Assembly: GCA_938028665.1 (NCBI GenBank)
Contig: CALIMB010000016.1
Span: 1 to 55,476, forward strand
Direction: 5' to 3'
Length of the DNA: 55,476 bases
From: an uncultured Thermomicrobium sp.
GTDB lineage: Bacteria; Chloroflexota; Chloroflexia; Thermomicrobiales; Thermomicrobiaceae
Shown here: positions 1 through 55,476 of the stretch, piece by piece
Layout of the letters: every line of letters starts with the position of its first letter
Numbering within the stretch: the first letter of the stretch is position 1
Program-made: the position numbers and the translations under genes
Notes under the pieces: model-generated
What the model saw: only the letters and a program-made list of their open reading frames with translations
Told to the model about the DNA's origin: nothing
The model's database searches: none

Positions 1-1
1 C

Positions 2-199
2 TTCGGTCTAGTGATTACCAACTCGCCACAGCAGCGTCCGGTGACGGTCGCGCTGCAGAATATCGCCGGCAGTCAATACACGATGTGGAACATCCAAATG
101 GCTGGAGCCCTTCTCGTGGCACTGCCGACATTACTCGTCTACATCCTGCTCGGACGATATTTCCTGCGCGGGCTGCTTGCCGGTTCACTGAAAGGCTAG
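2..199 (+). CDS. Carbohydrate ABC transporter permease, MalG type (C-terminal fragment)
   Basis: The reading frame is open at the left window edge and ends at 199, giving the last 65 residues of an inner-membrane permease. The end of the protein shows a region typical of the last periplasmic loop (residues TVALQNIAG), a hydrophobic helix ([18 protein letters not shown]) and the short basic tail ending GSLKG that is characteristic of MalG-like sugar permeases (family knowledge). It would form the channel of a sugar uptake system together with a MalF-like partner, a binding protein and an ATPase, all outside the window. The substrate cannot be told from this fragment. Confidence 0.8.
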
Positions 200-1034
200 A
201 AACCACTCGTTACGTCGTCCAGTCAGCTCTGTCACCGGCCGAGGTGATGTTCTTCTCTCGTTATCAACCGATACTTTATCACTCCAATATGCTGTATGAG
301 CACTAACTCCACAGAGCGTAGTGTGACCACGGCACCCCGGACAATCTCTCGTCCCCCTACCGTAATCCGCCTCCCCTGAAGGCTGCAGACAGCGATGTCA
401 CCCGCACCATGCTGAAGCAAGCACTACCCGCCCTGGCTATCTCGACCAGTCGAAGCAGATGAGCAGCACCATAGGGCCATTTCGCTCCTTTTCTTGTGCA
501 CTATTTGGATAATATCAAAACTAGATAGGGATCCAACATAGCTATATTCTATACATACAAAACCTTACTTCTTAAGTATTATGACGTATGCGTCTCATCT
601 GGATCTTCTACTTCTTCAACCATACTGGGCATCTCGCCATTGAACTACTAAAAGATGCAATCTTTCAGATCATCTCGTGCCTCGCCCTGACACTCCACGC
701 CGCAACACTCCTCGAACATCTGATAGTCAATGAAAACACTTATTGAGATCGTGCTCTGCAGGGAAGGAGCTACCGTACCCCCTCGGCATCGTCTCGGCTA
801 CGGGACTCCTCGTCTCAGACCACCTGCGGAGCAGAAAGGAGGATGCGCCTTCGTACCCTGCCGAGAAACCGACCATAACATCGCTTGCAAAGCCCCCTTC
901 CCCTCGCCCCGCACCGCTTCTGGGTGATCATCTCGCCGCCACGTCGGCAAACGACTGAACACATGCTATACTCGTCGTCGGTTGATATTGGCTGTAGTAG
1001 GGTGGGAACTTCCGTGGAAGGTGAGTCCTACACG
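200..1034. other. Long non-coding stretch with an AT-rich core
   Basis: No convincing gene is present between the permease end and the MarR start. The short open frames here have no recognisable domains and no good ribosome-binding sites. The part at about 490-620 is strikingly AT-rich against the GC-rich surroundings. It probably holds the 3' end of the transporter transcript and the promoter region of the downstream regulator; a TATACT box at 965-970 is a possible -10 element, but no good -35 box precedes it. Confidence 0.5.
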
Positions 1035-1679
1035 ATGACTGTGTTCGATCCAGAACTTCGCCAGCGATCGAGGGCTGCGCGTGTCGCCATGGCGTTACTC
1101 CGCCTGAGTCATGCAGTGAAGGCAATCAGTTCTGACGAAGTGAAAGGGCTTGGGCTGACACCGATGCAGGCGCAGGCCTTGCTCTGGGTCCGCTATACCA
1201 AGCCATTTCTCGCATCGGTTGGACGACTCGCCCAAGCCCTCGGTGTGACGCATGTGACGGCGATCGGTGTGATCGATGCACTGGAGCGTGAAGGATTGCT
1301 CACCCGGGAGATGAGTCAAACCGACCGACGCGTCACACTGCTCCGCTTGACCCCTGCTGGCGAGGAAGCCGTCCAACGCTTGGAACGGTTCGGCCATACA
1401 CTTGAAGAAGCACTTGCCGCGATGAACGAGCGCGAGCTCGCGACACTCGAGCATGGGCTGGGGGCAGTAGTCTGGAGCCTGCGAGCAGCCGGCTTGCTCC
1501 AGGTAGCAGAAGCGTGCCGTGGCTGCATCTATTTCCGCGAGAACGTGGCTCCAGGAAGCAGCGAACCGCACCGATGTGACCTGATCGAGCGATTCTTGAG
1601 CGAACACGAGGCTCGTCTCGCATGTCCAGACTATCATCCCAATCGCCCAGAGGGTCTGTTAGCGTTAGCCGCAGAGTGA
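1035..1679 (+). CDS. MarR-family transcriptional regulator with C-terminal four-cysteine cluster
   Basis: This 214-residue protein has a MarR winged-helix core. The DNA-reading part lies at about residues 62-105 (VGRLAQALGVTHVTAIGVID, then the wing containing SQTDRRVTLLRLT). After the dimerisation helices comes a C-terminal extension with four cysteines, C161-x2-C164-x16-C181-x15-C197, which looks like a metal or Fe-S site. The start at 1035 is chosen because GGAAGGTGAG precedes it and the MarR core follows directly; the open frame runs further upstream but that part looks unlike protein. The cysteines suggest sensing of metal, redox or oxidants, which is inference. The target is unknown and no neighbouring gene is obviously controlled. 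Confidence 0.85.
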   Translation: MTVFDPELRQRSRAARVAMALLRLSHAVKAISSDEVKGLGLTPMQAQALLWVRYTKPFLASVGRLAQALGVTHVTAIGVIDALEREGLLTREMSQTDRRVTLLRLTPAGEEAVQRLERFGHTLEEALAAMNERELATLEHGLGAVVWSLRAAGLLQVAEACRGCIYFRENVAPGSSEPHRCDLIERFLSEHEARLACPDYHPNRPEGLLALAAE

Positions 1680-2064
1680 TGGCTGTTCGACACAGCGAAG
1701 GTACGTCTCCCAAGAGCAGTGGAATTTCCACCGCCCAGCTCTTGCTGCACGTGCTTTCACCCGCAAAATGTCGCTCCACCGCCAACGTCCGTCCGTAGCT
1801 GGGCTGAGATTTAGCGGATGTGGCGCAGGGGGGTCATTGGGAAACTGTGCCATCTTCTTCCAGTCTGCAGATCATGTTGGGCAACAGACGCCCACCCTAC
1901 CGTCGAGGCAGACTGACTGCAAAACAACCAATTCTCTGTACGGCAAACGGTACATGGCCATCTGTGGCCATGGCCATTGTGATCAGAGGAGCTAAGCACT
2001 CTACACGCTTTGCCTCCTCCGCACCGCCTGCGGTACTATCATGACAAGCATGGCGGAGCGTGAT
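1680..2064. other. Non-coding stretch before tRNA-Arg
   Basis: Several overlapping short frames exist on both strands, but none has a domain, a good ribosome-binding site or a convincing composition. The right end carries the likely tRNA promoter. Nothing else is recognised. Confidence 0.45.
2010..2039 (+). promoter_or_regulatory. Candidate promoter of tRNA-Arg
   Basis: TTGCCT at 2010-2015 and TACTAT at 2034-2039 are separated by 18 bases and lie about 25 bases upstream of the mature tRNA. The match to the sigma-70 consensus is moderate, so this is an inference from position and sequence. Confidence 0.4.
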
Positions 2065-2140
2065 GCCCCCGTAGTTCAGTGGATAGAACGGCGGCCTTCT
2101 AAGCCGCATGTCGCAGGTTCGAATCCTGCCGGGGGTACCA
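2065..2140 (+). tRNA. tRNA-Arg (anticodon TCT)
   Basis: The cloverleaf can be drawn by eye. The acceptor stem is GCCCCCG (2065-2071) with CGGGGGT (2130-2136), closed by one G-U pair. The anticodon stem is GCGGC (2091-2095) with GCCGC (2103-2107), and the loop CTTCTAA carries anticodon TCT at 2098-2100, which reads AGA and AGG. The T arm contains GGTTCGAATCC. The discriminator A is followed by an encoded CCA at 2138-2140. Confidence 0.97.
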
Positions 2141-2207
2141 TCTCGCTTCGCCGACCCGGCAAGGCTCCGCGCGGAATGCCATTGCGGCCGGAGATTGACA
2201 ACAATCA

Positions 2208-2429
2208 GTGAGGGCGGACGTGCGTCAGCGTGCTAATCAGCTTTGGCTTTTCTCCTTTCTCCTCGGTACGCTGCTCGTGGTGAGTCACCCACTCCTCACC
2301 CGCGTCCTGGGTATACCACTCTCCGATCTCGCAGCGAACATTATGGGTGGCGCAGGGATCGGCCTGCTCATCTTAAGCTTACTCACCCAACTTCGGTTTC
2401 CACGCCGTCAGCGCAAACGACAGGAGTGA
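2208..2429 (+). CDS. Small two-helix membrane protein
   Basis: This 73-residue protein has two hydrophobic segments (about residues 13-32 and 43-60) and a strongly basic C-terminus (RFPRRQRKRQE), consistent with a small inner-membrane protein with its tail in the cytoplasm. It starts with GTG at 2208; a second GTG at 2220 is an alternative. It ends 8 bases before the MoaD-MoaE start and is probably cotranscribed with it. I do not recognise the family, and no link to molybdenum cofactor synthesis can be shown. Confidence 0.6.
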   Translation: MRADVRQRANQLWLFSFLLGTLLVVSHPLLTRVLGIPLSDLAANIMGGAGIGLLILSLLTQLRFPRRQRKRQE

Positions 2430-2437
2430 GAATAAAG

Positions 2438-3151
2438 ATGCGTGTCACGGTTCGCTACTTTGCCGTCGTCCGCGAGCTCCTCGGGCAAGACCACGAAGAA
2501 CGCGAACTCCCGGAAGGGACCACTGTTGGCCAATTCCTGGAAGACTTGATCGCGTATCAGCCGATGCTGGAACGTTTGCGTCGCTCCATGTTGGTCATGG
2601 TCAACCGGCGCTATGCTCGCCCTGACCAGCTCCTCGCCGATGGGGATGAAGTCGCGCTCATCCCGCCTGTCTCGGGAGGCAACCTTCCCTTCTCCGTCGG
2701 TCCCGAACCACTGAACCCAGCCGCTGTTGAGCGTCTCGTGGCCGACCCACGAGCTGGGGCAATCGTGACATTTATTGGCACAGTCCGGGACCATGCGCGC
2801 GGGAAACGCGTGTGTTACCTGGAATATGAGGCCTATGCGGAGGCAGCGGTCGATGCATTCGCCCAGATCGCTGCTGAGATCCGGCAACGCTGGGACATCC
2901 TTGGCATCGCCATCGCCCATCGGACCGGACGGCTAGAGATCGGGGAAGCAAGCGTCGTCATCGCTGTGTCGAGCGCGCACCGCGCTGAGGCATTTGAAGC
3001 GTGCCAGTATGCGATCGAGCGCCTCAAGCAGATTGCACCCATCTGGAAGAAAGAGGTGTACGAAGACGGCGAGATCTGGATTGGCAGTGAGGCGCTCTAT
3101 CAAGAACTCTTCGCACGACACACCAACGAGCCAGCTGCTTCGACCGACTGA
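2438..3151 (+). CDS. Fused molybdopterin synthase, MoaD-MoaE
   Basis: The 237-residue protein joins both subunits of molybdopterin synthase, which converts cyclic pyranopterin monophosphate to molybdopterin. Residues 1-81 are a complete MoaD with the ubiquitin-like fold and end in PPVSGG (Gly80-Gly81). In the separate protein this Gly-Gly is the C-terminus that becomes a thiocarboxylate. Residues from about 90 on are MoaE, with the conserved GAIVTFIGTVRDH region and the PIWKKE lysine motif near the active site. ATG at 2438 follows AGGAG at 2422-2426. Because the sulfur-carrying glycine is internal, cleavage after Gly81 would be needed, as reported for mycobacterial MoaX. The gene is convergent with moeA, with 6 bases between the stops. 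Confidence 0.93.
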   Translation: MRVTVRYFAVVRELLGQDHEERELPEGTTVGQFLEDLIAYQPMLERLRRSMLVMVNRRYARPDQLLADGDEVALIPPVSGGNLPFSVGPEPLNPAAVERLVADPRAGAIVTFIGTVRDHARGKRVCYLEYEAYAEAAVDAFAQIAAEIRQRWDILGIAIAHRTGRLEIGEASVVIAVSSAHRAEAFEACQYAIERLKQIAPIWKKEVYEDGEIWIGSEALYQELFARHTNEPAASTD

Positions 3152-3157
3152 TGGTGA

Positions 3158-4384
3158 TCAGGCCCGCTGACTGCGAACCGGTCCTCGCAGGATCGCCTGC
3201 AGTCGCTCGCCAGCACGGTACGGCGCGGCCCGGGGTGGCACGACAAGATAGGCGTTCGCGCCTACCGCGGAGAGCAACCGGGCTGACGATTGCGGACCAG
3301 TATTACGGGCGCGGAGTGTCCCGTCGGCGTCACACCAGACGATCGCCCGCTGGTACTCGATCCGATCACCCGGTTCGATATCATGCTCGAGCATAACAGT
3401 GACCGGCTCCAGCTCGACTGGCTGCTGGCCAGTCATCGCTCGCAGCGCTGTTGCGACGAAAATCTCAAATCCGACCAACGCCGAGACTGGATTCCCCGGA
3501 AGACCAAAGAGCAACGTGGAGCCAGCGGTGACAAAATGAAACGGTTTCCCTGGCTTCATGAAGAGACGTTCGATGTGCACTGTTCCAAGTGTTTGCAAAG
3601 CCGCACTGATAAGATCCCGCTCACCCACCGAGACCCCACCAGAGGAGATCACGACGTCACTCTCTGCGATCCGTTCCCGGAGCAACTCAGTCAGGCGCTC
3701 GACGTCATCTGGTCCGCGCCCAGCCCAGACCACCTCAGCCCCTACCTGTTCAGCAGCCGCAACAAGCATGAACCGGTTTGAGTCACGGATCTGACCGGGG
3801 CCGAGCGGTGCGTCCGGTTCGACGAGTTCGTCCCCTGTGCTCAGAACCGAAACACGTGGCCGACGAGAGACCGTAACTCGGGAGAAACCAAGACTTGCTA
3901 ACAATCCGATCTCAGCCGGGCCAAGCAGCGTACCCGCCGGAATCACCAGCTCGCCGCGCCGAACGTCCACTCCAACCGGCCGCACATTCTCGCCTAGCCG
4001 AACCTCATCGCGGCGAACCACAATATGGTCGTCCACTACATCAACATCCTCCACCGGAACGACTGCATCCGCACCAGCGGGGAGCGGTGCTCCGGTCGTG
4101 ATGCGAACGGCAGTGCCCGGCGTGACGACAGCATCGGTGACATGTCCAGCATACTGTTCGCCAATCACCTCCCGCCAGGGAGAGGTGTCATTGTGGACTA
4201 CCGCGTAACCGTCCATCGTCGCGGCAGGAAACGGCGGGTGGTCCTCAGGCGCAACGACAGACTCAGCGAGCACTCGCCCAACTGCCTGCATCACTGTGAC
4301 GACTTCCGTCGGCAAACGCTGCACATGCGCCAGAATAATGTCCAGGGCTTCTCGCGGGGTCAACATTCGACTTGTCCGCTGCAT
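3158..4384 (-). CDS. moeA: Molybdopterin molybdenumtransferase MoeA
   Basis: This 408-residue protein has the usual MoeA length. It inserts molybdate into adenylylated molybdopterin to make the active cofactor. Visible features are the N-terminal region with PPFPAATMDGYAV, the MPT-binding domain with the loop SSGGVSVGERD, and the motif GLPGNPVSALVGFE followed by the C-terminal domain. The start at 4384 is preceded by AAGGAG six bases upstream. It lies tail to tail with the fused MoaD-MoaE gene, so two Moco genes face each other without a terminator between them. The other Moco genes (moaA, moaC, moeB) are not in the window. Confidence 0.95.
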   Translation of the reverse strand: MQRTSRMLTPREALDIILAHVQRLPTEVVTVMQAVGRVLAESVVAPEDHPPFPAATMDGYAVVHNDTSPWREVIGEQYAGHVTDAVVTPGTAVRITTGAPLPAGADAVVPVEDVDVVDDHIVVRRDEVRLGENVRPVGVDVRRGELVIPAGTLLGPAEIGLLASLGFSRVTVSRRPRVSVLSTGDELVEPDAPLGPGQIRDSNRFMLVAAAEQVGAEVVWAGRGPDDVERLTELLRERIAESDVVISSGGVSVGERDLISAALQTLGTVHIERLFMKPGKPFHFVTAGSTLLFGLPGNPVSALVGFEIFVATALRAMTGQQPVELEPVTVMLEHDIEPGDRIEYQRAIVWCDADGTLRARNTGPQSSARLLSAVGANAYLVVPPRAAPYRAGERLQAILRGPVRSQRA

Positions 4385-5366
4385 GCCGCGCTCCTTGCAC
4401 CATCACTATCTCCACGAAAGCCAGTCAATCCTACACCGCCATCGCCCAGCGCGGTGAGCAGTGCCACGAACACACTGGTTGTTTCCGCCCTTGACACCAG
4501 AAGGGACGAGGGTCCGCTGCCAAGAGGGGAACCCAAGGGACGCGCAATTCCCAGAAGGCTCTGGGAACGCCAATCTACCAGTTCGCTTCCAATGACTCTC
4601 TGCGTCTTGTGTCTACCCTTGGGCGTCCACTCCCACGCCGGTGCTGACGCCTGGCTCTCCCAGCTGATCACAGTCAGGAGCTGTCGCTCTGCGTGCTTCG
4701 TCCGACCTGATGCAGTGTCCCTCATTATGACCCGACCATGTGAAAGCTTCTTGCAGCTGCTCCGTGAGGCGGAGTGATGCCGCGAATCGACCGGAGGATG
4801 AGCAACGTCCCTCGACGATGAGTCGCCGGAGCAGAAGGGAATGAAGAGGCTTCCGCCATTCTGCGTGATGCAGCGAGTGAGACAACACGACCCTGACCGT
4901 GAAATTTTTGCAACCCGCGCACCCATGCCCAACTGTGCAATGAACCCACAGAGATAAAGCAAGCACCCCATCGAGATACCATTTGAACAATTTATCGTGC
5001 TTTATCAAAGTCGATGAGGGAGAGAGCTGCAGCGCACAGTCACCATACTCTGTCGCCGTGAGCAATCAGGTGAAGGGGAAAGGAGACAAGTCGGCACAGG
5101 GGCACAACTGGATACCCACTGCAGGCACAGTACTCTTCAAAAACATGGGCAGGAAAGTGTCGGATGAAACTAGGGATAGTGTAGCTCGATAGCTTTCCCC
5201 ACGCAATCCAATCGTGACAGTGCACACTGCCCCATGTGACCGATCCGGCCATGGAGCGTATTCCTCTTTCCTCTTCGCCGGGCGATTGCAATTAGCGATG
5301 GCTGCTCCGTATCATAAAAGGTGAAACTCATATCCTCTTGCTACCCTCACGGTTGAGTGTTGAGGC
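4385..5366. other. Non-coding stretch of about 980 bases
   Basis: This gap separates the divergent moeA and rel genes. Overlapping open frames exist on the minus strand at about 4360-5065, but they overlap each other, have no domain and read as serine/arginine-rich low-complexity protein. The part at about 4970-5030 is relatively AT-rich. I looked for T-box, TPP and molybdenum-cofactor riboswitch landmarks and recognised none. Promoters for both flanking genes must lie here. Confidence 0.45.
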
Positions 5367-7625
5367 ATGATGGCAAGCGCTGTACCCCGCGAGGGCGGAC
5401 ACCACACTGAATCGACTCAGGAGCCGACCGTCACGACGGCCGGCGACGTACCTACCTGGGAAGTCATCGCTCCCGAGTTCCAAAAACGCCTGCCGGGAGC
5501 TGACTTGGAACTTATCCGACGTGCATTTGAGTACGCCCGTGCAGCACACGCCGGGGTACGACGTCGCTCTGGCGAGCCGTATCTCTGCCATCCAATCGCC
5601 GTCGCACTCATTCTTGCTGATATGCAACTTGACCAGGAAACGATCGCCGCAGCACTGCTTCATGACGTCTTGGAGGACACCGATGTCACGCTGGAGCAGC
5701 TGCGCGAGGCGTTTGGACCACGTGTGGCGCGCCTGGTCGACGGCGTTACCAAGCTGGGCAAGATCCGTTGGAGCCCGGAGACGGAGCCGGTCAGTCTGGA
5801 GCGTGAGAAGACGCGGCAAGCCGAGAGCCTACGCAAGATGCTGCTGGCTATGGCGGAGGATGTTGGCGTCGTACTTATCAAATTGGCCGACCGGCTCCAC
5901 AATATGCGAACTCTTGAGCACTTACCGCCCGAGAAGCAGCAGCGCATCGCGCGAGAGACAATGGATATTTACGCGCCGCTTGCGAACCGACTTGGAATTG
6001 GTCAACTCAAGGCCGAACTTGAAGATCTTGCCTTCAAATATCTCGAGCCACAGACCTACGAGACGATCGCCAAAGCGCTGGAATCCCGCGGGCATGATCG
6101 CGAGCGCTATCTCCAACAGGTGCTGGACCAAGTCAAGCAGGCACTGGCTGAAGCGGGTATTCAAGCGGTCGTCACCGGACGAGAGAAGCACATTGCCTCC
6201 ATCGCGCGGAAGATGCGCCAGAAGCAGCGTAACTTCGACGAGATCTACGATGTTCTTGGAATTCGCGTTATTGTTGACGAACAGCGTGACTGCTACGCGG
6301 CGCTCGGTGTCATCCACGGCATGTGGCACCCCATCCCCGGGGAGTTTGATGACTACATTGCGACACCAAAAGAGAATCTCTACCGCTCCCTGCACACCGC
6401 GGTGATCGGACCCAATGGTATCCCGCTTGAAGTCCAGATTCGAACGCACGAGATGCACCGCGAGGCCGAGTACGGTATCGCTGCCCACTGGCGGTACAAA
6501 GAGCAGCTCCGGCCAGAGAGTGGTGACCGCTCCATCGAGGCGAAGATCGCCTGGTTCCGCCAGATCCTGGAGTGGCGAGACGAGCTCCTCGATGCCCAGG
6601 AGTTTGTCGATTCGGTCAAGCAGGACCTCTTGCCAGAGATGATCTACGTGTTCACGCCGAAGGGAGACGTCGTCGAGCTCCCGGCTGGTGCAACACCGGT
6701 CGACTTCGCCTATCGCATCCACACCGAGGTTGGGCACCAGTGTGTTGGTGCGAAGGTCAATGGCCAGATCGTACCACTGAACTACAAGCTGCAGAATGGG
6801 CAGGTGGTACAGATCATCACCTCCAAGGCACGCACTGGCCCCAGCCGTGACTGGCTCATCCCGAGCAATGGCTATGTCACCACAGCTTCAGCACGCGAGA
6901 AGATCCGACAATGGTTCCGGAAGCAGGAGCGGGAGGAGAATATCGCCCATGGCCGGCATCTCCTGGAGCAGGAGCTCCGCCGCCTGAGCGTCGAGATGAA
7001 ACCGGAGGATGTCCTCAAGCTCTTCCCGCGCTATCAGAAGCTGGAGGATTTCCTCGCAGCCATCGGTTATGGGGCGATCACACCGCAACAACTTGCGGCA
7101 CGCATCGCCGAGCATGAGGATCAACGTGCTCGAACAGCATCAGCTCCGGCTGCTCAAAGCGTACCACCACCGCTCCAGGTGACAGGGCTGCGTGACCTTC
7201 TAACCCGCCTGGCCAACTGCTGCAAACCTGTTTATGGTGACCCAATCGTTGGGTTTATCACGCGCGGGCGGGGAATCACTGTCCACCGCGCTGACTGCTC
7301 CAATATCCTCCACACGACTGAGCCCGAGCGGATTATCCCCGTCAGCTGGGGCGAAGCGCCGCAACAGCACCCTGTTACCATCCGCATCGAGGCGTGGGAT
7401 CGCGTTGGACTTCTGCGTGATGTCACGACGCTTGTCGCTGACGAAGGACTCAACGCACTCTCCGTCCTCACCAACGTCCACGACGACCGGACGGTAACTA
7501 TCCTAATGACGCTCGAGATCGCCAGTGTCCAGCAGCTCAGCCGTGTGCTCCAGAAGCTGGAGTCAATCAAGGATGTCTACGACGTCCGCCGCGTCACCGG
7601 CGGGGAAACGACAGCGCCACGCTGA
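5367..7625 (+). CDS. rel: RelA/SpoT-family (p)ppGpp synthetase/hydrolase
   Basis: The 752-residue protein has the full long-RSH layout. The HD hydrolase domain (about 50-200) keeps H75, HD at 99-100 and ED at 103-104. The synthetase domain (about 265-380) contains GREKHIASIARKMR and LYRSLHT. The TGS domain (about 425-487) starts IYVFTPKGDVVELP. A conserved-cysteine region around LANCCKPVYGDPI and a C-terminal ACT domain (about 675-745) follow. It makes and breaks the stringent-response alarmone. Oddly, the synthetase carries EFDD at 326-329, the acidic version of the motif usually seen in monofunctional RelA, although the hydrolase centre looks intact. Start is ATG 5367 or ATG 5370. The gene is convergent with obg at a distance of 7 bases. 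Confidence 0.96.
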   Translation: MMASAVPREGGHHTESTQEPTVTTAGDVPTWEVIAPEFQKRLPGADLELIRRAFEYARAAHAGVRRRSGEPYLCHPIAVALILADMQLDQETIAAALLHDVLEDTDVTLEQLREAFGPRVARLVDGVTKLGKIRWSPETEPVSLEREKTRQAESLRKMLLAMAEDVGVVLIKLADRLHNMRTLEHLPPEKQQRIARETMDIYAPLANRLGIGQLKAELEDLAFKYLEPQTYETIAKALESRGHDRERYLQQVLDQVKQALAEAGIQAVVTGREKHIASIARKMRQKQRNFDEIYDVLGIRVIVDEQRDCYAALGVIHGMWHPIPGEFDDYIATPKENLYRSLHTAVIGPNGIPLEVQIRTHEMHREAEYGIAAHWRYKEQLRPESGDRSIEAKIAWFRQILEWRDELLDAQEFVDSVKQDLLPEMIYVFTPKGDVVELPAGATPVDFAYRIHTEVGHQCVGAKVNGQIVPLNYKLQNGQVVQIITSKARTGPSRDWLIPSNGYVTTASAREKIRQWFRKQEREENIAHGRHLLEQELRRLSVEMKPEDVLKLFPRYQKLEDFLAAIGYGAITPQQLAARIAEHEDQRARTASAPAAQSVPPPLQVTGLRDLLTRLANCCKPVYGDPIVGFITRGRGITVHRADCSNILHTTEPERIIPVSWGEAPQQHPVTIRIEAWDRVGLLRDVTTLVADEGLNALSVLTNVHDDRTVTILMTLEIASVQQLSRVLQKLESIKDVYDVRRVTGGETTAPR

Positions 7626-7632
7626 GTCGCAC

Positions 7633-9036
7633 TCACTGCTCGCCAATTTCTTCCTCCGGCTCTTCCAGCAACCCTGCTCGCTTCAGCAAGCGCTCACGTT
7701 TGGTGAGGCGCCGACGTGGCGGTATCCGCTCGGCCTCGACGAGCTCCGGCTCCCAGACAAGCTGGCGACCAGCAACCTCGACAATGTCACCTGGCTGGAT
7801 ACCGAGTGCGATCAAGCGGCGCGAGATGCCCCAGCGGGCTAGCAGACGCTGGTAGCGTTCTGCAGCCTCGGGATTCGAAAAATCCGTCATCAAGGTGAGG
7901 CGCTCGATCTTCGGTCCACGGAGCGCAAAACGGTGAGGTGCGAGACGCACTGCTTCCCAGCGTTCCTGCCAGCGATCGAGAGTGTAGACGCGGTGTGTCC
8001 GTACCGGTGGAGCAATCCGTTCCGGGTGAGGGATTCGCTGCAGCCGCTCCCAAGCTGCCCAAACGAGTTCTCCGACCCCCTGCCCGGTCGCCGCTGAGAT
8101 CGGATAGACAGCATACCCGAGTTCTTGGAGCCCCGCTGAGAGACGCGGCCAGTTGGCTTGTGCCTCCGGCAGATCCATCTTGTTAACCGCAACGAGTTGT
8201 GGCTTACCGGCAAGAGCGGCCGAATAGGCCGCCAGCTCAGCATTGACGGTGTGGAAGTCCTCAAGTGGATCGCGTCCCTCCAGCCCGCCAGAACCATCGA
8301 GAACATGAATAAGTAAGCGCGTGCGCTCGACGTGGCGGAGGAACTCCAGGCCGAGTCCAGCACCACGTGACGCACCAGCAATCAGGCCTGGCAAGTCAGC
8401 AAGGACGAACGAGCCGCCGTGACTCCCTGGGACGCTGACTACTCCAAGCATCGGCTCAAGCGTCGTGAATGGATAGTCAGCAATCTTTGGCCGCGCTGCA
8501 CTCACGGCCGCGAGCAGGGTCGATTTTCCAGCGTTCGGAAGCCCGACAAGGCCAACATCCGCGAGCAGTTTTAGCTCGAGGCGCAGCCAGCGTTCCTCGC
8601 CCGGTTCACCCCTTTCAGCAAACCGCGGAACTTGCCGGCTCGGTGTCGCGAAGTGTTGATTTCCCCGGCCACCGAGTCCTCCACGTGCGACGAGGAGCAC
8701 CTCACCCGGTTCGATGAGATCACCAAGTATCTCCCCCGTCGCTTCATCAAACACCACCGTCCCTGGCGGTACGTCGATGTACAGATCCGCCCCGTCACGT
8801 CCGCTCTTTTTGTTCCCCTGACCCGGTTGGCCATTCTCAGCACGGAAGTGCTGCTGGTAGCTGAAAGGGAGCAAGGTGTTCAGCGAGGGATCAACCCGCA
8901 GATAGACATTTCCGCCGCGCCCACCGTCGCCACCGTCCGGTCCGCCACGCGGAACGTATTTCTCGCGATGGAAACTCACCGCCCCGTTTCCGCCATTACC
9001 AGCTTTGACAAAGATTTTCGCCTGATCGTAAAACAT
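7633..9036 (-). CDS. obgE: GTPase ObgE/CgtA
   Basis: The 467-residue protein is an Obg GTPase acting in 50S ribosome assembly and stress control. It has the glycine-rich Obg domain (1-158, [16 protein letters not shown]), a G domain with GLPNAGKS (165-172), DLPG (214-217) and NKMD (285-288), and a C-terminal OCT domain (about 345-430) as in Gram-positive-type Obg, followed by a charged tail. ATG 9036 is chosen because GCAGGAGG sits just upstream and the family starts exactly at MFYDQAKI; the open frame runs 50 codons further but without similarity. It follows the sigma factor gene by 61 bases and is probably cotranscribed with it. Confidence 0.97.
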
Positions 9037-9097
9037 GAGACCTCCTGCCCGGGCGAGCCGAATCCCAGTGAGCATAACCACTCGCCACCGGTGCAGC

Positions 9098-10636
9098 TCA
9101 CTCGAGAAAGTCGCGCAGTACACGCGCCCGTAGCGGATGACGCAGTTTCCGAAGCGCTTTGGCCTCAATCTGGCGAACCCGCTCACGCGTCACGCCGAAG
9201 GCGCGTCCCACCTCTTCCAGTGTATACATTTGCCCGTCTTCCAAGCCGAAGCGCATCGCCAGCACTCGGCGCTCCCGCTCCGTCAACGTCGCAAGGAGTG
9301 CCTGTACGTGCTCGCGCAAGAGTGACATCGCCGCCGCATCAAGCGGCGCAACTGTCCGCTCGTCCTCCAGAAACTCGCCCAAGATGCTCTCCTCCTCCTG
9401 ACCGACCGGCATCTCGAGCGAGACCGGTTCCTGAGAGACTCGCAAGAGCTCACGTACTCGCTCTACTGGCATATCAGCGGCTTGCGCCAACTCAGTGGTT
9501 GTCGGCTCCCGGCCGAGCTCTTGGGTCAGTTCCCGTGTGATCCGTCCCAAACGGTTGAGTGTTTCCACAAGGTGCACGGGCAGACGAATCGTTCGGGCTT
9601 GATCGGCGAGTGCACGAGTGATCGACTGTCGAATCCACCAAGTCGCATAGGTTGAGAACTTGAACCCTTTATGCGTCTGAAACTTTTCCACCGCTCGGAT
9701 CAGACCGAGGTTCCCTTCTTGGATCAAATCCAGAAGTGTGAGCCCGCGACCAACATAGCGCTTGGCGAGACTAACCACGAGCCGGAGATTCGCCTCTGTC
9801 AGCTTGCGACGGGCCTCTTCCCCCTCATGCTGAAGTCGCTGCCAGTGTGCGGCCAGCACATCCGACGTCAAACCAAGCTCCGCAAGCGGCGGCTCGAGTG
9901 GTAACGCTCGCTCACACGGATCACTCCACTGCCGGAGTGGCTCCGGAAAGAGGGCGAACTCAAGCCGTCGCCGTCGCAACTCTTCCTCCAGTACCTGAAG
10001 GCTCACCCCGAAACATGTAAGTGCTTGGCGCAGAACAGTTGGGGAAATGGTGCGTAACGGCAAGACCGCGCTTAAGACAGCACGACGAGATTGTCGCTCC
10101 AATCCAAGCCCCTGAGCAAACATTTCGACTCGCGGCCATCCTGTGCGGAACCGTTGCCACACACCCCGCGCGATCTCCACTGGATCCTCACCGTGCGCGC
10201 GCCGCAATTCTGCCAGGTATTCCCCAACCTCTACAGCCTGCCCGAGTTGCACTTCTTCCTCAGCAGTCAGCAGCGGAACCCGACCAATTTCCGCCAAATA
10301 GAGCCGAACCGGATCGTCAACCAAAAGATCAGGGTCCGGTTCTTCTTCAGTATCCCAGGCACTGGGCGCTTTATCACCCTCCCGCCCGTCTTCAAGTGGC
10401 ACGACGATCCCCTCCGCAACCAACTCCGCGAGGATCGTTTCAGCCGCGTCCGGCCCGAGTGCCTCAATCAGTGCGGTCAGTTGCTCCCCAGAAAGCCAGC
10501 CACGCGCTCGAGCAGTTGAGAGGATCGTCATGACATCGATCGGCATCGCAAGACTGGTTGACTCGTTCGTCTTCATCATCACATCACGGGACCGCTTGGG
10601 TCTTCGGCGCCGTTCCGCCTTGGTCACCGCGCGCAC
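9098..10636 (-). CDS. rpoD: Primary RNA polymerase sigma factor (sigma-70, RpoD/SigA)
   Basis: The 512-residue protein is a group 1 sigma factor. A region 1.1-like N-terminal domain (about 33-85) is followed by region 1.2 ([18 protein letters not shown]), a divergent spacer of about 150 residues, then regions 2.1-2.4 ([47 protein letters not shown]), region 3 and region 4.2 with the helix-turn-helix [20 protein letters not shown]. It directs RNA polymerase to housekeeping promoters. The exact start is uncertain: GTG 10636 has GAGGA nearby, and ATG codons at residues 20 and 21 are alternatives. It lies between lysA and obg on the same strand. Confidence 0.95.
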
Positions 10637-10689
10637 TCCTCACGGTCGATGAGGACCCGGATCTCTACTCATGCGGCAACCCAGTGATA

Positions 10690-12057
10690 CTATGGACATG
10701 GTGGGAATTCAATGCCTATTTCCTTCCCGCTAACACCTATTTCGCGTGCGATCAAGTCATCGAGCGTCTCTCGCCGCTGCCACACCATAACTCGCCCATC
10801 CTCCACCGCCACTACTGCTGGCCGACGTGCCAAGTTATAGTTACTCGCCATCGCCAAGCAGTATGCCCCTGCAACGAGTACGGCGACGAGATCACCGCGC
10901 TGAGGAGTGGGAAGCCAGGCCTCCCGGATAAGTACGTCGCCCGACTCGCAATACTTCCCCACCACCGTCACTCGTTCGACGGGACGCTCCGTAAATCGTG
11001 CAGGCAGTGCAACGTACTGCGCTCCATACAGCGCTGGCCGAATGTTGTCCGCCATCCCGCCATCCACTGCCACGTAGGTACGGACCCCAGGGATGCGTTT
11101 GACCGCCCCCACCCGGTACAGCGCCAGACCCGCACGCGCCACCAACGAACGTCCGGGCTCAAGGAAAAGTCTGGGTAGCGGGAGCTTCCAAGCACGTGCA
11201 GCCGCCTGCACCCATTCCGCGAGCATCGCGACAGCCTCAGCAAGATCCAGCACCGGATCGTTGGGTGTGTAGGGGACGCCCAGACCGCCACCTGGCGAAA
11301 ACTCCAGCGGGACGATGCCATACCGGTCACGCATCTGTGCAGCAAACGTGAACGTTCGCTCAATTGCCTCTCGGTACGGCGCGAGATCGAATAGTTGCGA
11401 TCCAATGTGAATGTGGTAACCGAGAATTCGCAGCCCAGGGAGCGACCGACAGGAGTGCACAGCCCGCTCAGCATCGCCGGTCTCGATCGGGAGTCCGAAC
11501 TTCGAGTCCAACTGTCCTGTCCGCCGGTATGCATGCGTGTCGTGCGGCTCGACGCCAGGATTGAGACGGAGCCACACCGAAACAGCCTTTCCCTGACGTG
11601 TCGCACTTGCCGCAAGGAGTTCAAGCTCGTCAAGGTTATCGATCACGAACCGTCCCACACCGATGCGGAGGGCGAATTCTAGCTCTGACTCGAGTTTGTT
11701 GTTCCCGTGAAACACGAGCCGTTCAGCCGGAACACCCGCACATTGTGCCATGAAGAGTTCACCATCCGAGACACAGTCGATCCCCAAGCCCTCGCGTGCA
11801 AGCCACTGGAAGAACGCCACTGAAGCATAAGCCTTCGCTGCATAGATGAGCGACACCTCACCAGGATACCGGGCCAGCCCACGTCGCAAGGCCGCACAGG
11901 TAGCCCGGATCGTGGCAACGTCATAGACATAGAGCGGCGTGCCAAACTCCTCAGCGAGCTCGGCCAGGGGACGGCCTCCGACCCAGAGCTGCCCGTCCGC
12001 ACCCTTCCTTGCCGTATCCGGCAAGAGTCGCACCAGTTCGGTATCGAACTCGTGCAT
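10690..12057 (-). CDS. lysA: Diaminopimelate decarboxylase
   Basis: The 455-residue enzyme makes L-lysine by decarboxylating meso-diaminopimelate. It is a fold-type III PLP enzyme: the PLP lysine is K75 in IYAAKAYAS, the glycine loop is in SPGGGLGVPY, and the C-terminal barrel carries GKYCESGDVL with the catalytic Cys-Glu pair supplied across the dimer (family knowledge). ATG 12057 is preceded by AAGGATGG with good spacing, so the longer open frame is not used. It is the first gene of a run with sigA and obg and is divergent from the ABC-F gene; both promoters must fit in 113 bases. Confidence 0.96.
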   Translation of the reverse strand: MHEFDTELVRLLPDTARKGADGQLWVGGRPLAELAEEFGTPLYVYDVATIRATCAALRRGLARYPGEVSLIYAAKAYASVAFFQWLAREGLGIDCVSDGELFMAQCAGVPAERLVFHGNNKLESELEFALRIGVGRFVIDNLDELELLAASATRQGKAVSVWLRLNPGVEPHDTHAYRRTGQLDSKFGLPIETGDAERAVHSCRSLPGLRILGYHIHIGSQLFDLAPYREAIERTFTFAAQMRDRYGIVPLEFSPGGGLGVPYTPNDPVLDLAEAVAMLAEWVQAAARAWKLPLPRLFLEPGRSLVARAGLALYRVGAVKRIPGVRTYVAVDGGMADNIRPALYGAQYVALPARFTERPVERVTVVGKYCESGDVLIREAWLPTPQRGDLVAVLVAGAYCLAMASNYNLARRPAVVAVEDGRVMVWQRRETLDDLIAREIGVSGKEIGIEFPPCP

Positions 12058-12170
12058 TTTCCATCCTTCGCGCCACGGTGGGCACGAAGCTGAGTATAGT
12101 TGGCAATTCGGAGGCGCGCCAAGAGAAACAGCGCGTGTGAGACCGTCTGAGACAGGGAAGTTCCTAGAGG

Positions 12171-14078
12171 ATGGCTGAGACAATTCTGACCGTCGACAGT
12201 GTGAGGAAACACTACGGGGCCTACGAGTTGTTCCAGGACGTTCGCTTCCATCTCCTGGAACGCGATCGCGTTGCCCTGGTCGGCCCGAACGGTGCGGGGA
12301 AGAGTACGCTCCTGCGTCTCATCGCAGGACTGGAGCAGCCCGACAGCGGAAGGATTATCACCCAACGCGGACTCCGTATTGGGTACTTGCCACAGGAGCC
12401 AGCGTTGCCAGGTGGTCGCAGCGTCCTTGAGACGGCGTACGATGCGCTTTCAGCCATCCGTGCCCTCGGCGAGGAACTCCTTTCCCTCACAGCGGCCCTC
12501 GCGACCGTGCACGATCCAGCCGAGCAGGCTCGTCTCCTGGCCACCTACGAACGTGTCAGCATGCGCTTCGAGGCCGCAGGAGGGTATGACCTCGAAATCC
12601 GCGTTCGGCAGGTACTGGCGGGGCTCGGCTTCCGCAACGAGGAGCTCTTCCAGCCGGTTGAACAACTGAGCGGCGGTCAACGGACGCGGCTGGCACTCGC
12701 CTGTGCCTTGCTCGCTGATCCAGATCTCTTGCTGCTTGACGAGCCGACAAATCACTTGGACCTGGAAGCGCTCGCCTGGCTCGAGCGGTTCCTCCAGCGA
12801 TTCCGTGGTGCGGTCTTGGTGGTTGCACATGACCGCTACTTCCTTGATCAGGTCACGACACGGACACTGGAATTGAGTTTCGGTCGCCTTGAGGAATATC
12901 CAGGAAACTACTCTCAATATCTCGTGCTCCGGGCACAACGCTTCGCAGAACGGCTCGCCGCATATGAAGCACAGCAGGAGTATATCCGCAAGGAAGTGGC
13001 CTTTATTCAGCGCTACCGCGCTGGCCAGCGCGCCCGCGAAGCCCGCGGCCGAGCGACGAAGCTAGCGCGGCTGGAACGCCTTGAACGCCCGCGCGAAAGC
13101 GAACGCCTCCAACTCACGCTGACACAGAGTGAGCAGAGCGGACGAACGATCCTTACAACGACTCCGCTCACCATCGGGTACCCGAACTGCCAACTCTTCC
13201 GAACTCCAGAACTCGTTGTCCAGCGCGGGGAGCGCATCGCAATTATCGGCCCGAACGGAATTGGTAAGACAACGCTCCTGCGCACGCTGCTCGGCCAACT
13301 TCCTCCACTCTCCGGGACGATTCACTTGGGACGCGGTGTCAAGCTGGCCTACCTTGCCCAAGATCCGCGTCTTGACGAAGAGCGAACCGTACTGGAGACA
13401 CTTTCCCATCGACACGCTCTCAGTGAGCGTGAGGCCAGGCGTTTCGCCGCGCGCTTCCTTTTCGCGGGCGATGAAGTGTTCAAGCCGGTCAGCGCACTGA
13501 GCGGTGGTGAGCGGCGCCGCCTGGCACTTGCACTTTTGACACTTGAACGCGCCAATGTTCTCTTCCTCGACGAACCAACGAACCATCTTGATCTGCCCAG
13601 CCGTGAAACACTGGAGGCCGTACTGGCTGACTTCGAGGGTACGATCCTCTTCGTCTCGCATGACCGCTATCTCATCGATCGCCTGGCAACAACGGTCTGG
13701 TCCATCGAGGGCGATGAGCTCATTGTCTCACTTGGCAATTTCACCGATTACCAGCGTCGTCGCACCATGGAGCGACCAGATCCGCTCTCCACGAGGACTC
13801 GGGGCCCAGGGCACAGCCTCCCCTCCCGTGCAGTATCCCACCGCACACTGCGTCAGCTCGAGCGTGAACTCGCTCAGGTAGAGCACACGATTGAGGAACT
13901 GGAGGAGCGAGCTCACCAACTCGCCGAAGATCTCGACGAAGCTACTGCACGTCAGGACGTCGAGGCGATCACTGAACTTGGCACAACGTACGAGGCTGTG
14001 ATGCGAGCACTGGAGCAGGCCTACGCGCGCTGGGAAACGCTCCAAGAAGAACTCGCTGAAGTGCAAGTTGGGGGCTAA
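12171..14078 (+). CDS. ABC-F family ribosome-associated ATPase
   Basis: The 635-residue protein has two ABC ATPase domains and no membrane segment, the layout of the ABC-F translation factors (Uup, EttA, YdiF types). Domain 1 has Walker A GPNGAGKST (38-46), signature LSGGQRTRLALA and LLLLDEPTNHLD. Domain 2 has GPNGIGKTT, LSGGERRRLALA and VLFLDEPTNHLD. The linker is rich in Arg and Lys, as expected for the arm that enters the ribosomal E site. A C-terminal coiled coil (about 560-630) resembles the Uup/YdiF C-terminal domain. It probably clears stalled ribosomes; resistance function is not indicated. It is followed 3 bases later by coaE. Confidence 0.93.
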   Translation: MAETILTVDSVRKHYGAYELFQDVRFHLLERDRVALVGPNGAGKSTLLRLIAGLEQPDSGRIITQRGLRIGYLPQEPALPGGRSVLETAYDALSAIRALGEELLSLTAALATVHDPAEQARLLATYERVSMRFEAAGGYDLEIRVRQVLAGLGFRNEELFQPVEQLSGGQRTRLALACALLADPDLLLLDEPTNHLDLEALAWLERFLQRFRGAVLVVAHDRYFLDQVTTRTLELSFGRLEEYPGNYSQYLVLRAQRFAERLAAYEAQQEYIRKEVAFIQRYRAGQRAREARGRATKLARLERLERPRESERLQLTLTQSEQSGRTILTTTPLTIGYPNCQLFRTPELVVQRGERIAIIGPNGIGKTTLLRTLLGQLPPLSGTIHLGRGVKLAYLAQDPRLDEERTVLETLSHRHALSEREARRFAARFLFAGDEVFKPVSALSGGERRRLALALLTLERANVLFLDEPTNHLDLPSRETLEAVLADFEGTILFVSHDRYLIDRLATTVWSIEGDELIVSLGNFTDYQRRRTMERPDPLSTRTRGPGHSLPSRAVSHRTLRQLERELAQVEHTIEELEERAHQLAEDLDEATARQDVEAITELGTTYEAVMRALEQAYARWETLQEELAEVQVGG

Positions 14079-14081
14079 AGC

Positions 14082-14828
14082 GTGCGACGCCCCTATGTGA
14101 TCGGACTCACTGGGAACATCGCTTGCGGGAAGTCGCTGGTCCTGCGTGAACTAGCGGCACTGGGAGCCGAAACAATCGATGCTGACCAGGTCGCTCGCGA
14201 TGTGATGGCTCCTGGTAGTTCTGTCCTTGAAGCGATCACTGAGACGTTTGGGCCAGACGTTCTCCGTCCCGACGGTACACTTGACCGGCGTGCATTGGGG
14301 GCAATCGTCTTTCGCGACCCTGAGGCACTCCGCCGTCTGGAAGCCATCACCCATCCGGTCATCGTCGCAGAGATTCGTCGCCGAGTGGAGGAAAGCAACC
14401 GTCGCGTTGTCGTTATCGATGCAATCAAACTGTTCGAGTCAAGTCTAGCCAGCGATTGCGACGAAGTGTGGGTAGTAACCTGCCGACCGGAGCAGCAATT
14501 GGCCCGCTTGATAGCTCGCGACGCGTTGAGTGAAGAAGAGGCCCTGGCCAGGATTCGCGCTCAACCCCCCCAAGAAGAGAAGATCGCCCGCGCAGACCGG
14601 GTCATCGACAACAGTGGCTCGATGGAGGTGACGCGACAGCAGGTGCAAGCACTTTGGCGCGAGGTGCTCGCCAAGACCGATGGCACGGATTGCCCCATGC
14701 TTGCTGGTTCCTCTCGGCCCTCCTACACTGCCAACGCGAGCCACGTAGGAGAGAGCAAGGAGGATATCCAGGATGAGGAGGCGGACACCGACGTTAACGC
14801 CTGCGGAGGCACGGGCACTGCACGCTGA
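14082..14828 (+). CDS. coaE: Dephospho-CoA kinase
   Basis: This is the last enzyme of coenzyme A synthesis, which phosphorylates the 3' hydroxyl of dephospho-CoA. The P-loop is GLTGNIACGKS (8-18), followed by ETIDADQVARDV and THPVIVAEI, both typical of CoaE. It starts with GTG three bases after the ABC-F stop and is preceded by a G-rich stretch. The product has 248 residues against about 200 in the family. The extra 45 residues at the end have no similarity and overlap the start of the next gene by 56 bases, so they look like a run-on extension. Confidence 0.94.
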   Translation: MRRPYVIGLTGNIACGKSLVLRELAALGAETIDADQVARDVMAPGSSVLEAITETFGPDVLRPDGTLDRRALGAIVFRDPEALRRLEAITHPVIVAEIRRRVEESNRRVVVIDAIKLFESSLASDCDEVWVVTCRPEQQLARLIARDALSEEEALARIRAQPPQEEKIARADRVIDNSGSMEVTRQQVQALWREVLAKTDGTDCPMLAGSSRPSYTANASHVGESKEDIQDEEADTDVNACGGTGTAR

Positions 14829-15963
14829 GGCACTCGTCATTGATTCGCAGCAACCTCCAATCACAACCGGAGCCCTCTTCACACCGCGCATGCGACAGCT
14901 GGTCGCAGAATACGCGCGGATGGGCCGGACCCGTGCCGAAGTCCAACCAGTTCTCGAGGCCATGGTCGTACGGGAACTGCGGGAATCGGCGGAGGTACGT
15001 CGTGCCTATCTCGATCTCTGGGAGCGCTCCGGCGTCACAGTCGCTTGCGGTACCTTCTCCGGCCCTGGCCCGATCAGCCAAGCCTTCGAGCAAGCTGTGC
15101 GACGCATTAGCCAGGCCCGGGCAATTGTCGACCTTCTTGATGACCACTTGCTCCTCGTTCGCAACGCAGCCGATATTGAACGGGCGCATCGTCAACGAAA
15201 ACACGGGATTGTGATCGACTTTCAGGACACACTCGCCTTCGGTGACGATCTGGAGCGTATCGAGCTGTTCCACAACCTCGGCCTTCGCATGGTGCAATTA
15301 ACCTACAACTTGCAGAATCTTGTTGGTGACGGCTGTACCGAACGGTACCAAGGAGGACTGACAACGTTTGGGTTGGAGGTGGTCCACCGACTCAATGAGC
15401 TCCACATCCTGATCGACATCAGCCATTGCAGCGAACAGGTGGGCTGGGACGCACTCGCCGCCTCAACTGCACCGGTCATTGTGTCACACTCGGCCGCGAA
15501 GGCACTTTCCGGTCACCCCCGTGCGAAATCAGATGAGTTGGCACGAGCAGTCGCCGAACGCGGGGGATACTTCGGCGTCGTCGTTGTGCCGGGCTTTCTC
15601 AGCCAGCGGCCCCATGTCACGTTGGAGGACTTCGTCCGGCACGTTGAGCACCTCGTCAACGTCTGCGGGATCGACCACGTTGGCATCGGCACGGACAAGA
15701 TTGGCCCGCCAAGTTCCCGCACCGGTTCACTCATCGAGTTTCCGCCCGAGATGCCAGCTGCTCCACCAGGAACATTTGACTGGACAGGATTCCGCCCTGA
15801 GGAACATCGCCTGACGCCCGAGTATCGCCTCGAGGGATACGAGACGTTCACCGATTGGCCGAACCTCACTGTTGCCTTGGCTCAGGCCGGCTTCACGGAG
15901 GAGGAGCTCCGGAAACTCCTGGGGCTCAATTTCCTCCGTGTATTTCGTGATGTGGTCGGCTGA
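14773..15963 (+). CDS. Peptidase M19 (renal dipeptidase) family protein with incomplete metal site
   Basis: The 396-residue protein is recognisable as M19 by LTYNLQNLVGDGCTE (177-191), DISHCS (H218), SHSAAKALSGHPR (H239, R250) and GIDHVGIGTD (D308). M19 enzymes are zinc dipeptidases of the amidohydrolase superfamily. The N-terminal DxHxD motif, which provides two ligands of the binuclear site, is here DSQQP (24-28), so both the His and the second Asp are gone. The bridging Glu is Asp in VIDFQD (148-152). It may bind one metal or have lost peptidase activity. ATG 14773 follows AAGGAGG with good spacing. It is coupled to coaE by overlap. Confidence 0.88.
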   Translation: MRRRTPTLTPAEARALHAEALVIDSQQPPITTGALFTPRMRQLVAEYARMGRTRAEVQPVLEAMVVRELRESAEVRRAYLDLWERSGVTVACGTFSGPGPISQAFEQAVRRISQARAIVDLLDDHLLLVRNAADIERAHRQRKHGIVIDFQDTLAFGDDLERIELFHNLGLRMVQLTYNLQNLVGDGCTERYQGGLTTFGLEVVHRLNELHILIDISHCSEQVGWDALAASTAPVIVSHSAAKALSGHPRAKSDELARAVAERGGYFGVVVVPGFLSQRPHVTLEDFVRHVEHLVNVCGIDHVGIGTDKIGPPSSRTGSLIEFPPEMPAAPPGTFDWTGFRPEEHRLTPEYRLEGYETFTDWPNLTVALAQAGFTEEELRKLLGLNFLRVFRDVVG

Positions 15964-16086
15964 GTCACTCCCGTCTAGTGATAGGATTGCTGCAGGCGGA
16001 GGAGCGCGAACCGGTTGACCAGTCCGCACGATACTCACTCTTCCAGCCTGACCTATGTGTGCGACTCGGGAAGACGGAGGTCGATT

Positions 16087-17256
16087 GTGGAGGCGTCGAT
16101 TCGTCTCGGCCGTATTCGAGGGATCGAAATTGGTGTGCATTACAGCTGGCTTCTTGTCTTTGCTCTTCTTACCTATTCGCTAGCTGCTGGTGTCTTCCCC
16201 AGCTGGTATCCCGGTTGGGAACCAGGAACCTACTGGGCGGTAGGAGCCCTCTCAAGCCTGCTCCTTTTCGCCTCGGTCTTAGCTCACGAGCTCGGACATT
16301 CGCTGGTGGCGCAGTCACGCGGCGTTCCGGTGGTGAGCATCGTACTTTTCATCTTCGGTGGTGTTGCCCAACTGGCGGAAGAAGCGCGCCGGGCTCGTGA
16401 CGAGTTTCTGATTGCGGTGGCTGGCCCCGCTGTGAGTCTGGTCATTGGGGTCATCTCCGTGGTTCTCTGGCCGTTCGTTGATGATATCAATCAGCCACTC
16501 GGAGCTGTTTTGGAGTATCTTGGCTGGGCTAATCTCATCCTTGTCGCCTTCAACTTGATTCCCGCTTATCCGCTCGACGGCGGTCGTGTGCTGCGCGCTC
16601 TTCTTTGGGGAGCAATGCGCAATGTCCTGCGTGCCACTCGGATCGCAGCCGGCATTGGTGTCGCCATCGGGTTCCTATTTATGGCCGGTGGACTTTTCCT
16701 TGTCTTCCGGTCACCACTCTCTGGCATCTGGCTCATCGCAATCGGTTGGTTTTTGCAGAACGCAGCCCAGCAGTCCTACCAGCAGCTCGTCATCCGACGC
16801 TTCTTTGAGGGAGTGCGCGTTGGCCAACTTATGGAGCCGGAGCCACCGACCATCAGCCCTGACCTCACAGTCGACGAGCTTGTGGATGCGCTGCTGATCC
16901 ACAATGTCCGTTGCTTTCCGGTCGTGGAGAACGGTCGTCTCGTTGGCATTGTGACGCTAACCGACGTGCGCCACATCCCGCGTCAGGAGTGGTCGAGCCA
17001 TCACGTGCGTGATCTCATGACACCGCGGGAGCGACTGATCACCGTCTCACCGGACGATGACCTCGAACGCGTGCTGCGTCTGATGGCGGGGCACGAGATC
17101 CACCAGATTCCCGTCGTCGACGATAGTCGGTTGCTTGGGCTTTTGACACGGAATGCCTTGCTGCGCTTCCTGCAGCTTCGGCAAGAATTGGCACGAACCC
17201 CGGACGAGATTGCCACGATCTACGCGCAGCAACGCAGGGAGCGACGTGTCTCCTGA
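16087..17256 (+). CDS. Site-2 protease (M50) with two CBS domains
   Basis: The 389-residue protein is an intramembrane zinc metalloprotease. Zinc motif HELGH is at 67-71, and the second motif is in NLIPAYPLDGGRV. About six hydrophobic segments fill residues 18-240. Two CBS domains follow (about 250-310 and 315-370, e.g. VGIVTLTDVR and LGLLTRNALLRF), which usually bind adenine nucleotides and control activity. GTG 16087 is preceded by GGAGG six bases upstream, so I prefer it to the TTG further upstream. The substrate is unknown; relatives process membrane-bound regulators. Its stop lies one base from the stop of the convergent gene. Confidence 0.92.
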   Translation: MEASIRLGRIRGIEIGVHYSWLLVFALLTYSLAAGVFPSWYPGWEPGTYWAVGALSSLLLFASVLAHELGHSLVAQSRGVPVVSIVLFIFGGVAQLAEEARRARDEFLIAVAGPAVSLVIGVISVVLWPFVDDINQPLGAVLEYLGWANLILVAFNLIPAYPLDGGRVLRALLWGAMRNVLRATRIAAGIGVAIGFLFMAGGLFLVFRSPLSGIWLIAIGWFLQNAAQQSYQQLVIRRFFEGVRVGQLMEPEPPTISPDLTVDELVDALLIHNVRCFPVVENGRLVGIVTLTDVRHIPRQEWSSHHVRDLMTPRERLITVSPDDDLERVLRLMAGHEIHQIPVVDDSRLLGLLTRNALLRFLQLRQELARTPDEIATIYAQQRRERRVS

Positions 17257-17257
17257 G

Positions 17258-18361
17258 TCACGGTCCTTCGAGCGGATCGACGAGATCGACTGGTACAGTC
17301 TCCACACAACCGTCACGCTCGACGAGAAGAGCCTCAAAGGGCAGTCCCTCAAGACACCGTGCGAGGAACGGGAGACTACGCACGTGCGCGATACCGGACC
17401 CAGCCGGAATTCGGAGACGGACGGGCATCCCGATAGAGAGAGGAACCGGTTGCAGTGGTCGTCCAGAGAGCCCACGGGAAGGGGAGAAACAAACTGGTCG
17501 ATCCAGACCAATGCTCTCCCCGCGGAGTAGCGCGGTCCAGCGTCCAGTGCGCTCACAGAGGGCACTGAAGAGCGGCTCAGTGAGCGCGATCCGACCGAAA
17601 CCCTCCATCACCAAGATTGCAAACGGCAACGGCCAGTCCGCGAGGGAAGTTGTTAGCGCCCGCCGCATCTGGGTGATCTCCCTGAAGAAAGGTTGGAGCG
17701 CACTCACTGAGAGACTCCCGACGATGACCCCAGCAGCACCAATTTCCAGCAACCGGCGTAGGACTGCACTGCTCACCGTCATACCCGCAACGACGACCGC
17801 ACCGCGGCAGCGCTCGTCAAATTCGTCGAGCGGCAATTCACGGTCCGGACGGTCGGCAAGGACCAGAAGCGGGCCAGCAGATTCTGGTCCAAGGAGCACA
17901 GCACCAGTCATGAGGTCTCCAACGGCACGGACCTCGACTGCTCCATCAGCAATTCGGACCACCTCGCCCGCGACAAGTGCTGGAATCGGATGGCGCGCTG
18001 CTTCGGCAACGACAACGAGTGTTCCGGTCTGTTCATTCAGTGTGGCAAGCCGTCCTGCAATTGGGCTCGACACCTGAAGAGAGCGAAGTCCCCGTCGGCG
18101 AGCTGCAATGACCTCGCCTGCTTCCACCCGTTCGCCGAGCGCCCGCACAAGATACCGGGCAACCTCCCCTGGAGCAACCCCAAGTTCCACTGCGATCGCA
18201 ATACGGGCAGTACGGCTCACACCGGTTGCAGCCGTGGCGATGATCGTCTCCGGCTCGACGAGTTGCGATACTACCACGTCCACTTCAGGCGCAACCAGAC
18301 GACGCCGAACGACGCACTCAACATCCTTCGCAATGACCGGCGAGCGTGCGAGCGTGGTCAC
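17258..18361 (-). CDS. Conserved protein coupled to a MutL-like protein, function unknown
   Basis: This 367-residue protein is translated from a GTG that overlaps the stop of the upstream gene (GTGA), with AGGAGG just before it. Its N-terminal half looks all-beta and includes VAPGEVARYLVRALGERVEAGEVIAARR and VSSPIAGRLATL, a pattern like a biotinyl-lipoyl or barrel-sandwich hybrid fold but without a clear lysine hairpin. The middle has GAAGVIVGSLS, and no catalytic motif stands out. There is no signal peptide or membrane helix. Coupling suggests it works with the MutL-like ATPase-fold protein. I do not recognise a named family. Confidence 0.7.
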   Translation of the reverse strand: MTTLARSPVIAKDVECVVRRRLVAPEVDVVVSQLVEPETIIATAATGVSRTARIAIAVELGVAPGEVARYLVRALGERVEAGEVIAARRRGLRSLQVSSPIAGRLATLNEQTGTLVVVAEAARHPIPALVAGEVVRIADGAVEVRAVGDLMTGAVLLGPESAGPLLVLADRPDRELPLDEFDERCRGAVVVAGMTVSSAVLRRLLEIGAAGVIVGSLSVSALQPFFREITQMRRALTTSLADWPLPFAILVMEGFGRIALTEPLFSALCERTGRWTALLRGESIGLDRPVCFSPSRGLSGRPLQPVPLSIGMPVRLRIPAGSGIAHVRSLPFLARCLEGLPFEALLVERDGCVETVPVDLVDPLEGP

Positions 18362-20028
18362 CCCGCTCCTCCTGACCACAAACCAAGGTCCGCAAGCCAC
18401 GATCGCAGACGGCGTAGGCGCGCCGTAGGATCGTCCGGCAGCCGTAATGGACGCCCACGTGCATCGATGACGATGCCGAGATACGCCCAACCCAGCGCTG
18501 CGTCATTTGTGAACTGAAGCGCAACACCCGCCTCGAGCCCACCGATCCGGACGCCTGACTCCGGTTCCAAAGAGAGTTCCGCAAACGTTCCTGAAGAGAC
18601 TGGGAGAACGTGCACACTTCCCCACGGAACGCTGAAACGCTGGACGATCTCACCGGTCCGCAGTTCACCACGCACGGCGACCGCACCCTCGATACTATCA
18701 CCTGTGAGGATGAGCGCGTGGGCAAGCGGTAAGAGCGCATCGCGCTCCAATACCCGCGCTGCATAACCAGGGTAGAGTTCTGCGATCGCCCCACCTGCGG
18801 CGAGAAGATCCGCCTCATCCAGCGCGATACTCACTAGACCGCTCGCTGGCACCGGCTCGATCCCATCGAGGGCACACAGCACCGCCAGTGCCGGCGGAAG
18901 GGTGGCGAACCAGGGCCCGAGCGCAATGAGCGTAACGTCTTCGCGAACATCCTGCTGTTCAATCTCGCCGGTGACCTCTCGCAAGAGCGCTCGGATGAAG
19001 GCAGCGGCAAGGAACTGGTCACGCTCCTTGAGAATGACCGGATAGGGTGAGAGCACCCGATTGGCGAGCCAGTCAAGCAACTCATCGTCACTGACCGACC
19101 AGGGGAGCCACTGCAGAACGTGCTCGAAGTTAAGCTCGGCTAATCCGAGCGCGCGGTGGCCAAGATCTTGCTCGGCGCGATAGCTTGTCGCGATGCCCTC
19201 AGCGCGAGCCCAGAGTACCGTGGCTCCCTGCTCCAGATCCACCAACACCAGTCGCTGATCTGCTCGACGAACTAAGAACGCGGCGGCTCGCTCAAGCGCC
19301 GTAACGCGATCTACCAGGCGCTCTGAGAAGGTGTCACCGAGCTCACTGCGCAACGCTTCTACAGCGCGCGCACGAAGTTCCGCGGCGAGCGCACGCACAA
19401 CCTCCGCTGGTGCGTACTCCCCCGGATCGACTCCCATGAGCTCAAGCTGCTCGCCGAGAGTGGCTGCAACGTGTTGCTGAATCGTCTCTGGCGCCACGAC
19501 GATCCCGAGGCAAGGTCGCCAGTCGTCATCGATGGCGCTTGTCACCGCGGCGAAGGTGGTAAGCCACGTTGAGTCATCAGCCATACCAGCCAGAAGGAGC
19601 AGATCCGGCCGCTGCTCATTCAACTTCTGGGCAAGGACAGTGGGACTCGTCGTCTCCTCAACAACGAGCCGGGAGACTCGCACAGGAGAGGCACGCGCTG
19701 CACTCACAGCCAACTCGGCAGCCACGTTCTCGCCGCCAAGCACAACGAGCACAACCGTCGGTTGTAACACCGGCAGCCCGACCGAAATCCAGGCGTCGGC
19801 ACCATCTCCAATCACGCTCCGAGTGCTGATCGGCCTCCCACTTTCGAGAAGAGATCGGCCCAGCCGCTGCTCAATCGCCTCAAGTGCGGCAAGGACCGAG
19901 CATCCCACCACACTGCTACTCGCTAGAAGACGTGGCTCTCCTTCGACATGATCCGTCACGACTGCCCGTGTCGTTGCACCATTCAGCGAGAGGACGATCA
20001 CACTCCGCACCGGCGCTGCATCTTCCAT
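18358..20028 (-). CDS. MutL-like (glutamate mutase L type) ASKHA-fold protein
   Basis: The 556-residue protein resembles the MutL proteins found beside cobalamin-dependent glutamate mutase, whose family has an actin/hexokinase (ASKHA) fold. Visible nucleotide-site-like elements are SLNGATTRAVVTD near the N-terminus, LLLLAGMADDS in the middle and LVLVDLEQGATVLW further on. No glutamate mutase subunit gene is present here, so a mutase repair role cannot be assumed. It starts 18 bases after the zinc-ribbon gene and is translationally coupled to the 367-residue protein downstream. The three genes sit at the end of a long minus-strand operon. The family call is by motif and length only. Confidence 0.72.
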   Translation of the reverse strand: MEDAAPVRSVIVLSLNGATTRAVVTDHVEGEPRLLASSSVVGCSVLAALEAIEQRLGRSLLESGRPISTRSVIGDGADAWISVGLPVLQPTVVLVVLGGENVAAELAVSAARASPVRVSRLVVEETTSPTVLAQKLNEQRPDLLLLAGMADDSTWLTTFAAVTSAIDDDWRPCLGIVVAPETIQQHVAATLGEQLELMGVDPGEYAPAEVVRALAAELRARAVEALRSELGDTFSERLVDRVTALERAAAFLVRRADQRLVLVDLEQGATVLWARAEGIATSYRAEQDLGHRALGLAELNFEHVLQWLPWSVSDDELLDWLANRVLSPYPVILKERDQFLAAAFIRALLREVTGEIEQQDVREDVTLIALGPWFATLPPALAVLCALDGIEPVPASGLVSIALDEADLLAAGGAIAELYPGYAARVLERDALLPLAHALILTGDSIEGAVAVRGELRTGEIVQRFSVPWGSVHVLPVSSGTFAELSLEPESGVRIGGLEAGVALQFTNDAALGWAYLGIVIDARGRPLRLPDDPTARLRRLRSWLADLGLWSGGAG

Positions 20029-20046
20029 CGCTCCCCCGCGCTTTCG

Positions 20047-20670
20047 CTAGCGACTCAGCCAGACGATGTAGATGACGACACCGATCAAGACTGCCAGCGC
20101 CACGATTAACGCCAACCGTGCTGCGTGCCGCCCGGCTGTAGACTCACGCGCCGCTGCCGCGGGAGCATTGGCCAGTTCTGCACGGATCGCCGGGAGCGAA
20201 AGCAGCGGCAAGGGGGCAAAGATGGTCGAAGCCTGCCCCTCGACGTCCGACAGGCGCGTCCACACGGGCGAGACCGATGGGACAGCAACTTGTTTCTGAC
20301 CCTCCGACCCGGCAGCCACGGGAAGCGATTCACCCGGTTCACGCAGCCAGTCGGGAAGCTCCGCCTCACTCAACCATTCCAGTTCACTACCCGGTGTGCT
20401 CGGCTCGTTGCCCCGCAACCAGTCCGGCAAGGCAGCCTCTAAGCGTGCGCCTCCTGTTGTCGTGGTCTCCTGCAGACCGCCCAGAGCCGCAAGATCCAGC
20501 GGAAGCACGGCACCGCAGCTCCGACAGTAGATGTCGTCCGCAGCGCGTGGTGCTCCGCAGTTGGGACACGTGCTCGTACTGACCGCATCCCCACCCAGCA
20601 CAGCGCCACACACCGGACACACATCACGCTCCTCAGCGATGTGCTGACCACACTGCGGGCAATACACCAT
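20047..20670 (-). CDS. Double zinc-ribbon protein with LPDWLR motifs and C-terminal membrane anchor
   Basis: The 207-residue protein begins with two zinc ribbons: C4-x2-C7 with C18-x2-C21, and C35-x2-C38 with C49-x2-C52. A linker follows with two copies of LPDWLR (81-86 and 105-110), plus a related ELEWLSEAE, and then a low-complexity stretch. A single hydrophobic helix at the very end (about 185-205, LALIVALAVLIGVVIYIVWL) makes it a tail-anchored protein with its ribbons in the cytoplasm. ATG 20670 follows GGAGG. It is in the same operon as the MutL-like gene. The ribbons may bind RNA or protein and the repeated motif may be a docking site, both inference. Confidence 0.75.
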   Translation of the reverse strand: MVYCPQCGQHIAEERDVCPVCGAVLGGDAVSTSTCPNCGAPRAADDIYCRSCGAVLPLDLAALGGLQETTTTGGARLEAALPDWLRGNEPSTPGSELEWLSEAELPDWLREPGESLPVAAGSEGQKQVAVPSVSPVWTRLSDVEGQASTIFAPLPLLSLPAIRAELANAPAAAARESTAGRHAARLALIVALAVLIGVVIYIVWLSR

Positions 20671-20743
20671 GACCCTCCGCTCGCGCTGTGCATTCTTCGC
20701 GCAGTGTAGCACTGTTCGTTCGGATTTGAGTGCCCCAGAAGTC

Positions 20744-21208
20744 CTATTCCGCAGTATCCCGCCGTAGTTCCGCACTGTCAAGCCAGATCGTTACCGGTCC
20801 ATCATTGACCAGCATGACATCCATGTGAGCTCCAAAGACGCCAGTTTCTACTCGCAGACTGAGCGACCGAAGAGTCTCAGCAAAGAGCTCGACGAGTGGG
20901 CGAGCCTCCTCAGGCGGAGCTGCCTCGATGAAGCTCGGACGACGGCCCTTCCGAACGTCCGCATAGAGTGTGAACTGTGAGACAACGAGCGCACTCCCTC
21001 CAACCTCGAGCACTGAGCGGTTCATCTTACCAGCCTCATCTTCAAAGATGCGTAGGTGCGCCACTTTACGAGCCATCCACTCGGCCGTCGCCTGATCGTC
21101 ACCACGCCGCACCCCAACCAGGAGGAGTACACCCGGACCGATCGCTCCAACTACTTCGCCGTCCACCGTCACCCTTGCTTGACTCACACGCTGGACGAGG
21201 ACACGCAC
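20744..21208 (-). CDS. dtd: D-aminoacyl-tRNA deacylase
   Basis: The 154-residue protein matches DTD in length and motifs: [17 protein letters not shown] at the start, SQFTLYAD (active-site Ser-Gln motif) in the middle and GPVTIWLDS near the end, the Gly-Pro element that excludes L-amino acids (family knowledge). It hydrolyses D-amino acids from tRNA in the cytoplasm and so protects translation. The gene starts 13 bases after the ispF stop and belongs to the same minus-strand operon. Confidence 0.95.
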
Positions 21209-21221
21209 GCTCCCTTCCCCC

Positions 21222-21722
21222 TCAATCCGTATCGTTTTGGATGCCGTGCTCCAATTCCAACGTCGCTACAGCAATGGCAGCGATCCCCTCGCCACGACCA
21301 ATGAAACCCAGCCGCTCGTTTGTTGTCGCCTTCAGATTCACCTGCGTTATGGCAATCGCGAGTGCTTCGGCAAGCCGCTCGCGCATACGCTCGCGGAACG
21401 GTGCGATCCGTGGGAACTCTGTAACGAGCGTGGCATCAACGTACACGATACGCCATCCTGCCTCCTGGACAAGCTGACGAATACGACGCAGGAGTTCCAA
21501 GCTGGAGACATCCCGCCACCGCTCATCCTCAGGGGGAAAGTGCGTTCCCAGATCCCCTAGACCAGCCGCTCCGAGCACAGCATCGCCAATCGCATGCGCA
21601 AGAACGTCAGCGTCAGAATGCCCTGCCAAACCGACCGTTGCGGGAATCTCCACACCACCCAGAACAAGCCGACGCCCGGTAACGAGGGGATGAACATCGT
21701 ACCCCAAGCCGACGCGAATCAT
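21222..21722 (-). CDS. ispF: 2-C-methyl-D-erythritol 2,4-cyclodiphosphate synthase
   Basis: The 166-residue enzyme closes the cyclodiphosphate ring in the MEP isoprenoid pathway. Its start GLGYDVHPL has the metal ligands Asp and His (D9, H11), and [19 protein letters not shown] contains the third ligand His. [10 protein letters not shown] and the C-terminal [10 protein letters not shown] are typical. Its ATG overlaps the ispD stop (ATGA at 21722-21719), which gives translational coupling of consecutive pathway enzymes. This shows that the organism uses the MEP route. Confidence 0.97.
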
Positions 21723-22408
21723 TTCCGACTCCGGTAATCGAGCAAAAGTTCTGCAATGGTCACGTCGAATGGCGTCGTCAACTTGATATTCTCCGGATCA
21801 CCAGGGAAGATGTAAACTGGGAATCCGCTGCGCTCCAGAAGCGTCGCTTCATCGGTCACCGTGGCTAGACCGGCACCGACCCGACAGTAAGCCTCACGCA
21901 GCCAGTCGAGACGAAAGACCTGCGGCGTCTGTGCCGCGACAAGTGTCGAACGTTCTGGTGTTGTGACAACTCGCCCATCTGCTGAGACTTGCTTGATCGT
22001 ATCGACGACGGGTACGGCAGCAACCACCGCTCCGTGCCGGTGTGCCATTGCGACAGCACGCTGCACAAGCTCTGGAGTAAGGAGCGGTCGCGCTGCATCA
22101 TGGATCAGGACAAGTTTCACCGACGGACTGAGACACTCGACTCCCGCTCGTACGGAGAGTGCCCGTTCAGCGCCCCCAAACGTGACACGCACCGGTATCC
22201 AGAGCTTCGACACCTGACACAGGGACTCAATTGCTGCAGCATTGGCCTGACTGGCCACGACAACGATTTCATCGATTTGCCCAGAGTGCGCAAGCGCTTC
22301 CAGAATCCAAGCGAGCGCCGGCCGTCCCGCGAGGGGGAGGAGCGCCTTATCGCGTCCACCAAGTCGTTGCCCACGTCCGGCGGCAGGAATCACAGCCCCG
22401 CACGTCAT
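21719..22408 (-). CDS. ispD: 2-C-methyl-D-erythritol 4-phosphate cytidylyltransferase
   Basis: The 229-residue enzyme couples MEP to CTP. The nucleotide loop is AVIPAAGRGQRLGGRDKALLP near the N-terminus (the usual AAGxGxR...K signature). HDAARPLLTPELV and the later AAVPVVDTIKQV match the family, as does the ending that includes ENIKLTTPFDVTIAELLL. Its ATG overlaps the stop of the PIN-TRAM gene by the ATGA pattern. The order PIN-TRAM, ispD, ispF is the same as yacL-yacM-yacN in Bacillus, so this is an old conserved neighbourhood. Confidence 0.97.
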   Translation of the reverse strand: MTCGAVIPAAGRGQRLGGRDKALLPLAGRPALAWILEALAHSGQIDEIVVVASQANAAAIESLCQVSKLWIPVRVTFGGAERALSVRAGVECLSPSVKLVLIHDAARPLLTPELVQRAVAMAHRHGAVVAAVPVVDTIKQVSADGRVVTTPERSTLVAAQTPQVFRLDWLREAYCRVGAGLATVTDEATLLERSGFPVYIFPGDPENIKLTTPFDVTIAELLLDYRSRK

Positions 22409-23541
22409 GATGTCTCGCCTCGTTGCACAAGTTGGCCAAAGACAAGCCGACCGCTCGCCGTCTGCAGGGTACGAGTCACTTCGACGAGCACTTCGCGACC
22501 GATAAAGGACACTGCGTGCTCAACGACGACAAGCGTGCCATCTTCCAGGTACCCGATCGCCTGCTCCGCTTCCCGTCCGCGACCGACCAAGAGGAGTGTG
22601 AACTGGTCGCCCACATGCACGGGACTCCGTAGCGCCTCAGCCAGCTCGTTGGGATTGAGTACGACAAGCCCGCGCACTCGCGCCACAACGGCCACACGTT
22701 GGTCACACGTCACGAGGCGACCACCGAGCTCACTGCACCGTGCGACGACCGCTTCGTCAGTCGTACGTGCTGGCTGAAAAGCAGAAAGGACTTTGAGCCT
22801 GGCTCCGAGCTCCTCGCGGAGTCGGCGAAGCACCTCCAGGCCGCGTCGGCCTCGTGCCCGCCGGGTACTCTCGCGGCTTTCGGCAATCTGCTGCAGTTCC
22901 TGCAGCACTTCTTCAGGCACGAAGACCGTGCCCTCAAAGAATCCCGCCCGAAGAAGGGCTCGGATGCGCCCATCGATGAGTGCGCTTGTGTCCAGTACCA
23001 GGGCTGGTTCACCGGGGTGCGATGTGCGCCCAACGAGCGAGAGAAGCTCCGTCCGCTTGGTGTGCCCGACGAGCATTCCAATCACCGTTGCCAGCAGCGC
23101 AACGGCAGACGGTACAAGTTGTCCCGCTGGACGCGGCAAGAGGGCGAGGGGCCAGGCAAGCAAGAGACCAAGCAACGCACCAAAGAATGCACCGAGACCA
23201 CCTGCAAGGAGCGCATCGAGCGTGAGCGCGCGCAACCGTAGAAGGATTGCATCGACGAGGTCGAAAACGATATACGGCGTCGTGAGGAATCCTAGTGCCG
23301 CGAGTACCGCGGCGAGGAAGAGCTGCGAGACTGCAACGAGTTCTGGTCGAGCAGCTAGCACACCACCGCACGACCAGCCGACCAGTGCACCGACAAACAG
23401 ACCACCGTAGCGCAAGAGGCGCCCGATCGGAGTATTCGCTCGCTCAGCTCGCGCCCGGCGTCGATCGACTGTGGAATGTTCCACCGTGTCCTCAGTCGAA
23501 GCTGTCCGCGCGGCATCTTGCGGAGGCTTCACTGCAATCAT
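22405..23541 (-). CDS. Membrane-anchored PIN-TRAM domain protein (YacL type)
   Basis: The 378-residue protein has about four N-terminal membrane helices (roughly residues 45-170), a cytoplasmic PIN nuclease domain starting at LVLDTSALIDGRIRALL with acidic residues including those in TTDEAVVARC and RLVTCDQRVAVVA, and a C-terminal TRAM domain (VHVGDQFTLLLV to ...EVTRTLQTASGRLVFGQ). PIN domains cut RNA and TRAM domains bind it, so this is a likely membrane-bound ribonuclease; the substrate is unknown. ATG 23541 is preceded by AGAGGCGG. Its 5' end lies within the operon after the PHP gene, and its 3' end overlaps ispD. Confidence 0.9.
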   Translation of the reverse strand: MIAVKPPQDAARTASTEDTVEHSTVDRRRARAERANTPIGRLLRYGGLFVGALVGWSCGGVLAARPELVAVSQLFLAAVLAALGFLTTPYIVFDLVDAILLRLRALTLDALLAGGLGAFFGALLGLLLAWPLALLPRPAGQLVPSAVALLATVIGMLVGHTKRTELLSLVGRTSHPGEPALVLDTSALIDGRIRALLRAGFFEGTVFVPEEVLQELQQIAESRESTRRARGRRGLEVLRRLREELGARLKVLSAFQPARTTDEAVVARCSELGGRLVTCDQRVAVVARVRGLVVLNPNELAEALRSPVHVGDQFTLLLVGRGREAEQAIGYLEDGTLVVVEHAVSFIGREVLVEVTRTLQTASGRLVFGQLVQRGETS

Positions 23542-23579
23542 ATCGCCGCCTCTATCCGCCGGCCTTGTCGCTCGAGTCC

Positions 23580-24434
23580 TCACTGGTCAGGCAGTGTAGC
23601 AGGTCGCTCGCGATAGCGAGCGCGCGCTGCGAGCTCCGCGACGATTTCGAGCGGCACCTCAACGCTTCCCAACTCGCGGCCAGCCCGAAATGCTGGGCCG
23701 TGGTAATCGCTCCCTCCGGTCGGAACGAGATCCCACTGTCGAGCTAAGTCGACCAGTTCACACTGCGTCGCTGGCGCATATTCGGCGTACCACGCCTCCA
23801 GACCTGCCAGCCCGGCCGGCACCAGCTCTGCCAGCACCGATTCCAGATCGTGAACGCTGAGTGGGTGCGCCAGGACTGGCACGCCACCCGCTGCCAGGAC
23901 AATTTCGACTGCCTGACGTGGAGATGGATAGCTGCGTGGGACATAAGCAGGGCGATTGCGGCCCAGGTAGCGGTCAAACGCCTCGTCAATAGACGAGACA
24001 TAGCCATGGACGAGAAGTAACCGCGCGGCGTGCGCTCGTGTGATCGTTCCACCCTGAGCAACCGTTTCCAGATCCTCGAGTGTGAACGGGAAGCCAAGCC
24101 GGCGGAGCTGTTCCACAATACGCGCAGCACGTTCACGCCGCGCCTCCATCAGCCGCTCGAGATGAGCACAGAGCACTGGCTGCCCCGGATCGATAAAGTA
24201 TCCCAGCACGTGGATCTCACCGGCCTCGACAGCTGTGCTGAGCTCAACGCCTGGGACAAGTGTGACACCGAGCTGAGCGGCCACCGCCTGTGCTGGTGCC
24301 AAACCGGCGACCGTGTCGTGATCAGTGATCCCAAGAACACGAAGGCCACGCTGAGCAGCCAACTGGACGAGCTCGTCGGGTGAAAGGAGCCCGTCAGACG
24401 CACTGGTGTGGGTGTGGAGATCGACTGTACCCAT
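23580..24434 (-). CDS. PHP-domain phosphoesterase (YciV/TrpH type)
   Basis: The 284-residue protein has the metal-binding PHP motifs: VDLHTHTSASDG, GITDHDT, VPGVELS, VLAHPL and SDYHGP. Relatives such as YciV (RNase AM) are 3',5'-nucleotide phosphatases or 5'-3' exonucleases acting on short RNA (family knowledge). The start is ATG 24434 or TTG 24440, and neither has a clear ribosome-binding site. It is the first gene of the minus-strand operon. The hairpin at 24452-24482 ends only 17 bases before the start, which leaves little room for a separate promoter and leader. Together with the PIN-TRAM protein it gives the operon a possible RNA-turnover theme. Confidence 0.9.
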   Translation of the reverse strand: MGTVDLHTHTSASDGLLSPDELVQLAAQRGLRVLGITDHDTVAGLAPAQAVAAQLGVTLVPGVELSTAVEAGEIHVLGYFIDPGQPVLCAHLERLMEARRERAARIVEQLRRLGFPFTLEDLETVAQGGTITRAHAARLLLVHGYVSSIDEAFDRYLGRNRPAYVPRSYPSPRQAVEIVLAAGGVPVLAHPLSVHDLESVLAELVPAGLAGLEAWYAEYAPATQCELVDLARQWDLVPTGGSDYHGPAFRAGRELGSVEVPLEIVAELAARARYRERPATLPDQ

Positions 24435-24451
24435 GTACAAGATGGAAAGAG

Positions 24452-24482
24452 ACTGCCCCCGGTGAGGTTTGCCGGGGGCAGT
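24452..24482 (-). terminator. Strong hairpin after spoVS
   Basis: A perfect 11-bp stem, ACTGCCCCCGG (24452-24462) with CCGGGGGCAGT (24472-24482), encloses a 9-base loop. On the minus strand it starts 7 bases after the spoVS gene, and CTCTTTCC follows it. The stem is very stable but the T-run is poor, so it may be a terminator, an attenuator or an mRNA 3'-end stabiliser. Confidence 0.7.
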
Positions 24483-24488
24483 ACTCGT

Positions 24489-24884
24489 TCAGCGCGGTTC
24501 CACAATCAGCCGGATCGCGGTGCGATCCTCGTTCCCAATCGTGACTGTCATGAATGAGGGAAGGCACACGGCATCGATGCCTGACGCCGCAAGGTAATCG
24601 CGAGCAATTGCCACTGCCTTGATCGCCTGATTGGCCGCACCAGCCCCAATGGCCTGCACCTCGGCTCGGCCAACCTCTCGGACGACTCCGGCAATCGCTC
24701 CCGCGACTGCGCTCGGGCGCGAGCGTGCTGACACCTTGAGCACCTCGCTCCGCCGCGGCTTCTGGCCACCAGCTTGTCCGCCGGATCGGGACGCTCCCTG
24801 ATAGGCCTCCTCCTCTGGAGGGAAGTTTGCCTCCGTACCGATTTTGATCTCACGCAAATCGAGTTTGCTGAAGAAGCGCTCCAT
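24489..24884 (-). CDS. SpoVS-domain protein with N-terminal extension
   Basis: The last 87 residues, from SEVLKVSARSRPSAVAGAIAGV to AIRLIVEPR, are a complete stage V sporulation protein S domain, an Alba-like fold thought to bind nucleic acid. The first 45 residues (with LDLREIKIGTEANFPPEEEAYQ and a Gly/Gln-rich part) are extra compared with the roughly 86-residue Bacillus protein. The conserved AIGAGAANQAIKAVAIARDYL is intact. SpoVS proteins also occur in non-spore-formers, so sporulation should not be inferred. The start ATG 24884 follows TCGGAGGAG. It is probably a single-gene unit ended by the hairpin downstream. Confidence 0.9.
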   Translation of the reverse strand: MERFFSKLDLREIKIGTEANFPPEEEAYQGASRSGGQAGGQKPRRSEVLKVSARSRPSAVAGAIAGVVREVGRAEVQAIGAGAANQAIKAVAIARDYLAASGIDAVCLPSFMTVTIGNEDRTAIRLIVEPR

Positions 24885-25424
24885 ACGAACTCCTCCGATG
24901 GATGTGGGTCATACTGCCACGCTTGTCGCTCAGCCTGTACCGTTTCCGAGCAGCGTGTCCGATGCTCTACGCGGTCCCCCACTCCTCTCCTAGATGCTTC
25001 CGCTCTTCCCACACAGCCTTGCCGTCGCGACGGCCCAGCCAACTGGCTGCAACCGCGTGTAGGCGTACCACACTGTAGCGAGCGCGTCAATAGGCTCAAG
25101 AAATGACCCGCTTGTTCTCTCCCCGATCCACCTCGTCCTGTTCGCTTGAGGCGAGCGTGTGAGCGGTTCCGTCCCGGCATAAGGAGACTGACGAGTCAAG
25201 CACTGGCTGCTGCATCCTCCGTGCCATCGACGACCACATTGGCATCGTGGCGAACTGCAACGAGCCAGCACCACTGGCGGATCATGACGGTTCAGCAGCC
25301 AAGAAGAGTCTGCGGGACAACCAGCGGGCTGTGGGTGACTGCAGCCCCATAAATTCATCGGGAAGGCTGACTTCAGGAGGAGCAACGGTGAAACGTGACG
25401 ATCTCGCGGTGGGACACCAAGCAA
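24885..25424. other. Non-coding stretch between spoVS and the rny terminator
   Basis: About 540 bases upstream of spoVS carry no supported gene. Short frames on both strands have no domain, and a minus-strand 276-codon frame runs into rny and looks spurious. TTGACG near 25096 on the minus strand could be a -35 box, but the -10 is weak. Landmarks of tmRNA, RNase P RNA and SRP RNA were sought and not seen. It could be a long leader or encode an unrecognised small RNA. Confidence 0.4.
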
Positions 25425-25459
25425 AACAGCCGGTACTCTTTGTGAGAGTACCGGCTGTT
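25425..25459 (-). terminator. Rho-independent-type terminator of rny
   Basis: A perfect 15-bp stem, AACAGCCGGTACTCT (25425-25439) with AGAGTACCGGCTGTT (25445-25459), has a 5-base loop. Read on the minus strand it begins 5 bases past the rny stop and is followed by TTGC, so the stem ends in a short T-run. Confidence 0.85.
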
Positions 25460-25464
25460 CTCGG

Positions 25465-26997
25465 TCAGCGGGCATAATCGATCGCGCGCGTCTCACGGAT
25501 GACGGTAACTTTGATCTGGCCCGGGTAATCGAGTGTCTCCTGGATCTTCTTGACAACATCACGGGCAAGCCGCAACGCACCATAGTCGTCGATCTGGTCC
25601 GGCCTGACAAGAATGCGCACTTCACGCCCGGCCTGGATAGCATACGCCTTTTGGACACCAGGGAAGGACGTCGCAACGCTCTCCAGTGCTTCAAGACGCT
25701 TAATGTAAGCCTCGAGCATCTCGCGCCGCGCTCCCGGCCGAGCACCACTGATCGCGTCGGCTGCCGCAACAATGAAGGCTTCGACTGTCTTCGGTTCTTC
25801 CTCGCCGTGGTGTGCCGCAATCGCGTGCACGATTTTGGCTGACCGACCCAGGCGTCGGGCGATGTCCGCGCCGATCAGCGCATGCGGCCCTTCGACTTCG
25901 TGGTCGACGGCCTTGCCGATATCGTGTAAGAGTCCGGAAGTCTTGGCGACATTGACATCTGCACCGAGCTCGGCAGCTAATGCACCCGCGATGAGCGCAA
26001 CTTCGATCGAGTGCTGGAGTACATTCTGCCCGTAACTGGTGCGGAAGCGGAGCCGACCCAACAGGCGAATGAGGTCTGGGTGCAGCCCCTGTACGCCAGC
26101 CTCGAGTGCTGCCCGTTCCCCCTCTTCCCAGATGATCTGTTCAACCTCTTGGCGTGTCTTCTCCACCACTTCTTCGATCCGTGCCGGGTGAATTCGCCCG
26201 TCTTGAATGAGCTTCAACAGTGCCCGACGAGCAATCTCGCGTCGCACCGGATCGAAGGATGAAAGCGTGACAGCCTCTGGCGTATCGTCAACAATAAGAT
26301 CGACACCCGTCACTTGCTCGAGCGCTCGGATATTCCGTCCCTCACGTCCGATAATACGACCCTTCATATCGTCGCTCGGAAGCGGGACGACGGTTACCGT
26401 GGCCTCGGCGACGTATTCGGAAGCGATCCGTTGAATGGCTGTCGCCAAAATCATGCGGGCACGCTGTTGCGCCTCCTCGCGGACCTGCTGCTCGAGTTCG
26501 CGAACCTGACGATTGAGAAGTTCGCGAGCTTCCTCGGTAGCCTGCTGGATCACCAGCTGCCGCGCTTCTTCCAGCGTCATCTGCGCCACGCGTTGAAGCT
26601 CGGCCTGACGCTCCTGCTCCAGCCGGACAATTTCCTCCAGACGCTCCTCGATCTCTTTTTCTCGCGCCTGGATCTTCCGTTCGCGCTTTTCCAGGTTCTC
26701 CAGGCGCCGGTCGAGCTGTTCCTCTTTCGCCTGAAGCCGCCGCTCCAGACGATCGACTTGTTGCCGTCGCTGCTGATATTCTTGCTCCAGTTCCTCTCGC
26801 AGCTTGAGCGCGGCATCTTTCGCTTCCAGGAGGATCTCTCTCTGTCGCGCCTCAGCCTCCTCCAGCAGTCGCCGGACCTCGTCTCCCGTCGCACGCAGGC
26901 GCGAGCGCGCTGCCCGCTGCAAGTACAGGTAGGTTCCTACCGTCGTCACGATCGCTGTGACCACGACCGCGACGACGCCCATCAGCATGGTCTCCAT
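25465..26997 (-). CDS. rny: Ribonuclease Y
   Basis: The 510-residue endoribonuclease starts mRNA decay and is tethered to the membrane. An N-terminal helix (about 4-26) is followed by a very long charged coiled coil (about 30-190), a KH domain with [18 protein letters not shown] (the GxxG loop) and an HD domain with [12 protein letters not shown], then the conserved C-terminal region ending in [19 protein letters not shown] 26997 is chosen because GAGAGG lies upstream and the membrane helix starts at once; the frame continues 23 codons further without similarity. Its length matches the family. RNase Y, the PIN-TRAM and PHP proteins nearby form a group of RNA-turnover candidates. Confidence 0.97.
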
Positions 26998-27491
26998 CTT
27001 CACGCCTCTCCTCAATGCATCGTTTGGTAACGTACAGGGTCGTCGCGCGATCAAGCGGACGACCAAAAGCTGGCGGGGATATACCCGTCTTTAAGGATAC
27101 CCCTCATCTGGCCCCGACGCCAAACGTGGGGCCAAGACAAATACCCCCATCCCCGCCACCGGTGCAGGCAGTTGCTCCAGGAACTTCATCGGACCAGTTC
27201 ACCATGAGCTTATGGCAATCACTGAGCCCGCCCCTCTCACGCGATGATCGTCTCCTCCTGGGTCCGGCTTTTGCGGCAGAGGCTATCGACGGGCAAACAC
27301 CGTGGCCGAGAATAGCTCCCGCTCCACAGCAGCAAGTTGTAGACACCTGCCCGTGTCCTCGGCACCTCGCCACGCGCTAAGGCGCCAGCTCTGCGAGGTG
27401 TAGGCCACTTGACAGAGCCCCCTTGACAAGAAGCCCCATCCCACACCAGACTTCGTCCAAAGAGCCGGTCAACGACGTGAGGAGAAGTGTT
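26998..27491. other. Divergent non-coding region between rny and an ABC importer
   Basis: About 490 bases without a supported gene hold the promoters of the two divergent units. An imperfect hairpin lies at about 27113-27138, with arms TGGCCCC and GGGGCCA and an inner ACG/CGT pairing. Two TTGACA boxes lie at 27409 and 27423, 14 bases apart on the plus strand, but no fitting -10 box follows either. Nothing else is recognised. Confidence 0.45.
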
Positions 27492-29213
27492 ATGTCCACA
27501 GAGCGCACAGCTTGGCTCACGGCCGCTATGCACCGTCGCCGTTTCCTTCGTCTGACCGCCCTTGGAGCCGGACTCCTCGGAGCTGGACTACTTGGGGCTT
27601 GCGCGCGTCCTGCTGCGACCCCGACTGCCATGACACCGACCACGCCTGCCGTCCCTGGTCAGACACCTGTTCCTGCCACCTCTCCAACCCCCGCAGCAAC
27701 TGCCGCGGGCGGGACATTCGTCATTGCACGTCTCACCGATACAATTACCCTTGATCCTTCGCGCCAGTACGAACTGACCTCTCCTATCGTGATGGGAGCC
27801 TGCTACGAGCGCTTGGTAGCTATCCAGCCGCCGGATATCCGCACGATCCAGCCCCACTTGGCTGAGAAGATCGACATCTCGCAGGATGTCACAACGTACA
27901 CCTTCACGCTACGGGCGGGGGTACGCTTTGCCTCTGGCAATCCGTTGACCTCGGCCGATGTCGTCTTTAGCTTCAACCGCCTACGTGAGCTTAAGGACAA
28001 CCCATCCTGGCTGGCCGATATCATTCAGTCGATGGAAACCCCAGATGCGCAAACGGTCCGCATCAGGCTCACCGAGCCAAATGCTGCGTTCCTGGCTATG
28101 CTGATTTCCCCAAACTTCTCGATCCTCGACTCAACTGTGGTCAAGCAACAGGGCGGTACTGACCAACCTGGCGCAGACAAGACGGACAAAGCAACGGCGT
28201 GGCTGAACCAGAATTCTGCCGGCTCCGGCCCGTTCATACTCAAAGGCTGGGTGAAGGAACAAGAGATTGTTATGGAGCGTAACCCCAACTACTGGGGACA
28301 GCCAGCGCCGCTCGAGCGAGTGATCATCCGGCACATTCCTGACCCCACGACGCAGCGGCAGCTACTGGAGCGTGGGGACGTCGACGCAGCACACAACCTC
28401 GATGCCGATCTCATCACCGAAGTCGAACGGGCAGGCACAGCACAAATTGTTCGCGGCGATACGCTTGATACCGAATACTTTGCTATGCACACCAGCCCCG
28501 AAATCGGGAAGGAGTTGGCCGACAAGCGAGTGCGGCAGGCTATCGCCTTTGCTATCGACTACGATGGAATCATCCAGCAGCTCCTGCGCGGCGCGGCCGT
28601 CCGCCCACCCTCAGTCATCCCGAGCGGTCTTCTGGGTGTCAGCGAGGCTGAAAACGCGCGCTACCAGACCAATCTCGAGCGCGCTCGGCAACTCTTGAGC
28701 GAGGCAGGTTTAGCCAACGGCTTCGACCTCACGCTTACTTTTTCCAGTGGTGGTACAGAGGTCGGGGGCGTCTCCTCCGAGATCCTGGCCAGTAAGATCG
28801 CCGACGATCTCCGAAAAGTTGGTATTCGTGTCACGCTCGACCCACGCGCACCGGATGTTCGACTCGCCGACTATCGGGCAGGGAAATTGCAATGCACGAT
28901 TTCCGGCTGGACACCCGATTTCCTGGATTCGCACGGCTGGGCTATCCCGTTCGGTGTTCCTGGTGAAGCCGCAGCCAAGCGTGTGGCCTATAACAATCCC
29001 CAAGTTGCCGACCTCTTCCAACGGGCCGCCCGCACAGCCGACCCACAGGAGCGTGCTCGACTCTACGCGGAGGGACAGCGGTTGCTCAATGAGGACGCAC
29101 CGTTCCTGTGCCTGTACCAGCCCAAGGCGCAGATTGCTGTGGGCAAGAACGTGCAAGGCTATGTGTTCGATCCTGTGATCGGCGTCGACTTGGGCAAGGT
29201 CCGGAAGAGTTGA
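27492..29213 (+). CDS. ABC transporter substrate-binding lipoprotein, family 5 (peptide/nickel type)
   Basis: The 573-residue protein binds the substrate outside the cell for the two permeases that follow. It begins with a Tat-like signal RRRFLRL (15-21), a hydrophobic stretch and a lipobox LGAC (Cys37), then a Pro/Thr-rich tether (to about residue 75) and the family 5 solute-binding fold. That fold includes LRAGVRFASGNPLTSADVVFS, GPFILKGW and RNPNYWG. ATG 27492 follows GAGGAGAAG; the longer frame is rejected because the signal would be buried. Substrates of the family range from peptides to opines, nickel and sugars and cannot be predicted here. No ATPase gene follows. Confidence 0.94.
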   Translation: MSTERTAWLTAAMHRRRFLRLTALGAGLLGAGLLGACARPAATPTAMTPTTPAVPGQTPVPATSPTPAATAAGGTFVIARLTDTITLDPSRQYELTSPIVMGACYERLVAIQPPDIRTIQPHLAEKIDISQDVTTYTFTLRAGVRFASGNPLTSADVVFSFNRLRELKDNPSWLADIIQSMETPDAQTVRIRLTEPNAAFLAMLISPNFSILDSTVVKQQGGTDQPGADKTDKATAWLNQNSAGSGPFILKGWVKEQEIVMERNPNYWGQPAPLERVIIRHIPDPTTQRQLLERGDVDAAHNLDADLITEVERAGTAQIVRGDTLDTEYFAMHTSPEIGKELADKRVRQAIAFAIDYDGIIQQLLRGAAVRPPSVIPSGLLGVSEAENARYQTNLERARQLLSEAGLANGFDLTLTFSSGGTEVGGVSSEILASKIADDLRKVGIRVTLDPRAPDVRLADYRAGKLQCTISGWTPDFLDSHGWAIPFGVPGEAAAKRVAYNNPQVADLFQRAARTADPQERARLYAEGQRLLNEDAPFLCLYQPKAQIAVGKNVQGYVFDPVIGVDLGKVRKS

Positions 29214-29250
29214 ATATCCGCCGATGACCAAGTGACGGGAGTGCCACACC

Positions 29251-30267
29251 GTGCTCGGGCAGTTCCTCCTCCGGCGTTTTCTCTTGACGGTCCCGTTACT
29301 CCTCGGGATTACGCTTGTGACTTTTACGGTTTCTCACCTGATTCCTGCCGATCCACTCATGGCGATCCTGCCGGAGCGAGCGGCCAACGACCCAGAGATA
29401 GTTCGCATGTATCGCGAACGGTGGGGGCTCGACCGTTCCCTTCCGGAACAGTATGTCTTCTATCTTCGCAATCTCTTGCGCGGCGATCTCGGTGAGTCTT
29501 ACACCAGTCGCCGTCCAGTGGCACAAGACTTGCGTGAGCGGTTTCCAGCCACTGTGGAACTCGCCTTGGCCGCGATGCTCTACGCCGTTACGGTCGGCAT
29601 GACACTTGGCATCCTCTCTGCCGTCTGGTACGAGCGGTGGATCGACCATCTTGCTCGGGTGATCTCGCTCGTTGGCGTGTCGCTTCCTGTTTTCTGGCTC
29701 GGGCTGCTTGCCTTGCAACTTTTCTATGCGAACCTCCATCTTTTGCCCGGCCCCGGTCGCATCGACCCTCGTCTGACCGCTCCACCCTTCCGGACCGGCT
29801 TTTACACCATCGATAGTCTCCTCGCCGGAGACCTGCCGCTCCTGCTGAACGCCCTCGCTCATTTGGTCTTGCCTGGTATAGTGCTCGGTAGTTATGCCAT
29901 GGGCATCATCGCACGGATGACCCGCTCGGCCCTGCTCGATGTGCTCGGGGCTGACTACATTCGGACTGCTCGCGCCAAGGGACTCACCGAGCAGCGTGTT
30001 CTCCTCGTCCATGCACTACGCAATGCCCTTATCCCTACCGTCACGGTGATCGGCCTTACCTTCGGCAGTCTCTTAGCTGGTGCCGTCCTTACCGAAACGA
30101 TCTTTGCTTGGCCCGGAATTGGTCGCTATGCTGTTGACGCAGCGATGAAGCTCGATCTTCCTGCTGTGATGGGGGTCACACTGCTTATCGCAGTGGTTTA
30201 CGTGCTCGTGAACTTTGTGACCGATGTCCTCTACGGTCTCCTCGACCCACGAATCCGAGTGAGCTAA
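29251..30267 (+). CDS. Peptide-type ABC transporter permease, DppB family
   Basis: The 338-residue membrane protein has the DppB layout: a first helix (residues 8-30), a long extracellular loop with LPEQYVFYLRNLLRGDLG, then five more helices. The conserved cytoplasmic EAA-like loop reads ARMTRSALLDVLGADYIRTARAKGL, and the end has ETIFAWPGIGRYAVDA and DVLYGLLDPRI. It starts with GTG and follows the binding-protein gene by 37 bases. It pairs with the next gene to form the channel. Confidence 0.95.
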   Translation: MLGQFLLRRFLLTVPLLLGITLVTFTVSHLIPADPLMAILPERAANDPEIVRMYRERWGLDRSLPEQYVFYLRNLLRGDLGESYTSRRPVAQDLRERFPATVELALAAMLYAVTVGMTLGILSAVWYERWIDHLARVISLVGVSLPVFWLGLLALQLFYANLHLLPGPGRIDPRLTAPPFRTGFYTIDSLLAGDLPLLLNALAHLVLPGIVLGSYAMGIIARMTRSALLDVLGADYIRTARAKGLTEQRVLLVHALRNALIPTVTVIGLTFGSLLAGAVLTETIFAWPGIGRYAVDAAMKLDLPAVMGVTLLIAVVYVLVNFVTDVLYGLLDPRIRVS

Positions 30268-30279
30268 GGGAGTTGCTGC

Positions 30280-31173
30280 GTGCTCACGAGGGTACACACG
30301 ACGGAACGGTCAGGCGTTCGTTCTAGCGGGTCCAATCACGCCGCCTGGCAGGTCTTCCGCACCCTTTGGCAACGACCGAGCGCAGCTGTCGGACTGGCAA
30401 TTCTGCTCTTTTGGATCGGTGTGGCCCTGACCGTCACGTTTTTTGTGCCGTTCGACCCACTGGCCACTGACGTGAGTGCACGACTTCAGCCACCGAGCAC
30501 GACGCATTGGTTTGGGACTGACGATCTGGGACGTGATATCTTCCGGCGCACACTCTATGGTGCCCGGATCTCGCTCCCTGCGGGCTTCCTCACTGTCGCC
30601 AGCGCACTCGTTATCGGTTGTCTTGTGGGCGCAATCGCTGGCTACGCCGGCGGCTGGGTAGACGCCATCCTCATGCGGATTGCCGACATGGTCCTTGCCT
30701 TCCCTTCGATTGTGCTGGCGATGGCGATTGCCGCTGCACTTGGTCCTGGATTGAAGAACGCACTGATCGCGATCGTGGTTGTGCTGTGGCCAGAGTATGC
30801 GCGGCTCATGCGCGCGCAGGTTTTGGCGGTGAAGGCACAAGAGTATATTACGGCTGCCGAAGCACTCGGCGTGAGCAGACGACGCTTGCTACTCGTCCAC
30901 ATCCTTCCCAACACCCAGGCACCACTGGTTGTCAAAGCGACACTCGATGTCGGTGCGGCGATTGTCCTCACAGCGGGGCTGTCGTTCATCGGCCTTGGTG
31001 CCGTTCCACCGACGCCGGAATGGGGCGCAATGATCCGTGAGGGGCAACGTCGTTTTAGCCAGTGGTGGCTGGCAACGTTCCCTGGTCTTGCGATTTTCAG
31101 CGTCGTGATGGCGCTGAACTTCCTTGGCGATGGACTCCGAGACGCACTCGATCCACGGCGCCGGAGACGCTAA
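30280..31173 (+). CDS. Peptide-type ABC transporter permease, DppC family
   Basis: The 297-residue protein is the second channel subunit. The N-terminal part contains HWFGTDDLGRDIFRRTLYGARISL, typical of DppC. Six hydrophobic segments follow, and the cytoplasmic loop reads EYITAAEALGVSRRRLLLVHILPN. The end of the protein (FPGLAIFSVVMALNFLGDGLRDALDPR) is also typical. It starts with GTG 12 bases after the DppB-like gene. The unit binding protein-DppB-DppC stops here without DppD/DppF ATPases; the next gene is unrelated. Confidence 0.95.
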   Translation: MLTRVHTTERSGVRSSGSNHAAWQVFRTLWQRPSAAVGLAILLFWIGVALTVTFFVPFDPLATDVSARLQPPSTTHWFGTDDLGRDIFRRTLYGARISLPAGFLTVASALVIGCLVGAIAGYAGGWVDAILMRIADMVLAFPSIVLAMAIAAALGPGLKNALIAIVVVLWPEYARLMRAQVLAVKAQEYITAAEALGVSRRRLLLVHILPNTQAPLVVKATLDVGAAIVLTAGLSFIGLGAVPPTPEWGAMIREGQRRFSQWWLATFPGLAIFSVVMALNFLGDGLRDALDPRRRRR

Positions 31174-31467
31174 TCGCTCGCACGCTTTCCAGCCACACCT
31201 CTCCTAGGCATACGCAGAGCTCGCTTCCTGTTTTAAGTAGATGTGCTGAGGAAAGGGCAACAAACGCTCAGCCCTATTCTCCCTCCTGGAGGGGTCGATA
31301 CTGCGTGCGCCCAGCCGGTCTTGGATCATTGAGTGGTCTGCAGAAGTGATGATGCTGAGATTCGCTCAGAACCCCGATCGGGGAGCAGGCAAATGAAAGA
31401 AGGTGTGTAATCATTCCCAGTAGTCCTCGCCGCCCCAGTACGGGAGCCCGGAAGAAGGGGGAAACGC

Positions 31468-31800
31468 ATGCGGTGTCTGATGGCACGACTCACCAAGTGG
31501 ATTGTCTTGGGACTAATCGGCGCAGCGCTCTACGACCAACTTCGTCGTCCCCCAGCGGAGCGGACCTGGGTGGGACAGATTGGCCCTGTTCCATACAACT
31601 TCCGCCTTCCCTCTCTCGAACATCTCCGCACAAGTCTCTGGAATCCCGATGACCCACGCCTGATCACACCAATCCCATGGGGGATCGGCTGGTGGATCAA
31701 TCTCGCTCAAGTTCACCGCCGTCTGTCCCCACTCATTGAGCAGGTGCGCCAACGATTTACAGTCGGCCGCGATGAGCAAGAAGCTGCCACGCTCCGGTGA
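31468..31800 (+). CDS. DUF5808-like small membrane-associated protein
   Basis: The 110-residue protein has one short N-terminal hydrophobic segment (WIVLGLIGAALYDQL) and a central motif SLWNPDDPRLITPIPWGIGW followed by INLAQVHRR. The pattern WNPDDPR...P...GxGWxxN fits DUF5808 as I recall it; this is motif recognition, not a search. Function is unknown. ATG 31468 follows AGAAGGGGG. Its last 44 bases overlap the 3' end of the MFS gene on the other strand, an unusually long tail-to-tail overlap. Confidence 0.65.
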   Translation: MRCLMARLTKWIVLGLIGAALYDQLRRPPAERTWVGQIGPVPYNFRLPSLEHLRTSLWNPDDPRLITPIPWGIGWWINLAQVHRRLSPLIEQVRQRFTVGRDEQEAATLR

Positions 31801-33067
31801 GCGTGAGTGTGACACCGAGACCAAGGAGGACCGTCGTCACACCGAACGCATCGGAAAGCGCACCGGCTCCGAAAACTGGTAGAAATGCCACGCTATTGGA
31901 AACAGTGAAAAATACGGCGAAGACTCGCCCACGTGCTCGTTCCGGTGCTTCTGCCTGGAGCAATGTCTGAGCCGGTGCGCGCACTAGTCCATCTGCCAGG
32001 CCCAGCAGTGCTGCCAAGACAACTGCACCAGCAACTTCCGCAGGACCACGCCCCAGCGTCTCGGGGAGTTCGGCAAGAGCAACGAGTAACAAACCACCAA
32101 CGACGAGTGCCACATCAGCTGTGCGTTCGATCCCCAACCAGCGCGTGACGCGGTCCACGATTACTGTCCCGAACAGTACTCCCAGTCCAGCCGGCAAAAC
32201 GAGGTAGGCGATGTCTTCCTTGGGGAGTTCGAGCACCTGGGTCACGTAACCAGGTCCGAGCGCCGCGACGACGAGATACGTGGCGGTGGCAACCGCCAAA
32301 TACCCGATCGCCTTACGCAGTACCCGATGTCCAGCAGCAAGGCGTATCCCTTCCACCATCTCATACCAGACCTGAGCGATCAGCACCCGCCCCAGAAGTC
32401 CAGGGCGACGCTCCACAGGCACACGCGGCAGGAGGAGTGAGAGCACTGTGCTCACAGCGAATAACGCAACCGTTGCACCGAGTACGGCCCGCACACCGAC
32501 GAGCTTGATCACGAGCGGACCAATGATCGCAAAACCGGCCAATTGCGATGCGGTGAACGTGAGATTGAAGAGCGCATTCGCCTGGACAAGCCGTCCGCTC
32601 GGAACAACGTTCGGGAGCAGCGACCACAGTGCTGGACCGAAGAACTGTCCGACGGTTCCTGAGGCAAACGCCAGAGCGTAGACAACAAGCAAAGCGAGCA
32701 GCGGGGCCCAGCGCGCTTCCACGAAGAGCAAGCCAATCACTGCAAGCCCTCTAAGCGCATTAGTAGCGATCAACACACTTCGTCGATCAAAGCGATCGGC
32801 GACGACGCCAGACAGTGGGCTAACCAGCACGGCAGGCAACGAGAAGCTCAGTACCGCCACGCCGACTGCAGTATTGGCCGGCAGGGAGGCTCCACGCTCA
32901 AGGATGCCTTGCACAAGGACAAGTAGTGAGAAATTGACCGCATTCTGCGATGTCTGCGACAGTGTTTGGACAAGCCAGAGCAGGACGAACGGGCGATGGC
33001 GGTGGAGCCCGCGCTCTCGGGTTATAGCCCTTTCTGGAAACGGCTCAAGTGTTTCAAGACTGCTCAT
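31757..33067 (-). CDS. MFS transporter (probable drug/metabolite exporter)
   Basis: The 436-residue membrane protein has 12 predicted helices in two halves. The A-motif-like loop between helices 2 and 3 is [18 protein letters not shown], and the matching loop in the second half is [33 protein letters not shown] and [22 protein letters not shown] are typical of the MdtG/enterobactin-exporter-like branch of the superfamily. Substrate is unknown. The start is taken at ATG 33067; TTG 33091 is possible. It overlaps the end of the DUF951 gene upstream by 14 bases, so the two are probably one operon. Confidence 0.9.
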
Positions 33068-33290
33068 CGCGCGGCCGAGGGGGAAGCACAAGCGGAGGCT
33101 TCTCTGACCGAGCCACGATGGTCTTCAGCCGACGACGAAATTTGTGACGTGGTAGGAGGACACGCCGCCCGCATCCGAGGCAGCGCAGGCCGATATCTGC
33201 CCCAACCCGCACGACAACCCAGTCAGTTGAGCCGCAGGGATGCGGCTTACGCAAGCGCACAACGTCGTCGACATGGATGTCGAGCGTCAT
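33054..33290 (-). CDS. DUF951 family protein
   Basis: The 78-residue protein shows the family core [20 protein letters not shown] followed by [20 protein letters not shown]. Three or four cysteines in PHPCG and CLGCG could bind zinc, which is inference. DUF951 proteins are small, widely conserved in Firmicutes and Chloroflexi and uncharacterised. GTG/ATG usage at the start is acceptable, with GGAGGGG upstream on the minus strand. Its 3' end overlaps the start of the MFS gene. Confidence 0.88.
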
Positions 33291-33359
33291 CAGCCCCTCC
33301 TGGAGGCGAGTATAGCCGGTCAGCCCGAAGAGGTTCGGGAATGCTAGACTGCGGCAGGG

Positions 33360-34010
33360 GTGATGTGCGTGCGTGCCCTTGGCAAGCTGGGGTTGATCGT
33401 AAGCTGGCTTGCAGCGACGGTCCTTGCTTGGGGTCTTGTGTATTCACTTGTTGTGCGAGAGAACGTTGGAGCTGTGCAGGACTTTTGGGCACTCAAGCGA
33501 TTGCTCGCGTATGGTGCCTTCCTCATTGCACCAGCTTTGACCTTTGCCCCACTGGGTCGGCTTGTCCGTGTGCCGTTTTTAGAGATCGAAGCGGTTGCTG
33601 GCTGGTCAACCAGTCTTTTTGTTTGGACCTTCATCGATCCCGACCAGGTGAGAGGGCCACTCGCGATGCTCGTCGTGTTGCTTCCGCTTCTTGTCAGTGT
33701 CTCATCCGTCTTCACTCTGCTCAGTGCTGCGGTAGAACTGCGCTTGGCAACTCGCCGCGCCATCCTCCCAGATCCCCTCCGGGTACGCCGGCGAGGATAC
33801 GTGCTCGGCCTTTTCTCCGTCGGCTGCCTCTTGCTTCACTCCCTCGAAGCTCTCACAGCCATCAATCTGGGATTGCTTGCACTCATTGCGTTCCTCGTTG
33901 AACTTTTGGCCATGACCTGGTTCGCCCCGGTGCGAGAGAGAGGAGACGAAAACGGTGGCTCGACTGGGGATCGACGTCGGCGGAACGAATACGGACGCGG
34001 TGCTCCTTGA
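33360..34010 (+). CDS. Multi-span membrane protein of unknown family
   Basis: The 216-residue protein has about six hydrophobic helices, beginning with [22 protein letters not shown] and ending with [19 protein letters not shown], and a hydrophilic tail of about 25 residues. That tail overlaps the next gene by 56 bases. It starts at GTG 33360 or ATG 33363. The tail reads like run-on translation. The overlap suggests coupling to the hydantoinase-like gene, so a transport or anchoring role for that pathway is possible but unproven. I do not recognise the family. Confidence 0.65.
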
Positions 34011-35499
34011 TCGCGGTGAAGTTCTCGCATGGGCAAAACACCCAACGACGCCCGACGTTAGCAGCGGCATCCTTGCTGCGGTCCGGGACGTGCTTGGACA
34101 AGCACCACTCGCACCATCCGAGATCAGCGCCGTCATGCTTGGCACCACACATTTCACCAATGCTGTCGTCCAGCGTCGTGATCTTGCCCGCAGCGCGGTC
34201 ATCCGCTTGGGACTGCCAGCAACCACCTCGATTCCACCACTTGAGGACTGGCCCGATGATTTGCGTGACGCTGTTGCTGAACTGACAGTGATCCTCCCAG
34301 GAGGCCATCAGTTCGACGGCCGGGAGATCTCCCCACTCGATTGGCAGGCCCTCAAGCAGCTCGCGGAGGAGTTACGGAGACGAGGAGTCGACACCGCAGC
34401 AGTCACTGCGGTTTTTTCGCCCGCCATCCCTACGCATGAGAATGCCGTCGCAGAGTTTCTCACTGCACACGTTCCTGGACTTCGTGTCACCTGCTCACGG
34501 GAAATCGGTCGGATCGGATTGCTCGAACGAGAGAATGCGGCAGCGCTGAATGCAGCACTCGTCCCACTCGCCGAGCGGACGGTCCGCGCCTTCCAGCAAG
34601 CACTGAGCAGGCTCGGTTTAGAGGCTCCGCTCTACCTCAGCCAGAATGACGGAACGCTCATGACAGCTGAGTTTGCAGCGCGCTATCCAGTACTCACCTT
34701 CGCCTCAGGCCCAACCAATTCGATGCGCGGAGCTGCCGTCTTGAGCGGACTCAGTGACGCGATCGTCCTCGATGTCGGTGGTACGACAACCGACGGTGGC
34801 GCACTCGTCAACGGCTTTCCGCGTGAGGCCTCGTTCGCCGTAGTGATCGGTGGTGTGCGTACCAACTTCCGCATGCCGGACGTCGTTTCGATTGGCCTGG
34901 GTGGTGGAAGCTTGGTCGGGCCAGACGGCTCAACGGTGGGACCACAGAGTGTTGGATACCGCCTGAGCAGCGAGGCGCTTGTCTTTGGTGGTTCGAGACT
35001 TACCGCAAGCGATATCGCTGTCGCGGCTCGACGCGCCCGGTTCGGTGATCCCTCTCGCGTCGCGCATCTGCCGACCGAGCTCGTGCGACAAGCACTGGCG
35101 ACGATCGATCAGCGACTCGCCGAGCTCGTTGATAGCTTGAAAACGACACCTGGAGCAGTGCCGGTCATCGTCGTTGGAGGTGGGAGTGTGCTTGTCCCGG
35201 ATCACTTGGAAGGGGCAAGCGAGGTCATTCGCCCGCCTCATGCTGCAGTGGCGAACGCAATCGGTGCGGCGATTGCCCAGGTAAGCGGTGAGATCGACCG
35301 GATTGTTTCCCTCGAGGGGCAGACGCGCGAGGCCGCGCTAGCCGCGGCTCGTGCCGATGCCTGCCGTGCTGCCGTGGCTGCCGGGGCTGACCCGGCAAGC
35401 GTCACTGTCGTCGAGCTGGAGGAAATACCGATCGCCTATCTCCCGTCGAATGCCGTGCGAATCCGTGTCAAGGCCGTCGGCGATTTGCGGGGAGGTTAA
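33955..35499 (+). CDS. Hydantoinase/oxoprolinase family protein (short HyuA type)
   Basis: The 514-residue protein has the ATP-dependent hydantoinase fold. It begins [21 protein letters not shown] (phosphate loop), followed by MLGTTHFTNAVVQRRD. LLERENAAALNAAL, FASGPTNSMRGAAVLSG and the second phosphate loop DVGGTTTDGG are all typical. It lacks the long C-terminal part of 5-oxoprolinase. Such proteins hydrolyse cyclic amides, usually with ATP, often with a partner. GTG 33955 follows GAGAGGAG. The next gene, two bases on, encodes a DUF917 protein, a pairing seen in many genomes (family knowledge). Substrate is unknown. Confidence 0.92.
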   Translation: MARLGIDVGGTNTDAVLLDRGEVLAWAKHPTTPDVSSGILAAVRDVLGQAPLAPSEISAVMLGTTHFTNAVVQRRDLARSAVIRLGLPATTSIPPLEDWPDDLRDAVAELTVILPGGHQFDGREISPLDWQALKQLAEELRRRGVDTAAVTAVFSPAIPTHENAVAEFLTAHVPGLRVTCSREIGRIGLLERENAAALNAALVPLAERTVRAFQQALSRLGLEAPLYLSQNDGTLMTAEFAARYPVLTFASGPTNSMRGAAVLSGLSDAIVLDVGGTTTDGGALVNGFPREASFAVVIGGVRTNFRMPDVVSIGLGGGSLVGPDGSTVGPQSVGYRLSSEALVFGGSRLTASDIAVAARRARFGDPSRVAHLPTELVRQALATIDQRLAELVDSLKTTPGAVPVIVVGGGSVLVPDHLEGASEVIRPPHAAVANAIGAAIAQVSGEIDRIVSLEGQTREAALAAARADACRAAVAAGADPASVTVVELEEIPIAYLPSNAVRIRVKAVGDLRGG

Positions 35500-35501
35500 A
35501 C

Positions 35502-36629
35502 ATGGTCTGGGAGCTGGATGAAGCGTGCGTGGAAGCATTGGCCATCGGCGCTGGCATCTTGGGCACGGGTGGCGGTGGAAATCCATACTACGGCAAGCTC
35601 TACGTTCGCAGACTGCTGCGCGAGGGACGACGTGTGTACATCGTCGCACCGGAAGACGTGCCGGACGATGCACTCGTCGTCTCGGTCGGGGGGATGGGTG
35701 CGCCAACGATCGGGATTGAACGGATCCACCGCGGAGACGAACCGCTCGCAGCGCTGCGCGCTCTCGAGCAGTATCTGGGACAGAGCGTGACGCATCTGGT
35801 ACCTGGCGAGATCGGTGGAGCGAACGCACTGCGTCCCCTTGCAGTCGCGGCGCTTGCCGAGCTCCCGGTCGTTGATGGGGACGGCATGGGACGCGCATTT
35901 CCGGAGCTGCAGATGGACACCTTTGCCATCTACGGTATCTCTGCGACGCCGGCCGCACTGGCGGATATCGAACACAACATTGTTCTCTTCCCACGGCTGC
36001 GCGATGCGTACACGTTAGAGCGATATGCTCGCGCCGTGACAGTGCAGATGGGTGGTGCTGCCGGCTTTGCCTTCCCAGTCATGAGCGGCACAGAGCTTCG
36101 CCGCGTTGTCATCCCCTATACGATCAGCCTCGCCGTGCAACTGGGAGAAGCAGTGTTGTCCGCTCGCAAGGAACATACTGACCCAGTTGCAGCCGCCCTT
36201 GCCGTCACTGGTGGCTCCCTGCTGTTTTACGGCAAAGTGATCGACGTCGAACGCCGCTTGTCTGCAGGCTTTGCGCGGGGAACGGTGCGGTTGGAAGGAC
36301 TTGGTGAGGATCGAGGGAGTGAACTCCAGATCGAGTTTCAGAATGAGAACCTGATTGCCCGTCGAGACGGCCAGGTCATTGCCACAGTACCCGATCTCAT
36401 CTGCCTGGTAGACCAGGAAACGGCGGAACCGGTCACAACCGAGGTCGTACGGTATGGCCTCCGCATCGCTGTACTCGGCATCCCAGCACCAGCGATGCTC
36501 CGAACACCAGAAGCGCTGGCCGTGGTAGGGCCTGCCGCCTTTGGGTATAGAGATGTGGCGTATCATCCGCTACCCGGAACCTATGGGGGAGATCGTCTCG
36601 CGGCAGAGCGGAGCGCAACAACTCAGTAG
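35502..36629 (+). CDS. DUF917 family protein
   Basis: The 375-residue protein starts with the glycine-rich GAGILGTGGGGNPYYGKLYVRR, and contains GGMGAPTIGIERI, PGEIGGANALRPLAVAA and VVDGDGMGRAFPELQM, all typical of DUF917, also named the S-methyl thiohydantoin desulfurase domain in Pfam as I recall. Its product is cytosolic. It starts 2 bases after the hydantoinase-like gene, which it probably partners. A sulfur-containing or ordinary hydantoin is a reasonable guess for the substrate. It overlaps yggT on the other strand by 7 bases. Confidence 0.9.
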   Translation: MVWELDEACVEALAIGAGILGTGGGGNPYYGKLYVRRLLREGRRVYIVAPEDVPDDALVVSVGGMGAPTIGIERIHRGDEPLAALRALEQYLGQSVTHLVPGEIGGANALRPLAVAALAELPVVDGDGMGRAFPELQMDTFAIYGISATPAALADIEHNIVLFPRLRDAYTLERYARAVTVQMGGAAGFAFPVMSGTELRRVVIPYTISLAVQLGEAVLSARKEHTDPVAAALAVTGGSLLFYGKVIDVERRLSAGFARGTVRLEGLGEDRGSELQIEFQNENLIARRDGQVIATVPDLICLVDQETAEPVTTEVVRYGLRIAVLGIPAPAMLRTPEALAVVGPAAFGYRDVAYHPLPGTYGGDRLAAERSATTQ

Positions 36630-36877
36630 ACGGCGTTGAGCAACATCAGACGCAAAAGATAGATTAAGAGCAGTGCGACGAGCGGCGAAAAATCGATGAA
36701 TCCTGTCCGCGGCATGACACGGCGGATCGGAGCAATGATCGGCTCGGTAACCTGCACGAGGATTTGCGAAATTGGCCAGCGTGCTCCTGGATCAAACCAG
36801 GAGAGGATCGCACGCGCGATGATGGCCAGCTGCATCACCCAAAGGAACGTAAGAAGGACATTCAGGACAAATTCCAC
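36623..36877 (-). CDS. YggT family membrane protein
   Basis: The 84-residue protein has two hydrophobic helices separated by the conserved segment RAILSWFDPGARWPISQILV followed by TEPIIAPIRRVMP, the YggT signature. GTG 36877 follows GGAGG, and the family starts there; the frame continues 20 codons upstream without similarity. YggT proteins occur next to cell-division genes in many bacteria and are linked to division or osmotic tolerance, but that context is missing here. It is convergent with the DUF917 gene and overlaps it by 7 bases. Confidence 0.9.
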   Translation of the reverse strand: MEFVLNVLLTFLWVMQLAIIARAILSWFDPGARWPISQILVQVTEPIIAPIRRVMPRTGFIDFSPLVALLLIYLLRLMLLNAVY

Positions 36878-37061
36878 GGAAGACAGCCTCCAGCTCCATA
36901 CGCACTGAATGGTATCACTGCCGGGGAAACCCGTCAATTGGTGCGAGCACCCATCGGTAGTCTGCTCAAGCCTGCTGCTTCACTTCAAAGTCTCACGTAG
37001 AATAGCGCAGGCTGGGCGGTGGCCGATTAGCCCGATGGACGGGAGGGAGCGAGAGTAGACG

Positions 37062-38036
37062 ATGGGTAAAGACGTGCTGGTATTGACCTGGAAGTATTTC
37101 TCCGCTCGCGAGGAGATGCAGCGCTTCCTTGCAGAACGAGGATGCCGTTTCGTCGAGCGGGAGATTCGTTATCCGGTCGATGAAGAACAACTCTGTGAGC
37201 TTGTTCGGGACATTGATGGCCTGGTGGTCGGGTTGGAACGGGTCACAGCACGAGTTTTGTCCTGTGCGAACCGTCTCAAGGTGATCAGCACGAGCGGCGT
37301 CGGCTACGATCACATCGACGTCGCGGAGGCGACCCGCCGTGGCATCGTCGTGAGCAACTGTCACGGTGCAAACGAGCACTCGGTCGCCGAGCTTACCTAC
37401 GGTCTGATGTTGAGTCTTGCTCGGCGCATCCATGGATCTGACCGGGCGATGCGGGAGGGACGCTGGGAACCATACTTTGGTGTCGAGCTCTGGGGCAAAA
37501 CGCTAGGCGTTGTCGGACTGGGACGCACAGGTCAAGCTGTTGCGCTGCTCGGACGTGGATTTGGCATGCGTGTTTTGGCTCATGATCTCGTCTGGGATAC
37601 GACTTTCGCCAACGCTCATCAAATTAGTTACGTGCCGCTTGACAAGCTCCTTCGAGAGTCGGACTTTGTCTCGCTCCACGTTCCGTTAACGCCGGAGACG
37701 CGCTACCTCATTGACGAACGGGCACTCGCCCTGATGAAGCCAACCGCATTCCTCATCAACCTGGCACGCGGGCCGGTCGTCAAGCAATCAGCACTGGTTG
37801 AGGCGCTCCGCCGCGGGCAGATTGCCGGCGCTGGACTAGACGTCTTTGAGGTCGAGCCGATTGACGACAATCCATTTATCGAGTTTGAGAATGTCGTGAT
37901 GACGCCGCACCTCGGAGGCTCGACCGTGGAAGCACGGGAGCGCACCCTGTATCTGTCGCTCACCAACGTCTGTAACGTGCTGAACGGCCGGCCACCCCAT
38001 GCGCAGGTAAACCCTGAAGTACGACTCGGATGGTGA
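37062..38036 (+). CDS. D-isomer-specific 2-hydroxyacid dehydrogenase
   Basis: The 324-residue NAD-dependent enzyme has the formate/glycerate dehydrogenase fold. NAD-binding GLGRTGQA lies near residue 153, the substrate Arg is in INLARGPVVKQSALVEALR, Glu follows in the segment ending LDVFEVEPI, and the catalytic His is in TPHLGGSTVEAR. The motif STSGVGYDHIDV is typical of the phosphoglycerate dehydrogenase-like branch, but there is no C-terminal ACT domain. It probably reduces a 2-oxoacid or oxidises a D-2-hydroxyacid; substrate is unknown. ATG 37062 follows GGGAGGGAG. It ends 8 bases before the next gene start. Confidence 0.92.
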   Translation: MGKDVLVLTWKYFSAREEMQRFLAERGCRFVEREIRYPVDEEQLCELVRDIDGLVVGLERVTARVLSCANRLKVISTSGVGYDHIDVAEATRRGIVVSNCHGANEHSVAELTYGLMLSLARRIHGSDRAMREGRWEPYFGVELWGKTLGVVGLGRTGQAVALLGRGFGMRVLAHDLVWDTTFANAHQISYVPLDKLLRESDFVSLHVPLTPETRYLIDERALALMKPTAFLINLARGPVVKQSALVEALRRGQIAGAGLDVFEVEPIDDNPFIEFENVVMTPHLGGSTVEARERTLYLSLTNVCNVLNGRPPHAQVNPEVRLGW

Positions 38037-38044
38037 GGAAAACG

Positions 38045-39106
38045 ATGTTGCGTGACGAGCAAAAAACGTTCTTACTCCGCTTGCTTGAAGCTGCAAGTCC
38101 CTCAGGTTTCGAAGAACCGGCGGCTCGCATTTGGCGCCAGGAAGCAAGCCGATTTGCAGATGAGGTCTGGGTCGACCACAACGGGAACAGCTTTGCTCGC
38201 CTGCACGGCAATGGGCGAACCGTCCTCATCGAGGGTCACATTGATGAGATCGGCCTCATGGTGACCCACATCGATGAGCAAGGCTTCATCTGGTTCCGTG
38301 GGATCGGTGGCTGGGACGAGCAGATCTTGACCGGCCAGCGTGTCCGGATCCTGACGCAGCAGGGGCCAGTACTTGGCGTCATTGGCCGCAAACCGGCCCA
38401 CTTGCTCAGCGAGGAGGAAAAGGGTCGCGCAAGCCGGATCAAGGAGCTGTGGATCGATATTGGTGCACGGGACGGAACCGAAGCGCGTGCACTTATCCGC
38501 GTTGGTGATCCGATCGTTATCGAGCAGCACCCGCTCGAGCTGCGCAACGGCCGACTTGTTGCGCGTGGTCTCGACAACCGGATGGGAGCGTTTCTTGCGC
38601 TTGAAGTGCTCCGCGCGCTTGCGAACGAACGGCCACCGCTGGAGGTCGTGGCACTTGCCGCAACCCAGGAAGAAATCAGTTTCCTTGGTGCTCGCGCGGC
38701 AGCATTTGCGGTCGAACCTACTGTGGCAATTGTGATCGACGTGACGCACGCCACGGATCATCCCGAGGCGGATAAGCGCGGTGGAGGCGACGTACGGATC
38801 GGTGGCGGCCCGGTACTCGATCGCGGCTCAATGGTGCACCCGCTGGTTTTCGAGCGCCTGCTCGCAGCGGCGGAGGCAGAAGGTATTCCGGTTACTCTCT
38901 CGGCAGCACCAGCCCGCACCGGTACCGATGCAGACGCCATCGCTCCAGCGCGCGCCGGCATCCCATGTGGGCTCGTCTCAGTACCGAATCGCTACATGCA
39001 TTCACCGAACGAACTGGTAAGTCTGGACGACTTGGATGCTACCATTCGCCTCATCACCCGTTTCGTGCGTGACCTTGGTGCCGAGCCAGACTTCCGGCGC
39101 CTCTAG
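38045..39106 (+). CDS. M42 family metallopeptidase (glutamyl aminopeptidase / endoglucanase-like)
   Basis: The 353-residue enzyme is a binuclear M42 aminopeptidase. Metal-site elements are all present: GHIDEIGL, GLDNRMG, ATQEEISFLGA, VIDVTHATD and MHSPNE. M42 enzymes form large tetrahedral particles that trim peptides in the cytoplasm (family knowledge). The start is set at ATG 38045, which has GTGAGG six bases upstream; ATG 38030 lies inside the upstream gene and is less likely. It may be cotranscribed with the dehydrogenase. It overlaps the convergent VOC gene by 4 bases. Confidence 0.93.
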   Translation: MLRDEQKTFLLRLLEAASPSGFEEPAARIWRQEASRFADEVWVDHNGNSFARLHGNGRTVLIEGHIDEIGLMVTHIDEQGFIWFRGIGGWDEQILTGQRVRILTQQGPVLGVIGRKPAHLLSEEEKGRASRIKELWIDIGARDGTEARALIRVGDPIVIEQHPLELRNGRLVARGLDNRMGAFLALEVLRALANERPPLEVVALAATQEEISFLGARAAAFAVEPTVAIVIDVTHATDHPEADKRGGGDVRIGGGPVLDRGSMVHPLVFERLLAAAEAEGIPVTLSAAPARTGTDADAIAPARAGIPCGLVSVPNRYMHSPNELVSLDDLDATIRLITRFVRDLGAEPDFRRL

Positions 39107-40002
39107 TCGGTCTTGAGAGGTGTCCAGAGTTCGATCTCGAGGTTGTCATAGTCACAGGTCCGAGCACCCTCCCCAAGCTCGCTGGAAAGACCGCGCTCGA
39201 TCGGTCGGCCCGCCTGCTCAAGTCGATCGAGCGCGGCATTCCAGGCAGCACGGTTGGGAATGACCAGCGCGAAGCGGACAAGGCCGCGACAGCCTGGCGG
39301 TGCAGGATCGGCGCGGTGGGAGTTCCAGATGTTGAGTCCGAGATGATGGTGATATCCCCCAGCCGCCACGAAGAGCGCACCAGGATACGAACGCTGCATC
39401 ACCTCGAAACCCAGAAGGTCAACATAGAAACGTTCCGCCAATTCCAAACTCGAGACTTGAAGATGAACATGGCCCACCTGCGCAGCTGCTGGCATGGTGC
39501 GCCATGGATCTGGGCTTTCTTCAAGTTCTCGCAAGAGGTCATGAACATCAAGTGGCTCTGTCACCATGGTGATGGGTTCGCTGGTTCCACGCGGCCAGTG
39601 CTCTGGCGGACGGTCGGCGTAGAGTTCTAATCCATTCCCTTCTGGGTCAGCCAGGTAGAGCGCCTCGCTGACCTGGTGATCTGACGCTCCGGCGAGTGGC
39701 CAGCGGAGCTGAAGAAGATGGCGAAGGACTCGTGCCAGTTCAATCCGCTTCGGCATGAGGATCGCAGTATGGTAGAGACCAGGAGCTCGAGCCGGGCGCG
39801 GAGGCGCAGCGGGGTCAAGCACAAACAGAAAGTGAGGCGCCGATGCAGCGGGGGGAATGGCAGCCAGCAGGCCATCTGGGCGGTTCACCAAGGCATAGCC
39901 GAGGATCCCTTCGTAAAAGAGCCGAAGCAGACGCTCATCCGCGACGCACAACGTTACTGGTCCCAGTCGCGTCATTGGAGGAAGCATAGGAGTAGATACC
40001 AT
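39103..40002 (-). CDS. VOC (glyoxalase/extradiol dioxygenase) superfamily protein
   Basis: The 299-residue protein has two VOC modules. The N-terminal one starts RLGPVTLCVADERLLRLFYEG and contains ADPEGNGLELYADRP. The C-terminal one contains VGHVHLQVSSLELAERFY, the His-rich GGYHHHLGLNIW and NLEIELWTP. His-His-Glu from the second module could hold a divalent metal, as in the CatE-like catechol 2,3-dioxygenases of Bacillus. ATG 40002 follows a stretch AGGGGGA and is preferred over the longer frame. The substrate is unknown, with an aromatic diol the best guess by family. Confidence 0.85.
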   Translation of the reverse strand: MVSTPMLPPMTRLGPVTLCVADERLLRLFYEGILGYALVNRPDGLLAAIPPAASAPHFLFVLDPAAPPRPARAPGLYHTAILMPKRIELARVLRHLLQLRWPLAGASDHQVSEALYLADPEGNGLELYADRPPEHWPRGTSEPITMVTEPLDVHDLLRELEESPDPWRTMPAAAQVGHVHLQVSSLELAERFYVDLLGFEVMQRSYPGALFVAAGGYHHHLGLNIWNSHRADPAPPGCRGLVRFALVIPNRAAWNAALDRLEQAGRPIERGLSSELGEGARTCDYDNLEIELWTPLKTD

Positions 40003-40100
40003 GTATTCCCCCTGAGCCAACGATGTTCGCCAAGAGGATACCAGCAGCAACACAAACCAGGAAGGAAGTGGCGGGGAACGATTCGAGCAGGAGCCAGGCA

Positions 40101-40913
40101 ATGCGACGCTGGAAACCGACAACGGAGCGGGTGAGTCCTGAGAGCTGGGCACTACGCGTGACGTTTTGGCAAAGTCTGGCTGCCTATCGCTGGGCCCTCA
40201 AACAGGCCAAAGGGGCGCGCGTGGTCGATGTGGGATGTGGTGTGGGATATGGCACGGTCGAACTTGCACGGGAAGCTCATCTGGTGATTGGGCTTGATCA
40301 AGACCAGGAGGCACTGACTCTTGCAGGCCAGCGTTATCAGGCGAACAATCTCCTCTGGGTCCAGGGAGTAGCCGATTCACTTCCCTTTCGCGATGCCAGT
40401 GTCGATCTCATCTGCTGCTTTCAGGTACTGGAGCACTTGCAACAACCCGAACGGTTTTTGCAGGAAGCACGGCGCATTCTTGCAGCCGATGGCATCCTTC
40501 TGCTAACGACGCCCAACCGCAGTGCTGTATTCAGTGGATTGAATCCCCACCACGTACGGGAATATGATCCAGGGAGCTTACAGGCTTTACTGCGCGGAAT
40601 CTTTGATTCGGTCACCCTCTTCGGGGTATTTCCGAGTGAGCGGGTAGCCGTTTATCGAGCAGCTAATCGGCGGGCGATTGAGCGGATCCTTCGCCTTGAT
40701 CCTCTTGGTCTGCATCGCATTCTGCCCACCAGGCTGCGGAGTGAGCTCCATACATGGGGGACATTCCTTCTCCGCCGATGGTTAAATCGGCGGCTTCGGC
40801 AGATTGTCGAGTCTATTGACGAGGGGGACTTCGTGATTCGACAAGGGGACCTTACCCAAGCGATTGACCTGGTAGCAGTGATCGCGAAAACAGGAGAAAC
40901 CAAAGGAGTCTGA
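40101..40913 (+). CDS. Class I SAM-dependent methyltransferase
   Basis: The 270-residue protein contains motif I VVDVGCGVGYGTVELA, the acidic residue after the second strand in VIGLDQDQEAL, and post-motifs RDASVDLICCFQVLEHLQQP and ILAADGILLLTTPN, all of the UbiE/Methyltransf_11 type. A C-terminal region rich in Arg (from about residue 195) is extra and may recognise the substrate. ATG 40101 follows GCAGGAG. The substrate is unknown. It starts divergently from the VOC gene. Confidence 0.88.
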   Translation: MRRWKPTTERVSPESWALRVTFWQSLAAYRWALKQAKGARVVDVGCGVGYGTVELAREAHLVIGLDQDQEALTLAGQRYQANNLLWVQGVADSLPFRDASVDLICCFQVLEHLQQPERFLQEARRILAADGILLLTTPNRSAVFSGLNPHHVREYDPGSLQALLRGIFDSVTLFGVFPSERVAVYRAANRRAIERILRLDPLGLHRILPTRLRSELHTWGTFLLRRWLNRRLRQIVESIDEGDFVIRQGDLTQAIDLVAVIAKTGETKGV

Positions 40914-41204
40914 CGCGAAGCATCGCCGAAGATGGAAAGAGCCCCTTTGAGTGCTGGTTCGATATCAGGTTCACAGCTCGAGGTACTCAAGATTCTGTGA
41001 TAAATGATAGCAGCAACAAACGTCATAATACATACTGCTATAAAGCAAATAGTGATTGAGGTATGCGGATAGTGAGAAGAATCCACTCTGACACCACAGA
41101 GAAAACGAGGTTCCTCAAGCAAAGCTATTGTGGGCTTCCGGGAGTGCAACCAGGCGGTACGTGACAACGTACCGCCTGGCGGTAGCGACAGCGCGGCGCT
41201 GAGT
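40914..41204. other. AT-rich non-coding stretch with one strong hairpin
   Basis: The part at about 40980-41075 is AT-rich. A minus-strand frame crossing it encodes one hydrophobic segment, but it continues into antisense of the methyltransferase and has no ribosome-binding site, so I do not call it. The right part holds the hairpin listed separately. Confidence 0.45.
41150..41179 (-). terminator. Perfect hairpin at the end of the oxidoreductase operon
   Basis: A 13-bp perfect stem, CCAGGCGGTACGT (41150-41162) with ACGTACCGCCTGG (41167-41179), has a 4-base loop. It lies 25 bases past the last gene of the minus-strand operon. No T-run follows on either strand, so it may define the 3' end through processing or by a different termination mode. 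Confidence 0.6.
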
Positions 41205-41441
41205 TCAATGGGACGACGGCTCCGGTCCGTGAGGGGGTGCATCCGTGACGGCACTCAGCAGTATCGTTTTGTGAGCGAAGTGTCGGTGCATCCAGTCGAG
41301 ATACTCCCAGCGGTTGCGTACAATTCGCGCTTGATCGACATCATTGACATCCTGCAGGACACGGGTCATGAGAGTCGGGTCCACCTCAAAGACGTGCAAG
41401 TCCTCCCGCCGCAGGACCACACCCTGGCGAATCTGCTTCAT
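41205..41441 (-). CDS. Small protein coupled to the FAD oxidoreductase, unknown
   Basis: The 78-residue protein begins at an ATG that overlaps the stop of the upstream gene (ATGA), with GGAG six bases before, so it is clearly translated from the same message. It is soluble and charged, with VLRREDLHVFEVDPTLMTRVL and RNRWEYLDWMHRHF as its most structured-looking parts, and a disordered Pro-rich end. No known family is recognised. Its place as the last gene of the operon suggests an accessory or chaperone-like role for the oxidoreductase, which is inference. Confidence 0.7.
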   Translation of the reverse strand: MKQIRQGVVLRREDLHVFEVDPTLMTRVLQDVNDVDQARIVRNRWEYLDWMHRHFAHKTILLSAVTDAPPHGPEPSSH

Positions 41442-42973
41442 GCTCCAACCTCCTCGTCCACGTAGGCAAGGTGGAGATAATTCTTGCTTGGATTGAGGAT
41501 ATTATTCGGATCGAGCAGGCGCTTAATTTTCTTCATGAGCTCAAATCCACCCTCACCGAGTTCCACGGGAATGAACTCAGCATCACCCTCGCGACAAGCT
41601 CCGTGGCAGGCGCTGATTGAGCCTTGGTGTTCCAGTGTTGCCCGGGTAATCTCCCGCTTGAGGTTCACCCAGGCCTGCCATGTCTCCTCATTGAGTGCCT
41701 GTTCCCAGATACCAATGTCAATTTCGACGAGATAGTCACCCCAGCCTTTATACGGATTATTGCTATAGAAGAACATCCCCCAGTTGTCAAAGATCCCATA
41801 CTTCTGGATATACCGGTCAGTAATCTCGTGCCACTTCTGCTTGATAGCGGGAAGCTCGGAATAAATGATGGCTGCATCCTCACAGTGCCAGCTCATTGGG
41901 ACAACGGTGCCATCGGGCAACCGACCGTGGAGCGGCGTGGCATAGCGATCATGACGCGATGCCCAGTCTCCAGCAGATAGCTCATCACCCAGATATTCGC
42001 CGCCAGTCTCCTTGGCGAGACGGAAGAGACGATTGGCAGCGGCACGGACTTCGTCTTCGACTCCATAGAGCGCTGTAGCCACAACGGCCTTAATCCGCTC
42101 AGGGAGTGGAATATACGCCTCATCATCACGACGCAGGTAGTCAACCTTCCGCTCATCAAAGAGGATCACGGCAGCGAGAGTACCGAGCCCAGACGTGGAC
42201 AGGGCACCCGTACTCCGATAGGCGTCTGCAAACGATTCGTAGCCGAAGAAGGCTGCCAACTCAGCCTCTGGCTTTGGGAACAGTTCCAGCGTGGCCTCAG
42301 TCACCACTCCCAAGGTGCCCTGCGTACCAATAAAGAGCTGCTTGAGATTATAGCCGGTCGAAGCCTTCCGGACTTTTGGTGCTCCACCACCATCACTGAG
42401 GCGAACAATCTCGCCAGTTGGCAGGACCACTTGGAGGCTGATGACGAGATCGCGCGTGTGGCCGTACCGCGAGCCAATGAGCGACCATCCACTCGTCCCG
42501 ATGCGCCCACCAATGATTGAGACAGGATAGGATGCTGGATCATCAGGATAAAAGACACCATACGGAGCCAGATACTCATTCAGCTTGAGCATATTGAGTC
42601 CAGGTTGAACAGTTACGGTTCGATTGACCAAATCAAGTTCGATAATCTTGTTCATTTTCTTAATGTCCAGCAGAATCCCTTTGTGGAGGGGAACCGCACC
42701 GTCAGCCAACCCGGTACCACCAGCTCGTGGCACAACAGGGACACGAAACTGGTTGGCAATCCGTAGCACAGCCGAGACCTCCTCGGCTGACTCAGGCAAG
42801 ACCACCACGTCCGGCATGTACTCGGCAAAGCGATGCACCGGGAAGGGGGCTGGTACGCGAGTTCGCGCGATGCGTGCACCCAGGTCAGTACGAACTTTCT
42901 CTTTTCCTATTGCCTGCTCGAGGGCGGTGATCACCTGATCGGTGACCGGATTCGGTACCGTCAGCGTTGCCAT
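41438..42973 (-). CDS. FAD-binding oxidoreductase of the GlcD / VAO type
   Basis: The 511-residue protein has the PCMH-type FAD domain, with PDVVVLPESAEEVSAVLRIA, the pyrophosphate loop VPRAGGTGLADGAVP and a long GTSGWSLIGSRYGHTRD region, then a substrate domain and the C-terminal KIKRLLDPNNILNPSKNYL seen in this family. Relatives oxidise 2-hydroxyacids (GlcD, D-lactate dehydrogenase) or phenols. It follows an Fe-S protein by 18 bases, as in the GlcD-GlcF arrangement, so electrons probably leave through that subunit to quinone or another carrier. The ATG at 42973 follows GGGAGG. The substrate may be linked to the nucleobase genes around it, which is inference. Confidence 0.9.
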   Translation of the reverse strand: MATLTVPNPVTDQVITALEQAIGKEKVRTDLGARIARTRVPAPFPVHRFAEYMPDVVVLPESAEEVSAVLRIANQFRVPVVPRAGGTGLADGAVPLHKGILLDIKKMNKIIELDLVNRTVTVQPGLNMLKLNEYLAPYGVFYPDDPASYPVSIIGGRIGTSGWSLIGSRYGHTRDLVISLQVVLPTGEIVRLSDGGGAPKVRKASTGYNLKQLFIGTQGTLGVVTEATLELFPKPEAELAAFFGYESFADAYRSTGALSTSGLGTLAAVILFDERKVDYLRRDDEAYIPLPERIKAVVATALYGVEDEVRAAANRLFRLAKETGGEYLGDELSAGDWASRHDRYATPLHGRLPDGTVVPMSWHCEDAAIIYSELPAIKQKWHEITDRYIQKYGIFDNWGMFFYSNNPYKGWGDYLVEIDIGIWEQALNEETWQAWVNLKREITRATLEHQGSISACHGACREGDAEFIPVELGEGGFELMKKIKRLLDPNNILNPSKNYLHLAYVDEEVGA

Positions 42974-42991
42974 GACAGCCTCCCTGCCACC

Positions 42992-44257
42992 TCAATCATT
43001 CAGCCCCATCGCCTCGGCAACCAACTCCAGGAGATCGAGTACCTCAAGTTGTTGCTCGCGGCCAGAGGACGTGAGCGGGCGCTCTGACCACGGGCAGGCG
43101 CTCACCAAGGCCTCCACATTCAACTCCTTGGCACGCGCAATCCGCAGGTCAGCAATCTTCTTCGCCAAGTCCGGATGCTCCACGGCAAAACCACCGCCGG
43201 CACCGGAGCAATACGCCCACTGGGTGACATGATCGACATCAATGAAGGTCAGCCCAGGAATAGCACGGAGAATCTTGCGCGGAGCCTCCCACTTGCCTAG
43301 TCGCTTGTTCATCCGACAAGGATCATGGTAGGTCACTGTCTTCTCAATCGGCTTGACGAAGCGAATCTTCCCTTCATCCAAAAGCTGAGCAACAAAATCG
43401 ATCATAAAGACAAACTCCGGCAACTCCTCAGGCGGGAAGAACTGCGGATACATCTCAACAAAGCTAATGTAGTCATGCGGATCAAGGACGAAGACACGCT
43501 TTGCTCCGGCTTTCTTCCAATCAGCCACGTTGTGTTCTGCAAGATAGCGCGCATGGTCCGGATAACCCATCTCGAGCGAGGGACCACCACAACACCACTG
43601 TTCATACATCAAGCCAAACGGGACACCAGCAGCGTGCAGAATCTTTGCCACCGCTTTGGGCAGGCTCGTGCGATGATACGCAGCCTCACAGTCCACAAAC
43701 AGAATGTTTTCCCCACCCTGCGGGATGCTGAACGGAAGGTCCTTCGCCCAATCAGCGACGCGATTCGGATCGACCGGCTGGATGTTCTCATAATCCAGAA
43801 CAGGCTCGTTCTTGCCCTGCAGCGTCGCCTCGACCCAGCGTTGCCATCGCGGCCACAGGCCGAGTCCAGCCTTCGTGGCAGCAGCACGCATATCCTGCAC
43901 AAGCTTCACTGTACGCGTACGATTCCGATAGAAGTCACCAACAAAGAGCGTGTTCGGGCAACGCAGTTCACAGCCACCACAGAGGGTACAGTAGCTGTAG
44001 TTTTCGGCAACATCTTCAAGACGAGCGGCCCCCTTCTCCATTGCCACGACGTTGGCATGGAATGCCGTCGGTGTGTGCTGCTCATTCCGCGTCACTTGGT
44101 AGACCGGGCAGACCTCACGACAAAACTTGTGACCGGAGCTAAAGCAGCCATAGGCCTGCAGGAGGTGGTCCCGCACGAACTCCTGCTCAATCTCCCGCAC
44201 GCCGTTGTGACCATTTGCTGCAACGTCCGGCTTTGCTGCGCGTACCTCATCACCCAT
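42992..44257 (-). CDS. Fe-S oxidoreductase subunit (GlcF/HdrB CCG-domain type)
   Basis: The 421-residue protein carries an N-terminal ferredoxin-like part and two C-terminal cysteine-rich CCG-type domains (WCCGGPSLEMGY with DPCR, and YCSGAGGGF). The second 4Fe-4S motif, C90-x2-C93-x2-C96-x3-C100-P, is canonical. The first one is odd: C38-x4-H43-x2-C46-x3-C50-P, where the usual CxxCxxC is replaced by a Cys two positions early and a His. It probably accepts electrons from the FAD subunit encoded next. ATG 44257 follows GGGGAGGG seven bases upstream and is preferred over two upstream codons. There are no membrane helices. Confidence 0.88.
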   Translation of the reverse strand: MGDEVRAAKPDVAANGHNGVREIEQEFVRDHLLQAYGCFSSGHKFCREVCPVYQVTRNEQHTPTAFHANVVAMEKGAARLEDVAENYSYCTLCGGCELRCPNTLFVGDFYRNRTRTVKLVQDMRAAATKAGLGLWPRWQRWVEATLQGKNEPVLDYENIQPVDPNRVADWAKDLPFSIPQGGENILFVDCEAAYHRTSLPKAVAKILHAAGVPFGLMYEQWCCGGPSLEMGYPDHARYLAEHNVADWKKAGAKRVFVLDPHDYISFVEMYPQFFPPEELPEFVFMIDFVAQLLDEGKIRFVKPIEKTVTYHDPCRMNKRLGKWEAPRKILRAIPGLTFIDVDHVTQWAYCSGAGGGFAVEHPDLAKKIADLRIARAKELNVEALVSACPWSERPLTSSGREQQLEVLDLLELVAEAMGLND

Positions 44258-44302
44258 TGACGGTCCCTCCCCGCTCGTCATCGACAGCACCGCGACACGA
44301 CC

Positions 44303-45718
44303 TCACTTGCCTCTCTGGACAACCACTTCCTCCCGCTGCGGAACTGAAAGCCGCCGCGTCAGGAAGGTGAGCCCCAAGTACATGGCCGCAGTCACAAAGA
44401 AGGTCGGAATACCAGCGGTCACATAGGTAAACAATGGACCAGCCCGATCGGTTGCCGGGTCGTAGGTCCAGAAGTAGAAGAGTCCGCCAATGACAACAGC
44501 TACGTAAGCCTCCCAGTTAAACCCAGCAACATACTGATAGCGTCCAGCATGCTGTCGGAAGAGATCGCGCAACGAGATGTGGAAGCGCTGCACGAAGACA
44601 TAGTCAGCCACCATGACTCCGCCAAAGGCTGCCATGATGAAGGAAATATAGGCAAGGAACTTTGTGTAAGTGTCATACATGGTGGGCGTGAGCATGAGCA
44701 AGGCAGCAGGAATAGTGGTGAAGAGCGCCCATTGCCACTTCCAGCGAGGGAAAAGCGTCTTTATGCTCAGGCTCTGGGAATAGATGAGCACGGTCGCCGA
44801 GGTCAGGTTTGCCAGGATCAGCATGAACAGCCCAAAGAGTCCAAAGAGGGGGCCACCCGCCTCGAGCATCCACTCAGTCGGCTCATAGGTGCCAACAAGA
44901 AGGGCTGTCAGTGCACCAAGAATCGCTGCGACGTTGAGCAGAACACCCCATCCCAAATACGTCCCAATCAGGGCTGTTCGCTCATCTCTTGCCAGGCGAT
45001 TCCACTGCCCAATAGAGGGAAGCCAGGAGAAGCCCAAACCAACGTTCCACTCAATCGCTGACGCCAGCCCACGGACTGGGGTGTCATACGGTGCTGGTGG
45101 TTGGGCATTCCACACCGCCGACACACCGTTGTGTATGAAAATGTAGAAGATCAACCCAAGAATAATCAGCACCATCGCCGGAACACCAACACGGATAAAG
45201 AGGCGAATGGCAATCGGCCCTTGCAGCGCTAACCACCAGGCAACAGCGAAGGCGACAATGGCGAAGATCGGCGCGCCGACCGTCCGTGAGGCTAGCCACT
45301 CCGGTGCCCCGAAAGCAGCCGCGACCCGGATCGCCGACTCTCCCAACATGAAGCAGGCGATCGTAATCCATCCAAGATTCAAGATTGCAAAGATGATGAG
45401 GAACAAATTACTCCCACGAGGACCAAGAATGGCGCGCGCACCGATGAACGTGTCCACACCGTACCGGCTATAGAGCACCGCTAATACACTTATGAGAAAA
45501 ACGGGAATCGCGTTTCCAAAGAGAATTGCGGCGATCGCTGGCCCAGCCGGCAGCACCGACCCGGTGTAGCCTCCAACCAGGAAACTCCACGCTGCAATCC
45601 CCAATCCAACCTGCACGAGGAGGAAATCGAGCAGCCCAAACTGCCGCTCTGTCCGGAGCACCGGGAGAATACCGAAGTAAACCTCCCGTTGGATGGATTG
45701 CTCTCCCTCTTCAGCCAT
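44303..45718 (-). CDS. NCS1 family nucleobase permease (cytosine/purine type)
   Basis: The 471-residue membrane protein has 12 predicted helices and follows the nucleobase-cation-symport-1 pattern: QVGLGIAAWSFLVGGYTG in helix 1, RAILGPRGSNLFLIIFAILNLGW, a central WNVGLGFSWLPSIGQWNRLARD and LFTTIPAALLMLTPTMY near the end. NCS1 carriers take up cytosine, purines, uracil, allantoin or hydantoins with a proton or sodium ion. The CodA-like deaminase nearby favours cytosine or a related base. ATG 45718 is preceded, 31 bases away, by the stop of the 59-residue gene. Confidence 0.92.
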   Translation of the reverse strand: MAEEGEQSIQREVYFGILPVLRTERQFGLLDFLLVQVGLGIAAWSFLVGGYTGSVLPAGPAIAAILFGNAIPVFLISVLAVLYSRYGVDTFIGARAILGPRGSNLFLIIFAILNLGWITIACFMLGESAIRVAAAFGAPEWLASRTVGAPIFAIVAFAVAWWLALQGPIAIRLFIRVGVPAMVLIILGLIFYIFIHNGVSAVWNAQPPAPYDTPVRGLASAIEWNVGLGFSWLPSIGQWNRLARDERTALIGTYLGWGVLLNVAAILGALTALLVGTYEPTEWMLEAGGPLFGLFGLFMLILANLTSATVLIYSQSLSIKTLFPRWKWQWALFTTIPAALLMLTPTMYDTYTKFLAYISFIMAAFGGVMVADYVFVQRFHISLRDLFRQHAGRYQYVAGFNWEAYVAVVIGGLFYFWTYDPATDRAGPLFTYVTAGIPTFFVTAAMYLGLTFLTRRLSVPQREEVVVQRGK

Positions 45719-45749
45719 CCCTTACCCACTCCCACCACTACGTACCGCT

Positions 45750-45929
45750 CTACCGGTGCAGCAAGAGATTGAGGACGAGAACCGCAAAGAGGAAGAGCAC
45801 CACAGCCGTTACCACCCACATATAAACCCAGTCAAGGTTGGTGAAGGGCTCCGGCCGCTCCCCAGATTCGATCCGCCCAACACGCTCCTCCAGTTCCGCT
45901 CGCAGCTGTGGATCCAAGTAATGCTCCAT
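45750..45929 (-). CDS. Small single-span membrane protein upstream of the NCS1 permease
   Basis: The 59-residue protein has a charged N-terminal half (LRAELEERVGRIESGERPEP) and one hydrophobic helix (LDWVYMWVVTAVVLFLFAVLVLN). ATG 45929 follows AGGGGGTG. It is the first gene of the operon and immediately precedes the permease. Small membrane partners are known for several transporter families, so it may be an accessory subunit of the permease; this is inference. I do not recognise the family. Confidence 0.72.
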   Translation of the reverse strand: MEHYLDPQLRAELEERVGRIESGERPEPFTNLDWVYMWVVTAVVLFLFAVLVLNLLLHR

Positions 45930-46222
45930 CGTCACCCCCTAACCGACCTCTGACCCTGCTTCTCGCCCAGCACGCAGCACAGAGACAGCGCACAAGACCG
46001 ACGGCGATAAATCAATGTTTTTGAGACAAAGGCTCAACGAAAAATTAGACACATAGACAAAAACTGCCGAGCTGCACAACCCATGGACATCCGGGCAAAC
46101 TCTGTACCCCTGGAGCTGCCAAAGTATAGGTTCGCTCCGTGCTGATGTCTCGCGACGCATCGGTTATACTGCCTCCGGTGCGGATGAGCCAAGGAGTAGT
46201 CACGAGGGAAGGGGTTGTAGAC
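45930..46222. other. Divergent regulatory region of the N-heterocycle cluster
   Basis: About 290 bases separate the permease operon from the Mo-hydroxylase gene. The middle (about 46005-46070) is AT-rich. TATACT at 46165-46170 may be a -10 box for the plus-strand gene, with a weak -35. An inverted repeat TTGAG-n7-CTCAA lies at 46021-46037 and could be an operator. No regulator gene lies in the cluster. Confidence 0.45.
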
Positions 46223-48556
46223 ATGGTGCTCAGTCGAATGGTCGGAGCTCGTGTTCGCCGCAAGGAAGATCCTCGGCTCATTACTGGCACCTCGCTGTAT
46301 GTCGATGACATAACGCTACCTGGTATGCTCTATGCGGCCTTCGTGCGCAGCACCTACCCGCATGCGATTCTCAAGAAGGTGGACGCCTCAGCGGCACTGG
46401 CCATGCCGGGTGTGGTCGCCGTCATCACTGCAGAGCAGTTGGGCCGCTGGTTGAAGGGTGCCGCGCACCTCAGCGGTGGCGAGGGGGAAGGAGACGCTTC
46501 GTCTCACCAGGAGGCCCCAGCCGGACCGCCACAGCACGAGCTCCTGGCCATCGATCGTGTTCGATACGTCGGTCAGCCGATCGCCGTTGTCCTGGCCTCC
46601 GAACGCTATCGTGCCTACGACGCAGCAGCAGCTATCCAGGTTGAATACGAGCCACTCCCAGCCGTTGTCGACCCCGAGGAGGCGATGAAGGACGGTGCAC
46701 CGCAACTCCATGCGACACTCCAGAACAACATCGCAATGCATACCAGTCATCAGCACGGCGACGTTGAGAGGGCGTTCGCTGAGGCAGATATCGTCGTCAA
46801 GCAACGTTTTTACCAGCAACGCCTCGTCTCGAACGCCTTGGAGCCACGGGCCGTTGTCGCCGCTCCCGAGCCACTCACACGAGGGGTCACGGTCTGGTCA
46901 TCGACCCAAGCACCCCATAACAATCGGAAGACGCTGGCCCAGGCACTGGGGCTGAGTCATGCTCAGGTCCGGGTTGTCGCACCGGAGGTCGGCGGTGGCT
47001 TTGGAGCCAAGATCGGCGCTTACCCAGAGGACATTATCCTTGCGGCCATTGCTCTCCACCTTCATCGACCTGTCAAATGGTATGAAACGCGTTCGGAGCA
47101 CTTCCTTGCCACCAATCAGGGGCGGGGGCAAGTCGCCTACTATGAACTGGCCGCGACAAAGGAGGGACGGATTCTTGGCCTGCGTCTCAAGGTGATCCAG
47201 GATCTGGGCGCCTATCCCAAGGTCATGCTCTTGGCACGACTCACGGCAATGATGTCGGTCGGTGTGTATGACATCCCTAATCTTTCAATCGAGACGTACA
47301 GCGTCTGCACAAATACCACGCCTGTCGGTGCCTACCGTGGTGCTGGTCGGCCAGAAGCGGCCTACTACATTGAACGGATGATGGATCTGTTAGCTCGCAA
47401 GCTCGGCAAGGATCCGGCCGAGGTGCGACGCCTCAACTACATCCCACCAGACAAGTTCCCCTACCAGACCCCCGCCGGCGCTCGGTACGATTCAGCCGAG
47501 TACGAAAAGTCATTGAAGAAGGCGCTCGAGATCTCGCACTACACTGAGTGGCGGCAGAAGCAGCAGGAACTCCGACAGCAGGGACGCTACATCGGCATCG
47601 GGCTGGCCACATACACGGAAATTTGCGGCTTCGGCCCTTACGAGACCGCCTCCATTCGGGTGGAGCCAACAGGAGCGGTCATCGCCTATACAGGCACGTC
47701 TCCACACGGGCAGGGACTGGAGACGGCATTTGCGCAGATTATCGCGGATGAGATCGGCGCTGACTTCGACCAGATCGTTGTCCTGCACGGTGACACTCAG
47801 AGCGTGCCGGAAGGTATCGGGACGATGGGCAGTCGGAGCTTAGCCGTCGGCGGCGGTGCAATGCTGGTGGCCGCTCAGCGTATCCGGGAGAAGGCGCTCC
47901 GCATCGCCGCACACTTGCTCGAGGCAGCGGTGGAGGACATGGAGTACGTCGACGGGAAGTACCGGGTCAAGGGAGCCCCCGACCGTGCGGTCACCCTCGC
48001 CCAGATCGCCGAGGCTGCCTATAGTCCAGGGCTTCCCGCTGACATCGAACCGGGACTCGTTGTGACCGACTATTATGCGCCGCCCGGAACACTGTTCCCC
48101 TTTGGCACCCATGTGGCAGTTGTGGAGGTCTTCCCAGAGACTGGCGAGGTCAAACTCCTCGAATACTACGCAGTCGATGACTGCGGCCCCCGCATCAACC
48201 CCCTCCTCGTCGAAGGCCAAGTCCACGGAGGCCTCGCCCAGGGCATCGCCCAGGCCCTCTGGGAAGAGGTGCGCTACGACGACTCCGGCCAGCTCCTCAC
48301 CGGCACCCTCATGGACTACGCCCTCCCGAAAGCCCACCTCCTGCCACAGTTCGTCACCGACGAGACCATCACCCCAAGCCCCCTCAACCCCCTCGGCGCT
48401 AAGGGGATCGGTGAGGCCGCGACCATCGGTTCTACCCCCACCATCGCCAACGCTGTCCTCGATGCCCTCACCCCCTTCGGTCTCGAGCACCTCGATATCC
48501 CCTTCACCCCAGAAAAACTCTGGCGCGCTATCCAGCAGGCCAAGGCTCGTGCCTGA
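46223..48556 (+). CDS. Xanthine-dehydrogenase-family molybdopterin-binding (large) subunit
   Basis: The 777-residue protein belongs to the molybdenum hydroxylase large subunits. Domain motifs are RRKEDPRLITGTSLYVDDI at the N-terminus, GGGFGAKIGAYPEDI, GAYRGAGRPEAAYYIERM and the C-terminal GAKGIGEAATIGSTPTIANAV with the catalytic Glu. The AYRGAGR form fits the xanthine/CoxL form II branch rather than the true CO dehydrogenase with AYRCSFR. No small Fe-S subunit or FAD subunit of the usual heterotrimer is encoded next to it. ATG 46223 follows AAGGGG. The start is divergent from the permease operon and a hairpin follows the gene. It would hydroxylate a heteroaromatic ring or aldehyde. Confidence 0.92.
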   Translation: MVLSRMVGARVRRKEDPRLITGTSLYVDDITLPGMLYAAFVRSTYPHAILKKVDASAALAMPGVVAVITAEQLGRWLKGAAHLSGGEGEGDASSHQEAPAGPPQHELLAIDRVRYVGQPIAVVLASERYRAYDAAAAIQVEYEPLPAVVDPEEAMKDGAPQLHATLQNNIAMHTSHQHGDVERAFAEADIVVKQRFYQQRLVSNALEPRAVVAAPEPLTRGVTVWSSTQAPHNNRKTLAQALGLSHAQVRVVAPEVGGGFGAKIGAYPEDIILAAIALHLHRPVKWYETRSEHFLATNQGRGQVAYYELAATKEGRILGLRLKVIQDLGAYPKVMLLARLTAMMSVGVYDIPNLSIETYSVCTNTTPVGAYRGAGRPEAAYYIERMMDLLARKLGKDPAEVRRLNYIPPDKFPYQTPAGARYDSAEYEKSLKKALEISHYTEWRQKQQELRQQGRYIGIGLATYTEICGFGPYETASIRVEPTGAVIAYTGTSPHGQGLETAFAQIIADEIGADFDQIVVLHGDTQSVPEGIGTMGSRSLAVGGGAMLVAAQRIREKALRIAAHLLEAAVEDMEYVDGKYRVKGAPDRAVTLAQIAEAAYSPGLPADIEPGLVVTDYYAPPGTLFPFGTHVAVVEVFPETGEVKLLEYYAVDDCGPRINPLLVEGQVHGGLAQGIAQALWEEVRYDDSGQLLTGTLMDYALPKAHLLPQFVTDETITPSPLNPLGAKGIGEAATIGSTPTIANAVLDALTPFGLEHLDIPFTPEKLWRAIQQAKARA

Positions 48557-48572
48557 AGGGCAGCAAGGGAGA

Positions 48573-48610
48573 AACCGGGTGGTGCCTCAGCAGAGAGGCA
48601 CCACCCGGTT
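48573..48610 (+). terminator. Perfect hairpin between convergent genes
   Basis: A 16-bp perfect stem, AACCGGGTGGTGCCTC (48573-48588) with GAGGCACCACCCGGTT (48595-48610), has a 6-base loop. It lies 16 bases after the Mo-hydroxylase stop. T-runs are lacking on both sides. It could end transcripts from both directions, being about 100 bases from the codA-like stop. Confidence 0.65.
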
Positions 48611-48712
48611 CATGTGCCTCGGCTCTGAGGGGGCTTCCTCCTGCCTACGCATCTTGGACCCGCAGGCATGCGACACCGCAAATTGCCCTTGTGGGCGGAT
48701 CAGCGAAACGAG

Positions 48713-50026
48713 CTAAACCGCCGATGAGCCACTGAGCAAAAGCCCCTCACCCGGCCGCTCGTAGCGAATAGGGTGAAAAGTCTCGCCACGTTGCACCTCG
48801 ACGCGCGGCGGCGTGGTACGACTTATCACACGCCCAGCTTTCACACACCAAAGTGCTGGTGCCAGCATGCGCAGCGCATCACGGTCGCTTGCCGCATCAA
48901 AGATCACAAAGTCGGCCAGTTTGCCAATCTCGATGCCGTAGCGATCAACAATCCCGATTGCTTTTGCAGCATTGGTCGTCACCAGATCCCAGACGAGCGG
49001 AATCTCCTCGTAGCCAGAGAGTTGAGCCATGTGGAGCCCAAGCCAGGCTGCGTGGAGCATGTTGCCTGTTCCCAATGGATACCAGGGATCCATGACCGAA
49101 TCGTGTCCGAAGGCAACGTTGATCCCAAAGGCAAGAAGCTCCTTGACGCGTGTCATCCCGCGACGCTTGGGATAGGTATCAAACCGACCTTGCAAGAGTG
49201 AATTGTCTGGTGGATTTGCAATGATGCTCAGCTCAGCCCGCTTGAGCCAGCCAAACAGCTTAAATGCATAGGCATTGTTGTACGACCCCATTGCTGTGGT
49301 GTGACTTGCCACAATACGCCCTTGCAGCCCGCGGCGAATCGTCTCAGCGGCCATCACTTCGACAAAACGGGATTGGTCGTCATCGGTCTCGTCGCAGTGG
49401 GCGTCAAGCGGTCGGTCATAGCGCTCAGCCAGCTCGAAGGCGATACGCAGCGATTCAACTCCCATCTCTCGCGTTGTCTCGTAATGGGGAATCGCACCTA
49501 CAACGTCACAGCCGAGACGTAAGGCTTCTTCGAGAAGCTCTGCACCACGCGGATAGGAGAGAATTCCCTCCTGCGGGAAGGCAACAAGCTGAAGATCGAC
49601 CAGGTGACGCATCTCCTCACGCACCTCGAGCAGGGCACGCAGCCCAACGAAGTTCGGATCACAAACGTCGACATGACTACGAATGACAAGGGCACCCTGA
49701 GTCGCATACCACTCGATCGTCCTTTTGGCACGCTCCTTGACTGCTTCGATAGTGAGCTGCGGCTTGGTCTGTGCCCAACGCTGGATCCCCTCAAGAAGCG
49801 TTCCCGACTCGTTATGACCGGCCAGCCCTTCGGTGAGCGCAGCGTCGAGGTGGCAGTGCGGTTCGATCAGCGGTGGTGAGAGAAGTCTTCCTCCCGCATC
49901 AATCGTCTCTGTTGCCTCATAAGCGAGCGCTGAGTCAATGGCAACGATTCGCCCCTCGGCAACAGCAATGTCGACCAATCGGCCGTCGCGGAGCCGTGCG
50001 CGGCGAACTATCAGGTCGTATGCCAT
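48713..50026 (-). CDS. CodA-like cytosine deaminase family amidohydrolase
   Basis: The 437-residue protein aligns from end to end with E. coli cytosine deaminase CodA by motifs recalled from that protein: EPHCHLDA (metal ligands H57, H59), FPQEGILSYP, HCDETDDDQSRFVE (H210, catalytic E213), SHTTAMGSYNNAY (H242), LQGRFDTYPKRRGMTRVKE and FGHDSVMDPWYPLGT (D309). The residue after the metal-binding Asp is Ser310, where E. coli has Asp314; changes at that position are known to alter substrate preference. The enzyme thus deaminates a cytosine-like base or another heterocycle. It faces the Mo-hydroxylase gene and is near the NCS1 permease. Confidence 0.88.
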   Translation of the reverse strand: MAYDLIVRRARLRDGRLVDIAVAEGRIVAIDSALAYEATETIDAGGRLLSPPLIEPHCHLDAALTEGLAGHNESGTLLEGIQRWAQTKPQLTIEAVKERAKRTIEWYATQGALVIRSHVDVCDPNFVGLRALLEVREEMRHLVDLQLVAFPQEGILSYPRGAELLEEALRLGCDVVGAIPHYETTREMGVESLRIAFELAERYDRPLDAHCDETDDDQSRFVEVMAAETIRRGLQGRIVASHTTAMGSYNNAYAFKLFGWLKRAELSIIANPPDNSLLQGRFDTYPKRRGMTRVKELLAFGINVAFGHDSVMDPWYPLGTGNMLHAAWLGLHMAQLSGYEEIPLVWDLVTTNAAKAIGIVDRYGIEIGKLADFVIFDAASDRDALRMLAPALWCVKAGRVISRTTPPRVEVQRGETFHPIRYERPGEGLLLSGSSAV

Positions 50027-50256
50027 CGTCGCATCCCCTTTCTAAACAACACGGCGGCTCTCTCGCAGCACCGTCCCATGCCGATGTCGTCATCTCGCGG
50101 AAAACGCGAGACACCGTGCATTGCACCCTTGCTCCTCGCCGGCTGTCAAGCCACAGCGAATAACATGTCGAGGATAAATCCTGACAAGCGGGGGCTTCTT
50201 GCGGAGTTATCATAAACGCTGGCTGGTAGCCACTCGACGATGGTCAAAGGGATATC

Positions 50257-50475
50257 ATGTTCGAGGGGCTGTTCCAGCTGAGTCACCTGCTGTTGATTCT
50301 CCTGATCGTGTTAATTGTTTTCGGCCCTGGCAAGTTGCCTGAAGTTGGCGCAGCGATCGGCCGCAGCATCCGCGAGTTCCGACACAGCGTTCGTGACGCC
50401 ACCGCCGGAGAGGCACAGCCACCCGGGGCATCCATGAGTGACCAACACTCACTTTCGAATCAGCAGCCACAGTGA
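50257..50475 (+). CDS. tatA: Twin-arginine translocase subunit TatA
   Basis: The 72-residue protein has the TatA/E layout: a short periplasmic start, one membrane helix ([18 protein letters not shown]), a hinge and an amphipathic helix ([19 protein letters not shown]), then a disordered tail. It forms the pore-like assembly for folded proteins carrying RR signals. It stands alone here without tatC. The two ABC binding lipoproteins in the window have Tat-like RR motifs and could be clients, which is inference. Confidence 0.93.
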
Positions 50476-50637
50476 GAGTGGCTCATCCTTCTCCAAGGTG
50501 TGTGGAACTCGTCCTTCACCGAGTGTGAGAGACGGTCAAGCGTACCCTTCAACTGTGCCATCCCCTCCTGCACCGTGAGACAAGCAATCGCCAGCGGTGC
50601 TGAACAGGGGAGCGGACATGGCTTCCTGCTGTTCGCC

Positions 50638-52257
50638 TCAGGTGAGTCGAGCACGCAGAGCCTGAAGCAGGAATTGGAATTCCGGAACCTGAAAGCGACG
50701 CAGCACTGAGAAATAGATGAGAACACCGACAATCAGGCCAAGGGTAACAACACCTGCTCGTGCCAGCAGAGAACGCTGCTCCGGAACGATCCACTGGGAG
50801 ACGAGCAGGACTACGAAAGCAACAAAAAGTGCCATCACCAATGAAGCGATGCCCGCTGCTCGGAATGTTCCGGCGACTGTTCCATCACCAACCTGACCGA
50901 GCCAGCGCCGCAAGATCCACCACATGACAAGGGTGTGTGCAACGAACTGCGCTGTATTTCCAAGTACCAGACCAAGCATGCCGAGCGGATGCACCAGCGT
51001 GAGCGCGACGAGAAAGTAGACCCCGACCGAGAAGACACCAACGAGTACCGGCATCCGCGTGTTCTGCCGCGCATAGGCGGCAAAGATCAGGACTTGGTCG
51101 AACGCCGCACAGAACGTCCCTGGCAGATAACCAAGCAAGGCGATCCAGATTGCCCGCGCTCCCTCAAGGTTGGTCGCACCATGGTAGAAGAGCAACGTGA
51201 CGATCGGCCAGCTCAATGCTGCCATCCCGAAGGTTGCGGGAAAAATTAGGAGCGCGACGAACTTCAGCCCGAGCGAGAGTGTGCGCTGGTAGCTGAGCTC
51301 GTCACCCACTGCTGCATGGCGCGAAAGGGTTGGCAAGGCAGCGAGCGAGGTGGCGGCAGCAACCAGGCCGAGGATCATCTGGTTCAGGGCCGTTGCATAG
51401 CGCATCGCGCCGAGGGCGTGTGGATCGACCCCCCAGGCCAAATTCCGGTCGATGATGAGTGCCACCGTGTTCGCGAAGAGACCAAGGAAGATGGGAAAGT
51501 AGAGGATGAAGATACGGCGGATCGCCGGATGCCAAAGCTCGAGGTTCACTTTCGGCAGGCAGTCGCGCAACCCCCACAACTGCAGCACGACAAGGCCAAG
51601 AGCACCAAGCAGTACCCCGATGACCAGACTGGTAATCCCGAGCGTGTGTCCAAACAGAAGTGCACACGCGACGATGGCCGCGTTGCGTACGCTGAGCGCG
51701 AGCGACGGCTGTGTAAAACGCTGCAGAGCGTAGAGTGCAGCCATCAGAACAGTGGAGACAGCAAGAAATAGCACAGCCGGTACGATGAGCCGGACAAGCC
51801 GGATCGTCAGCTGGAACGTCGCAGCGCCGCGAGCCGTCTCTCCACCGCCGAGTGCTGTCATCGCCCAGACGACCTGAGGGGCAGCCAGTGCGACAAGCGC
51901 AACCGCCCCACCCACCACAAGCAGCACCCACACGAGGAGACCGCCAACGATGCGACGAAACTCCTCCCGGCGATCCGCATACGTGCTCAGCACCGGGACG
52001 AGTGCGGCCTGAAGCATGCCGCTGATCACAAGGTCGAAGAGCATGGTGTGGACGTTATCTGCGATGGTAAATGCCGCGACCTCGTTCGTAGTTCCCCAGA
52101 AGTAGGACGTGATCTGTTCGCGCACAAGCCCGAGGATGCGGCTGAGCACCACGCCGACCATGAGCACACCAGCCGCTCGCGCGACGAGGGTTCGCTCACG
52201 ATGCACGGCTTCCGCAAAGCTTGTCTCGACTGTCGACGGTGTAGGATCACTCGTCAA
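50638..52257 (-). CDS. murJ: Lipid II flippase MurJ (MviN)
   Basis: The 539-residue membrane protein has about 14 helices and the MurJ start motif ARAAGVLMVGVVLSRILGLVRE. DLVISGMLQAALVPVLSTYAD, the central RNLAWG and the part with LSLGLKFVALLIFPATFGMAAL all fit. MurJ moves lipid II across the membrane for peptidoglycan synthesis. The start is TTG 52257 with GGGAG seven bases upstream; an initiator TTG is unusual in this window. It lies downstream of the RfaE2-like gene on the same strand but 235 bases away. Confidence 0.94.
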   Translation of the reverse strand: MTSDPTPSTVETSFAEAVHRERTLVARAAGVLMVGVVLSRILGLVREQITSYFWGTTNEVAAFTIADNVHTMLFDLVISGMLQAALVPVLSTYADRREEFRRIVGGLLVWVLLVVGGAVALVALAAPQVVWAMTALGGGETARGAATFQLTIRLVRLIVPAVLFLAVSTVLMAALYALQRFTQPSLALSVRNAAIVACALLFGHTLGITSLVIGVLLGALGLVVLQLWGLRDCLPKVNLELWHPAIRRIFILYFPIFLGLFANTVALIIDRNLAWGVDPHALGAMRYATALNQMILGLVAAATSLAALPTLSRHAAVGDELSYQRTLSLGLKFVALLIFPATFGMAALSWPIVTLLFYHGATNLEGARAIWIALLGYLPGTFCAAFDQVLIFAAYARQNTRMPVLVGVFSVGVYFLVALTLVHPLGMLGLVLGNTAQFVAHTLVMWWILRRWLGQVGDGTVAGTFRAAGIASLVMALFVAFVVLLVSQWIVPEQRSLLARAGVVTLGLIVGVLIYFSVLRRFQVPEFQFLLQALRARLT

Positions 52258-52492
52258 TTCCTCACTCCCGTCTACTCACACAAGTCAGCAGGAGTGTACC
52301 GATTCAGGCACGCAGAACGCGGCCACCCCGCCATGCGTTGACCGTCGCAGTCATGGCTAGCGAGGGGGCTTGCTGGCGCTGTTGTATTTCCCTCCGAGTA
52401 TCTGCTCGCACACTGTGCCCTAAGGAGAGACTGCAGGGCTCATACTCGATGGGCTGAGGAGCGGCTGCGGCCCCGCAGGATCAGTGCTTCGA

Positions 52493-53032
52493 TTACTGGC
52501 AGGAAGACAGCCGGTCGCCCACTTCAGCACAGCCGTGTGCAGCGAGGATCCGGCGAACAAGTTCAGTGGTTGAACGCTCAGGAACGTAAGGGATCAAGAC
52601 CACTTCACCACCGAGTGCACGAACGAGCGCAGCCTCAGGGAGCGGCTGCTTTCCGCGAGCGAGCTCTTCTGGTGTCACCCCGTAGTCTCCTCCCTTCACA
52701 TAGACATCTGGTCGGAGAAGCTGGACCACTCGTTCTGCCGTGTCATCTGGGAAGATAGTGACATAGTCGACACAGGCCAAACCAGCCAGGAGTTCAGCGC
52801 GTTCGTCAGCGGGGACAAACGGCCGGGTAGGACCTTTGCGTCGACGGGTTGAAGCGTCGTCATTAACTGCGACAACGAGGACATCACCAAGCTGCCGGGC
52901 AGCTTGTAAAGACCGAAGATGCCCTACGTGGAGGAGATCGAAGTGCCCATTCGTGAGCACGATCCGCTTTCCAGCTTGGCGGAGGGCAGCACTGAGTGCT
53001 GGCAAATACTCCACAGCAACGATCTTCTCCAT
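52493..53032 (-). CDS. Heptose-1-phosphate adenylyltransferase-like protein (RfaE2/HldE C-terminal type)
   Basis: The 179-residue protein has the cytidylyltransferase-like fold: TNGHFDLLHVGHLRSLQAAR (HxGH nucleotide motif), NDDASTRRRKG, KGGDY and ERSTTELVRRIL. This corresponds to the C-terminal half of HldE, which makes ADP-heptose from heptose 1-phosphate. In this monoderm-like lineage the product may serve glycan or S-layer sugars, which is inference. ATG 53032 follows GGAGGTGT; the long upstream frame is spurious. It is divergent from the ABC permease gene at 53173. Confidence 0.9.
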   Translation of the reverse strand: MEKIVAVEYLPALSAALRQAGKRIVLTNGHFDLLHVGHLRSLQAARQLGDVLVVAVNDDASTRRRKGPTRPFVPADERAELLAGLACVDYVTIFPDDTAERVVQLLRPDVYVKGGDYGVTPEELARGKQPLPEAALVRALGGEVVLIPYVPERSTTELVRRILAAHGCAEVGDRLSSCQ

Positions 53033-53172
53033 TGACACCTCCATGCACCCCTCACTCGAGCATGACACCGTCCAGGCTGGTTTACCAACTTGACACATGA
53101 CTGTAACGCGATCGCAACGTTCGGCTGTGCTCCCGGCGGAAACTGTGCGACAGGAAAGAGAGGCACGGATAG

Positions 53173-54090
53173 ATGCTTCGGTATGCAGCAATACGTCTGA
53201 TTCGAGCATTATTGACGGTTTGGCTTGCCGTAACAGCCGTCTTTCTTGGGCTCCGCCTTTCCGGTGACCCAGCCCAGGCGCTTCTTGGACCAGAAGCCTC
53301 AAGTGAAGCGGTTCGTGCCCTTCGCCAGGCCTGGGGCCTTGATGACCCGATCGCTGTCCAGTATGCGCGGTACCTGTGGCAAATTGCCCACGGTGACTTT
53401 GGTCGATCGCTACGCGAACGACGACCAGCGACAGAGGTAGTCAACGAGCGGATTCCTGCAACCCTCCACCTTGGGCTGACAGCTTTAGGAGTGGCGACAC
53501 TGCTTGGCGTCACGTTAGGCACCCTGGCGGCCTTCCACGCTGGGCGCTTTACCGATCGGGTAATCGTTGCCTTGGCAGCGCTTGGTCAGGGGATCCCAAA
53601 TTTTGTGCTTGGCCTGCTGCTCATTGTGGTCTTTGCTTTCTATCTCCGACTTGCCCCGACGGGTGGACGAGAGCAACCGTCCAGCCTCATTCTGCCAGCT
53701 TTGACGCTTGCGAGCTTCAGCACTGCGAGTTTGACTCGGTATACCCGCTCAGCGCTGCTTGAAGTCCTACGCGCCGATTACGTGCGCACCGCCTATGCGA
53801 AGGGGCTACCGTTTCATCGCGTCCTTGTGGACCACATCGGACGCAACAGCGCACTGACATTAGTCACTGTTTTGGGTCTGCAGCTAGCCATCGCCATTGC
53901 GGGGGCGGTGATCACCGAAACCATCTTTGCCTGGCCGGGGATGGGACGACTTCTGGCAAACGCAGCTGAACTGCGTGACTTCCCTGTCGTTCAGTACGCG
54001 GTGTTTCTCATCGTTGTCTCGGTGGTGACTGTCAACTTTCTCACCGATCTTGCCTATGGTTTGCTCGATCCGCGGATTCGGGAGGGGTAA
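53173..54090 (+). CDS. Peptide-type ABC transporter permease, DppB family (second importer)
   Basis: The 305-residue membrane protein matches the DppB pattern: first helix near the N-terminus, a loop with DDPIAVQYARYLWQIAHGDFG, the cytoplasmic loop TRSALLEVLRADYVRTAYAKGL, and an end with ETIFAWPGMGRLLANA and DLAYGLLDPRI. It is slightly shorter than the first DppB in the window (338). ATG 53173 starts it. It is the first gene of a unit in which both permeases precede the binding protein. Confidence 0.94.
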   Translation: MLRYAAIRLIRALLTVWLAVTAVFLGLRLSGDPAQALLGPEASSEAVRALRQAWGLDDPIAVQYARYLWQIAHGDFGRSLRERRPATEVVNERIPATLHLGLTALGVATLLGVTLGTLAAFHAGRFTDRVIVALAALGQGIPNFVLGLLLIVVFAFYLRLAPTGGREQPSSLILPALTLASFSTASLTRYTRSALLEVLRADYVRTAYAKGLPFHRVLVDHIGRNSALTLVTVLGLQLAIAIAGAVITETIFAWPGMGRLLANAAELRDFPVVQYAVFLIVVSVVTVNFLTDLAYGLLDPRIREG

Positions 54091-54096
54091 GTCAAC

Positions 54097-55002
54097 GTGG
54101 CGGTACACACAGTGACCGACGCCTCGCTGGCAACGGAAGTTAATGGGAGACGACAACGCCGGTCTCGTCCCCAAGGGCTTCCTGTCTCCACTGTGGCTGC
54201 GCTCATCTGGTTGGGCGTGTTATTGACGCTTGCCATCCTCCAACCCGTGCTTCCCCTTCCCAGTGCGACGAGCCAAAACTTGCTTGCGCGGCTTACTCCG
54301 CCATGGGGTTTTGGTGGATCGGTCGAGCACCTCCTCGGCACTGACCATCTTGGTCGCGATCTTTTGGCGCGCATTCTGGTTGGCACGCGGATTTCTGTCT
54401 CCCTGGCCCTGGTAGGGATGCTCATCGGTGCCCTGCTCGGCACGACACTGGGAATTGCTGCTGGCTACCGGCGAGGACTGCTTGATCAAGTGATTAGTTT
54501 CCTCATCGACTTCTCGCTCGCCGTGCCGTTTGTGGTGATCGCTTTGGTGGCACTGACGCTGTTCGGTACCGGTATGGCGGTCTTGATACCGCTCCTTGGG
54601 CTCAGCGGCTGGGAGCAGTACGCACGCGTGGCGCGAGCGAACACGATGCGGGTGACTCAGGAGCTCTACATTGTGGCGGCCCGTGGACTTGGAGCTAGCC
54701 CGGCACGGATCCTGTTCCGCCACATCCTTCCTAATCAATTGGCCCCGCTCTTGGTCATGGCAACCCTGCATTTGACAAGCTTGGTGCTGCTGGAATCCTC
54801 GTTGAGCTTCCTCGGCCTTGGCGTGCAACCGCCGACACCCAGTTTGGGCAACCTTCTGGGTGAAGCACGGAACTATCTCCAAATAGCCTGGTGGTTACCG
54901 CTGTTTCCTGGCCTTACGCTCGTGTTGCTTACTCTGGCCTTTAACGAACTCGGGGATTGGCTGCGTGACGTCACTGATCCGACCACGCGGGGGCGAAGGT
55001 GA
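54097..55002 (+). CDS. Peptide-type ABC transporter permease, DppC family (second importer)
   Basis: The 301-residue partner has LLGTDHLGRDLLARILVGTRIS, the cytoplasmic loop TQELYIVAARGLGASPARILFRHILPN and the end FPGLTLVLLTLAFNELGDWLRDVTDP, all typical of DppC. It starts with GTG 6 bases after the DppB-like stop, so the two are translated together. ATPase genes are not seen between here and the window end; the binding protein follows after an AT-rich gap. Confidence 0.94.
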   Translation: MAVHTVTDASLATEVNGRRQRRSRPQGLPVSTVAALIWLGVLLTLAILQPVLPLPSATSQNLLARLTPPWGFGGSVEHLLGTDHLGRDLLARILVGTRISVSLALVGMLIGALLGTTLGIAAGYRRGLLDQVISFLIDFSLAVPFVVIALVALTLFGTGMAVLIPLLGLSGWEQYARVARANTMRVTQELYIVAARGLGASPARILFRHILPNQLAPLLVMATLHLTSLVLLESSLSFLGLGVQPPTPSLGNLLGEARNYLQIAWWLPLFPGLTLVLLTLAFNELGDWLRDVTDPTTRGRR

Positions 55003-55169
55003 AGAGGGGGTCACCACCCATAGGACGATGCGGTCGAATGTTTATACAAGATGGTAGGTACCAGGATGAGTCGGTAATACGCATGATTATTGAAATAAGA
55101 TAGCCATAAGCTGCAAGAATTAATATGTATAGGAATAGGCATATTGAGGAAAATAGAAAGGAGAGAACA
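55003..55169. promoter_or_regulatory. AT-rich leader before the second binding protein
   Basis: This 167-base gap is markedly AT-rich, in contrast to the genes on both sides. It may carry a separate promoter that lets the binding protein be made in excess over the permeases, as is common for such systems. No clear -35/-10 pair is seen, and AAAGGAGAG at 55157-55165 is a strong ribosome-binding site. Confidence 0.4.
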
Positions 55170-55476
55170 ATGATAAAGTTAGATCAGATCACTCTAAGGA
55201 ATCGGCTCACTCGACGAGCCGTGCTTCTCAGTGGGGTCACTCTTGGGAGCACGCTACTCGCTGCCTGTGGGAATCAGAACCAGGCGACGACTGGTACTCC
55301 AACGAGCCAGGCCAGTGGGATGAGTAGCACACCGACCCAACAGCCCACACCCACTGCTGCACCGCGTCCAACCATGGCACCAGCTACGCCCACAGTCATC
55401 GTGCAGCGCCCTGAACTCCGTATCGGGGTGCAGGGGTTACCCCCCAACCTCGATCCGCACCAGCAGCTCTCGAATG
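55170..55476 (+). CDS. ABC transporter substrate-binding lipoprotein (N-terminal part, runs off the window)
   Basis: The visible 102 residues show a signal with twin arginines (LTRRAVLLSG), a hydrophobic stretch and a lipobox LAAC with Cys33. A long Thr/Pro-rich tether follows (about 36-78) and then the start of a family 5 binding fold (ELRIGVQGLPPNLDPHQQ). It begins at ATG 55170 with AAAGGAGAG upstream. It most likely serves the two permeases before it. The C-terminal part lies beyond the window. Confidence 0.9.
   Translation, partial: MIKLDQITLRNRLTRRAVLLSGVTLGSTLLAACGNQNQATTGTPTSQASGMSSTPTQQPTPTAAPRPTMAPATPTVIVQRPELRIGVQGLPPNLDPHQQLSN

Follow-up and report, generated by a model that had tools for sequence, protein, structure and literature searches.

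A five-gene Thermomicrobium operon that may pair an NCS1 permease for organic cations with a GlcD-like redox module

What is taken up and oxidized at a Thermomicrobium locus where an NCS1 permease, a cytosine-deaminase-like protein, a lone molybdenum hydroxylase subunit and a GlcD-like oxidoreductase are encoded within 9 kb? The locus lies in a stretch of 55,476 nucleotides (the whole of which we call the window), which corresponds to contig 16 in a genome of 2.78 Mb. An earlier note, made from the sequence alone, had read these genes as one system for the import and oxidation of an N-heterocycle. All the genes it named are indeed present, as judged by open reading frames and domain matches, but they form three transcription units and not a single system. 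The features are as follows.

41205..41441, minus strand: p78, small and soluble, with translation coupled to that of glcD (4-bp overlap; orthologues beside GlcD)
41438..42973, minus strand: GlcD-like FAD oxidoreductase, the probable catalytic subunit (PF01565, PF02913; GlcD alignment; actinobacterial orthologues)
42992..44257, minus strand: CCG/4Fe-4S protein, with a possible alternative start at 44290 (PF02754 twice, PF13183)
44303..45718, minus strand: NCS1 permease of the MetT-containing clade, a predicted organic-cation importer (PF02133, 76 bits; tree; Trp alignment)
45750..45929, minus strand: p59, the small NCS1 partner of 59 amino acids, with a soluble N-terminus and one C-terminal transmembrane (TM) helix (open reading frame, hydropathy)
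45930..46237, no strand: region that separates coxL from the divergent p59 operon (alignment in relatives; Rfam)
46238..48556, plus strand: lone CoxL-type molybdenum hydroxylase large subunit, form II, AYRGAGR (homology, motif)
48713..50026, minus strand: CodA-like deaminase (NCBIfam PRK09230, 541.6 bits, cutoff 483; alignment)

The first unit is a five-gene operon running on the minus strand from 45929 down to 41205, in the order p59, NCS1, CCG, GlcD-like and p78; the successive gaps measure about 31, 45, 18 and -4 bp. The second consists of the coxL gene, which is divergent from p59 and whose start is placed by homology in relatives at about 46238, not 46139, and the third of the codA gene, convergent to coxL. 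The divergent region between the first two had been taken as a sign of co-regulation. It is poorly conserved within the genus and thus gives no evidence for it, and we rejected a shared divergent operator, as relatives align in the coxL leader only. A search for riboswitches (e.g., for guanidine) gave no Rfam match in the window or in seven related loci.

Which of these genes belong together is best judged from other genomes. Within the genus, where the closest genomes are Thermomicrobium sp. CFH 73360 (which has the operon), the metagenome-assembled genome SKW109, Bacterium HR27 and Bacterium HR28, the stretch is syntenic wherever contigs permit, and two relatives carry a second CoxL copy. 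In Bacterium HR28, p59, NCS1, CCG and the N-terminal 398 residues of GlcD are gone, whereas CodA, both CoxL copies and p78 are still there. Among 400 sampled Chloroflexota genomes, no GlcD orthologue was found outside the window's genus. A scan of GTDB genomes gave one orthologous locus from outside the genus, L035, in an uncultured actinobacterium (64%), and 9 of 396 sampled Actinomycetota genomes proved to carry GlcD orthologues about 60-67% identical to the window protein. These comprise seven new loci, L035 and a near-copy of the latter in genome G497; searches of more classes and orders yielded zero new loci.

In the nine actinobacterial loci examined (eight flanks plus L035), a p78 orthologue follows GlcD in eight, the ninth (L069) being cut at a contig end, and a luciferase-like monooxygenase (LLM) type oxidoreductase adjoins the trio of CCG, GlcD and p78 in seven. 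A Georgenia plasmid holds a further CCG-GlcD pair. Some of the loci also have genes nearby that resemble those for aminobutyraldehyde dehydrogenase, TmpA, TmpB and N-methyltryptophan/sarcosine oxidase. CoxL and CodA, on the other hand, are absent from all nine, and nothing ties either of them to the operon beyond the genus; both are probably merely its neighbours. NCS1 accompanies the trio in a single locus, L065, so the redox module must also work without it. There, the order on one strand is CCG-GlcD-p78-p73(TM)-NCS1-LLM, with an NCS1 protein 41% identical to that of the window. Because L065 combines the same type of NCS1 and a small membrane protein with the trio in another gene order, we regard only the first unit as a conserved module. 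The recurrence of the same five components, differently arranged and in another phylum, is the strongest evidence that they would work together. The neighbourhood is hence conserved in relatives, as the earlier note had asked, for the five operon genes; for CodA and CoxL, membership of the system is not supported.

The permease itself points away from N-heterocycles. In a tree of 27 NCS1 proteins, 15 with small partners split from 12 canonical ones with a branch support of 100/100, and the window protein falls with the homologues of MetT (represented by the homologue from Pseudomonas metformin plasmids), outside the clade of CodB, Mhp1 and AllW (100/100). MetT is an NCS1 protein of Aminobacter that forms a clade of its own and imports metformin with a Km of about 16 uM; its uptake depends on W43, W117 and W231, the variants W43A, W117A and W231A keeping 2.2, 9.0 and 11.2% of that uptake, respectively (PMC13390362). 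W44, W117 and W232 of the window protein align with these three residues. At the last position, all tested clade members have a Trp and the 12 canonical proteins never do; the first is a Trp in all clade members but two (Ile in Bacillus, Tyr in B. multivorans) and in 1 of 12 controls, whereas W117 is general to NCS1 proteins. The nearest plasmid relative, from Bacillus, has Ile at position 43 and Tyr at position 117. The pocket residues F47 and T260 of MetT are not kept (V48 and L260/L261 in the window protein), so metformin itself is not implied as the substrate. The substrate contacts Q121 and N314 of Mhp1 are both Ala, with position 314 resting on a low-identity alignment. From these comparisons, an organic cation appears the likelier class of substrate, and the N-heterocycle originally proposed is not supported.

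The genes that surround other members of the clade are mostly those of amine, guanidine or aldehyde enzymes, and the best plasmid relatives are mostly not in nucleobase loci. The closest named relative, the NCS1 protein of Bacillus badius (45% identity), is encoded with the alpha subunit of a haem-dependent N-demethylase, a DmmA-like protein, a reductase, HemA and a betaine-aldehyde-dehydrogenase-like gene. In the Pseudomonas metformin plasmids, the neighbours are genes for HypA/HypB and two arginase-family proteins, among them the metformin-hydrolase genes (PMC9800807). In Ensifer, Roseateles and Gemmobacter, the permease is accompanied by genes for agmatinase, choline dehydrogenase and aldehyde dehydrogenase (ALDH) or SDR. 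Thioclava has agmatinase and ALDH beside it, rhizobia have ALDH and EutQ, and another clade locus has LLM, ALDH and BCCT.

The clade is further set apart by what lies directly upstream of the permease gene. A small same-strand open reading frame with a C-terminal TM helix was found there in 17 of 17 clade loci, with a length of 50-99 amino acids and a position between 4 bp inside and 67 bp before the NCS1 gene, versus 1 of 11 canonical controls, where the single case is a frame of 41 amino acids. The rule was applied mechanically (Kyte-Doolittle) to loci that lack phylogenetic independence, with thresholds fixed once the clade had been seen; the counts therefore strongly support an association but are not a calibrated probability. 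p59 matches no Pfam family. We found no report of a small NCS1 partner in the literature, and the MetT paper does not mention one under the terms tried (PMC13390362). The region shared by metformin degraders includes one 'hypothetical protein' (PMC9800807), which could be this small open reading frame. On the plasmids of P. mendocina MET-2 and Pseudomonas sp. KHPS1, an in-frame stop separates the soluble and TM parts of the small partner, which may thus not be essential; in KHPS2 the small frame is intact and the permease has a stop at codon 25. We infer that p59 assists the permease as a subunit.

As for the redox trio, the architecture resembles that of GlcDF, but the marks of a glycolate dehydrogenase are missing. 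The GlcD-like protein scores 231 against the GlcD equivalog model TIGR00387, for which the cutoff is 568. Aligned with E. coli GlcD, it lacks HAGDGNMH (the metal motif H-x-GDGN-x-H) and reads ACHG in place of GEHG. The best NCBIfam matches of the trio are of the GlcD and TfrB/GlpC types, and no gene for GlcE is present in the window operon or beside the actinobacterial trios. In the CCG protein the first cluster motif is C-x4-H-x2-C-x3-CP, in contrast to the four Cys of E. coli GlcF, and C38, H43, C46 and C50 do not vary among 11 orthologues; the second motif is canonical. Most GlcD-like orthologues conserve WHCEDA, FD(N/D)WGMF and VEID(I/V)GIWEQ, and such aromatic and acidic residues would suit a cationic substrate. 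The GlcD-like protein is the probable catalytic subunit, although its AlphaFold model (mean pLDDT 41.5) is too poor for use. p78, possibly a third subunit or an assembly factor, belongs to no Pfam family, and its AlphaFold model (pLDDT 71.6) gave no convincing fold match.

The two neighbouring enzymes have identities of their own. The molybdenum large subunit is truly alone, as had been noted, with no partner genes nearby, and the genome has five other molybdenum hydroxylase clusters, in which large subunits 34-49% identical to it are encoded near their own FAD and 2Fe-2S subunits. It reaches 693.6 bits against TIGR02416 (cutoff 991), and its motif AYRGAGR is that of CoxL form II, not the AYXCSFR of the CO-oxidizing form I. 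The CodA-like protein passes its family cutoff and has Ser in place of Asp314 of E. coli CodA, the residue that excludes 5-methylcytosine. Kpn00632, a characterized 5-methylcytosine deaminase, likewise has Ser at this position (PMC6186785). The protein is thus predicted to deaminate 5-methylcytosine and/or cytosine.

Several readings of the locus have to be weighed against this background. The original one, in which NCS1 takes up cytosine, 5-methylcytosine, a hydantoin or a purine, CodA removes an amino group, the molybdenum enzyme hydroxylates the product and the GlcD pair oxidizes it further, can appeal to the arrangement of all genes within 9 kb and its recurrence in the genus, to a genuine relative of CodA that has the Ser just described, and to the fact that the permease gene is the only PF02133 gene of the genome. 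It nevertheless seems improbable, as CodA and CoxL lie outside the operon, are missing from the actinobacterial loci and survive the loss of the permease in HR28, the NCS1 protein falls outside the nucleobase clade, and the divergent region is not conserved. What remains of it is the general logic of import followed by oxidation, which stands as an inference: the permease with its small membrane partner, the GlcD-like and Fe-S proteins and the coupled 78-residue protein recur together in another phylum, while the roles of CodA, CoxL and the N-heterocycle are not supported.

The trio may also be a 2-hydroxy-acid dehydrogenase of the usual kind, acting on lactate or glycolate, with the NCS1-p59 pair as an unrelated passenger. 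Its domains and best family matches, the absence of NCS1 from most actinobacterial loci and the GntR regulators that adjoin the trio in Georgenia and probably in L070 (a setting common for lactate and glycolate genes) would all agree with that. This is unlikely, however, given the missing metal motif and GEHG Glu, the absence of GlcE, the His for Cys in the first Fe-S motif, the score far below the equivalog cutoff, and the occurrence of the same type of NCS1 beside the trio in two phyla with differing gene orders. Rather more remote is a C1 or F420-linked role, in which the trio acts with the Mer-like LLM of Actinomycetota, NCS1 imports a methylated donor and the operon is a demethylation module. 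The LLM in the seven actinobacterial loci is related to F420-dependent methylene-H4MPT reductase, and in one locus genes resembling those for an oxidase and a homocysteine methyltransferase lie about 5 kb off. Yet its score against the Mer model is 205 (cutoff 348), and Thermomicrobium has no Mer-like orthologue, the best matches there being generic LLM proteins at 28-33%.

Our preferred reading, namely that the products of the p59-NCS1-CCG-GlcD-p78 operon take up an organic cation and then oxidize it, is one for which we see the chances as evenly balanced. NCS1, with p59 as its helper, would import the cation, perhaps a methylated amine, a choline-like compound or a guanidino compound. The GlcD-like subunit would dehydrogenate it, and the His/Cys-ligated CCG protein would hand the electrons on to quinone or another carrier, presumably with the assistance of p78. 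CoxL and CodA would act separately from the operon. A broader proposal, which we put forward as a doubtful but conceivable one, is that all NCS1 transporters of the clade, the MetT homologues included, are cation symporters of two components, one of them a single-TM subunit not described before, and that GlcD, the His-containing CCG protein and p78 represent a novel kind of dehydrogenase for amines or amino-alcohols, common to Thermomicrobiota and Actinomycetota.

NCS1 genes are routinely labelled 'cytosine permease'. If the clade carries organic cations with the help of a small subunit, many plasmid and chromosome annotations err in the same way, and uptake assays may need co-expression of the missing small gene. 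The redox trio would add an uncharacterized flavin/Fe-S dehydrogenase that spans phyla and has an unusual cluster motif with a His. The CodA variant, from a thermophile, is a candidate for 5-methylcytosine/5-fluorocytosine deamination.

Among known systems, MetT and its plasmid homologues come closest, as they group with the window permease apart from CodB, AllW and Mhp1 and share the three Trp positions, and the Pseudomonas metformin plasmids also have the small upstream TM frame. They differ by an identity of about 32% (Pseudomonas homologue), by the pocket residues F47 and T260, and by metformin-hydrolase and nickel chaperone genes, which the window lacks. With the transporters for hydantoin (Mhp1), cytosine (CodB) and allantoin (AllW), the window protein has the family fold and the general W117 in common, but it belongs to a separate clade (100/100) and lacks the Mhp1 contacts, and canonical NCS1 genes rarely have the small frame upstream. 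E. coli GlcDEF likewise joins a FAD_binding_4 plus FAD-oxidase_C subunit to a CCG/4Fe-4S subunit, whereas the window trio does without GlcE, the metal motif and the GEHG Glu, has the His in its first Fe-S motif and the additional p78, and scores far below the equivalog cutoffs. Finally, sodium:solute symporters (SSS) are known with small partners (ActP-YjcH/DUF485, DUF4212 and YhdT-PanF), in which a tiny membrane protein is similarly encoded beside a LeuT-fold transporter; p59, on the other hand, has a single TM helix outside any Pfam family, and its transporter is an NCS1 and not an SSS protein.

Each of the two Thermomicrobium relatives carries a tandem pair of lone CoxL-type genes (L034, 1624-6717; L036, Bacterium HR28, 4574-9855), whereas the window retains a single one, to which the relatives' two copies are 72-73% and 92% identical. 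In Bacterium HR28 (L036, 9855-10557), p59, NCS1, CCG, and GlcD residues 1-398 are deleted, and p78 is intact.

Two further features lie elsewhere in the window:

33955-36629, strand opposite to the operon: HyuA-type hydantoinase/oxoprolinase gene, then S-Me-THD (DUF917) gene
50257-50475, plus strand: 72-aa TatA/E-like ORF between CodA and MurJ

The former pair is 5 kb away from the p59-NCS1-CCG-GlcD-p78 operon; at another locus, L107, a CodB-like permease gene is followed by a DUF917 gene.

Among the actinobacterial GlcD/CCG loci, a Mer-related LLM protein family is present at L035 and L064-L069, and a member also occurs without the CCG-GlcD-p78 trio on Streptomyces clavuligerus megaplasmids (53%). 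Adjoining two GlcD/CCG/p78 loci are TmpA-like and TmpB-like HD genes, TmpA denoting a gamma-butyrobetaine/trimethylaminoethylphosphonate dioxygenase:

L067, 12845-14631
L068, 11314-13052

On the Bacillus badius plasmid, which carries an NCS1 relative, the haem-dependent N-demethylase gene cluster includes a gene that perhaps serves haem supply:

L085, 10596-11939: glutamyl-tRNA reductase (HemA) gene

In-frame stops occur on all three Pseudomonas metformin plasmids:

L087, 7771-9374
L110, 950-2568
L111, upstream of 675

The stop falls within the small partner gene in KHPS1 and MET-2 and at codon 25 of the MetT-like permease gene in KHPS2; one or the other gene is stopped on every plasmid, and no plasmid has both (0/3).
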